Positions 1-37,061 of a DNA stretch of 37,061 bases are shown piece by piece. Location of the stretch: assembly GCA_002839575.1 (NCBI GenBank), contig PGYH01000024.1, positions 1 to 37,061 on the forward strand, in the 5' to 3' direction. This stretch comes from Methanomicrobiales archaeon HGW-Methanomicrobiales-6 (GTDB taxonomy: Archaea > Halobacteriota > Methanomicrobia > Methanomicrobiales > Methanoculleaceae). Both the position numbers and the translations under genes were made by a program. The notes under the pieces were generated by a model. It had not been told where the DNA came from. It ran no database searches and worked only from the letters and a program-made list of their open reading frames with translations. Numbering within the stretch: position 1 is the stretch's first letter; each line of letters opens with the position of its first letter.

Positions 1-302
1 AAGACTACACCGCGGCCCTCCTTGCCCGGATCGCCGCCGCCGGCGACCTGCTGATCCTGACCGACGTCGAGCGTGTGGCTTTAAACTACGGGCGGCCGGG
101 GCAGCGAGAGATCAGTGAGATGACGGTTCGCGAGGCACGCGAGCACCTTGCGGTGGGACAGTTCCCGCCCGGGACTATGGGGCCGAAGATCGAAGCGGCC
201 GTCGAGTTCCTCGATGCCGGAGGAAGCCGCGCAACCATCGCGTCGCTGGAGCAGGCCTCGCCCGCCCTTGCCGGGCGGGCCGGGACCCGGATCCGCCCTT
301 AA
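1..302 (+). CDS. arcC: Carbamate kinase, C-terminal part (5' end outside window)
   Basis: About 99 residues are visible, read from base 3 and ending in TAA at 300-302. The tail carries typical carbamate kinase C-terminal features: an LTDVERVALNYG segment, a GQFPPGTMGPKIEAA segment that in this amino-acid kinase family contributes to the nucleotide site, and a closing ASLEQA...GTRI stretch. The enzyme interconverts carbamoyl phosphate plus ADP with carbamate (ammonia plus CO2) and ATP in the cytosol. The gene runs off the left edge, so its start, N-terminal phosphate-binding loop and operon partners cannot be seen. A GTG at 75 is internal and is not a start. The family call is strong from the tail alone; the physiological direction (ATP-forming catabolism or carbamoyl-phosphate supply) is not decidable here. 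Confidence 0.9.
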   Translation, partial: DYTAALLARIAAAGDLLILTDVERVALNYGRPGQREISEMTVREAREHLAVGQFPPGTMGPKIEAAVEFLDAGGSRATIASLEQASPALAGRAGTRIRP

Positions 303-320
303 CCGGCCACCTGCCCCAAC

Positions 321-330
321 ACTTATATAC
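321..330 (+). promoter_or_regulatory. TATA box for the first DUF5518 gene
   Basis: The sequence acttatatac lies about 40 bases before the ATG at 366, the expected archaeal TATA position for a short leader. A GGTGATG ribosome binding site follows at 352-358. Confidence 0.6.
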
Positions 331-365
331 CACGTTCCCGATGTGCCCGGCGGTGATGGAAGGAT

Positions 366-704
366 ATGGCGGATAACTTCTGGACAGGAGTCATCGTCGG
401 GTGGCTCGTGGGGCTTATTCTCGGCTTCCTGCTGCCGGTCATCGGACCCTTAATCGGCGGGTTCGTCGCCGGCTGGATGGTCCGGGGCGGGATAGGTAAT
501 GGCGCAAAGGCCGGGCTGCTTGCCGGCATCCTCGGCGCCATCGTCATCGCGGTGCTGCTCCTGGTCGGCGGCACGGTTCTTCTCGGGGCGTTTGGGTTCA
601 TCGCGGGCCTCGGGACGTCGCTCGTCATCATCGTGATGGCGTTCGTCTACCAGGGTCTTCTCTCCCTGATCGGCGGCGTCATCGCCGGGGCGATCCGGCG
701 GTGA
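366..704 (+). CDS. DUF5518-type glycine-rich membrane protein
   Basis: A 112-residue, extremely hydrophobic protein with about four predicted membrane helices separated by Gly-rich turns (GLILGFLLPVIGPLIGGFVAG and following). The composition and spacing match the archaeal DUF5518 family, small membrane proteins of unknown function common in Methanomicrobiales and haloarchaea. The ATG at 366 is chosen because a GGTGATG ribosome binding site at 352-358 sits 7 bases upstream and a TATA box is at 321-330. There is no signal peptide distinct from the first helix and no catalytic residues stand out. A divergent paralogue follows at 742. The function is unknown; the Gly-zipper-like helices suggest tight helix packing or oligomerisation, which is inference. 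Confidence 0.75.
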   Translation: MADNFWTGVIVGWLVGLILGFLLPVIGPLIGGFVAGWMVRGGIGNGAKAGLLAGILGAIVIAVLLLVGGTVLLGAFGFIAGLGTSLVIIVMAFVYQGLLSLIGGVIAGAIRR

Positions 705-741
705 GACGGGTGGGCGCCCCTCCCCGCCCCTTCTCAACCGG

Positions 742-1122
742 GTGACTGGTTTGGCCGAACGTGGTTCATTCTGGGTGCCTGCGCTGGTAGGCATCATATT
801 CATGCTCTTCATCAGCCCGTTCTTCCCGGTAGGCGGCCCGATCGTCGGAGGGATCATCGGCGGCTACCTCGGGACCCCGGGGGCGGTTCGGGGCGCGCTC
901 GGCGGGCTTTTCGGCGGGCTCGTCGTCGCCGCGATCTTCTCGGTCGTCGCCGTCGTCGGCGGCACGGCGCTCCTCGGCCCAATCGGCGCTCTCATCGGCC
1001 TCGGGATCGCCGTTCTTCTCTTTGCTCTCGCCCTTTACTTCGGTATCCTCGGCGCCGTCGGCGGCGCTATCGGCGGGGCGCTGAAAGCGTGGATGATATC
1101 GCGCCACGGGGTTATGGGATGA
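742..1122 (+). CDS. DUF5518-type glycine-rich membrane protein, second copy
   Basis: A 126-residue hydrophobic protein with the same build as the preceding gene: paired helices, a GGPIVGGIIGGYLG turn and a GGTALLGPIGALIGLG segment that mirrors GGTVLLGAFGFIAGLG in the upstream copy, so the two look like a diverged tandem duplication. The start is uncertain: GTG at 742 is used, but GGTGAC at 741-746 could itself serve as a ribosome binding site for a TTG at 751. The last 11 bases overlap, tail to tail, the end of the minus-strand MFS gene. The gap from the first copy is only 37 bases, so co-transcription is likely. Function unknown. Confidence 0.65.
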   Translation: MTGLAERGSFWVPALVGIIFMLFISPFFPVGGPIVGGIIGGYLGTPGAVRGALGGLFGGLVVAAIFSVVAVVGGTALLGPIGALIGLGIAVLLFALALYFGILGAVGGAIGGALKAWMISRHGVMG

Positions 1123-2332
1123 GATCCCCGACTCCCTCCTGGAGCCTCACCACGATCCGGGAGCGGTACATCCAGAGATAGGCGGCGACCGCCGCGGCCT
1201 CGACGACGACGACGTAGGCGACGATGTGCCCGATCGATACGTCGTAGAGGACGCCCATCACGGCACTCCCCACGAACCACGCCGTCCCGAAGACCGCGCT
1301 CACGGTGCCATAGATCTGCCCCCTCCGGGCCGCCGTCGTGGACTCTGCGATCGACGCCCGGAGGGAGGTCTCGAAGATTCCGATCCCGGCCCCCCAGGCG
1401 AGCGATCCCGCGATCGCCACGCCCGGGTCGAGCGAGAAGGCAAGCAGGATCGTCACGGTGCTGAAGACCGGAATGGTGAGGAGAACGTGGGTGCCGATGC
1501 GGTCGAAGGCGCGTCCGAAGACCAGCGCCACGACGACCGAGACTATCATCGCTGAGGCGTAATAGAGCGGGATGACGGCATCGGGGATGATCGACTGGGC
1601 TTTTAGGTGGAAGGAGATGAGCGGGAAGTTGACGAACCCGGCCATGCCGAGGAAGATGAACGCAGCGTATGGCAGGAACCCGCGTATATTGTCCATGTTC
1701 TCCCTGGTCCCCCCGTTTGCCTCAAGCCGGCTGGGCCTGGGCACCGTCGACCGGGCGAGGAAGAGGACCATCGCAACACCGGCGAGAGGAATGCCGAGCA
1801 GGAGAAAGCCCGTTGCGTAGCCGCCGGTGAGGGCCAGGGCGGCGACCATGACCAGCGGGCCGATGACCGCACCGACCTGGTCGAGCGCCTTGTGGACCCC
1901 AAATCCCCATCCTCTCCCGACGGTCGTCGTCGCGTGGGAGAGAATCGTATCCCGCGCCGGAGTCCGGACGGCTTTTCCTATCCGTTCGGCGATGATGAGG
2001 ACGGCCGCGGCCTCCCACCGGCCGGCGACGGCGAGGAGCGGGATGGCGGCGAGCAGGCCGTAACCAGTCATCGCCACCTTCCAGTAACGATGGCTCTGGC
2101 CGACATAGGCGCCGGTGGCTGACCGCAACGCGTACCCTATGAACTCGCCGGCGCCGGCGATCAGCCCGACGACGGCGGCGCTCCCTCCGAGAAGAAGGAT
2201 ATAGGGGCCGGTAACGCTCCGGGCACCGTTCGAGACCAGGCTCCCCAGGAGGCTTGCCGTGCCGAGCAGCAGGATAAGCCGGATCGAGAGGTCACGGACC
2301 TTTTGCCGGGTGTCCCGGGAAGGATCGGACAT
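1112..2332 (-). CDS. MFS transporter (about 12 helices)
   Basis: A roughly 406-residue integral membrane protein of the major facilitator superfamily. The length and the string of hydrophobic segments fit a 12-helix carrier. After helix 2 there is a YALRSATGAYVGQ loop in the position of the MFS signature loop, and in the second half GRAFDRIGTHVL is a conventional MFS motif-A-like loop. The substrate cannot be inferred. The start is ambiguous: GTG at 2338 or ATG at 2332. I prefer the ATG, which lies just after a GGTGA sequence, although the spacing is unusually short. A TATA-like tacttaat at 2364-2371 on this strand supports a short leader. The gene is divergent from the next MFS transporter, so the two may share a control region. 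Confidence 0.85.
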   Translation of the reverse strand: MSDPSRDTRQKVRDLSIRLILLLGTASLLGSLVSNGARSVTGPYILLLGGSAAVVGLIAGAGEFIGYALRSATGAYVGQSHRYWKVAMTGYGLLAAIPLLAVAGRWEAAAVLIIAERIGKAVRTPARDTILSHATTTVGRGWGFGVHKALDQVGAVIGPLVMVAALALTGGYATGFLLLGIPLAGVAMVLFLARSTVPRPSRLEANGGTRENMDNIRGFLPYAAFIFLGMAGFVNFPLISFHLKAQSIIPDAVIPLYYASAMIVSVVVALVFGRAFDRIGTHVLLTIPVFSTVTILLAFSLDPGVAIAGSLAWGAGIGIFETSLRASIAESTTAARRGQIYGTVSAVFGTAWFVGSAVMGVLYDVSIGHIVAYVVVVEAAAVAAYLWMYRSRIVVRLQEGVGDLIP

Positions 2333-2338
2333 ATTCAC

Positions 2339-2464
2339 CGGGGTCTTGGGGGGCCATTCTCATTAAGTACTGCACGGACGGCGGGATGCCCTTAATTGTG
2401 CTCGCCGCGAATATCCTTATCGCACATATCCGGGGCGGGAGGTTCCGGGGGCACGAGGGATACC
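2339..2464. promoter_or_regulatory. Divergent promoter region between two MFS genes
   Basis: This 126-base region separates two divergently read transporters. Minus strand: TATA-like tacttaat at 2364-2371. Plus strand: AT-rich aatatcctta around 2409-2418, followed by a purine-rich gaggga at 2455-2460 just before the GTG at 2465. No long palindrome was found. Confidence 0.4.
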
Positions 2465-3841
2465 GTGGAGCAGGAAGGCGATCAATCGTATTCGCGAAGG
2501 TTCATCCTCATACTGGTCACCGTCGCCACGTTCTTAAACCCCTTCACGGGCTCCGCAATCAACCTTGCTCTCCCCGCAATCGGGGCTGAGTTCTCCGCCG
2601 ACGCCGCCACGCTCGCCTGGGTCACGAGCGCCTATCTCCTCGCGTCGGTCATCTTCCTCCTCCCGGCGGGGAGGCTCGGCGACTCGTGGGGGAAGGTCAC
2701 CGTCTTTTTAGCCGGGATCGTGGTCTATACTGCCGGCTCCCTCCTCACCATCTTCACGCCCACGATGGACCTCCTCCTCGTCTTCCGGTTCATCCAGGGT
2801 ATGGGCGGCGCCATGATCTACGCAAACAGCGTGGCCCTGATCACCCACCTCTACCCACCCGGCGAGCGAGGCTACGCGATCGGGCTCAACACCACCGCCG
2901 TCTACGCCGGGCTCTCGCTCGGGCCGTTCCTCGGAGGGGCCCTGACCCAGTTCCTCGGGTGGCGGAGCATCTTCATCGTGACCGCGCTCCTCGCCGTCCC
3001 GGTCCTCTTCTACGCCGGGAAGTTCCCGGCGTTCCTGAACGAGCGGCAGCGGGAGCGCTTCGACGTCGCGGGTCTGATCCTCTCCTCCGCCCTGATCCTC
3101 TGCCTCTTCCTGGGCCTGGCCTGGGTGACCACCCCGACCGGCGCAACGCTCCTCGCGGTATCCCTGGTGCTCGGGGTCGTCTTCTTCCGGGTGGAGCGGA
3201 GCCGCCAAAACCCGCTTCTTCCGGTTACGCTTCTCGAGAAGAACCGGGTCTTTGCCGCCTCGAACGCCGCCGCCCTGATCAACTACAGCGCAACGTTCGC
3301 GGTCGGGTTCCTCCTCTCCCTCTACCTCCAGTACATCCGGGGCTACGAGCCCGTTGCTGCAGGCACCCTGCTCCTCCTCCAGCCGATCGTCCAGGTTTTC
3401 GTCGCCCCGGCGGCTGGCCGCCTGGCCGACCGGATGCAACCCGGACTCGTCGCTTCGGTGGGGATGGGAATTACGGCCGTGGGCCTCTTCGGCTTCTCTC
3501 TGCTCGGTGAGACGACGCCGATCGCCGCGATTCTCGCCCTTCTGGTTCTGCTGGGCGTGGGGCTCGGGATCTTCTCATCCCCGAACACCACCGCCATCAT
3601 GGGCTGCGTGGAGAAACGCTACTACGGGAGCGCGTCGGCAATGGTGGCGATGATGCGGTCGCTCGGGATGATGTTGAGCATGGGGGCGGTTCTCGTGGTC
3701 TTTGCGGTCATCATGGGGTCGACGACCGTTACCCCGGCGATATTCCCAGAGTTCCTCGCGAGCCTGCAGCTGATCTTCCTCGCCTTTGCGGTCCTCTCGG
3801 CCTTCGGGGTCTTCCTCTCGCTCCGCAGGAATAAATGCTGA
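2465..3841 (+). CDS. MFS transporter, DHA2-type (about 14 helices)
   Basis: A 458-residue membrane carrier resembling the 14-helix drug:H+ antiporter-2 group. Visible signatures are LAWVTSAYLLASVIFLLP in helix 2, the following GRLGDSWGKVTVF loop (MFS motif A), RFIQGMGGAMI (motif B region) and a GLSLGPFLGGALTQFLGWR segment (motif C, an antiporter hallmark). The second half contains GRLADRMQP. Such proteins export amphiphilic compounds using the proton gradient; the actual substrate is unknown. The GTG at 2465 is chosen because the frame open from 2396 would add 23 low-complexity residues overlapping the likely promoter, whereas 2465 follows a gaggga site and is directly succeeded by a charged N-terminus and helix 1. 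The HerA-like gene starts 6 bases after the stop. Confidence 0.88.
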   Translation: MEQEGDQSYSRRFILILVTVATFLNPFTGSAINLALPAIGAEFSADAATLAWVTSAYLLASVIFLLPAGRLGDSWGKVTVFLAGIVVYTAGSLLTIFTPTMDLLLVFRFIQGMGGAMIYANSVALITHLYPPGERGYAIGLNTTAVYAGLSLGPFLGGALTQFLGWRSIFIVTALLAVPVLFYAGKFPAFLNERQRERFDVAGLILSSALILCLFLGLAWVTTPTGATLLAVSLVLGVVFFRVERSRQNPLLPVTLLEKNRVFAASNAAALINYSATFAVGFLLSLYLQYIRGYEPVAAGTLLLLQPIVQVFVAPAAGRLADRMQPGLVASVGMGITAVGLFGFSLLGETTPIAAILALLVLLGVGLGIFSSPNTTAIMGCVEKRYYGSASAMVAMMRSLGMMLSMGAVLVVFAVIMGSTTVTPAIFPEFLASLQLIFLAFAVLSAFGVFLSLRRNKC

Positions 3842-3847
3842 CAAACG

Positions 3848-5548
3848 GTGCCGAATTCCCCGAACAAACCCTCCTGGAGCGAAGAGGAAGCGTTAAAACC
3901 CCCGGCATCCTGTGATCTCTTTGAGCAGATGGAACTGGTTATCGGAAAAGACGGCGACCGTGACATCGCCATCGATGCCCAGGAACTGGTCACGGGCAGA
4001 ACCTGTGTCATCGCGCAGTCGGGTGCCGGGAAGAGCTGGGGCATCGCGGTCATCTGCGAGCAACTCCTGCAGGCGCGGGTAGGGTACTGCCTCATCGATA
4101 CGGAGGGAGAGTACTTCTCGCTCAGGGACCGGTTCCCTCTCCTCTGGATCGGTTCCAGTGAGGACTGCGACGTGGATATCGAGCAGGCGAACCTCCGTGA
4201 ACTGATGCAGAACGCGATCTGCTCCCGGACTGCGGTGATCTTCGACGTCTCGGAGGTCAATATGCAGGAGCGGGTGTCCTACCTCGCGGAAGTCCTCTAC
4301 GACCTTGAAAGCGAGTTAAAGCAGCCGTTCCTGCTGATTGTGGAGGAGGCCGACAAGTTCATTCCCCAGTCGGGGGAGTCCATCAAAAAGATTGAGGAGA
4401 TCTCCCGCCGGGGGCGCAAGCGCGGACTCGGCCTCTTAGTCGCGACCCAGCGGCCATCACTCGTGACAAAGAACGTTCTCTCGCAGTGCAACAGCCAGAT
4501 CCTCGGGAAGCTCTCGATCGAGAACGATTTAAAAGCGGTCAGTCTCTTCTTTCCGTCCCGGAAAGAGGCCGGAGAGCTCGCGGATCTTGAGCCCGGGGAG
4601 TTTTTCGTGATGGGCAAACTCTCGAGGGAGCATGCGACGAAGATGCGCTTTGGGGCCCGGCTCTGCGAGCACCGGGGGCTGACGCCCAAACTCATGCCCG
4701 CAGCGCCGGTCCGGCCGGCCGAATCGCCCCGGGAAGAACCGTGCGGCGGCAGTCCCCGGGAAGAGCCGGTGGTGCCGCTCGCCACTACGGATGCCGCGAA
4801 TGCCTCGAATACCGCAGGTCCCATGAATGCAGTTGTCCCGGTACTGCTCCGTGAGGAGGCGCTCGATATCGCGAAAGCCAAACGAAAACGCCGGTTCCTG
4901 ATCCTGGAGCCCGAAGAACGGATCGTCTCAGGAGAGCGGGTCTACCGGCCGCTTCACCGGGTAGAGATCCGCTACATCGGCGGGTTTATCCGGAAGGCGA
5001 CGAAAACAGCGTCGTTCGTCCTCGATGGCTGCACCGGGTGCATTGTCGAGGTGGATCGCGGCCTGAAAGTTCGGCCGGGGTTCTCGGAGCTCCTGGGGCT
5101 CGATGAGGCTGCGGTGAGGATCGTTGCCGGGCTCGCGAACGGCGGCTCGACCCTGACCGAGATCGAGGCCGACACCCACCTTCCGGCGGCCGCGGTGAAG
5201 AAGGCGATAAAGAGCCTTGCGGGGGCGAAACTGATCACGGAGATGAAGACGGTGGGCGACACGAAGGTCTACGTGCCCCTGCTTGCAGACGAGGTTCCGG
5301 CACTCTCCGCCCTCAGGCGGGGGGCGGACCTCCCGATGGAGCCGCTCCAGGAGGAGCCCCTCGAGGCGAGGGTCACCGAATCCTCCCTCCGGATCATCTT
5401 AAAAGGGCTCGAACCCACGGCGGAGATCGTTGAGTTCGATACGATCTACTACCCGGTCTACCTGATCCGGTTCGCATCGGAGCGGGGAGAACGCTCGCTC
5501 CTTCTCGACGGCTGCACGGGGAAGGAACTTCTCTTCCCGGCGTTATGA
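3848..5548 (+). CDS. HerA-like (DUF87/FtsK-HerA) ATPase with C-terminal winged helix and two DGCTG repeats
   Basis: A 566-residue protein. Residues ~30-270 are a HerA-type RecA-fold ATPase: Walker A AQSGAGKS (56-63), a CLIDTEGEY strand, Walker B LLIVEEAD (162-169) and an RKRGLGLLVATQRPS arginine/sensor stretch. A variable linker (~275-330) follows. The C-terminal part holds two related segments, each ending in LDGCTG (Asp 393 and Asp 554), on either side of a predicted winged helix (~425-480). HerA-family ATPases pump DNA or act as helicases, usually with the nuclease NurA, which is not encoded here; this looks like one of the many stand-alone archaeal relatives. The start is GTG at 3848, 6 bases after the MFS stop, without an obvious ribosome binding site; an internal ATG at residue 28 is an alternative. 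The C-terminal repeat recurs in decayed form at 5908-6055. Confidence 0.82.
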   Translation: MPNSPNKPSWSEEEALKPPASCDLFEQMELVIGKDGDRDIAIDAQELVTGRTCVIAQSGAGKSWGIAVICEQLLQARVGYCLIDTEGEYFSLRDRFPLLWIGSSEDCDVDIEQANLRELMQNAICSRTAVIFDVSEVNMQERVSYLAEVLYDLESELKQPFLLIVEEADKFIPQSGESIKKIEEISRRGRKRGLGLLVATQRPSLVTKNVLSQCNSQILGKLSIENDLKAVSLFFPSRKEAGELADLEPGEFFVMGKLSREHATKMRFGARLCEHRGLTPKLMPAAPVRPAESPREEPCGGSPREEPVVPLATTDAANASNTAGPMNAVVPVLLREEALDIAKAKRKRRFLILEPEERIVSGERVYRPLHRVEIRYIGGFIRKATKTASFVLDGCTGCIVEVDRGLKVRPGFSELLGLDEAAVRIVAGLANGGSTLTEIEADTHLPAAAVKKAIKSLAGAKLITEMKTVGDTKVYVPLLADEVPALSALRRGADLPMEPLQEEPLEARVTESSLRIILKGLEPTAEIVEFDTIYYPVYLIRFASERGERSLLLDGCTGKELLFPAL

Positions 5549-5634
5549 CCGGAGTGCTTATCCTCCCGCGTGAGTATAGGAGATCTTATGCCCTGTAGCC
5601 CACACGGGCGGTTGGGCGGAGAGGTGAAGAAGCG
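5549..5634 (+). promoter_or_regulatory. Leader/promoter segment of rubredoxin 1, repeated before rubredoxin 2
   Basis: The stretch beginning tgaccggagtgcttatc (from 5546) is repeated nearly unchanged at 6053 before the second rubredoxin. It contains a TATA-like tgcttatcc and ends with a strong gaggtgaag ribosome binding site (5621-5629) 7 bases before the ATG at 5635. Conservation of this block between copies suggests it is the working promoter. Confidence 0.5.
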
Positions 5635-5793
5635 ATGGACTCATATAAGTGTACTCTGTGCGGTTACATCTACAACCCCGCCATCGGTGATTTCGACCAT
5701 GGCGTTAAGGCCGGCACGGCCTTCGAAGACCTGCCCGATACCTGGAAGTGTCCCCGGTGTGGTGCGCCGAAGAGCCGGTTTAAGAAGATCTGA
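5635..5793 (+). CDS. Rubredoxin (copy 1)
   Basis: A 52-residue rubredoxin, the small cytosolic one-electron carrier with a single Fe bound by four cysteines. Both CxxCG knuckles are present: Cys6/Cys9 (CTLCGY) and Cys39/Cys42 (CPRCG), together with the conserved Tyr11, Tyr13, Pro15 and the DLPDTWKCP segment that packs the iron site. The length equals the family norm. The ATG at 5635 has a GGTGA ribosome binding site at 5623-5627. In anaerobic archaea rubredoxins feed oxygen- or superoxide-detoxifying enzymes (flavodiiron proteins, superoxide reductase); no such partner is adjacent. A second copy lies about 500 bases downstream. Identification is very secure; the partner is unknown. Confidence 0.95.
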
Positions 5794-5907
5794 GAGTAGT
5801 GGACACTCCCGGATCTCTACTGCTTTCTGAAGTAGGGTGAGGGCATCCCGCCCGCACGGAAGGGTTTGAGTACCTCCTCCTGATTCTCCCGGCCGACGGG
5901 GGTGCCT

Positions 5908-6055
5908 CAGTTCATCTTGGGAGAGTCGGTCTGCCGGTCGTTTCACCAGGCAGACGTCCGCTACACCGGCGTTCCTCCCCGGAAGGCAACGGAGACGGTC
6001 TTCGTCTTCCCTGATGGGCTTGCCGGCAGGAAACCCCATCCCCCTGATCACCTGA
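5908..6055 (+). pseudogene. Remnant of a HerA-like protein C-terminal repeat
   Basis: Between the two rubredoxins a fragment reads VCRSFHQADVRYTG, then RKATETVFVFPDGLAG, then TGA at 6053-6055. It aligns with RVYRPLHRVEIRYIGG and RKATKTASFVLDGCTG of the HerA-like gene (coding bases about 4935-5040), and the DNA is also clearly similar. No ATPase part remains and no start with a ribosome binding site is visible. The fragment is followed by the same promoter block as rubredoxin 1, so it looks like the 3' end of a lost paralogue that stood before rubredoxin 2. The DGCTG motif has decayed to DGLAG. The 5794-5907 stretch upstream holds nothing recognisable. Confidence 0.65.
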
Positions 6056-6142
6056 CCGGAGTACTTATCTCCCCCGGGATACACGGGTGCTGTGCCCCGG
6101 TCGACGTTGCGGCCGGTCGGGGGGCGAGGTGGTGAAGAGATG

Positions 6143-6301
6143 ATGGATTCATACCGGTGCGGACTCTGCGGCTACGTCTACAACCCCAGGGCCGGTGAGC
6201 CCGACCATGGTGTCCAGCCCCGTACGGAGTTTGGAGACCTGCCCGAGGACTGGGCATGTTCCCGGTGCGGTGCGGAGAAGAACCTGTTTCGGAAGGCGTA
6301 A
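6143..6301 (+). CDS. Rubredoxin (copy 2)
   Basis: A 52-residue rubredoxin with Cys6/Cys9 (CGLCGY) and Cys39/Cys42 (CSRCG) as iron ligands and the usual aromatic core. It is the same length as copy 1 and roughly 60 percent identical by eye. Two ATGs are adjacent (6140 and 6143); the second is chosen because it reproduces copy 1, with a GGTGA site (6131-6135) 7 bases upstream and MDSY as the first residues. The replacement of several Lys by Arg/Glu changes surface charge relative to copy 1, so the two may serve different partners (inference). A hairpin plus T-rich stretch follows the stop, consistent with a single-gene transcript. Confidence 0.95.
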   Translation: MDSYRCGLCGYVYNPRAGEPDHGVQPRTEFGDLPEDWACSRCGAEKNLFRKA

Positions 6302-6302
6302 G

Positions 6303-6343
6303 GGGGGTTCGGAGCCGGACCCCCACAACAAATCTTCTCTTTT
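6303..6343 (+). terminator. Hairpin and T-rich tail after rubredoxin 2
   Basis: The arms GGGGG (6303-6307) and CCCCC (6320-6324) with additional internal pairing form a short GC stem, followed by the pyrimidine-rich aatcttctctttt. It lies directly after the stop codon and before the convergent minus-strand operon. Confidence 0.5.
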
Positions 6344-6404
6344 AAGGGCGTGGTCGTACGAGAGCGTTATATGATGTTCTATTCTCCCGGCCGCACAACC
6401 TCCC

Positions 6405-6926
6405 TCACCCGAACCGAAAGGCCCTGAGCCCCTCCCCGCAGATCTCGCGCCCGGCGAGGTGCTCCATCTCGTGGTCGATCCCGTAGGCGGTGGAGCCTGT
6501 AAACGTCATCTCCGCGGCATCGAGGTCTTCGACCCGGATCGTCCTCTCAAGCGGGTTGACGATCATTTTAATCGCCCGGCGAGCGCCGAGCCGTACCCGG
6601 TAGGGCCGGTTTACGAGCAGCCGCGCGGGAGCGCTGCCGCACTTCTCCAGCCGGTAGACGGTCCCCTCCCGGTGCAGGAGCAGCGGGTCGACGAAAAGGA
6701 AGATCTCCTCAAGCGAGTAGCCGATCAGCCGTTCATCATCGTAGACCGTGGTCTTCTTCACCGCCGATATCGCGGTGAGCCCCTCCGCGGCGTAGCTCCA
6801 GTCGCCCCCGTAACGGAGCGAGAAGAGAAGGGGGACGAGCGCGTCGGCGGGTATTCCGAACCGCTCGGCGAGGGCGGCCTCTTGAGCGGCAAATATGAGT
6901 TCTTCCCGGATTTCGTCGGTCTCCAT
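6405..6926 (-). CDS. Divergent peptide-deformylase-like protein
   Basis: A 173-residue protein whose second half looks like peptide deformylase: a Cys in EKCGSAP (Cys96, in the place of EGCLS), an RPYRVRLGA strand, and DHEMEHLAG (His152, Glu153, His156) in the place of the catalytic HExDH. The metal ligands and general base are therefore present. The N-terminal GxGxAAxQ motif is not: the corresponding region reads EGLTAISAVKKT, without the Gln that stabilises the transition state. Archaeal translation does not use formyl-Met, so the substrate is unlikely to be a nascent chain; function unknown. It is last of a five-gene minus-strand cluster, 32 bases after modC, and has its own TATA-like agtatttatcc near 6955, about 29 bases before the ATG, suggesting a leaderless internal promoter. 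Confidence 0.6.
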   Translation of the reverse strand: METDEIREELIFAAQEAALAERFGIPADALVPLLFSLRYGGDWSYAAEGLTAISAVKKTTVYDDERLIGYSLEEIFLFVDPLLLHREGTVYRLEKCGSAPARLLVNRPYRVRLGARRAIKMIVNPLERTIRVEDLDAAEMTFTGSTAYGIDHEMEHLAGREICGEGLRAFRFG

Positions 6927-6958
6927 CGGTCGCCCTGCGACGGGGGACCGGATAAATA

Positions 6959-8008
6959 CTACCGCTTGAAGACGTGGACCGCAGAAGCCTTGAAGGTGAC
7001 ACTGGCCGGCTCGCCCTCGACGAGGGCCAGACGGGCGACGCTCTGCCGGGTCAGGACGGCGACAAAGGGCAGCCCCGCGTCCACGACGACCCGCGAAAAC
7101 ATGCCGTTCCGCCGGATCTCCGCAACCGTGCCCGGGAAGGTGTTCGCAGCGCTCGACTCAAACGGCTGGCGGGAGAGGATCACCTCCTCCGGCCGGATGC
7201 CGACGCAGACGTCGCCCTCGATCGCGGTGACTGTCCGGACGACGATCTCCCCGAGGTCGATCGCCGCTTCCCCGTCCCGGACCCTGGAAATCCCGCAGTA
7301 GACGTTCTCCATGCCGGTGAAGGCGGCGACGAACTCGGTGGCGGGTCGCCGGAAGACCTCATCAGGCGTGCCCGTCTGGACGATCCTCCCATCCTGCATC
7401 ACCGCCACCCGGTCGGCAAGGGCGAATATGTCCTCGAAGTGGTGGGTGATGTGGATGACCGTCGTGCCGGTCGCCCGGTGGATCGCCTTCAGTTCCCTCC
7501 TGAGCCGTTCCCGGGTGACGGTGTCGAGCGCCGAGAGCGGTTCGTCGAGGAGCAGGACGCGCGGCCGGAGGACGAGCGCCCGGGCGATCGCCGCCCGCTG
7601 CTGCTCGCCGCCGGAGAGCGTCCCTGTCGTCCGTTCCAGGAGGTGGCCGATCCCGAGGAGGGCCGCGGTCTCCTGCACGCTCTCACTGATGCGGGCGGGA
7701 TCGGCCTTCCCCTGCTTGAGGCCGAACCCGATGTTCTCCCCGACGGTGAGGTGGGGGAAGAGCATGTAGTCCTGGTAGACCATGCCGATCCCCCGGTTTT
7801 TCGGGTCGGTGCGGGTGATATCACGGCCGTCCAGATCGATCGTCCCGGCGTCCGGGGAGTAGATCCCCGCCAGGGTCTCGAGGAGGATGGTCTTTCCCGC
7901 GCCGGTCGGCCCGAGGACGACGAAGTACTCGCCGTCGGCGACGGTCATATCCACGTCGTCGAGGGCGAAGTCACCGAGGCGTTTGGCGAGCCCGGCAATC
8001 CTGAGCAC
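6959..8008 (-). CDS. modC: Molybdate/tungstate ABC transporter, ATP-binding subunit
   Basis: A 349-residue ABC ATPase. Walker A GPTGAGKT (33-40), Q-loop around YQDYMLFP (~78-85), signature LSGGEQQR (131-138), Walker B LLLDEP (152-157) and the switch His (189) are all intact. Residues ~235-349 form the extra C-terminal domain found in ModC/WtpC/PotA-type subunits (TOBE-like), which can bind oxyanion or regulate activity. It energises import through the permease encoded immediately upstream; the GTG start at 8008 directly abuts the permease TAG stop. Mo or W is needed for molybdopterin enzymes such as formylmethanofuran and formate dehydrogenases. Sequence alone cannot separate molybdate from tungstate. 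Confidence 0.9.
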   Translation of the reverse strand: MLRIAGLAKRLGDFALDDVDMTVADGEYFVVLGPTGAGKTILLETLAGIYSPDAGTIDLDGRDITRTDPKNRGIGMVYQDYMLFPHLTVGENIGFGLKQGKADPARISESVQETAALLGIGHLLERTTGTLSGGEQQRAAIARALVLRPRVLLLDEPLSALDTVTRERLRRELKAIHRATGTTVIHITHHFEDIFALADRVAVMQDGRIVQTGTPDEVFRRPATEFVAAFTGMENVYCGISRVRDGEAAIDLGEIVVRTVTAIEGDVCVGIRPEEVILSRQPFESSAANTFPGTVAEIRRNGMFSRVVVDAGLPFVAVLTRQSVARLALVEGEPASVTFKASAVHVFKR

Positions 8009-8821
8009 CTAGAACACCCCCCTTCCGCCGGTGTAGCGTTCGAAGACCGCGAGCGAGACCACCGATATGGCGATCAGGATGACGGATGCGGCGATGGCAA
8101 GGTCGAGATCCCCCGTCGACATGTTCAGGAAGAGCGCGATGGGCAGGGTCTCGGTCTTCATCCGGGTGGCCCCCGCGAGCATGAGGACGGCGCCGAACTC
8201 GCCGATGGACTTCGACCACGTGATGACCAGGCCCGCGATGAGGCCGCTCTTTGCGAGAGGAAGGGTGACCTGGCGGAACGCTCCCCACTCGGTGCATCCG
8301 AGCGTCCGGGCGACGTGCTCGTACCGGGGGTTGATCGTCTCGAAGGCCGAGCGTGTGACCCTCACCATGTAGGGGAGGTTGACGAAGAACTGGGCGACGA
8401 TGATCCCGAGCGGGGTGTAGATGACGTCGAGCCCCCACTCCGAGAGCATCTTCCCGAACGTCGAGGGACCGTAGAAGATGAGCAGCGCCACGCCCGCAAC
8501 GAGTGGCGGGAGGGCGAGCGGGATGTTGAAGATCGTGTTTGCGATCCCTCTGCCGGGAAACGAGAACCGGGCGAGGGAGTAGGCGACCGGTACGGCGGCG
8601 ACGACGCAGAAGGCGGTGGAGACCGCCGAGGTGACGAGCGAGAGTTCGACGGCAAAGAGGATCTCGGGGGAGAGCAGGCTCTCGATGAGAGCCGGGAGCG
8701 GCGGGTAGGTCACGAGGCCGCCGATGACGACGAGCATGTAGGCGATCAGGGCGAATGAGACGGCGAGAAAGAACGCCTTGAACGGGGTGGGGCGGGGGAG
8801 AGCGGCCCGGTTCGGGAACAC
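8009..8821 (-). CDS. modB: Molybdate/tungstate ABC transporter, permease subunit
   Basis: A roughly 270-residue inner-membrane permease with about six helices. The cytoplasmic EAA loop that docks on the ATPase is visible as HVARTLGCTEWGAFRQVTLP, ending in the conserved Gly and Leu-Pro. The RSIGEFGA-like WSKSIGEFGAVLML segment is typical of ModB/WtpB/CysT permeases. The GTG at 8821 is chosen: it lies 2 bases after the stop of the TrmO-like gene, whereas the frame open to 8887 would overlap that gene heavily. It forms a dimer in the membrane with ModA delivering the oxyanion outside and ModC inside. Confidence 0.9.
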   Translation of the reverse strand: MFPNRAALPRPTPFKAFFLAVSFALIAYMLVVIGGLVTYPPLPALIESLLSPEILFAVELSLVTSAVSTAFCVVAAVPVAYSLARFSFPGRGIANTIFNIPLALPPLVAGVALLIFYGPSTFGKMLSEWGLDVIYTPLGIIVAQFFVNLPYMVRVTRSAFETINPRYEHVARTLGCTEWGAFRQVTLPLAKSGLIAGLVITWSKSIGEFGAVLMLAGATRMKTETLPIALFLNMSTGDLDLAIAASVILIAISVVSLAVFERYTGGRGVF

Positions 8822-8823
8822 AG

Positions 8824-9315
8824 TTAATCTACCCTGAAGGACGCGCTCTGTTTCTTGATCTGCTCGACGTGCTGCGGCGTCACCCACCCTGAGGCAGCAT
8901 CGGGAAGGCTGTCGAACGCCGGGATGTAGGGCTTGATGTCCAGGATCGGTGTCCCGTCCATGAGGTCGACGCCCTCGACGGCGAGCGTGGCGCCGTCAAT
9001 CCCGGTAAGCCTGACGACCGATATCCCGAGCATGTTCGGGCGGTTGAAGTGCCGGGTGGCGAAGATGCCGTGCGGTTCGGTGCCGTCGACGAGCGGCCGT
9101 TCGGCGATTTCTTCACCGGCGGCCCGGTGGAACCGGTAGATGAGGATGAGGTGGGAGAACCCCGCGAGCGCCGAAAGGCCGTCTCGGAACCCGGGGTAGA
9201 CCTCCACTGTTCCGCGAACGGTGGAGAAGGCCGCCTGGATGGGGGTGGCGGCCGGGTCGGTGAACGGCGTCCGGGCGACACCGATAGCCCTGCAGGGGTA
9301 CTCCGTGCCGCTCAA
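8824..9315 (-). CDS. TrmO/TsaA-family protein (tRNA t6A N6-methyltransferase-like)
   Basis: A 163-residue member of the TsaA/YaeB/TrmO beta-barrel family. It shows the typical opening (Arg-Ala-Ile-Gly-Val-Ala-Arg-Thr-Pro), GLSALAGFSHLILIY, and the C-terminal RPNMLGISVVRL...DLMDGTPILDIKPY motif, which in characterised members binds S-adenosylmethionine and methylates t6A37 of tRNA. The start is TTG at 9315, overlapping the modA stop as TTGA and preceded by a GGTGGAG site, which indicates translational coupling within the transporter operon. Why a tRNA-modifying family member sits between modA and modB is unclear; a role tied to oxyanion or cofactor metabolism is possible but is speculation. 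Confidence 0.8.
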   Translation of the reverse strand: MSGTEYPCRAIGVARTPFTDPAATPIQAAFSTVRGTVEVYPGFRDGLSALAGFSHLILIYRFHRAAGEEIAERPLVDGTEPHGIFATRHFNRPNMLGISVVRLTGIDGATLAVEGVDLMDGTPILDIKPYIPAFDSLPDAASGWVTPQHVEQIKKQSASFRVD

Positions 9316-10115
9316 GGCTCCACCCCCTCGTATGCCGGGTCGGGGTAGGCCGGGAACCCGTGGTTGACAAAGATTGCCTTCCCCTCGTCGGAGGTGACGA
9401 ACTCGACGAACTGCCGGGTGGCGTCAGGCTGCCCCGTGAAGGTGGTCGCCCCTATCGGAATGATGAGGGTGAGACCGTCTTCCTGCGCCAGATCGATCCT
9501 GTCCATCGTCTCGGGGTTCACCGTGTCGAGCGTGAGGAGCGCGGCGTCGGCGGTGCCCATGTTCATCGCCACGACCACCTCGTTGATCGTCGGCGCCCGG
9601 AGGATGACGTTTGCCTCGACGGCATCGAAGATACCGTGCGCCCGGAAGAGTTTGTCACCGGCTCTGCCGATCGCGGTGGTGTTCGCGCCACCGAGCGCGA
9701 TCTTCAGCCCGGGCCGGGTGAAGTCGTCGACCGAGGTGATGTTCTTCGGGTTCCCCTTGCAGACGGCGATCACCGGGACGTGGTAGGCGGCGTATCCCGG
9801 ATCTCCGACCAGCCCTTTATCCTGTGCGATCCGGTAGTCAGGCGTTCCACCGGGGATGAAGGCATCACCCTTCCGCGAGAGTTCCATCTGGGTGATGAGC
9901 GTACCCGAACCGGCGAAGGTGTACTCGACGCCGATGCCGTATTTGTCGGCAAATACTTCCCCGATCTCGATCATCGGCTTCTTGAGGCCGGCGCCGGAGT
10001 AGACGAGCAGTGTGGCGTCGTCGCCGGCAGTGGTGTCATCCCCGGTGACGGTGGTGCATCCCGCCGCGAAGAGGAGAAGGGCGAGCGTGATCAGTGCTAT
10101 GGCATTTTTTGACAT
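9312..10115 (-). CDS. modA: Molybdate/tungstate ABC transporter, substrate-binding lipoprotein
   Basis: A 267-residue extracytoplasmic binding protein of the ModA family. A hydrophobic signal segment ends in LLFAAGC, a lipobox-like site with Cys19 or Cys20 as anchor, followed by a Thr/Asp-rich linker. The mature part contains LLVYSGAGLKKPM (first anion-binding loop), FAGSGTL, and the domain-crossing GGANTTAIGRAGDKLF and NEVVVAMNMGTADAAL segments typical of oxyanion-binding clefts. It is the first gene of the minus-strand operon modA-trmO-modB-modC-(PDF-like). A TATA-like box at 10142-10151 overlaps a short palindrome, so metal-dependent repression is plausible. Confidence 0.9.
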   Translation of the reverse strand: MSKNAIALITLALLLFAAGCTTVTGDDTTAGDDATLLVYSGAGLKKPMIEIGEVFADKYGIGVEYTFAGSGTLITQMELSRKGDAFIPGGTPDYRIAQDKGLVGDPGYAAYHVPVIAVCKGNPKNITSVDDFTRPGLKIALGGANTTAIGRAGDKLFRAHGIFDAVEANVILRAPTINEVVVAMNMGTADAALLTLDTVNPETMDRIDLAQEDGLTLIIPIGATTFTGQPDATRQFVEFVTSDEGKAIFVNHGFPAYPDPAYEGVEP

Positions 10116-10134
10116 GGATACTATTCAGTACCCG

Positions 10135-10151
10135 TTATACTGGTATTAAAG
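10135..10151 (-). promoter_or_regulatory. TATA box with overlapping short palindrome before modA
   Basis: On the minus strand ctttaatacc (10151-10142) is placed about 32 bases before the modA ATG, giving an almost leaderless transcript. It overlaps TTATAC-TG-GTATTAA (10135-10149), an imperfect inverted repeat. A repressor bound here would block TBP; whether it is a ModE-type site is not shown. Confidence 0.35.
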
Positions 10152-10281
10152 CGATTTCTTTTACTTTTGAGTTGATTTAAATTGTTTTACTTGACACCGT
10201 CCCTGTTTAATCTTGCTGTTCTCAGGGTGGACTGGACCCGGGGAAACGATTATTATCGACTCGTGCGTCCAGACGCTCCTT

Positions 10282-10650
10282 ATGGAAGACCTGTTAGCTA
10301 TTCTGCTGGATATCGAGAAGCGGGCCTGGAGGGCTGCCGATGTCCGGGACGTGACGTTCTACCGTGATTATCTCGCGCCGGAGGCCTTTGTCGTCACTCC
10401 TTTCGGTGTCCTGGACAGGGAAGGGATCCTCCGCGATCTCGTGGAGAACCCCAACGAGCTGCCGGCGTATACGATCACTGACCCGAAGGTGGTGTCCCTC
10501 GGTGAGGAGGGTGCCGTCCTCGCGTATACCGTCTCCTTCGGCGGGCAGACGATCTTTGTATCGACCGTGTATGCACGGAGCGACGGCCGGTGGCGGGCGG
10601 TCTTCCACCAGCGGACGCCTGTTTCCCCGGTGACCTGCCCGGCGGACTAA
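10282..10650 (+). CDS. NTF2-like (SnoaL/DUF4440-type) small protein
   Basis: A 122-residue protein with the alpha-plus-beta cone pattern of the NTF2-like superfamily: an N-terminal helix (DLLAILLDIEKRAWRAADVRDVTFY), a loop with APEAFVVTPFGVLDREGILRDL, then strands YTITDPKVVSLG, AVLAYTVSFGG, FVSTVYARSDGRWRAVFHQRTP. The closing GRWR..FHQ strand is characteristic. Many members lack enzymatic activity or bind small ligands; no specific function is proposed. The ATG at 10282 is preferred to a TTG at 10213 because a TATA-like attattat at 10249-10256 lies about 30 bases upstream, implying a leaderless mRNA. The last 4 bases overlap the convergent thiE gene. Confidence 0.65.
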   Translation: MEDLLAILLDIEKRAWRAADVRDVTFYRDYLAPEAFVVTPFGVLDREGILRDLVENPNELPAYTITDPKVVSLGEEGAVLAYTVSFGGQTIFVSTVYARSDGRWRAVFHQRTPVSPVTCPAD

Positions 10651-11282
10651 CGCCCTTCCGCTTTCGCGGCGGCGATGCGGTCGCGGAGGTTCCGTGCGGC
10701 GGCGGTGACGTTGTCCTCTCCCACGACCGCCGAGATCACCGCGACGCCGTCCGCACCCGCGGCGATGACGTCGGCGACGTTTGCTGCGGTGATCCCCCCG
10801 ATAGCAACAAGCGGGAGGGATACCGCGGCACGGACCGCCGAGAGCGTTGCAAGCCCGCACCCCGGCCCCGCGTCGTCCTTCGACCCGGTCGCAAACGTCG
10901 GGCTGAGCGCCACGTAGTCGGCACCCGTTGCGGCGGCCCGGACAGCCGCGGCGACGGACCCGACCGATGCCCCGATGACGAACCCCGGCGGGGCGATGCG
11001 CCGCGCCTCGCCCACGGGCAGATCGCTTGCGCCGAGGTGGACGCCGTCGGCACCGGCCGCGAGGGCCACGTCCAGACGGTCGTTCACGATGAAGAGCGCG
11101 CCGGCGTCCCGGGTGATCTCGCGTATGGCAACCGCCGCGCTGAGGAGGTCCCGGCCCGGGAGCCTCTTGTCGCGGAGCTGGATCACGTCCGCGCCGCCGG
11201 CGGCGGCGAGGCGGGCAAGTTCCGTGTGAGTGCGTCCGCGCCCGATCGCTTCGTCGGTGACTACGTAGAGGTCATACGCCAT
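10647..11282 (-). CDS. thiE: Thiamine-phosphate synthase
   Basis: A 211-residue TIM-barrel enzyme that joins HMP-pyrophosphate with hydroxyethylthiazole phosphate to give thiamine phosphate. Family landmarks in order: LYVVTDE start, a pyrophosphate/pyrimidine site ADVIQLRDKRLPGRDLL, the magnesium-binding IVNDRLDVALAAGADGVHLG segment, SPTFATGSKDD, and the thiazole-phosphate-binding VAIGGITAANVADVIAAGADGVAVISAV. Length matches standalone bacterial-type ThiE (about 210). Its ATG overlaps the thiM stop as TAATG, so the two are translationally coupled and act consecutively: ThiM phosphorylates the thiazole and ThiE uses it. Confidence 0.95.
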   Translation of the reverse strand: MAYDLYVVTDEAIGRGRTHTELARLAAAGGADVIQLRDKRLPGRDLLSAAVAIREITRDAGALFIVNDRLDVALAAGADGVHLGASDLPVGEARRIAPPGFVIGASVGSVAAAVRAAATGADYVALSPTFATGSKDDAGPGCGLATLSAVRAAVSLPLVAIGGITAANVADVIAAGADGVAVISAVVGEDNVTAAARNLRDRIAAAKAEGR

Positions 11283-12121
11283 TACCGCTCCTCGATCCGT
11301 GCATGCCCGGCAAGGTCATCGGGTGAAAGCCCGGCAAGTTCGTCGAAGAGCGCCGTCCGAAACGTGTAGGGGCCGCGTGCCCCTGCCGCGCCCCGCTCCC
11401 CGGCAAGGCCGAACGCCGCGAGCGCCGCGGCCGACGCGACCGCGTAATCGTCCGCGACCGCGACAAACGCCGCGGTGACCGAGGAGGCCATGCACCCCGT
11501 CCCCGAGAGCCGGTCCATCGCGGGGTTGCCGTTCCTGACGAGGAAGACCCTGCTACCGTCGGTCACAACGTCGATCGCCCCCGTCATCGCCACGACCGTT
11601 CCGGTCGAGCGTGCGCACTCCCGCGCAGTCTCGACGGGATCGCCGGCGACCCCGCCGGAGTCCACGCCCCGGACGCTCCCGCCCGTCCCGGCAAGAACGC
11701 CGATCTCCCCGGCGTTGCCTTTCAGGACGGCGATATCGAGGGTTTCGAGGAGTCTGTGGGCGGTCGCTGTCCGAAACTCCGTGGCCCCCACGCCGACCGG
11801 GTCGAGGACGACCGGGATACCGAGTTCGTTTGCCCGGCGCCCGGCAATCAGCATGGCCTCGACCTGCGCAGCCGAGAGCGTCCCGATGTTCAGGACGAGG
11901 GCTCCGGCGGCTGCGACCATCTCGCCGACCTCCTCGGGCGCCTCGGCCATCACCGGGGCGGCCCCGGAAGAGATCGTTATGTTCGCGCAGTCGTTGATCG
12001 TGACGCTGTTCGTGATGTGATGCACCAGCGGCCGCCCTGACCGCACGGCGGCAAGGAGGCCGGCGGGGATCGCGCCGTCCACGAAGCGTGCCGATGAGCC
12101 TTCTCTCGTGTTGTCCGGCAT
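11282..12121 (-). CDS. thiM: Hydroxyethylthiazole kinase
   Basis: A 279-residue ribokinase-fold enzyme of thiazole salvage, phosphorylating 4-methyl-5-(2-hydroxyethyl)thiazole. Landmarks: RPLVHHITNSVTINDCANITISSGAAPVMAEAPEE near the N-terminus, VLDPVGVGATEFRT, LKGNAGEIGVLAGTGG, and the catalytic GTGCMASSVTAAF loop with its Cys. It is first in the minus-strand thiM-thiE pair. The ATG at 12121 lies inside a perfect inverted repeat (12120-12135), suggesting regulation at the start site. The enzyme implies salvage from exogenous thiazole and does not exclude de novo synthesis elsewhere. Confidence 0.95.
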   Translation of the reverse strand: MPDNTREGSSARFVDGAIPAGLLAAVRSGRPLVHHITNSVTINDCANITISSGAAPVMAEAPEEVGEMVAAAGALVLNIGTLSAAQVEAMLIAGRRANELGIPVVLDPVGVGATEFRTATAHRLLETLDIAVLKGNAGEIGVLAGTGGSVRGVDSGGVAGDPVETARECARSTGTVVAMTGAIDVVTDGSRVFLVRNGNPAMDRLSGTGCMASSVTAAFVAVADDYAVASAAALAAFGLAGERGAAGARGPYTFRTALFDELAGLSPDDLAGHARIEER

Positions 12122-12135
12122 AGGTACTTACCTAT
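12120..12135 (-). promoter_or_regulatory. Perfect inverted repeat over the thiM start
   Basis: ATAGGTA-CT-TACCTAT, 7-base arms with a 2-base centre, covers the thiM start codon and the bases just upstream. With a near-leaderless mRNA this would sit at the transcription start, a classic repressor position. Archaeal thiamine regulators of the ThiR type (ThiN domain plus helix-turn-helix) are known; assignment to ThiR is inference. Confidence 0.5.
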
Positions 12136-12250
12136 TTCTCGGGCAGTTGCATAAAGCCGGTCGTTGCCGGGTGCGCGTCGGACCGGATTGCATGCCCGGA
12201 GGGGAACTGCTAAAGCGATCTGCACCCTACCGCTGAGATAGGTGAGGACG

Positions 12251-13195
12251 ATGCTCAGCGTAAACCGCACGGCGATGCCCGCCGTGAGAGAACTGATCGA
12301 CCGCCGGGACGAACTCGGGGTGGCGGTTGCAGAACTGGAGAACGGCGCAACGTGCATCGACTGCGGCGTGCACGTCCCCGGGAGCTACCGGGCGGGGTCC
12401 CTCTTCGTGGAGACCTGCCTTGCGGGGCTTGCGACAGCGGCGATAACCATGGGCCGGGTGGGGGACGTGCCCGTCCCGTTCCTGCACCTCACCGTGAGCC
12501 GCCCCGCTCTCGCGTGCCTCGGTTCGCAGAAGGCGGGATGGGTGCTCAAGGCCGGGGGCTACTCCGCGATGGCTTCCGGTCCGGCGCGGGCGCTCTCCTT
12601 AAAGCCGAAAAATACCTACAAAATGCTTGGCTACCGCGACACCTCCCGGACCGGCATCCTCGCGCTGGAGGCGGACACCCTCCCGGGCGAGGAAGTCACG
12701 GGCTTCATCGCGGAGAAGTGCGGCATCGAACCCGAAAACCTCTACGTCCTCGTCGCCCCAACCCGGAGCCTGGTCGGCTCGGTGCAGATCTCCGGCCGGG
12801 TCGTCACGGCGACTCTCCACAAACTCGAGGAGAAGGGCTACGACGTCCATCGGATCAGCCACGCGGCGGGCCGATCGCCGATCGCGCCCATAAAGCGGAC
12901 CGGCATCGAGGCGATGGGGACGACCAACGACTGCAACATCTACTACGGCTCGGTCTCCCTCGTCGCGGAGGGCTACGACCCGGTCTTTGCGACCCTCCCC
13001 TCACAGACCTCCCCCGACTACGGGAGGCCGTTTGCCCGGGTGCTCAAGGATGCCGGCTACGACTTCCTCAAGGTGGACTCGCTGCTTGCTTTCTCGCCGG
13101 CGGAGGTCACGGTGAACGATTCGGAGAGCGGCGAAGTCCATCACTTCGGCAGGCTGAATGCCGACGTGCTGCTTGAGTCGTTCGGGTTTCTGTAG
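12251..13195 (+). CDS. mch: Methenyltetrahydromethanopterin cyclohydrolase
   Basis: A 314-residue cytosolic enzyme of the methanogenic C1 pathway, interconverting N5-formyl-H4MPT and N5,N10-methenyl-H4MPT. It is recognisable throughout: MLSVN start, GATCIDCGVHVPGS, FLHLTVSRPALACLGSQKAGW, SGPARALSLKPK, the TNDCNIYYGSVSLV motif, and the FARVLKDAGYDFLKVD closing region. Length fits the family (about 315-320). The ATG at 12251 is chosen over GTG at 12242 because the GGTGAGG ribosome binding site at 12241-12247 sits just before it and family proteins begin MLSVN. It is divergent from thiM with a 129-base gap containing a TATA-like gctaaag near 12209. It is the strongest single marker of a methanogen or close relative in the window. 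Confidence 0.97.
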   Translation: MLSVNRTAMPAVRELIDRRDELGVAVAELENGATCIDCGVHVPGSYRAGSLFVETCLAGLATAAITMGRVGDVPVPFLHLTVSRPALACLGSQKAGWVLKAGGYSAMASGPARALSLKPKNTYKMLGYRDTSRTGILALEADTLPGEEVTGFIAEKCGIEPENLYVLVAPTRSLVGSVQISGRVVTATLHKLEEKGYDVHRISHAAGRSPIAPIKRTGIEAMGTTNDCNIYYGSVSLVAEGYDPVFATLPSQTSPDYGRPFARVLKDAGYDFLKVDSLLAFSPAEVTVNDSESGEVHHFGRLNADVLLESFGFL

Positions 13196-13324
13196 AACCA
13201 GGTATGAGTCTGGATTCAAGGGCTCTGTTGAACTCCTCTACTTTCTTCAGGAAGTATTTCAGGGCAACTCCGTTCTACTCACATAACCCCATCAACCGAT
13301 ATTCCCGGGTATCGCCACGCACTG
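13196..13324. other. Gene-free stretch after mch
   Basis: No supported gene. On the minus strand a 25-codon open stretch (about 13200-13275) reads NGVALKYFLKKVEEFNRAL before running into mch, directly after an in-frame stop; it could be a scrap of a mobile-element protein but is too short to assign. Confidence 0.3.
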
Positions 13325-13348
13325 CCCCCGCCCCCAAGGGGGCGGGGG
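13325..13348. repeat. Perfect GC-only inverted repeat
   Basis: CCCCCGCCCCC (13325-13335), AA, GGGGGCGGGGG (13338-13348): 11 perfect pairs with a 2-base loop. It sits at the left edge of the hairpin-rich block and 129 bases after mch. It could end mch transcripts or belong to the repeat block. Confidence 0.7.
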
Positions 13349-13410
13349 AGGAGGCCGGAGGCCGGGTGGGGTGGGGGTCACAGGTATAGCCTTATGGAGT
13401 AGAGACAGGG

Positions 13411-13785
13411 GAGGGGGGATGCTCCCCCCTCGAAACTCTTCGAGTTTCTCATGCTCACTCCGTTCGCACCTCGACGCCTCACGGCTTCTCGTGCTCCGCT
13501 CCTCCGGAGCATCGCACTCGCACCTCCGGTGCTCAAGCTGGCTTCGCTCGCACTCCCTGTCAGCCCCACAGCGAACCTCTTCAGGTTTCTCGAACTCCTG
13601 TCTCGCACCTTCGGTGCTCACGCTCCAGTTCTAGCGAACTGTCGCGTCCTGCGGACAGTCGTTCCCCCAATGGCGATAAGCGACTGGCCGAAGGGCAGGA
13701 GCTCGAGCACCATCAGGTGCGCAGCCACCACGGTCCAGCGTACTGGTAGGTGCTGTGGCCCAACACACTCTCATAGGTGTGTGTT
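13411..13785. repeat. Array of short perfect inverted repeats, no gene
   Basis: Consecutive palindromes fill this block: 13411-13431 (9-base arms), 13432-13448 (GAAACTC/GAGTTTC), 13498-13510 (GCTCC/GGAGC), 13520-13532 and 13605-13617 (GCACC/GGTGC), 13574-13587 (AACCT/AGGTT), 13628-13639 (GTTC/GAAC), 13639-13658 (CTGTC/GACAG), 13707-13720 (GCACC/GGTGC) and 13762-13785 (AACACAC/GTGTGTT). Several share a 3-base loop TTC or TCC. Open frames through it are Ser/Arg-rich with no ribosome binding site or domain. The block looks like a structured non-coding repeat, not a decayed gene. Confidence 0.6.
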
Positions 13786-13833
13786 TCAGGATGCCCTTGT
13801 TTCCATCGACAGCGAGACACCACTCATGGAACG

Positions 13834-13845
13834 TAAAAAAGGAGC
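13834..13845 (-). terminator. T-run after the redox operon
   Basis: The minus strand reads ctccttttttacg just beyond the ferredoxin stop codon, a typical archaeal oligo-T termination signal. Confidence 0.5.
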
Positions 13846-13857
13846 CTGATCCCGGAA

Positions 13858-14130
13858 TTACTCCGGGCTCGTCTTCTCGCGGTAGCGTTCGAGCGCCTTC
13901 TCGACGTAGGACGTCATCTGCACGGCGCCGACAACGCAGGCATCGGCGCACTTCCCGCAGCCGATGCAGGTCTCCGGGCACGTGATCCAGGCCTTGTCGA
14001 TCTTCTTTCCCAGATCCACGAGCTCGATCGAGCCGGTCGGACAGGCCTCGACGCAGTCGCCGCACCCCTCGCATGAGAAAGGAATGATCCAGGGGAACTG
14101 TTTAGGGATCTTTTTTTCGTCGCTGCTCAT
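13858..14130 (-). CDS. 2[4Fe-4S] ferredoxin
   Basis: A 90-residue protein with two ferredoxin cysteine motifs: CEGCGDCVEACP (residues 20-31) and CIGCGKCADAC (55-65), the second lacking the usual Pro after the last Cys. A 24-residue spacer between motifs is longer than in clostridial ferredoxins, and a charged C-terminal helix follows. It is last in a minus-strand cluster with two PNPOx-fold flavoproteins and a CCG-domain Fe-S protein (gap to the preceding gene 6 bases), so it probably carries low-potential electrons to or from those proteins in the cytosol. Start ATG at 14130; the partner assignment is inference from operon position. Confidence 0.9.
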   Translation of the reverse strand: MSSDEKKIPKQFPWIIPFSCEGCGDCVEACPTGSIELVDLGKKIDKAWITCPETCIGCGKCADACVVGAVQMTSYVEKALERYREKTSPE

Positions 14131-14136
14131 CAGAAC

Positions 14137-14616
14137 TCAGTCCTTTTTTCTCGGCACGTCCTTCCAGCGCTGTCGCTCCCAGGCGTCAAGATCCTCCGGC
14201 GACATGCCGTCGAGCCGCTGCCCGGCCTCGTAGCCGGGCTTCGTGCAGTAGAGTTCGGTCAGGCGGACGAGAAGCACGGCCCCGGCGTCTATCCCTTTCT
14301 CCTCTTTTGCCTGTGCCGCGACCGTGTCGAAGACCGATCCGGAACGGAGGAGTTCTCCGGTTCCCTTGAACTGGTACGCAGCACGGATGCCGCCCTGCCG
14401 CGAGACGCCGAACGCAACCCGGGGGTTCTCCGACAGCGCGGGTGCGATGACCTTCATCTCGTCTTCTGCAAGCGCGAACGCCACCTCATCGTTGGCCGTC
14501 GCCTTCGCATAGCGGCCCAACACCACGAACGGCACGCCTTCCGGCGTCGCGACGCAGAGGTGGCAACCCATCGCTTCGATCCAGGCCTTCATCCTGTCTG
14601 TAAGATTCACCGTCAT
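14137..14616 (-). CDS. Pyridoxamine 5'-phosphate oxidase-fold flavoprotein
   Basis: A 159-residue split-barrel protein of the PNPOx-like superfamily. Typical elements: an N-terminal helix with DRMKAWIEAMG, the strand CHLCVATPEGVPFVVLGRYAKA, the DEVAFALAEDEMKVIAPALSENPRVAFGV stretch (strand-turn-strand with the ENPRVA turn), then GIRAAYQFKGTGEL. Members bind FMN or F420 and act in redox reactions or cofactor binding; which flavin is used here cannot be read. The ATG at 14616 is fixed by a perfect GGTGATC ribosome binding site 3 bases upstream. It lies 5 bases after the related gene upstream, sharing operon position between the CCG protein and the ferredoxin. Confidence 0.82.
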   Translation of the reverse strand: MTVNLTDRMKAWIEAMGCHLCVATPEGVPFVVLGRYAKATANDEVAFALAEDEMKVIAPALSENPRVAFGVSRQGGIRAAYQFKGTGELLRSGSVFDTVAAQAKEEKGIDAGAVLLVRLTELYCTKPGYEAGQRLDGMSPEDLDAWERQRWKDVPRKKD

Positions 14617-14621
14617 CTCGA

Positions 14622-15113
14622 TCACCCCTCTAGAACCTTCTCTCCCACGTGCCCCGGCTCGATGGAGTAGGCCTCCTCGACGTGCACGACCACGACCCCG
14701 CGCTGGACGGCTTTCGGGAAGACGATGTCCGGCGGCACCTCGTCCGGCGGTTCGGCCTTGTTCCAGTTCCCCCACTCGTTCAGGATATCCGTCGCGTTTG
14801 CGCCGTACCAGTCGAAGTCACGCGGGAACCCGTACTCCATGTCCACGGCCTTCCCCCGGAAGACCCACCACCGCCCCTCGTCGAGCGGGTGGCAGATCGT
14901 GACCGCGACCTCGGGGTTCTCCTTGATGTTCGCCTTCGTCTTCAAGAGGAACATATCGGCGATCAGGATCTTGTCGTCCATGTGCGTGGCGACGAACCGC
15001 ATCGCGGCGATGTTCGGGTTGCCGTCTCGGTTCGACGTGCAGAGGTAGATCAGGCTCCCTCCCTTGCCAGGAACCCGCAGGGCTTCTTTCATCTCCTTTG
15101 TGAACTTCACCAT
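14622..15113 (-). CDS. Pyridoxamine 5'-phosphate oxidase-fold flavoprotein (second, diverged)
   Basis: A 163-residue PNPOx-fold protein: helix VKFTKEMKEALR, strand SLIYLCTSNRDGNPNIAAMRFVATHMDD, KILIADMFLLKTKANIKENPEVAVTI (the NxKENPxVAV turn typical of this superfamily) and WWVFRGKAVDMEYG. The C-terminal half departs from its neighbour and has a GANATDILNEWGNWNKAEPPDEVPPD insert. Similarity to the adjacent PNPOx gene is confined to the core, consistent with an old duplication. The ATG at 15113 has a GGTGAG site directly upstream; the GTG at 15122 is less likely. It lies 17 bases after the CCG-protein stop. The flavin and substrate are unknown. Confidence 0.82.
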   Translation of the reverse strand: MVKFTKEMKEALRVPGKGGSLIYLCTSNRDGNPNIAAMRFVATHMDDKILIADMFLLKTKANIKENPEVAVTICHPLDEGRWWVFRGKAVDMEYGFPRDFDWYGANATDILNEWGNWNKAEPPDEVPPDIVFPKAVQRGVVVVHVEEAYSIEPGHVGEKVLEG

Positions 15114-15130
15114 TCTTCTCACCTCGTTGA

Positions 15131-16219
15131 CTACTTCACCGGATATCCGAACGCGGCGGTTCCGGCAGGGCCGAGTTCCTCGCCCAGCGCCTGTTTCACG
15201 AGCTGGGTGATGTAGATCGGCTCGATCTCCATCTTCCGGCAGGTCGCCCGCATCACGGAGATGCAGGCCGGGCAGATGAAGACGAGCTCTTCGGCGCCGG
15301 CCTCGGCGGCGTCACCGATATTCCTGCGCTGGATCTCAAGCGCCCGCTCGTGCTGGGTGTGGAAGATCCCGCACCCGCAGCAGAGCCGGTCTTCTCCCGT
15401 GTAGGTCCGCTTCTCTTCGACGGACGTAACACCGATCATCTCGAAGATATCGGCGAGCCAGTCCGACCAGATCTCGCGGCCCCCGCCTCTCGGGGCGTAG
15501 CGCGTCGTGCAGCCACCCTGCACCGCGATGCTGATGCCGAGCGGATTCGTGATCCGATCCGGATGTTCCCGCAGCCAGTTCCGGATGTACTCGAGAATGT
15601 GGACCGGCCGGAACGGCACCTCGATCCCCTGCTGCGTCGCGATGGTCGTCGCCACGTTGTAGCAGGCGTCGTGGGTGAAGACGATCTCGTCGACCCCGAA
15701 CTCTTCGGCCGCTTTAGCAAGGTTCTCGATGAACTGCGGAAGGAACTTCAGCGGCCGGGACGCCCGGCCGAGGTGGGTCTCGGTGAACCCGCACGCGTAC
15801 GGCCCGCCCCCGATGATGGTTGCCTCCTCAAACACCTGTCCCGTGAGGAACTCCGCCTGGGGCACCACCTCGTAGATCCCGCCGGCCGATATCAGCGGGC
15901 CGCCCGCTTCCCCCCTCCTGATGACCGTCGCCGGCTTCGTCAGCCAGTCGCTCGACGGCTTTGCGTCCGCGGGAATGCCGAGAACGCCCGTTTCCTCCTG
16001 CCGCCGTGCAATGAGATCCCACGGGTCGGCGCCCGTGGGGCAGAAGTCATTGCATGCCGCACAGGTGATGCACTCCTTCAGGATCGGGTGGCGTTCTCCC
16101 TCTATCAGGGATTTTATAGCGGTCTTTGCATCGTCCTCTCCATAGGATACGTACGGGCAGCGGACGAGACATTCTCCCCTGCAGCGGGAGAAGTCGCATT
16201 TCGATAGATCAAATGCCAT
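15131..16219 (-). CDS. Heterodisulfide-reductase-like (CCG domain) Fe-S protein
   Basis: A 362-residue protein. The N-terminus carries two [4Fe-4S] motifs: CDFSRCRGECLVRCPY and CITCAACNDFCPTG. The C-terminal part is a CCG (cysteine-rich) domain as in HdrB/HdrD and glycolate oxidase subunit GlcF: GGCTTR, then LCCGCG, then CPAC, the CX~40-CCX~35-CXXC arrangement that binds the non-cubane cluster for disulfide chemistry. An upstream half-domain with HDACYN is a degenerate first repeat. HdrD itself is larger and partners HdrE, which is absent, so this is a soluble paralogue. As first gene of a four-gene redox operon it probably accepts electrons from the ferredoxin or flavoproteins; the substrate is unknown. 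TATA-like gttaaag near 16257-16263. Confidence 0.85.
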   Translation of the reverse strand: MAFDLSKCDFSRCRGECLVRCPYVSYGEDDAKTAIKSLIEGERHPILKECITCAACNDFCPTGADPWDLIARRQEETGVLGIPADAKPSSDWLTKPATVIRRGEAGGPLISAGGIYEVVPQAEFLTGQVFEEATIIGGGPYACGFTETHLGRASRPLKFLPQFIENLAKAAEEFGVDEIVFTHDACYNVATTIATQQGIEVPFRPVHILEYIRNWLREHPDRITNPLGISIAVQGGCTTRYAPRGGGREIWSDWLADIFEMIGVTSVEEKRTYTGEDRLCCGCGIFHTQHERALEIQRRNIGDAAEAGAEELVFICPACISVMRATCRKMEIEPIYITQLVKQALGEELGPAGTAAFGYPVK

Positions 16220-16497
16220 CGCAGGTCCCTCGATCTACCCTGTGTCAATACCCTCTCTTTAACGTGGGGTTCCCGGCAAGATGGGTCTCGAACCGATCTC
16301 CGCCCTTTTCCGCCGGAGAACCGTTCAGGGGAGCAGATCCGGTGAGCGCCGTGGATCGCTGTGTATCCCTGAGAGGGGCCGAACATGTAAGTATCAATAC
16401 TACTTTCTGTTAACGCTGTTAACATTATTGTGCGAGCCGTGTTGCATGATCCTGTTCGGGAAGAACACTCGTGTGGGCTCACAATCACTTCGTGACC
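16220..16497. promoter_or_regulatory. Divergent control region between the redox operon and mrp
   Basis: No gene. It contains an inverted repeat GGTTCCCGGC (16268-16277) with GCCGGAGAACC (16312-16322), a GATCC/GGATC pair (16336-16357), a GTAT-CA-ATAC palindrome (16391-16400) and a tandem CTGTTAAC-G-CTGTTAAC (16407-16423). The AT-rich segment 16385-16430 probably holds the mrp promoter. The function of the repeats is unknown. Confidence 0.4.
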
Positions 16498-16521
16498 GGT
16501 GGACGGACGATTCCGCCCACC
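16498..16521 (+). promoter_or_regulatory. Hairpin in the mrp leader
   Basis: GGTGG-A-CGGA, loop CGAT, TCCG-C-CCACC: nine pairs with one internal mismatch, ending 24 bases before the mrp ATG. It could affect translation. Confidence 0.45.
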
Positions 16522-16545
16522 AGGATGAGGTGTTGAGGGTACGTT

Positions 16546-17399
16546 ATGGCAGAAACAGACAATACAACGAAGGATGCTGGACAGCAGCAGAAAAACCCGT
16601 TTGAAAAGGTTGCCGTGAGCGTCAAGCACGTCATCCTGGTGCTGAGCGGAAGGGGGGCGTCGGGAAGAGCACGGTGGCCGCGAACCTTGCAATGGCGCTT
16701 GCGAACCACGGCTACCAGACGGGCCTTCTCGATCTCGATATCCACGGCCCCAACATCCCCAAGATGCTGGGCATCGAGGAGACCAAACTCACGTCGACGA
16801 ACGGCACGAGGATCGAACCGGTATACGTGGTGCCGGCACTCGGCGTCGTCTCGATGGCGTTTCTCCTGCCGGATAAGAGCACTCCCGTCATCTGGCGCGG
16901 CCCCATGAAGATGCAGGTCATCAAACAGTTCCTCACGGATGTTGACTGGGGAGACCTGGACTACCTCGTGGTGGATCTGCCACCGGGCACGGGAGACGAG
17001 GCGTTATCGATCATCCAGCTTGCCCCGAACGTTGCCGGTGCCGTTATTGTTACGACGCCGCAGGAGGTTGCCGTACTCGACTCGACAAAGGCCGTAAAAT
17101 TCGTCGAGAAAATGGATATCAAGGTTCTCGGCATCGTCGAGAACATGAGTGGCATGGTCTGCCCCCACTGCGGCAAGGAGATCGACCTCTTCGGACAGGG
17201 CGGCGGGAAGAAGGCTGCAGAAGACCTCGGCGTGCCGTACCTCGGCAACATCCCTCTGGACCCCGACATGCGCAAAGCCGGTGACGAAGGACGCCCCTTC
17301 ATCGTCCGGCGTCCGGGTATGAGTGCGGATAACCTCACGTGGGAGCATGTGGACGATGTCATGCAGGCAGTTCTCCGCAGTATCGGAGAGGCGCAGTAG
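16546..17399 (+). pseudogene. Mrp/NBP35-family Fe-S carrier ATPase, 1-nt frameshift in the P-loop
   Basis: Two frames together give one protein of about 284 residues. The first (from ATG 16546) reads MAETDNTTKDAGQQQKNPFEK...HVILVLSG; the second continues KGGVGKSTVAANLAMALANHG from base 16650. Restoring one base in the ggaagggggg run (16648-16657) gives the complete deviant Walker A GKGGVGKST. Later features are intact: DLDIHGPNIPKMLG, DYLVVDLPPGTGDE, and the CxxC (CPHC) that binds the bridging cluster between subunits. Family members assemble and carry [4Fe-4S] clusters, important for methanogens rich in Fe-S enzymes. The rest of the frame shows no decay, so a sequencing error or very recent mutation is likelier than an old pseudogene. 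The next gene follows after 42 bases. Confidence 0.85.
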
Positions 17400-17441
17400 G
17401 ATGCAAGCGGATGCTCCAATGAGACGGAGGCAAGGAGAGAC

Positions 17442-17633
17442 ATGAAAAAGTTCCGTATAGAACTGACCGGGTTCATCGAGATGGACACCGACCAGGAGCG
17501 CGACGCGCGGATACTGGCCGAGCGGATTCTTGAGGAGATTCGCTCGGTCTTTTCCGGGCACGGCGCGATACAGGAAAGTGATATTAAAATAGCCTCTATC
17601 ACGGAAAAACCGCTTACCAGGCAGTACCGGTAG
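17442..17633 (+). CDS. Small protein of unknown function downstream of mrp
   Basis: A 63-residue soluble protein: a strand FRIELTGFIEMD, a helix with RDARILAERILEEIRSVF, then SDIKIASITEKP and a basic tail. The strand-helix-strand pattern suggests a small alpha-beta fold. A GGAGA ribosome binding site precedes the ATG at 17442, and the gene lies 42 bases after mrp on the same strand, so co-transcription is likely. No cysteines are present, so it is not itself a cluster-binding protein. I do not recognise the family. Confidence 0.6.
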   Translation: MKKFRIELTGFIEMDTDQERDARILAERILEEIRSVFSGHGAIQESDIKIASITEKPLTRQYR

Positions 17634-17677
17634 GAGATCCGCCGGAGGTCCAGGCCGATCCGGCCGGACTTGCAGAA

Positions 17678-19567
17678 TCAATCCTGCTCGTGCCGCCGAA
17701 GAAACTCGCGGACCATTCGGGATTCCACCCATCCCCGGTCCAGCTGTCTGATGTACTCGTTGATCCGCTCGACCCGGTCACGGATGACCGTCGACGCCTT
17801 CGGATCGTCGACCAGGTCGGCCATACCGAGGAGCACCTGCAGGGGCTGGCGTATGTGGTCACCGAGGACGGCGAACTGCTCGATGTTCCGCTCGATCTGC
17901 TCGAATGCCTGTTGCCGAAGGCGCTCGTCCTGTTTCCGCTCGGTGATGTCCCTGCCGGCCGCCTGGACGCCGACCACTTTTCCATGCTCCACGATCGGTG
18001 ATTCGTTCAGCTCGACGAACGCCGACGTCCCGTCCTTGCGGCGGAACTCGACCTCGAGTCCCTCGACCGGCTCGCCTCGGGCTAGCTTCGTCTGTGCCGC
18101 CTTCCACGCGGCGAGGGAGAGGGGACTGACATAGTCCCGGCATTTTTGGCCGATGAGTTCGGCGGGTGTGTAGCCAAGGATGCGGGTCACGGCCGGAGAT
18201 ATATAGGCAATCCCGCTCTCGTGGTAGCAGGTATAGATCATGTCGAAACTCCGCTGCGCTATCTCGCGGAACTTCTCCTCGCTTTTGCTGAGCGCCTCTT
18301 CGGCCGCCTTTCGCTTGAATCCCAGTGCCAGAACGTTTGCGGCCGCCTGAACGAAGTTGATGTCGTCCCGGGTGAACCTGCGCAGGGTCCGGGTATGGGC
18401 GCCGAGCACCCCGTACGGCGCCTCGTCACCCTGGATAATGACGCTGATGCCGCTCAGGATCCCCTCGTTTCGCAGGAGGGCCGGGCCCCGGAACCGGGTC
18501 TCGGCGTCGAAGTCTTCGACGATCACCGGCTCATGGGAAAGAAGAGTGTATCCCGCCTGGGAATCGGTTCCTCCATCCACTTTCTCGGTACCGACCCGGA
18601 CTCCGCCGAACCCCACCGCCGCTTCAAGGATGAAGAGATCCTCTTCTGGCAGGTAGCGGAGCACTTTGGCGTACTCGACTTCCAGGCGCTCCGCCACCAC
18701 CCGGACAACGGCGTCCATCAGTTCGGGAGGCTCCGCCCCTGCAAGAGCGAGTCGGCCGAGGTCCGCGACGGCTGCCTGCTGCGCCGCCCGGACGGCGGTG
18801 AGCCGCTCGGCCTGTTTTCTCGCGGTGATGTCGAGGTTGATTCCGGCCCAGAGAACGATCTGCCCGTCCTCATCACGGACCGGAGCTCCCCGGGAGAGGA
18901 TGGTGTGGCATTCCCCGTCGGGATCCGGAACCCTTAGCTCACGATCCCACCGCCACCCTGTATCGAGGCACCGTCTCAAGTCGGCACGCACTGTAGCATC
19001 TTCAAGCGGGATGCACTCCAGCCATCCCGATTGCCGGCACTCATTGAGTGTCTTCCCCGCCAGGTCGAGGAACGAGGGAGAAACGTAGAGTACAGTGCCG
19101 TCCGGCTCACAGATCCAGATGCCGTAGGGCACCAGTTCCCCGACGGCGGCAAAGACCGACTCGGCCCCGACCCGTACTCTCGCAGCCCGGGCGCTCCGCA
19201 CTGCCTCGTCGCGTTCGGGGGTCACGTCCCGGAACCGGGCGAGCACCATCCCGGCGTACGGCTCGCCGGACATCACCCGGCACGAAAAGGAGAACCAGCG
19301 CACCTCACCGGTGGAGGTCTGCATCCGGCAGGTGGCGTGCGCCACCTGCCGCTGGCACCGGAGTGCTTCGATTATCCGGTCGGCAGAGTCTCCCCCCTCG
19401 AAGAGCGGTACGAGGTGGCGGGCGATGAGGTCACCTATCTCCACGCCGCGTGCAGCGTCATCACCGATCCCGAACGTCTCGCAAAACGATCGGTTCAGCC
19501 GCACAACGGTATTATCCCGGTCAAGGATGACGACAGCATCGTCCAGTTCGTCAAAGCAGCGGTACAC
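17678..19567 (-). CDS. PAS-PAS-GAF-PAS sensor protein with HisKA-like end but no ATPase domain
   Basis: A 629-residue cytosolic signalling protein. PAS 1 (~5-115), PAS 2 (~140-252, ending WAGINLDITARKQAE), GAF (~265-415, with LEVEYAKVLRYLPEEDLFIL and PYGVLGAHT), PAS 3 (~430-545, ending AAGRDITERKQDE), then a dimerisation-helix-like tail with LGDHIRQPLQVLL (His571). The protein stops about 60 residues later at EFLRRHEQD, with no HATPase_c N, G1 or G2 boxes, so it cannot autophosphorylate unless another kinase supplies the ATPase. Such short-ended PAS proteins are frequent in Methanomicrobia. The GTG at 19567 follows a ggagat site. No response regulator is adjacent. The signal (redox or small ligand) is unknown. 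Confidence 0.85.
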   Translation of the reverse strand: MYRCFDELDDAVVILDRDNTVVRLNRSFCETFGIGDDAARGVEIGDLIARHLVPLFEGGDSADRIIEALRCQRQVAHATCRMQTSTGEVRWFSFSCRVMSGEPYAGMVLARFRDVTPERDEAVRSARAARVRVGAESVFAAVGELVPYGIWICEPDGTVLYVSPSFLDLAGKTLNECRQSGWLECIPLEDATVRADLRRCLDTGWRWDRELRVPDPDGECHTILSRGAPVRDEDGQIVLWAGINLDITARKQAERLTAVRAAQQAAVADLGRLALAGAEPPELMDAVVRVVAERLEVEYAKVLRYLPEEDLFILEAAVGFGGVRVGTEKVDGGTDSQAGYTLLSHEPVIVEDFDAETRFRGPALLRNEGILSGISVIIQGDEAPYGVLGAHTRTLRRFTRDDINFVQAAANVLALGFKRKAAEEALSKSEEKFREIAQRSFDMIYTCYHESGIAYISPAVTRILGYTPAELIGQKCRDYVSPLSLAAWKAAQTKLARGEPVEGLEVEFRRKDGTSAFVELNESPIVEHGKVVGVQAAGRDITERKQDERLRQQAFEQIERNIEQFAVLGDHIRQPLQVLLGMADLVDDPKASTVIRDRVERINEYIRQLDRGWVESRMVREFLRRHEQD

Positions 19568-19913
19568 GGGAGATCTCCATCGGCCGGTGCGGGATGATCC
19601 CGGACAGCGGACGCCGTATGTTATCTTACCTTTGCTGATTAACTAACATATTTCTTTTTGGAACTCCCGCTATCCGTTGGATGCCGCGGTTATGGGTAAC
19701 CGTTCTGGAGGATGGGTCCTATCCCGATGCGATTCGTCCTGTGATGAAGCGATCTCGCAGGGTCGTATCGGGCGCCGGTGGAGTATCCCGGTGTTTCCCT
19801 GGTCTCGTGGTAAAGTGCCGAAGGGGAGATGATGCCATAGAAAGGCTTCTCTAAAAAATGGGGTTTCTGGTGGTGTTTTATTTTGCGGGGGTGAAGGGGG
19901 CGGAGCGGGAAGA
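19568..19913. other. Gene-free region between the sensor gene and the IS-like hairpin
   Basis: About 350 bases without a supported gene. The sensor promoter lies around 19630-19660 (AT-rich, minus strand). A CGGTTA-TGGG-TAACCG hairpin is at 19687-19702. The long minus-strand frame across 19690-20016 overlaps the tRNA and is not accepted. Confidence 0.4.
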
Positions 19914-19940
19914 CCCCACCCTTCAGGGTGGGGTAGTTCA
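19914..19940. mobile_element. IS200/IS605-like right-end hairpin remnant
   Basis: CCCCACCC (19914-19921), TTCA, GGGTGGGG (19926-19933), then tagttca: an 8-pair perfect stem followed by the TAGTTCA-type tail commonly seen at the end of archaeal IS200/IS605/TnpB elements, where it also forms part of the guide-RNA scaffold. No tnpA or tnpB is present nearby, so this would be a solo end or a MITE-like scrap. The family link is from memory of such ends, not an alignment. Confidence 0.4.
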
Positions 19941-19977
19941 CTTCGAGTAACCCCGAGAACCTGAACAGCAAGATGGA

Positions 19978-20062
19978 CGCCGAGGGGGAGATTTGAACTC
20001 CCGAGGTGCCGAACACCAGTGGCTTTCGAGGCCACCGCCTTCCCGGACTAGACTACCTCGGC
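19978..20062 (-). tRNA. tRNA-Ser (anticodon CGA)
   Basis: An 85-base cloverleaf on the minus strand. The acceptor stem GCCGAGG pairs with CCTCGGC plus discriminator G, the anticodon stem-loop has anticodon CGA between CT and AA, and GGGAGTTCAAATCTCCC forms the T-arm. The long variable arm (TGGTGTTCGGCACC) is diagnostic of a class II tRNA and fits serine. CCA is not encoded. It reads UCG codons. An IS-like hairpin lies 38 bases beyond its 3' end. Confidence 0.95.
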
Positions 20063-20113
20063 ACAGAATCAGCCTAGAGTATTTAGGTTCTTTCACTATA
20101 ATAGTATCGAGAT

Positions 20114-20317
20114 ATGCTCTGTCGATTCACACTCATCCCGGACGGCGGCGTGCTGATCTACCAGGGGCGGCCGGGCGATACCTACGAGGCCGCTCTCCTC
20201 TCTTTCGGGCTCAATCCAGATGCGGCGCTTATTTTCTGCCGTGGAAGAAGCCTGCCGCAGGATAAAAATATCGAGGAAGAGGAGGTCGTGATCTTCCTGG
20301 CCTCCTCGCGTGGATGA
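20114..20317 (+). CDS. Putative ThiS/MoaD-like beta-grasp small protein
   Basis: A 67-residue protein with ubiquitin-like beta-grasp layout: strand FTLIPDGGVLIY, a helix over DTYEAALLSFGLNP, strand AALIFCRGRSLPQD, and the closing EEEEVVIFLASSRG. The sequence order (helix, GLNP, V/IxxRG..LPxD, EEEVVIF) parallels ThiS and archaeal SAMP proteins, but the tail ends Arg-Gly rather than Gly-Gly, so thiocarboxylation or conjugation would need trimming or does not occur. A TATA-like gagtattta near 20077-20085 about 30 bases upstream implies a leaderless mRNA. It ends 1 base short of the intact-frame stop of the convergent thermosome gene. The fold call is tentative; the function is unknown. Confidence 0.5.
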   Translation: MLCRFTLIPDGGVLIYQGRPGDTYEAALLSFGLNPDAALIFCRGRSLPQDKNIEEEEVVIFLASSRG

Positions 20318-20318
20318 C

Positions 20319-21905
20319 TTACTGTGGGCCCGGCTTTCCGGTCTGGGTAACCATCATGTCGTCGACGCGGACGAGGAGCATGGCCGTCTCGGTCGCACTC
20401 TTGATCGCCTGGGTCTTCACCCGCAGGGGCCGTCTCGGTCGCACTCTTGATCGCCTGGGTCTTCACCCGCAGGGGCTCGATGACGCCGGCCTCGCGCATG
20501 TCCACGACCTCGCCGGTGTAGACGTTGAGCCCGGCGTACTTCGCGCCGTCGGCGTGGACCTTGCGCATGTCGACGACCTTGTCGATCGTGTCGAACCCGG
20601 AGTTCTCAGCGAGCGTCCTCGGTATGATCTCGAAGGAGTTCGCAAACGCCTCGATGGCAAGCTGGACCCGGCCACCGACGGTTGCGGCATAGTCGCGGAT
20701 GCGCATCTGGAGTTCGGTCTCCACCGATCCGCCACCGACGACGAACTTGCCGTCCTCAATGGCGTCCTGGACAACCCGGGTCGCGTCGTAGACCGCCCGC
20801 TCGAGTTCGTCCAGCAACAGCTGGGAAGTACCCCGCAGGAGGATCGTGACGGCTTTCGGGTTGTCGCAGCCGGAGATGACCGTCAGGTCGGTGTCGGGAA
20901 CTTCCCCGGCCTTTTCAGCGTGGCCGAGCGTCGCCGCGTTGAGTTCCTCGGGTTTGTTAACGATGGTGCCGCAGAGCGCTTTCGCGGCGAATTTCATGTC
21001 GTTCTCGTTCACGTCCTCAACGGCGTAAATGCCGTGTTTGGCGAGGAAATACTGCACCGCGTCGGCGATTCCTTTCTGGCAGAGGACGACGTTTGCGCCA
21101 GAGGCAACGATCTGGTCGGCAAGTTTCCGGAGGGACTCGCGCTCCTGCTCGGAGAACGCCTTCATCTGGTCGGAGGAGGTGATCTTGATCTTCGACTTGA
21201 CCTGGGTCTTCGTGACCTCGAGCGGCAGTGCGAGCAGGGCTACTTTAGCGTCCCTGACCTTCTCCGGCATCTGCTCGAAGACACGCTGCTTGTCGATGAC
21301 AACGCCCCGGATCAGTTCGGCGTCGTGCATTGAGTCGCCGACCTGCATCCTGATCTTGATGTCGTCCTCGTCCACGACGTAGGTGCCCTGGTCCGTTTTG
21401 CTCGCGACCTGCAGCACCGCGTCCACCACGATGCCGGCAACCTTGTCTTTGACGGCTTCGATGGATTTGCCAGTCATGGCGGTGTCGGCGATCTTCAAGA
21501 GGTCGTCGCGGTCGCCGAACCCGACCGAGATGGCCAGTTCGTCGAGGATCGCGAGGGCCTTCTCCATACCAAGCTGATAGCCGTTCGCGATGATTGTGGG
21601 GTGAACCTCCTGGGCGAGAAGCCTCTCTGCCTCCTCCATCAGCGACCCGACGAGTACGGTCGCGGTCGTGGTGCCGTCACCGACCTCGCCGTCCTGTGTC
21701 TCCGCAACCTCGACAATCAGTTTGCCGCCGGGGTGCTGCACGGACATTTCGTGCAGGATGGTTGCCCCGTCGTTCGTGATCACCACATCACCGCTGGAGC
21801 TGACCAGCATCTTGTCCATTCCCCGGGGACCGAGCGTTGCGCCTCGAATCCGCGCGTGCGCTCAACATTTTCCCGTAAAATAATGATGGGCTGTCCAGCA
21901 AGCAT
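20319..21905 (-). CDS. Thermosome (group II chaperonin) subunit, frame disrupted near both ends
   Basis: The core is an intact chaperonin: [26 protein letters not shown], the ATPase motif [12 protein letters not shown], an apical domain and GGGSVETEL near the C-terminus. The true start is ATG 21905, with AAGGAGG 8 bases upstream and a TATA box at 21946-21958, reading [20 protein letters not shown]. That frame is lost before TLGPRG because about 16 residues expected in the family are missing (deletion of roughly 49 bases, inferred). At the other end a 46-base tandem duplication (20382-20476) shifts the frame; without it the protein would end [10 protein letters not shown] at TAA 20321-20319. 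As given, the uninterrupted frame spans 21819 to 20182, with an aberrant tail. The thermosome folds cytosolic proteins as a double ring; other subunits may be encoded elsewhere. Confidence 0.88.
20382..20476. repeat. 46-base tandem duplication inside the thermosome gene
   Basis: The 46 bases at 20382-20427 are repeated exactly at 20428-20473, and identity continues 3 bases further. The unit starts ggccgtctcggtcgcactct. As 46 is not a multiple of three, the duplication shifts the C-terminal reading frame. Confidence 0.95.
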
Positions 21906-21913
21906 TGTATAAT

Positions 21914-21958
21914 CCTCCTTTGCTCGTTAGGTTTGTTCAGAGGTTCTATATATATTAA
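21914..21958 (-). promoter_or_regulatory. Thermosome promoter and ribosome binding site
   Basis: The minus strand carries ttaatatatatag (21958-21946), a strong TATA box, and AAGGAGG (21920-21914) 8 bases before the ATG at 21905. Together they fix the true start and argue that the gene is, or recently was, strongly expressed. Confidence 0.8.
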
Positions 21959-21984
21959 TCGATAGGCCCCATCCATCCCCCGGT

Positions 21985-22006
21985 GCATCCGCCGTTCGGC
22001 GGGTGC
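21985..22006. terminator. GC-rich hairpin between thermosome promoter and gfcR end
   Basis: GCATCCGCC, loop GTTC, GGCGGGTGC: nine pairs including one G-T. It lies downstream of the gfcR-like stop (minus strand) and could end that operon, but no T-run follows. Confidence 0.35.
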
Positions 22007-22096
22007 GGATCGCTCTCCTGTTAGCGTTACGCGCCTGGCACCCTTGATAGGCGTACCTGATGCACCGGCCCGCCACGGGGACCGGGATCCGGGTCT

Positions 22097-22711
22097 TCAC
22101 CCGAGTCTCGATATCGCGAAGAGCGAATGGACCGGAACGCCGTCGATCTCCCGGACACCCTGCTTGTTGAAGAGCGACCAGACCGCCATTGGCGTGGCCC
22201 CGTGCCGCCGGAGGAATTGTACTACCTCGGTAAGCGTCGTCCCGGTCGTCACGACGTCATCGATAATGATGCAGCGCTGCCCGGATATCGTAGAGAAGGT
22301 GCCCGAGAGGGATCCGGTAGGGGTTTCGCTCCTGCTATGTTTCGCCGGGAGGTATACCGCGAGTTTCAACCCCTCCTCCGCGGCGATCAGGGTGGCGAGG
22401 GGGATCCCCGACAGCGCGATGCCGACGACTGTATCAGGGATCTCTCCGGGGGGATACGCACTCTCCGCCTCCGGCAGGTAGAGGAAGCGCTTGAGCATCA
22501 TCATCGCCATGTCGCTGAGGAGGGTTCCGTGGCTCCCTATCGCCGTCCAGTCTATGTGAACGTCTTTTGGGGCTTCCATGCCCTTTTGCTGGGTGAGCAG
22601 CCAGGTGACCGTCTCCATCGAGAGGCCCAGCTCGTCGGAGACCTGGCCGGGAGTGTGCCCTTCTGCCTGGAGTGCCTTTGCCTTCGTGATCAACTCTTCA
22701 AGGGCGGACAT
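22097..22711 (-). CDS. GfcR-like orotate phosphoribosyltransferase-family regulator
   Basis: A 204-residue protein. Residues ~5-45 hold a helix-turn-helix (GHTPGQVSDELGLSMETVTWLLTQQ), and residues ~55-200 a type I phosphoribosyltransferase domain with the PRPP loop IIIDDVVTTGTTL. Archaeal proteins of this build are annotated as OPRT-like; the haloarchaeal member GfcR is a transcription regulator of sugar catabolism. The methanogen targets are unknown, but sensing PRPP or a nucleotide is plausible because prs is in the same operon. The ATG at 22711 follows a GGCGATC ribosome-binding-like site; longer in-frame extension runs into the nob1 gene and is rejected. It is the last gene of prs-rtcA-nob1-gfcR. 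Confidence 0.85.
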   Translation of the reverse strand: MSALEELITKAKALQAEGHTPGQVSDELGLSMETVTWLLTQQKGMEAPKDVHIDWTAIGSHGTLLSDMAMMMLKRFLYLPEAESAYPPGEIPDTVVGIALSGIPLATLIAAEEGLKLAVYLPAKHSRSETPTGSLSGTFSTISGQRCIIIDDVVTTGTTLTEVVQFLRRHGATPMAVWSLFNKQGVREIDGVPVHSLFAISRLG

Positions 22712-22733
22712 GGAGTAGAGATCGCCAGGGAAT

Positions 22734-23189
22734 CTATTTAAGTTTTCTTTTGATTGCTGCGCCGCAGATCGGACATTCTCCCGGCTCTCGCCAGTACCGG
22801 CCGCACCCGCTGCACCGGTAGCGCCACCGGATCGCCCGGGCCGGCCGTTGCCGGATGCTCCGTGTCTCGACACCGAGACGGTGGGCGACGTTCTGGACCG
22901 CGAAGTCGTCGGTGACGAGGACGGCCGAGAGTTCCAGCGCGAGTGCGAGGATATCCCGGTCGGTCGCCGAGAGCACCCCGGCGTCCCCGGTCCGGAGTGC
23001 GGCCGCATCGACCGGCATGAGGTCTTCCTCACGGGGCTCCCGGACCCGGAGTCCCGCAGCCGCGAGCGCCTCAAACCGGCACTTCGCATGGAAGTCGCCG
23101 AGTTCCTCCACTACTGTGGGGGTGGTCCATGCCTCCTCTTCTATGGGCACCTCCGCAAAAAAGACCGAGGCGTCGAGGACCAGCGTCAT
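22734..23189 (-). CDS. nob1: rRNA maturation endonuclease NOB1 (PIN domain plus zinc ribbon)
   Basis: A 151-residue protein. The PIN domain has Asp6 in LVLDASVFF, a Glu pair in VVEELGDF, and the ATDRDILALALEL and LVTDDFAVQNVAHRLG acidic motifs that bind metal for RNA cleavage. A C-terminal zinc ribbon (CSGCG...CPICG) separates NOB1 from VapC toxins, as does the fixed spacing RCSGCGRYW. NOB1 processes the 3' end of 16S rRNA in the late pre-30S particle. Its ATG overlaps the rtcA stop (ATGA, 23186-23189), so the two RNA-processing genes are translationally coupled. Confidence 0.93.
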   Translation of the reverse strand: MTLVLDASVFFAEVPIEEEAWTTPTVVEELGDFHAKCRFEALAAAGLRVREPREEDLMPVDAAALRTGDAGVLSATDRDILALALELSAVLVTDDFAVQNVAHRLGVETRSIRQRPARAIRWRYRCSGCGRYWREPGECPICGAAIKRKLK

Positions 23190-24172
23190 GCTGAGAACCT
23201 CACGGTATCGTTCTCCCGGCATGCGACCGGGTAGCCGAACCCGGAGAGGAGCCAGCAGGCAGTCTTCGCGTGCATCGAGAGGGTGTGGGTGCTGTACTCC
23301 CCCCCGCAGAGGGCGAGGTAGACCAGAAGCTGGTCGGCGAGGTGGACGTCGACCGTGCCAGGGCTGCGGCACTCCCCGATCAGGGCCCGGGCGGCCGCCC
23401 GGCCCACCTCTTCAGCGGGAAGCCCCCTCTTCCCGAGAGCGACGGCGCCCTTCGCCCCGCTCCATACCGTGACCGAACTCCCGGTGCTCGCCCCGTCCTC
23501 CCGGGGGTCGAGGGTGGCGATACAGGAGAGGCCGAGATCGCTTGCGAGGAGGTCCCGGGCGGCGGCTGCCTGGCGCTCCACGACGTGCCCGGGAAGGCCC
23601 GCCGAGCAGGAAACGATCCCGCATCGGCGCTCCTCCTCTTCCGGGATCACGATCGGGCTGGGCCGGGCCGGCTCCACCCGGACGTGCACCCGCCCGCCTC
23701 CCCGCGGATAGTACCCGCGTTCGAGTACCGTAATCTCGATCGAGGCCCCGGCGCGGCGGAGCACCGGTGCGAGAACGCGGTCCAGGTAATCGATCGTCGG
23801 GCTCCATGCCACCTCGGTCCCGCCCGTGACGGTGATGCTCCCGCCGGCATGAAGGGCGACCGGAAGCCATGCCTGGAGGATGAGAGGAATGCTCCCGGCG
23901 GTTCCGGAGTCGATGTCCTGTTCGGCCCACCGAAGTTGTCCCGGAGTGAAGGTTATCTGACTGCTCCCGGGCGAAAGATCCGTGTATTCGGCATCGCAGG
24001 CCCCGGCGACCGCCCGAACCGCAGCGATGTGCTGAGGCGCGAGCCCGGGGTTTTTCCGATTCTGCCGGATCCGGGTGACGGTCACCGGAGTTCGAGAGAT
24101 CGCCGATAGGGCGACCGCCAGGCGGAGGACCTGTCCCCCTCCCTCCAGGTGGGTTCCATCAACGGTGAGCAT
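23186..24172 (-). CDS. rtcA: RNA 3'-terminal-phosphate cyclase
   Basis: A 328-residue enzyme converting RNA 3'-phosphate to a 2',3'-cyclic phosphate using ATP through an enzyme-AMP intermediate. Landmarks: DGTHLEGGGQVLRLAVALSAI at the start, RQNRKNPGLAPQH, SGTAGSIPLILQAWLP, RGYYPRGGGRV, the HLADQLLVYLALCGGEY segment, and SMHAKTACWLL holding the catalytic-region His. Length agrees with the family (about 340). The ATG at 24172 is chosen because the family begins at this DGTxxEGGGQ block; the gene overlaps the end of prs by 14 bases. Coupling to nob1 suggests a shared RNA-maturation or repair role (inference). Confidence 0.95.
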   Translation of the reverse strand: MLTVDGTHLEGGGQVLRLAVALSAISRTPVTVTRIRQNRKNPGLAPQHIAAVRAVAGACDAEYTDLSPGSSQITFTPGQLRWAEQDIDSGTAGSIPLILQAWLPVALHAGGSITVTGGTEVAWSPTIDYLDRVLAPVLRRAGASIEITVLERGYYPRGGGRVHVRVEPARPSPIVIPEEEERRCGIVSCSAGLPGHVVERQAAAARDLLASDLGLSCIATLDPREDGASTGSSVTVWSGAKGAVALGKRGLPAEEVGRAAARALIGECRSPGTVDVHLADQLLVYLALCGGEYSTHTLSMHAKTACWLLSGFGYPVACRENDTVRFSA

Positions 24173-25016
24173 CTTCCCTGATCGCGGTAGCGATTGCGCT
24201 CGCGGCCGATATGAAGCTTGAGGCGTTCTCGTAAGTGTCGCTGGAGACGACCGAGGAGACCCCCGCTGCCCGCAGGCGCGTGTAGGCGCCGCTCGTGAGC
24301 ACCCCGTGAACACAGGCTGCGTGGATGGAAGCAGCTCCCTGCTCCCGGAGCATGCAGGCGGCGGTCGCGAGGGTCCCGCCGGTGGATATGATATCGTCTA
24401 CGATCACGACGTCCCGGCCGGCCGCATCGATGGTCTTCGGGGCGATCCGGACCTCCTCACCTGAGAGACGGGTCTTTTCGAGGTGATCGCAGTCCCATCC
24501 GCCGACGGCCGCAACGTCGGCAGCAAAGTCGATCGCTCCCTCATCCGGAGCGAGGACCAGGGGGTTCTGCAGGCGCAGGTCGCCGATGTACCCCCCGACG
24601 GCCGGGGCGATAGTGACGTCTGTTGCCGGGACGCTGAAGTGATCCAGCACGCCCGGGTCGTGGATGTTGACGATATAGACCCGCTCGACACCGGTCGAGA
24701 GGGCTCGTGCGACCGCCCGGGCGCTGATCGGCTCGCCCGGGAAAAAACGCCTGTCCTGCCGCGAGTAGCCGAGATACGGGACTACCAGCGTGGTTCTTGA
24801 CCTGTCAGCGGCATCGATTGCAAGAAGGGTCTGCACGAGCATATCGTTATCCACGACACTGCTGACGATCAGGGTCTCATCGTCAAGTTCTCTACAGCGA
24901 AGATATAGTTCTCCGTCAGGAAAACGGGTGAATTTTGTCTCGACCAGTGGAGCCCCCAGCTTTCCGGCAATGCGGGCCGCGAGAACCTGGGACCGTTCCG
25001 TACTGATTATTCTCAT
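24159..25016 (-). CDS. prs: Ribose-phosphate pyrophosphokinase (PRPP synthetase)
   Basis: A 285-residue enzyme making PRPP from ribose 5-phosphate and ATP, feeding purine, pyrimidine, His and NAD synthesis and, in methanogens, methanopterin. Landmarks: TKFPDGE-like FTRFPDGELYLR, YLGYSRQDRRFFPGEPISARAVA (flexible loop), NIHDPGVLDHF, and the PRPP-binding VIVDDIISTGGTLATAA. The length is that of the short archaeal type. A GGTG site lies 4 bases before the ATG at 25016. The promoter is shared with lonB through the palindromic TATA at 25059-25066. It heads the operon prs-rtcA-nob1-gfcR. Confidence 0.96.
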   Translation of the reverse strand: MRIISTERSQVLAARIAGKLGAPLVETKFTRFPDGELYLRCRELDDETLIVSSVVDNDMLVQTLLAIDAADRSRTTLVVPYLGYSRQDRRFFPGEPISARAVARALSTGVERVYIVNIHDPGVLDHFSVPATDVTIAPAVGGYIGDLRLQNPLVLAPDEGAIDFAADVAAVGGWDCDHLEKTRLSGEEVRIAPKTIDAAGRDVVIVDDIISTGGTLATAACMLREQGAASIHAACVHGVLTSGAYTRLRAAGVSSVVSSDTYENASSFISAASAIATAIREDAHR

Positions 25017-25054
25017 AGAACACCTTTGCTAGAAAGTATTTGAACGAGGATGAA

Positions 25055-25067
25055 TAAATTATATAAG
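25055..25067. promoter_or_regulatory. Bidirectional TATA box for prs and lonB
   Basis: A symmetrical TTATATAA (25059-25066) sits 46 bases from the prs ATG and 36 bases from the lonB ATG, a suitable distance for both directions. Only one other AT-rich patch exists in the 81-base gap, so the two genes may be co-regulated. Confidence 0.6.
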
Positions 25068-25097
25068 TACTAGTGGAGCAAAGAGGTAAACTCGACG

Positions 25098-27035
25098 ATG
25101 GATTCGACGACATCAACAGAAATTCCCAACATCGAGCTCACGAATGATGAACTGGAGGATATGGACGTCCTTTCAGGTCTCGAGCTGAGCGCATCTTCAG
25201 ATATCGACGTACCCCCGAACCTTATCGACCAGGTTATCGGCCAGGAACACGCCGTCGAGGTGATCCGGAAGGCCGCGGTCCAGCGCAGGCATGTGATGAT
25301 GATCGGCACCCCCGGAACCGGCAAATCGATGCTGGCGAAGGCGATGGCCGAGCTCCTGCCCAAAGAGGAACTGCAGGACATCCTGGTCTATCCGAACCCT
25401 GAGGATAACAATAACCCTATCATCAGGACCGTGCCGGCGAGCCGCGGCAAACAGATCGTCAACGCGCACAAGGTGGAGGCGAGGAAGAAGATTCAGATGC
25501 GGAGCACCCTCATTATGCTCCTCATCATCGGCATCATCGGCTACGCGATCATCACCTATCAGTGGCTCATGGGTATCATCGCCGCCGCGTTCATCTTCAT
25601 GGCGCTGAAGTATTCGACGCCTCGCGAGGAGACGATGGTCCCGAAGCTCCTGATCTCCCACGACCCGAACACCCCTGCACCCTTCGTCGATGGCACCGGC
25701 TCGCACGCGGGCGCCCTGCTCGGCGACGTTCGGCACGACCCCTTCCAGAGCGGCGGCCTCGAGACCCCGTCTCACGACCGTGTCGAGGGCGGGGCCATCC
25801 ACCGGGCGCATGGGGGGGTGCTCTTCATAGACGAGATCAACACCCTCACCCCACACTCCCAGCAGAACCTGCTGACCGCGCTCCAGGAAGGCACCTTCCC
25901 GATCACCGGCCAGAGCGAGCGCTCGAGCGGCGCGATGGTCCGGACCGAACCGGTCCCCTGCCGGTTCGTGATGATCGCAGCAGGCAACATCGATGCCATC
26001 CAGGGGATGCACCCGGCGCTCCGGTCGCGTATCCGGGGATACGGCTACGAGGTTTACATGCGGGAGACAATGGAGGACACCCCGGAGAACCGGAAGAAGT
26101 TCCTCCGGTTCATCGCGCAGGAGGTCAAGAACGACGGGAAGATCCCCCACTTCGACCGCGGCGCCATGCTCGAGGTTCTTCGCGAAGCCCGGCGCCGTTC
26201 GAACCGGAAGGGCCACCTGACCCTGAAACTCCGTGACATGGGCGGGCTCATCCGGGTGGCGGGCGACCTCGCCCGGCAGGAAGGTGCGGAGTTCACCTCC
26301 GTGAAACATGTCCTCGCCGCAAAGTCGGCATCCCGCTCGATTGAGGACCAGATCTCCGACGAGTATATCCGGCGGAGCCGCGACTACGACATCACCGTCG
26401 TTGAGGGCACCAGGATCGGGCGGGTGAACGGGCTTGCCGTGATGGGGAGCGACTCCGGCTCGGTGCTCCCGGTGATGGCCGAGGTGACCCCGAGCCAGGG
26501 AGCGACCGGCACGGTCATCGCGACCGGAATGCTCAAGGAGATCGCCAAGGAGTCGATCACGAACGTCAGCGCCCTGATCAAGAAGTTCACTGGTAAGGAT
26601 GTCAGGAACATGGACATCCACGTTCAGTTCATCGGCACCTACGGCGGCGTCGAGGGGGACTCCGCGTCCGTGACCGTGGCAACAGCGGTGATCAGCGCCA
26701 TCGAGAATATCCCGGTGCGCCAGGACGTCGCGATGACCGGGTCGCTCTCGGTCCGGGGCGACGTCCTTCCCATCGGCGGGGTAACCTACAAGATCGAGGC
26801 GGCGGCAAAAGCCGGGATCAAGAAGGTGATCATCCCGCGGTCGAACCTGGACGACGTCCTCATCGAGGACCATTACCGCACGATGGTCGAGGTGGTGCCG
26901 GTCGACCACATCGAGGAGGTCCTCCAGAACGCACTCGTGCCCGAGAACCGCGAAGGGTTCCTCTCGAAGCTCCGGAAGATGGCAGTCACCCCGACCACCA
27001 TCTTCGACCCGAACGCCGGGCGCTCCGTGGTCTGA
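25098..27035 (+). CDS. lonB: Membrane-anchored archaeal Lon protease
   Basis: A 645-residue ATP-dependent protease. AAA+ module: Walker A GTPGTGKS (70-77), Walker [11 protein letters not shown], and an arginine-finger region [12 protein letters not shown]. Within the ATPase, residues ~134-174 contain two hydrophobic helices ([19 protein letters not shown] and [12 protein letters not shown]) that anchor the hexamer in the membrane, the archaeal LonB hallmark. The C-terminal protease domain carries the Ser/Lys dyad: Ser522 in GGVEGDSAS and Lys565 in GGVTYKIEA. It degrades unfolded and regulatory proteins at the inner membrane face. A gaggt ribosome binding site precedes the ATG. The tldD gene follows after 6 bases. 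Confidence 0.97.
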
Positions 27036-27041
27036 TAGCCT

Positions 27042-28370
27042 ATGGCTGATGTAAGATACTACGACATCAGGTGCGTACGGGGCGAGACCACCCTTGTCGA
27101 TATCGACAACGGGGTGATCGAGTCCGCAGGCACCTCATTTTTTGACAAAGCCGTGATCCGGGTGCTCGGGCCGAAAGGCTGGGGTATCCTCACCCGCGAC
27201 CACGTCGATATCGATTCGAAGCGTGAGGTAAATACCCTCGTCGAAGCGGCGGCACGCCTCGCTGCGGTCACACAGGACCACCTCGACCTTGCCGATGCGC
27301 CGCGGGGCGTGCTCCCCGTCCCGCCCCTCGGGGAAGACCCCCGGGACGTCGACCTCGAGGAGAAGACCCGGCTGCTTGCCGGGATCGAAGCTGCGGCACG
27401 GGTTGCCGGGGTGGGAAACACCCGCGCCCGCTACACCGAGGGGATCGATGCGGTCCGGTTCCTGGATTCGAGTGAAAACGAGTACTCTTACGAGGCCGTC
27501 CGGTCCGGGTTCTCGGTCGTCGCCATCGCGTCCAGAAACGGCGTGATGCAGATGGGGAGCGAACGCGACCACATCACCACCGGGTTCAACCTCCGGGGCA
27601 AACAGGACCTCGGCCGGAAGGCAGGCGAGGTCGCGGTCTCCCTGCTCGACGCGAAGCTCCCGAAAGGCGGGACGAAACGGGCCGTGCTCGACCCGGAGCT
27701 CGCCGGCGTCTTCACCCACGAGGCGGTCGGCCACGCGAGCGAGGGTGACCTCGTCCGCGAGGGTGCATCGGTACTCGGGGGCAGGATCGGCGAGCGGATC
27801 GGGTGCGAGGGGCTGGTCATCGTGGACGACCCGACGCTTCATGAGTTCGGGTTCATCCCCGTGGACGCCGAGGGTGTCGCGGTGCAGCGAACCGAGATCA
27901 TCCGCGACGGCATCCTCTCGTCGTTCCTTCACAACCGTGAGACGCTCGCAGCGGTCGGGAACGGAATCCCTGGACACGCTCGCTCCGAGCACGGGGCGCC
28001 GCCGATCGTCCGGATGAGCAACACCTTCATCGAGAATGGCAATGCGATGTACGATGAGATTCTCTCCGAGTGCAAGGACGGCATCCTGCTGATCGGATCA
28101 AGGGGGGGCCAGGTCGACCCCGGCCGCGGCGTCTTCCAGTTCAACGCGGAGTACGGCTACCTGATTGAGGGCGGCGAGACGACCGATATGGTCAGGGACG
28201 TCTCGCTCTCGGGTGAGATCCTTTCGACGCTCCACAACATCGCTCTCGTCGGGAACGACCGGAAGATGAGCCCGGGCTACTGCGGCAAAGGTGGACAGAG
28301 CGTGCCGGTCAGCGACGGCGCGCCCCATCTCCTGCTCGAGAACGCAACCATCGGGGGGCGGGGCGAATGA
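27042..28370 (+). CDS. tldD: TldD-family metalloprotease subunit
   Basis: A 442-residue zinc peptidase subunit with the family HExxxH motif HEAVGH (226-231) inside VFTHEAVGHASEGD, a GRIGERIGCEGLVIVDDPTL segment, and LLIGSRGGQVDPGRGVFQFNAEYGYLIEGGE toward the end. TldD forms a heterodimeric protease with TldE that in bacteria matures ribosomally made peptides (microcin B17) and degrades unfolded peptides. It starts 6 bases after the lonB stop and overlaps tldE by 4 bases (ATGA), so all three are likely one transcript. Confidence 0.93.
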   Translation: MADVRYYDIRCVRGETTLVDIDNGVIESAGTSFFDKAVIRVLGPKGWGILTRDHVDIDSKREVNTLVEAAARLAAVTQDHLDLADAPRGVLPVPPLGEDPRDVDLEEKTRLLAGIEAAARVAGVGNTRARYTEGIDAVRFLDSSENEYSYEAVRSGFSVVAIASRNGVMQMGSERDHITTGFNLRGKQDLGRKAGEVAVSLLDAKLPKGGTKRAVLDPELAGVFTHEAVGHASEGDLVREGASVLGGRIGERIGCEGLVIVDDPTLHEFGFIPVDAEGVAVQRTEIIRDGILSSFLHNRETLAAVGNGIPGHARSEHGAPPIVRMSNTFIENGNAMYDEILSECKDGILLIGSRGGQVDPGRGVFQFNAEYGYLIEGGETTDMVRDVSLSGEILSTLHNIALVGNDRKMSPGYCGKGGQSVPVSDGAPHLLLENATIGGRGE

Positions 28371-29659
28371 ACGGCGAAGACCTGATCGAGAGGATTCTCC
28401 GGGAGGGCGAGCGCCGGGCCGACGAGGTCGAGGTCTTCTACGCCCGGGGAGAGAGCGTCAGCACCGAGATCAAGAAGGGCATCATCGGCACCGCCGAGGA
28501 GTCGGAGGCCTGGAGCATGGCTATCCGGACCGTCAAAGACGGTCGGATAGGGTTCTCGAGCACCGGCGATCCCGACCGGTGGAAGGAGTGCCTGGATGCG
28601 GCGCTCGCGAGCGGTGGACTTGCCACCCCACAGCAGTGGGGAGGATTCCCGAAACCGGCAAATCTAACAAGCACCGCATCCTCATCGGACGGCGACCTGG
28701 TCGTCGCGGTGGAGGATGCGGCGGGGATGGTCGCGGACCTCCTTTCCGGTGCCGCGGAGCACCCGGTGGAGGTCGTCGGCGGGGGCGCGAACCTCGCCCG
28801 GTCGTACCTCATGGTCGCAAACACGAGCGGTGTCCTCTACGGCATGAACCGGACGGTGGCGGCGGTATCCCTCGAAGCAATCCGGGAGCAGTCCACGGGC
28901 TATGAATTCGATGCCTCCTCGTTCCGTGCCGATATTGACGCCCGGTCGGTCGGGGAACAGGCGGCCTCGCTTGCCGCACGCTCTCTATCGGGGCGGGATA
29001 TCGCGACCGGGCGTTACGACGTCGTCCTCTCCCCGGTTGCGGCCGCAAGCATTCTTGGCCATGTTCTCCTCCCGGCCCTCTCCGGGCGGAACGTGAAAGC
29101 CGGCCGATCGTTCCTCGCGGACAAACTCGGCGAGCAAGTCTTTGACGGATCGCTCTCCGTTTACGACGACCCGTTTGCTCCCGGCCTCGGGAGCACCACC
29201 TGGGACGCGGAGGGGATCCCGACCCGGCGCCTGGTCTTCGTGGAGCAGGGGGTGCTTGGCCGGTTCGCCTACGACCTCAAGACCGGCTACCGCTACGGCG
29301 AGGGAAGCACGGGGAGCGCCGTCCGCTCCGGGGGCGAGCCGCCCGGGATCGGCGTACACAACCTCTTCGTCGACGGCCCGCGGGCGAAAGAGCCCGGCGA
29401 CGAGCGGGCGGTCTGGATCCACGACGTCGTGGGCGCCCATACCGCGAACCCGTTCTCCGGCGACTTCTCGGTGGAGATCTCCAATCCCTTCTGGATGGAG
29501 GGTGGGGATCTCGTCGAGCCCATCCGTACGGCGATGCTCTCCGGGAACGTCTTTGAGATGCTTCGGGAGATCGGGGGGCTCGGAAAAGATACAAGACGCG
29601 TCGGACGGCTGACGATTCCATCAATACGGTTAAATAACCAGCAGATCATTGGTAAATAG
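28367..29659 (+). CDS. tldE: TldE/PmbA-family protease partner subunit
   Basis: A 430-residue non-catalytic partner of TldD: DEVEVFYARGESVSTEIKKG at the start, GYEFDASSFRADID..., DVVLSPVAAASILGHVLLPALSG, and the closing FSVEISNPFWMEGGDLVEPIRTAMLSGN. It lacks the HExxxH of TldD, as expected for this subunit. The pair occurs widely in archaea without an identified substrate. The ATG overlaps the TldD stop (ATGA). The stop at 29657-29659 directly abuts the BofA gene, so coupling continues. Confidence 0.93.
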   Translation: MNGEDLIERILREGERRADEVEVFYARGESVSTEIKKGIIGTAEESEAWSMAIRTVKDGRIGFSSTGDPDRWKECLDAALASGGLATPQQWGGFPKPANLTSTASSSDGDLVVAVEDAAGMVADLLSGAAEHPVEVVGGGANLARSYLMVANTSGVLYGMNRTVAAVSLEAIREQSTGYEFDASSFRADIDARSVGEQAASLAARSLSGRDIATGRYDVVLSPVAAASILGHVLLPALSGRNVKAGRSFLADKLGEQVFDGSLSVYDDPFAPGLGSTTWDAEGIPTRRLVFVEQGVLGRFAYDLKTGYRYGEGSTGSAVRSGGEPPGIGVHNLFVDGPRAKEPGDERAVWIHDVVGAHTANPFSGDFSVEISNPFWMEGGDLVEPIRTAMLSGNVFEMLREIGGLGKDTRRVGRLTIPSIRLNNQQIIGK

Positions 29660-29923
29660 ATGATGGAAGAGATCCTTGCCATCCTTCTCGCGGTCGCGAT
29701 AGCCGCGGCGCTCTACTACCTCATGAAGAAGGCCATGACGCTCGTCATCAACGCCATCGCCGGCCTCATCACGCTCTGGCTCCTGAATTACTTCGACGTT
29801 CTCAGCTGGTTCGGTGCTCCCGACATCCAGATCAACCTGGTGACGATCCTCATCTGCGCCCTCGGAGGACTTCCGGGTGCCCTGGTTCTGGTCCTGCTTC
29901 ACCTTGTGGGGATTGCGATCTGA
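29660..29923 (+). CDS. BofA-family membrane protein
   Basis: An 87-residue membrane protein with about three hydrophobic segments (ILAILLAVAIAAALYYL, VINAIAGLITLWLLNYF, VTILICALGGLPGALVLVLLHLVGIAI). The pattern, including the VINAIAGL stretch and GGLPGALVLVLLHLVGI ending, matches the sigma-K processing inhibitor BofA family. In Bacillus BofA blocks the intramembrane protease SpoIVFB; archaeal members have no known target. Its position directly after lonB-tldD-tldE, with no gap, suggests it controls a membrane protease here too (inference). Two consecutive ATGs begin the gene. Confidence 0.8.
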   Translation: MMEEILAILLAVAIAAALYYLMKKAMTLVINAIAGLITLWLLNYFDVLSWFGAPDIQINLVTILICALGGLPGALVLVLLHLVGIAI

Positions 29924-29966
29924 GAGGGTTTTCGACCACTTCTTGCTTTTTGATACCCTCCGTCAA

Positions 29967-30105
29967 CTCACGCGAAGCCGCGAAATCGCGAAGTCCACAC
30001 AGGTGTCGATCGTCCATTTCGCGTCCTTTGCGCCTTCGCGTGAGACCATCTCAAAGACAGGGCTGGTAGAAGCCCCGTAAGGATAGCGATACACCTCACG
30101 CGAAG
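29967..30105. repeat. CTCACGCGAAG repeat cluster
   Basis: The 11-mer CTCACGCGAAG occurs at 29967-29977 and 30095-30105, and its inverted copy CTTCGCGTGAG at 30034-30044. The first and middle copies bound a 78-base unit with further internal cgcgaa units. No gene is supported between 29924 and 30165. It looks like a miniature palindromic element or remnant. Confidence 0.7.
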
Positions 30106-30165
30106 AGCGGCGGATGGTAAATCCGGGGCGAAACCCTTATCCCCTGCTGTGAGTTCTCTGGAACC

Positions 30166-30792
30166 ATGCCTCTGCCCCGGGCGGGTGCGCTTCTTGCAGC
30201 CGTCATCCTGGCCCTGTATGCGGGTGTTGCTGCAGTGGTGCTGACCGCGCCTTATGGAGATCCGTTCAATGTCATAGCGCGCCTTCTCGCTCTGTGGGGT
30301 TTCCTGGCTCTCGCCATTGCAGCTATTATGACACCGTTCCTCCGGGAGATCATGAAGGTCTTCGGCAGGCCGTTTCTCGCGGTGCACCATACCTTCGCCG
30401 CCATCGGGCTTCTCCTCCCTACGCTGCACCCGGTGACCCTTGCCATAGGCGCGATGAATCCTGCCATATTCATCCCCATCTTCTCTCCCTGGGGGAGGTT
30501 CTGGGCACTCGCAGGCCGGCCCGCGCTCTACCTCCTCTACATCGCCTTCGCCGCCGTGGTGCTCCGGAAGTATATCCCGAAGTACTGGCGGTGGGCTCAC
30601 GGCCTGATGTATGTCGTCCTCCTCTTTGCCGTCGTGCACGGAAACCTGATCGGAACCGATTTCCAGGAGCCGATCATATGGGTGCTTTTCAATGCGCTCT
30701 TCGCCCTTGTCGTTGCGGCATTCGTCCTCAAGCGGTGGCAGAGGATGCGGAAGAAGGGGGCACCCGGTCGGAGCGACATTTCGAGGGCGTAA
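30166..30792 (+). CDS. Ferric-reductase-like transmembrane haem protein
   Basis: A 208-residue membrane protein with about six helices, a short N-terminus and a basic C-terminal tail. His74/His75, His88, His145 and His158 lie in neighbouring helices; the 14- and 13-residue spacings (74/88 and 145/158) are those of the bis-haem ferric reductase/YedZ superfamily. Such proteins move electrons across the membrane via b-haems. No flavin/NAD domain is attached, so a separate partner is needed. A TATA-like cttatccc at 30136-30143 lies about 27 bases before the ATG, implying a leaderless mRNA. The partner and acceptor are unknown; the adjacent genes give no hint. Confidence 0.75.
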   Translation: MPLPRAGALLAAVILALYAGVAAVVLTAPYGDPFNVIARLLALWGFLALAIAAIMTPFLREIMKVFGRPFLAVHHTFAAIGLLLPTLHPVTLAIGAMNPAIFIPIFSPWGRFWALAGRPALYLLYIAFAAVVLRKYIPKYWRWAHGLMYVVLLFAVVHGNLIGTDFQEPIIWVLFNALFALVVAAFVLKRWQRMRKKGAPGRSDISRA

Positions 30793-30874
30793 AGCCTGTC
30801 CGGAAGGGCAGGCGTCGCTGACCAAAAAATTGCTGCGTAACTTTTTCGAGATCTGGTTCTGCGAAGCGTCGCAT

Positions 30875-31570
30875 TTAGAACAAACTTGCCTCCGAGTAAA
30901 CCATTATCTGGTCCTGGAGTATCTCAAACGGTTTGATCTCCCGTGAATGGGCCGAACGACGCATCTTCACGACCTCAAGGGCCAGGTGTACTTCGGTGAG
31001 TCCTGGAGAGCGGATATAGCGAAGGAGGATCACCGTATCCGCCAGATACTCAACGAGGCCGTACTTGCTCCCGTCCGGATTTGCCACGTCAGTCTCGCTC
31101 GTCAGCGCCAGGGTGCAGTCCTCATCCCGCATCACTTCAATGAGCCTGAACATCTCCCGCCGCCGGTCGGACGCGTCCTCGAAGAGTCCCTCGAAGAGGG
31201 ATATCGGGTCGATGATCACCCTGGAGGCTCCGGTGCTCTTGATGAGGGCGGGGAGCTCGCTCTTGATGCTGCTGATTGCGAGATTAAAGTCGGTTGGGTC
31301 CAGCTTGAGCAGGTAGAACCGGTCGCTGAACGCCTCCGTATCCCAGCCTTTCTGTGCCATGGTGGCACGGAGGAGTTCCTCGCGTTCTTCGAGACTGATA
31401 TAGATCACTTTCTCCCCCTGGCGGAGTCCCTCGTATGCGAACTGGAGGCCAAACGTCGTTTTCCCGGTGCCATAGGTGCCGACGAGCGCGCAGATGCTCC
31501 TCTCAAGAAGTCCCCCTAAGAGCATCGCATCCAGCCCTTCGACTCCGAACTTCACCCGACGCATCGTCAT
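30875..31570 (-). CDS. KaiC/RAD55-like RecA-superfamily ATPase (intact P-loop)
   Basis: A 231-residue single-domain KaiC-like ATPase: FGVEGLDAMLLGGL, Walker A GTYGTGKT (31-38), the catalytic Glu pair in YISLEE (61-62), Walker B VIID (118-121), and the closing VHLALEVVKMRRSAHSREIKPFEI segment typical of the family. It resembles the archaellum ATPase FlaH/ArlH in size and build. The start ATG at 31570 overlaps the stop of the companion ATPase gene (ATGA), so the two are co-translated and probably form a pair or mixed ring. It lies opposite the GspE/TadC genes, suggesting a role with that machine. It could alternatively be a general signalling ATPase. Confidence 0.82.
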   Translation of the reverse strand: MTMRRVKFGVEGLDAMLLGGLLERSICALVGTYGTGKTTFGLQFAYEGLRQGEKVIYISLEEREELLRATMAQKGWDTEAFSDRFYLLKLDPTDFNLAISSIKSELPALIKSTGASRVIIDPISLFEGLFEDASDRRREMFRLIEVMRDEDCTLALTSETDVANPDGSKYGLVEYLADTVILLRYIRSPGLTEVHLALEVVKMRRSAHSREIKPFEILQDQIMVYSEASLF

Positions 31571-32403
31571 ACTACCACCCGTATGTTGCGCACTTCAAAC
31601 CCGCCTGATGCTGAAATCGAGAGCGCGAACTTCACCAGATCCTTATCCTCGAGGCGAGGCATCACGCCCCGGAACTTCTCAAAGTGCATAACCCGTTGCC
31701 GGCGCTGTGCACCCCCCTCCTCCCAGCGGAAGAAGATCGTGGCGTCGACGCAGTCGACGATCTCAAGTTCCCATGACTGATCCAGGATCCCGGAGGTGAG
31801 CAGAAGATAGATCGTGGTGTTCCGGCGTTTTGCTGTTCGCTGCAGCCCGCGCAGGAAGGCGATAAATGCATGCCGCTGATCCCCTTCCATCAGTGACGGT
31901 GCAATATCGGTCAGCGAATCCAGGACGATCAGGCTGTTCTTCGCGCATCCACCAACCACCCGGGCGAGTTCCGCAAGGATGTCATCGTTCTCCTTGCGTT
32001 GCTTCTTCTGCAGACGTTCGACGACGCTTCCTTCCCCGTACCAGTCCGGAGGGACGATGCTGGCATCGAAGTAGAGTTCCGAGAGGTCGTAAAAGACTAT
32101 CTCCTCCCCAAGTCGATCGTAGAGGTCCGGATTGAATGAAAGCGCTATCTCTTTCAGGATATCCTCCCGCATACGGGTGAACGTTACGTACGAGATGCTC
32201 TCCGGGAGCAGAAGGTGCTCCCCGCCCGCCCCGCTCCGCTTCATCAGGGAGAGCTGTATGAGCGAGGTCTGCACAAATTCGACGTTGCCGGCGCCATGCT
32301 CTCCGAGGAGCAGCACCGCTGACCCCGGTGGGATACCCCCTTCCAGTACGGGATCGAGGGAGTTGATGCCCGTCGGCATCCGTAACTCGAGGCGATCGTG
32401 CAT
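31567..32403 (-). CDS. KaiC-like ATPase homologue with degenerate P-loop
   Basis: A 278-residue RecA-fold protein: RMPTGINSLDPVLEGGIPPGSAVLLLG followed by GEHGAGNV (34-41), where the Walker A Lys and Thr/Ser are replaced by Asn and Val. Walker B (SLIVLDSLTD) is retained, and the end (QRVMHFEKFRGVMPRLEDKDLVKF) fits the family. It probably binds nucleotide poorly or not at all and may be a regulatory partner of the intact ATPase encoded next. The ATG at 32403 is preferred over the longer frame to 32547: a TATA-like box (32440-32431, minus strand) lies about 32 bases upstream, giving a nearly leaderless mRNA. Confidence 0.78.
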   Translation of the reverse strand: MHDRLELRMPTGINSLDPVLEGGIPPGSAVLLLGEHGAGNVEFVQTSLIQLSLMKRSGAGGEHLLLPESISYVTFTRMREDILKEIALSFNPDLYDRLGEEIVFYDLSELYFDASIVPPDWYGEGSVVERLQKKQRKENDDILAELARVVGGCAKNSLIVLDSLTDIAPSLMEGDQRHAFIAFLRGLQRTAKRRNTTIYLLLTSGILDQSWELEIVDCVDATIFFRWEEGGAQRRQRVMHFEKFRGVMPRLEDKDLVKFALSISASGGFEVRNIRVVV

Positions 32404-32504
32404 AGATACACATCGTATATAGGGAGAACGATTAAAATATTCTGGTTCTGTGCGGCATTCATGGATTTCGGAGGTCCAATTGGCATCCCTCGTTAAAAAA
32501 GCAG

Positions 32505-32514
32505 ATTTTATAAG
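32505..32514 (+). promoter_or_regulatory. TATA box for the gspE/tadC operon
   Basis: attttataag on the plus strand predicts transcription from about 32538. This rules out translation from the open frame at 32450 and leaves a leader of about 140 bases before the gspE ATG, containing the small open frame at 32607. Confidence 0.6.
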
Positions 32515-32606
32515 CAAGTCCTCCACATCTCCTATTGACTCAAGCAACTCCCGGGAATTGCGCTTCGTCTTCGAATCCCGGGTTAAAAACGTTGGTCACG
32601 GTGAAT

Positions 32607-32684
32607 ATGAGAGATATCGTCAGGGATCCCGTGATGCAGGTGGTGTGCACGACGGGCACGTTTCCTGTGCGGGTGCTGCAATGA
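32607..32684 (+). CDS. Possible 25-residue leader peptide coupled to gspE
   Basis: An open frame beginning ATG at 32607, just after GGTGA (32600-32604), encodes MRDIVRDPVMQVVCTTGTFP and five more residues and stops at TGA 32682-32684, overlapping the gspE ATG (ATGA). The overlap and the nearby ribosome binding site suggest translational coupling. No homology is recognised; it may be coincidental. Confidence 0.3.
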   Translation: MRDIVRDPVMQVVCTTGTFPVRVLQ

Positions 32685-34327
32685 CACCGGGCAGCGATCT
32701 GCCGGCAGATCGTAACCCTCCCGCCGCGAAGCGATCAGGCCTGCCCGGTTTTCTAGGCCGTCTTCTCCTCTCCTGGAAGGACGGCGCAGCTGCAGGTGAG
32801 TACGACCCCGCAATGCATGGCCCCCTGGTGGAAGCGAAGGTCCCTCCGGGCTACGAGGAACTTGATCGCTACTGGATCGCCGAAGGCCTCTCGCTCGCTA
32901 TAATCACCCGAAATGTGCAGACGAACCAGCCAGAGTACCTTCTCTTCGAGCCTGTGCTCTCGGATTTCGAGTACGAACTCCTGGAACGGCTCTTTGAAGA
33001 CCTCCGCGACACCCTGATCCTTGAAGATCACGACCTGACATCCGATCGCCGGAAGGTTCTCGCCAGGAAGATGCAGGAGTTGCTCGTGGAGTACGGCCTC
33101 ACACTCACCGATGCCTCGATCTTTCGGCTCCGTTATTACCTCGGGCGCAACTTCCTCGGTTGGTCGCGCATCGATGCGCTGATAAACGATCCCCTGATCG
33201 AAGATATCTCCTGTGATGGGACAAACGTCCCCCTTTTCCTGTATCACCGGGAGCACCAGAACATCAAGACAAACATCCTCTTTGACGAGGAGGCTTTAAA
33301 CTCATTTGCGATCACGCTCGCCCAGCGTTCGGGCAAGCATGTCTCTATAGGAAGTCCACTCGTGGACGCGACCCTTCCTGATGGCTCGAGGCTGCAACTG
33401 ACGTTCGGCAACGAAGTCACTACCCGGGGCACCTCGTTCACGATCAGGAAGTTCCGGGAGGAGCCGTTCACGCCCGTCGAACTGATGGAGACGAACACCT
33501 TCGACGTCGACCAGCTCGTCTACTTCTGGATAGCGATCGAGAACAACAAAAGCCTGCTCTTTATCGGCGGCACCGCGTCGGGGAAGACTACATCCCTCAA
33601 CGCTGTCGCCCTTTTCATCCCGCCGCTCTCAAAGATCGTCTCCATCGAGGACACCCGTGAGATCACGCTCTACCATGAGAACTGGGTTGCGACCGTCACG
33701 CGCGAGACGGTATCCGAAGGGCCCGGCACCAATTCCATCGGGATGTTTGATCTCCTCAAGGCTGCCATGCGACAGCGTCCTGAGTACATCCTGGTCGGCG
33801 AGGTTCGGGGAAGCGAGGCCCAAACCCTCTTCCAGGCGATGAGCACCGGGCATACGACGTTCTCCACCATGCATGCCGGCGGGGTCGACGCGGCGATCCA
33901 CCGTCTGGAGAATGAACCGCTCAACGTGCCAAGAAGCATGCTCCAGGCACTGGACATCATATCTGTCCAGTCGCTCACTCACCGGGGGCGCGACCATGTC
34001 AGGCGGTGCCGGGAGATCGTCGAGCTTGCCGGGATCGACTCGCTTACCGGCAACATCCAGGTGAACACGGTCTATGAGTACAACCCCGTGCCCGACACCT
34101 TCACCTTCTCGGGGCGTTCCCGGATCTTCACTGAGATCATGGCGTATCGCGGGTGGAGCCGGGTCCAGTTGGAGGAAGAGTTGCGGATCCGGCAAAGCGT
34201 CCTTCTCGCGATGCGTGAGCAGGGTATCAGGGACTACAGGGCGGTCGCCCGCATCATTCAGGCCTTCACTACCGAGCGGGATCGGGTGCTTGCCTCCCTC
34301 GACGACCTCGGCAGGTTGATCCGGTGA
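32681..34327 (+). CDS. Type II/IV secretion-system ATPase, GspE/VirB11 superfamily (archaeal type)
   Basis: A 548-residue secretion ATPase. The N-terminal domain (~1-200) is followed by the motor: Walker A GGTASGKTTS (~296-305), an Asp box with IVSIEDTREI, Walker B around RPEYILVGEVRGSEA, and a His box TGHTTFSTMHAGG. These are the motifs of FlaI/ArlI and archaeal PilB-like hexamers that drive type IV filament assembly or secretion. The ATG at 32681 is chosen because the upstream part of the open frame lies in the promoter and leader. The stop overlaps the next gene (TGATG at 34325-34329), so it is coupled to the TadC-like platform protein. It is larger and distinct from archaellum ArlI; no pilin gene is in the window. 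Confidence 0.93.
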   Translation: MTPGSDLPADRNPPAAKRSGLPGFLGRLLLSWKDGAAAGEYDPAMHGPLVEAKVPPGYEELDRYWIAEGLSLAIITRNVQTNQPEYLLFEPVLSDFEYELLERLFEDLRDTLILEDHDLTSDRRKVLARKMQELLVEYGLTLTDASIFRLRYYLGRNFLGWSRIDALINDPLIEDISCDGTNVPLFLYHREHQNIKTNILFDEEALNSFAITLAQRSGKHVSIGSPLVDATLPDGSRLQLTFGNEVTTRGTSFTIRKFREEPFTPVELMETNTFDVDQLVYFWIAIENNKSLLFIGGTASGKTTSLNAVALFIPPLSKIVSIEDTREITLYHENWVATVTRETVSEGPGTNSIGMFDLLKAAMRQRPEYILVGEVRGSEAQTLFQAMSTGHTTFSTMHAGGVDAAIHRLENEPLNVPRSMLQALDIISVQSLTHRGRDHVRRCREIVELAGIDSLTGNIQVNTVYEYNPVPDTFTFSGRSRIFTEIMAYRGWSRVQLEEELRIRQSVLLAMREQGIRDYRAVARIIQAFTTERDRVLASLDDLGRLIR

Positions 34328-36264
34328 TGCTGCCCGGCCGTGCACACGCTTACCGCCTCGTCCGTCGGCTGGTGCAGCGCGACCCCATACGCTACCGGCA
34401 TCTCCGTGAAGATCTCGTTGCGGCGAACCTGGGAGTCACCCTTGACGGCTACCTCCTGCGGGTGTTCACCGTCTCCGGGCTCTTCGGCACCTTCTGGGCG
34501 GTTGCGGCGTTCCTCGCAATGCGGCTTTTTGTTCTCCCACAGGTGGGCACCAGGGTTTACAATGTCTTCTCCCTCCACCTGCCGGCGTCCATGCTGACGG
34601 ATCCGACACTCGTTATTCTGCAGGTTGTTGCAAGCATATTCATCTTCGTCCTTGCTGCCTACATGATCCATGCCTTCTTCCTGTGGTACCCGTCTCTGGT
34701 GAAGAAGAACCGGGCGATCCGGATTAACCTCCTGATCCACCACGCCGTCGCCTACATGTATGCCATGCGCCAGGGTGGCGCGGAAATTATGGCGGTCTTC
34801 CGCTCAATAAGCGCAAACCCAGCAGTCTACGGGGAAGCAGCCCTGGAGTTCCGGCGTGCCGTCCGGGACGCCGACTACTTCGGCTACGATGTGCTCACGG
34901 CGCTTCGGCACCTGCAGGAGACAACTCCGTCAGATAAACTGCGTGAGTTCGTACAGGATCTTGTCTCCGTGGTCGAGAGCGGGGGTGACCTGCTCGCCTT
35001 TCTCGATACCCGGGTACGCACCTACCAGGAGGATGCCCGGTTTGAGCAGATGACCTTCCTCTCCACACTCCAGCTGGTGGCCGAAGCCTATGTGACGCTC
35101 TTCGTCGCCGGACCACTCTTCCTCATCATTGTCATGATCGTTATGGGTTTCGTGAGCAGCACGCCCGTTATGCAACTCTCGGTCGTCATCTACCTCCTGG
35201 TCCCGGTTGGCTCGCTCTTCTTTATCCTCTTCGTCGACGCAATCTCGATCAAGACCGAGGGGATAGAGCGATGCATCGAGGAACGCTGGCTTCACGAGTT
35301 TGGCGACGTCCGGGTTGAGGAACGGCCCGGCGACGAACCGCTCATCCGGCAGCTTGCGCACTACGACCGGATCCGCAACCTTCGAACCTTTCTGCGCCAC
35401 CCACTTCAAGCATTTCTTATCGAACCGAACCGGACGTTCTATGTGACGGTGCCGGTTGCGCTTGCTTATGTCATCCTCGCCGTCCTCAGTACCCCGGCCT
35501 ACTCCGATATCGAGGTGATGATCGACGTCATCGATGACCACCTCATCATAGCGTTGCTGTTCGTCCTTGCCCCTTTCGGCATATCCCACCTGTTCTGGCA
35601 GAAGAGGGCAATGGCGATCGAGGCTTCTATCCCTGAGTTCCTGAACCGTCTTTCCGGGATAAATCAGGTGGGTCTGACGCTCGCGCAGGCGATAACGATT
35701 CTCGTGAAGGCTGATCTCGGGGTGTTATCCTACGAGATCAAAAAGATCAAGCGCGACATCGAGTGGGGTGCGACTGTCCGGGATGCGCTTGTACGGTTCG
35801 AGGAACGGGTACAGACCCCCACCATTGCCCGGGCCGTCACCCTGATCACGACAGCGGGCCAGATGACCGGAAGCATCGGCGATGTTCTGGACATCGCGGC
35901 CCGCGACGTCGCGATGTCGGAGACCCTCAAACGCGAGAGGCGGGGCGAGATGTTCATCTACGTCATCATCGTCTACCTGGTGTGCACCGTCTTTATATTT
36001 GTCGTGGCGGTTATCGACGCCCAGTTCCTCTCCGTGCTGGCCACGGTCGACGTTACGACGACAGGGTACATGCCTGGCTCGATGTCGTTTGGGGACACTG
36101 CCATCGTGACGTTCAAGCGTCTCCTCTTCCACGCTTGCCTCATCCAGGCACTCTTCTCCGGCCTGATCGCCGGGGAGATGGGAGAGGGCTCGATCCGGGC
36201 GGGGGTCAAACACGCGGCTGTGATGGTCTTTATTGCGTTTGTGATCTTCACCATCCTTCTGTAG
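34327..36264 (+). CDS. TadC/FlaJ-like type IV filament platform membrane protein
   Basis: A 645-residue membrane protein with about nine predicted helices (around residues 40-65, 95-120, 250-275, 285-305, 370-390, 405-425, 550-575, 600-620, 625-645) and two cytoplasmic GspF-type domains (around 130-240 and 440-545), each with a helical core: HHAVAYMYAMRQGGAEIMAV and SIPEFLNRLSGINQVGLTLA. The duplicated domain layout and nine helices match FlaJ/ArlJ and archaeal TadC proteins that form the base of the filament. ATG at 34327 overlaps the gspE stop. It would anchor the ATPase at the membrane; pilins and prepilin peptidase must be encoded elsewhere. Confidence 0.9.
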   Translation: MLPGRAHAYRLVRRLVQRDPIRYRHLREDLVAANLGVTLDGYLLRVFTVSGLFGTFWAVAAFLAMRLFVLPQVGTRVYNVFSLHLPASMLTDPTLVILQVVASIFIFVLAAYMIHAFFLWYPSLVKKNRAIRINLLIHHAVAYMYAMRQGGAEIMAVFRSISANPAVYGEAALEFRRAVRDADYFGYDVLTALRHLQETTPSDKLREFVQDLVSVVESGGDLLAFLDTRVRTYQEDARFEQMTFLSTLQLVAEAYVTLFVAGPLFLIIVMIVMGFVSSTPVMQLSVVIYLLVPVGSLFFILFVDAISIKTEGIERCIEERWLHEFGDVRVEERPGDEPLIRQLAHYDRIRNLRTFLRHPLQAFLIEPNRTFYVTVPVALAYVILAVLSTPAYSDIEVMIDVIDDHLIIALLFVLAPFGISHLFWQKRAMAIEASIPEFLNRLSGINQVGLTLAQAITILVKADLGVLSYEIKKIKRDIEWGATVRDALVRFEERVQTPTIARAVTLITTAGQMTGSIGDVLDIAARDVAMSETLKRERRGEMFIYVIIVYLVCTVFIFVVAVIDAQFLSVLATVDVTTTGYMPGSMSFGDTAIVTFKRLLFHACLIQALFSGLIAGEMGEGSIRAGVKHAAVMVFIAFVIFTILL

Positions 36265-36332
36265 CCCTGCCTTTTGGATGGCCACGATAGGGTTTTATCC
36301 TCTGCCCGCTATCTCTTTCCTGGTGATGCCAG

Positions 36333-36485
36333 ATGTGCACAGTCGGTGGACCAGTCGATATCGAGTTCAATGAGCGCGTGAAGGGCACAAACTACCGCTG
36401 CAAAGAATGCGGCGAGAAGTTCAAGGGTATCGGCAAGCGGCCCATGTGCCCGAGCTGCCAGTCGGAAGATGTCGAAGAAGTCTGA
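36333..36485 (+). CDS. Zinc-ribbon microprotein
   Basis: A 50-residue protein with two CxxC knuckles, CKECGEKF (Cys23/Cys26) and CPSC (Cys39/Cys42), 12 residues apart, enough for one zinc ribbon, plus an acidic tail EDVEEV. A GGTGATG ribosome binding site lies at 36322-36328 and a TATA-like ttttatcc at 36293-36300. The final 17 bases overlap the next gene, so translation is coupled. Such single ribbons usually bind nucleic acid or act as protein adaptors; the function here is unknown. Confidence 0.8.
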   Translation: MCTVGGPVDIEFNERVKGTNYRCKECGEKFKGIGKRPMCPSCQSEDVEEV

Positions 36486-37005
36486 AGGCGGCGCTTCGGG
36501 GTTTTCCTCTGCCGGGTCGGGTGTTGCGACCATACCCCTCGGCGATGAACCCCTCCTTATCCAGGGAGAACGTTCTTTTCTACTTGTTGCAAAAGCCAGC
36601 TGCCGGTTTACACTTTGCATCGAGACCCCTGACGACGAGTACTGCCAGGGGGTCGACCCTGACGATCTGGTTGCCGTCTCCATGCCGGAAGGCGGCCCCA
36701 TCGAGCAGGCACGCATGATGCTTGAGCTGGTCCGGCGCTACCACATCCCGCTCGTAGTCCTTCCTAAAGATCACCCCGGCTCGAAACGGTTATCGATGGT
36801 CGTCTCGGTCGCCCCGGAGATCCTCTTCGCCTGCGATATCCGCCGGGGAACCCACCCCGAGCAGCACCTGCTCTGTTCATCGGCGGAGTTTTCGGGGCTC
36901 TCGCTTGCCGGGGTTCCCGGGGGCATTACGATGAAAAATCTTCCTCTCGGTGTGAAAATAATACATCTGGATGTGGAAAAAACCTCAGCGGACAAACAAC
37001 AATAA
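36469..37005 (+). CDS. Protein of unknown function coupled to the zinc-ribbon gene
   Basis: A 178-residue soluble protein I do not recognise. A disordered Ser/Gly-rich start (MSKKSEGGASGFSSAGSG) precedes a compact alpha-beta region: IPLGDEPLLIQGERSFLLVAKASCRFTL, DPDDLVAVSMPEGG, a helix EQARMMLELVRRYHIPLVVLPKDHPGSKRLSMVVSV, and CDIRRGTHPEQHLLC. The PLVVLPKDHPGSKR segment could contribute to a phosphate- or nucleotide-binding site, but no known motif is met. ATG 36469 overlaps the upstream gene by 17 bases. The neighbourhood suggests a two-gene operon with the zinc ribbon. Confidence 0.7.
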   Translation: MSKKSEGGASGFSSAGSGVATIPLGDEPLLIQGERSFLLVAKASCRFTLCIETPDDEYCQGVDPDDLVAVSMPEGGPIEQARMMLELVRRYHIPLVVLPKDHPGSKRLSMVVSVAPEILFACDIRRGTHPEQHLLCSSAEFSGLSLAGVPGGITMKNLPLGVKIIHLDVEKTSADKQQ

Positions 37006-37061
37006 ATATATGCTCAATTTCATCAAATATTCATACGCCGTGAGAAGGAGGGTTTGATGAA
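37002..37061 (+). promoter_or_regulatory. Promoter, ribosome binding site and start codon of the next gene (cut by window end)
   Basis: TATA box ataaatatat at 37002-37011, then aaggaggg (37045-37052) and ATG at 37057-37059. The strong ribosome binding site and well-spaced TATA box predict a well-expressed gene beginning MK or MN; only five coding bases are visible. Confidence 0.75.

Follow-up and report, generated by a model that had tools for sequence, protein, structure and literature searches.

A KaiC-type ATPase and a degenerate partner divergent from a GspE-TadC pair in Methanoculleus: a conserved four-gene unit and candidate motor of an archaeal type IV filament

What do two KaiC-like proteins do beside the genes for a secretion ATPase and its membrane platform? 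This question is raised by the window, the whole stretch of 37,061 nucleotides analysed here, which is the entire contig C55 of a draft genome (88% complete) of the genus Methanoculleus. The initial annotation had described adjacent, divergently read genes for one KaiC-like protein with an intact and one with a degenerate P-loop, and for a GspE motor and a TadC platform, and all of these features are confirmed from the sequence (Table 1). The KaiC1-deg pair, whose genes overlap at 31567-31570 as ATGA on the minus strand, is divergent from the GspE-TadC pair, in which the stop of GspE overlaps the start of TadC as TGATG. The probable start of GspE is the ATG at 32681, and the open frame reaches upstream to a GTG at 32450. 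Across the order the gap between deg and GspE has a median of 351 bp, taken as the distance between protein matches. A scan of the deg/GspE intergenic region, limited to bacterial-type promoters and terminators, found none.

Table 1. Positions of the four genes and the region between the two pairs, and of three pilin genes on another contig of the same genome.
Feature	Contig	Position	Strand	Description
KaiC1, single-domain KaiC-type ATPase	C55	30875..31570	-	231 aa; TIGR03880, PF06745; Walker A and catalytic carboxylates intact
deg, degenerate KaiC-family pseudo-ATPase	C55	31567..32403 (from likely ATG)	-	278 aa; PF06745; extra YF..S.VP..WY segment
deg/GspE divergent intergenic region	C55	32404..32680	.	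between the two read-apart gene pairs
GspE/PilB3-type secretion ATPase (motor)	C55	32681..34327	+	PF00437, PF23989
TadC/PilC-type membrane platform	C55	34327..36264	+	645 aa; two T2SSF domains (PF00482)
r7	C65 (L207)	5910-6818		DUF7289, 60 bits
r6	C65 (L207)	4553-5902		PF07790, 53.5 bits
r5	C65 (L207)	2782-4524		PF07790, 39.2 bits, and PKD

KaiC1 passes the curated cut-off of TIGR03880 (KaiC_arch_3; 302.5 bits, cut-off 249.45), on which its Methanocella homologue scores 357.7 bits, and it matches PF06745 with 175.6 bits (1e-51). Its Walker A motif, GTYGTGKT, and its SLEE carboxylates are intact; K[ST] of Walker A is kept in 128/142 KaiC1 sequences, most of which also carry EE, DE or DD. The predicted model of KaiC1 is closest to the CI domain of KaiC (TM 0.81-0.87 by query length), and in the structure search it matches the designed KaiC 8zn5 with 278 bits. 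KaiC1 therefore folds and scores as a KaiC domain; however, unlike cyanobacterial KaiC with its CI and CII domains, it is a single-domain protein, and KaiA and KaiB are absent nearby. It might be that the separate deg protein fills the role of KaiC's second domain. In the genus g20 the Walker lysine of KaiC1 is replaced by R in 9/9 cases and the EE pair is also gone in those seen, so the system does not always depend on KaiC1 hydrolysing ATP. Two Methanocella loci (L117, 6485-7925; L118, 11513-12986) have an extra KaiC of ~290-307 aa and a protein of 180-188 aa beside the pair.

The match of deg to PF06745 is weak but real (35 bits, cut-off 26.6). Its Walker A motif, GEHGAGNV, has neither the Lys nor the Ser/Thr, the Walker B Asp is retained and the EE pair is missing, so that deg does not have the functional P-loop of the KaiC family, although its predicted model (pLDDT 83) shows a KaiC/FlaH-like fold; a structure search with this model did not separate KaiC from FlaH. 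The Walker A lysine is gone from 149 of 150 deg sequences and kept in one, some genomes being counted twice in this set after retrieval by two routes, and the alignment reveals that the motif YF..S.VP..WY is conserved and specific to deg. What appeared in the initial annotation as a degenerate subunit is thus a conserved pseudo-ATPase. In haloarchaea, at 13 loci, a deg homologue of 278 aa without the P-loop lysine is found by itself, far from GspE and with no KaiC1 directly beside it.

The other two genes encode the parts expected of an archaeal type IV filament, namely a T2SSE ATPase with an adjacent TadC-type platform. GspE matches T2SSE (PF00437, 115 bits) and PilB3_C (PF23989, 32 bits, cut-off 27), and TadC matches PF00482 with 105 bits over two stretches. 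A crude hydropathy scan of TadC gives several overlapping transmembrane segments, for which nine helices are a plausible count. The nearest solved structure to GspE is 2OAP, the GspE of A. fulgidus (636 bits, versus 352 for FlaI), and in the GspE tree the module GspE forms a clade of its own (100/100), far from FlaI. A FlaI-like assignment of GspE by NCBIfam was considered and rejected, since its 379 bits lie below the cut-off of 550 and the control scores (409 for the other pilus ATPase of the genus, 743 for a true FlaI) mark the match as unspecific; by score and by its separate clade, GspE is not an orthologue of FlaI/ArlI. The genome also carries a second motor, of the split-TadC type.

The four genes are one evolutionary unit. 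Across 40 family genomes TadC (called at identity >50%), KaiC1 and deg are jointly present or jointly absent, and 150 Methanomicrobiales genomes divide into 97 with deg and the module GspE, three with deg only, which are fragmented MAGs, none with GspE only and 50 with neither. The module GspE was called here at a line of 50% identity that was chosen after the other pilus ATPase had been seen to peak at 48%, and the line is backed by the GspE tree. Wherever deg and GspE are linked within 5 kb they are divergent (88/88). Non-adjacent copies occur in nine of the 97 genomes, two with the genes on separate contigs and seven in genus g20, where two single-contig genomes have deg and GspE 594 kb and 731 kb apart and the GspE copies fall inside the module clade (100/100). 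Conservation of the arrangement in related genomes, proposed in the initial annotation as the check to make, is therefore found. Throughout Methanomicrobiales the surroundings read Prs-LonB-TldD-TldE-BofA-[module]-c5-AhaHIKECFA, and in module-negative genomes the order Prs-LonB-TldD-TldE-BofA-c5-AhaH is intact with exactly the four genes gone. The KaiC1-deg/GspE-TadC divergon is found again, among unrelated neighbours, in Methanocella, Methanoperedens, ANME-1 (Methanophagales) and others. Its retention throughout the order and its recurrence in other orders, where the neighbouring genes are unrelated, place the arrangement far outside what chance would give. Among 80 named loci, which were collected with deg patterns and are not a random sample, GspE lies beside deg in 71; of the other nine, five end <400 b from deg, and L268 and L290 are truly without it. 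In methanogens and ANME archaea, then, the pair is not mainly found beside unrelated genes, the outcome that would have counted against the initial proposal; yet pairs without linked GspE exist, four loci having the KaiC pair with no adjacent GspE, and in haloarchaea only deg is seen.

The initial annotation had suggested that the KaiC-like pair is the ArlH-equivalent module of a different filament. This is only partly supported: the ArlH-ArlI-ArlJ set likewise combines a KaiC-family protein, a secretion ATPase and a platform, but neither KaiC1 nor deg is an ArlH orthologue. On the ArlH profile the two score 28.8 and 35.8 bits against a cut-off of 215, and in the tree KaiC1 (86/95), deg (100/100) and ArlH (100/100) are separate clades. 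The AU test gives p 0.44 for a constraint that places deg together with ArlH and so decides neither for nor against that grouping, and in profile comparison deg is nearer to KaiC1 (95%) than to ArlH (81%). The module differs from ArlH-ArlI-ArlJ also in having two KaiC-like proteins, one catalytically intact and one dead, and a GspE outside FlaI, and no ArlCDE or ArlX was found in the module loci read. ArlH itself binds ATP and autophosphorylates, its unphosphorylated form binds ArlI, and its function is described as largely elusive (PMC8978795). It could be argued that the four genes are instead an accessory module of the archaellum, with the KaiC pair replacing or assisting ArlH. For this speak the fold that deg shares with FlaH and its slightly better score on the NCBIfam FlaH/ArlH model (37.5 bits) than on KaiC models (28.5 bits). 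However, the same genome has its own ArlH (270 bits), encoded at C64 together with a FlaI of 743 bits and a FlaJ of 759 bits, the module GspE is remote from FlaI in the tree, and either of module and ArlH can be present alone: ArlH in module-negative Methanoculleus, the module in g20 genomes. As GspE is far from FlaI and the unit and ArlH occur independently, the system is not the archaellum; the accessory reading is largely refuted by this independent occurrence, and we regard it as extremely improbable.

If the motor is not that of the archaellum, which pilins does it assemble? The initial annotation had noted that the window holds no pilin and had proposed a search for orphan class III prepilins. 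Elsewhere they are linked to the module. In Methanocella, and likewise in f18 and f24, the genes after TadC encode one PF07790 and one DUF7289-type pilin (36.8, 38.3 and 45.4 bits for PF07790, cut-off 25.2; 51, 43 and 42 bits for DUF7289). Methanoperedens has a single DUF7289-like gene after TadC, weak by Pfam (16.5 bits in L281) and called from blast similarity and a class III N-terminus. ANME-2 loci have one to three DUF7289-like pilins, in some cases with a PF07790 pilin, after KaiC1 in the same direction, seven loci having several of them after the KaiC pair with GspE divergent; TadC was not found near the ANME-2 loci. In g20 a pilin-like gene ('THFSGD') is divergent to GspE and occupies the place of the KaiC pair, and the Methanomicrobiales MAG locus L321 brings together KaiC1-deg/GspE-TadC-DUF7289-Pilin_N at one site. 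For the DUF7289 family we found no published function.

In Methanoculleus the candidates are r5, r6 and r7 of locus L207 (Table 1), which are homologous to the linked pilins (r7 at 26-32% identity; r6 at 31-34% to Methanocella pilins). Reading the site through its flanking genes r8 and r4 in 30 family genomes shows the pilins in each of the 15 readable genomes that have the module and an intact cluster in none of the 15 module-negative ones, of which 14 have r8 adjoining r4 and one, G009, has a remnant. Along a tree of eleven flanking proteins the module and L207 change together in 7/7 independent pairs (sign test p 0.016); the association over 29 genomes, uncorrected for the tree, gives a Fisher value of 1.3e-8. 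This co-change is the strongest evidence that the L207 pilins belong to the module motor, and from it we infer that they reach that motor in Methanoculleus. Prepilins with an archaeal type IV N-terminus are thus tied to the motor by linkage in Methanocella, Methanoperedens, ANME-2, f18, f24 and L321, and by co-loss in Methanoculleus. Together with the distance of GspE from FlaI, these linked or co-lost pilins uphold the proposal that the locus belongs to a type IV filament distinct from the archaellum.

Three further observations concern these pilins. In the module-negative Methanoculleus G009 (L235, 1851-4103) the cluster is partly deleted: r7 is cut to 95 aa with its N-terminus beside an r6 remnant, and r5 is open, an apparent stage of decay. 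The C-terminal adhesive-like domains of r5, r6 and their relatives (L207, 2782-5902) vary greatly in size, up to a protein of 1348 aa in L214. DUF7289 genes in general were rejected as markers of the module, since a universal DUF7289 gene (C44 type) is present in nearly all genomes and only the L207-type locus tracks.

Taken together, we consider it probable, at roughly 0.6, that the four genes encode the motor of a PilB3/GspE-type archaeal type IV filament, in both its cytoplasmic and its membrane parts, with its pilins encoded in trans and the KaiC pair dedicated to it as a switch. GspE would be the assembly ATPase and TadC the platform, and in Methanoculleus the pilins supplied in trans would be two PF07790 proteins with large C-terminal domains and one of the DUF7289 type. 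A short pseudopilus that secretes proteins in a type II-like manner, rather than a surface filament, seems improbable to us: the motor is of the GspE family and the pilins have large C-terminal PKD, DUF7305 and adhesive-like domains, but those pilins are of archaeal type IV families (PF07790, DUF7289), no linked secreted cargo was found, and the archaeal GspE-TadC pairs examined to date make pili (PMC4858521). The parts resemble those of the euryarchaeal clade 2 or PilB3-PilC3 pili, as presented in Makarova et al. 2016 and for Haloferax adhesion pili, in that GspE carries PilB3_C and is paired with TadC, the pilins are often in trans, and a PilA-type PF07790 pilin is accompanied by a larger all-beta minor pilin; the likeness is one of parts, and the dedicated divergent pair of KaiC1 and pseudo-KaiC is a difference.

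Within such a motor the most likely role of KaiC1-deg, judged by analogy with ArlH, would be that of an ATP-driven switch acting on GspE. KaiC1 and deg, dedicated to the GspE-TadC motor, would assemble into a ring, either mixed or stacked. In one nucleotide or phosphorylation state this ring would hold GspE and favour the assembly of filaments, and in the other it would let GspE go, as ArlH does with ArlI; the nucleotide cycle would come from KaiC1, and deg would offer the surface for docking. The pair could instead be a signalling or timing regulator that acts at a distance on the expression or activity of pilus genes, with GspE-TadC as its downstream target and the pair outside the motor complex. 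Its genes are indeed divergent from GspE-TadC and outside that operon, some lineages have the pair without linked GspE, KaiC families are proposed as regulators of type IV pili by Makarova et al. 2016 (PMC4858521), and in haloarchaea the KaiC homologue CirA influences both motility and shape, probably by way of transcription (PMC13286277). However, the ANME-2 pilin genes are co-directional right after KaiC1, the pair is lost together with motor and pilins or not at all, as would suit a dedicated part, and no adjacent output domain or response regulator was seen in the Methanomicrobiales loci read, so that we hold regulation at a distance to be unlikely, though the strongest of the alternatives. 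Because pairs without adjacent GspE exist and haloarchaeal deg stands alone, away from GspE, the KaiC pair may have another role or more than one target.

The initial annotation's word "undescribed" was too strong. One sentence of Makarova et al. 2016 (PMC4858521) states that the KaiC families arCOG01172 and arCOG01173 are possibly co-transcribed with VirB11/TadC operons in Methanomicrobia, which, from the wording of that passage, is very probably the same neighbourhood, and the same source notes that some motors use pilins in trans. The main text of that study describes no degenerate partner, gain/loss unit, pilin link or presence in ANME archaea. What the present analysis adds is the degenerate partner, the exact extent of the unit and a pilin locus lost along with it. 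We tentatively propose, at somewhat less than even odds, that an active KaiC and an obligate pseudo-KaiC together serve as a switch built into a type IV filament motor that is widespread among methanogens and ANME archaea. If this is true, archaeal filament motors have recruited KaiC-type rings at least twice, as ArlH and as KaiC1-deg, and the second recruitment puts catalysis on one subunit and docking on another. With a catalytic and a dead subunit on separate chains, the role of KaiC-like proteins on archaeal filament motors becomes testable. Co-loss also ties orphan DUF7289 pilins to a motor, and the system is placed in ANME-1, ANME-2 and Methanoperedens, archaea for which surface appendages are important in contact with partners.

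Finally, the genes next to the module deserve mention. The gene c5 (36469-37005), which follows TadC, was considered as a fifth part and rejected, because genomes that have lost the four genes still carry it beside the ATP synthase operon; it encodes ~150-200 aa with an invariant RGTHP and no Pfam match, and in most Methanomicrobiales it immediately precedes the A-type ATP synthase genes, of which AhaH comes first. On the other side, the block at 25098-29923 (LonB protease, TldD, TldE and a BofA-like membrane protein) adjoins the module and is kept across the order. Between the BofA-like gene and KaiC1, 30166-30792 is a variable insertion spot, occupied in seven loci by a membrane protein with a weak ferric-reductase match and elsewhere by unrelated genes.
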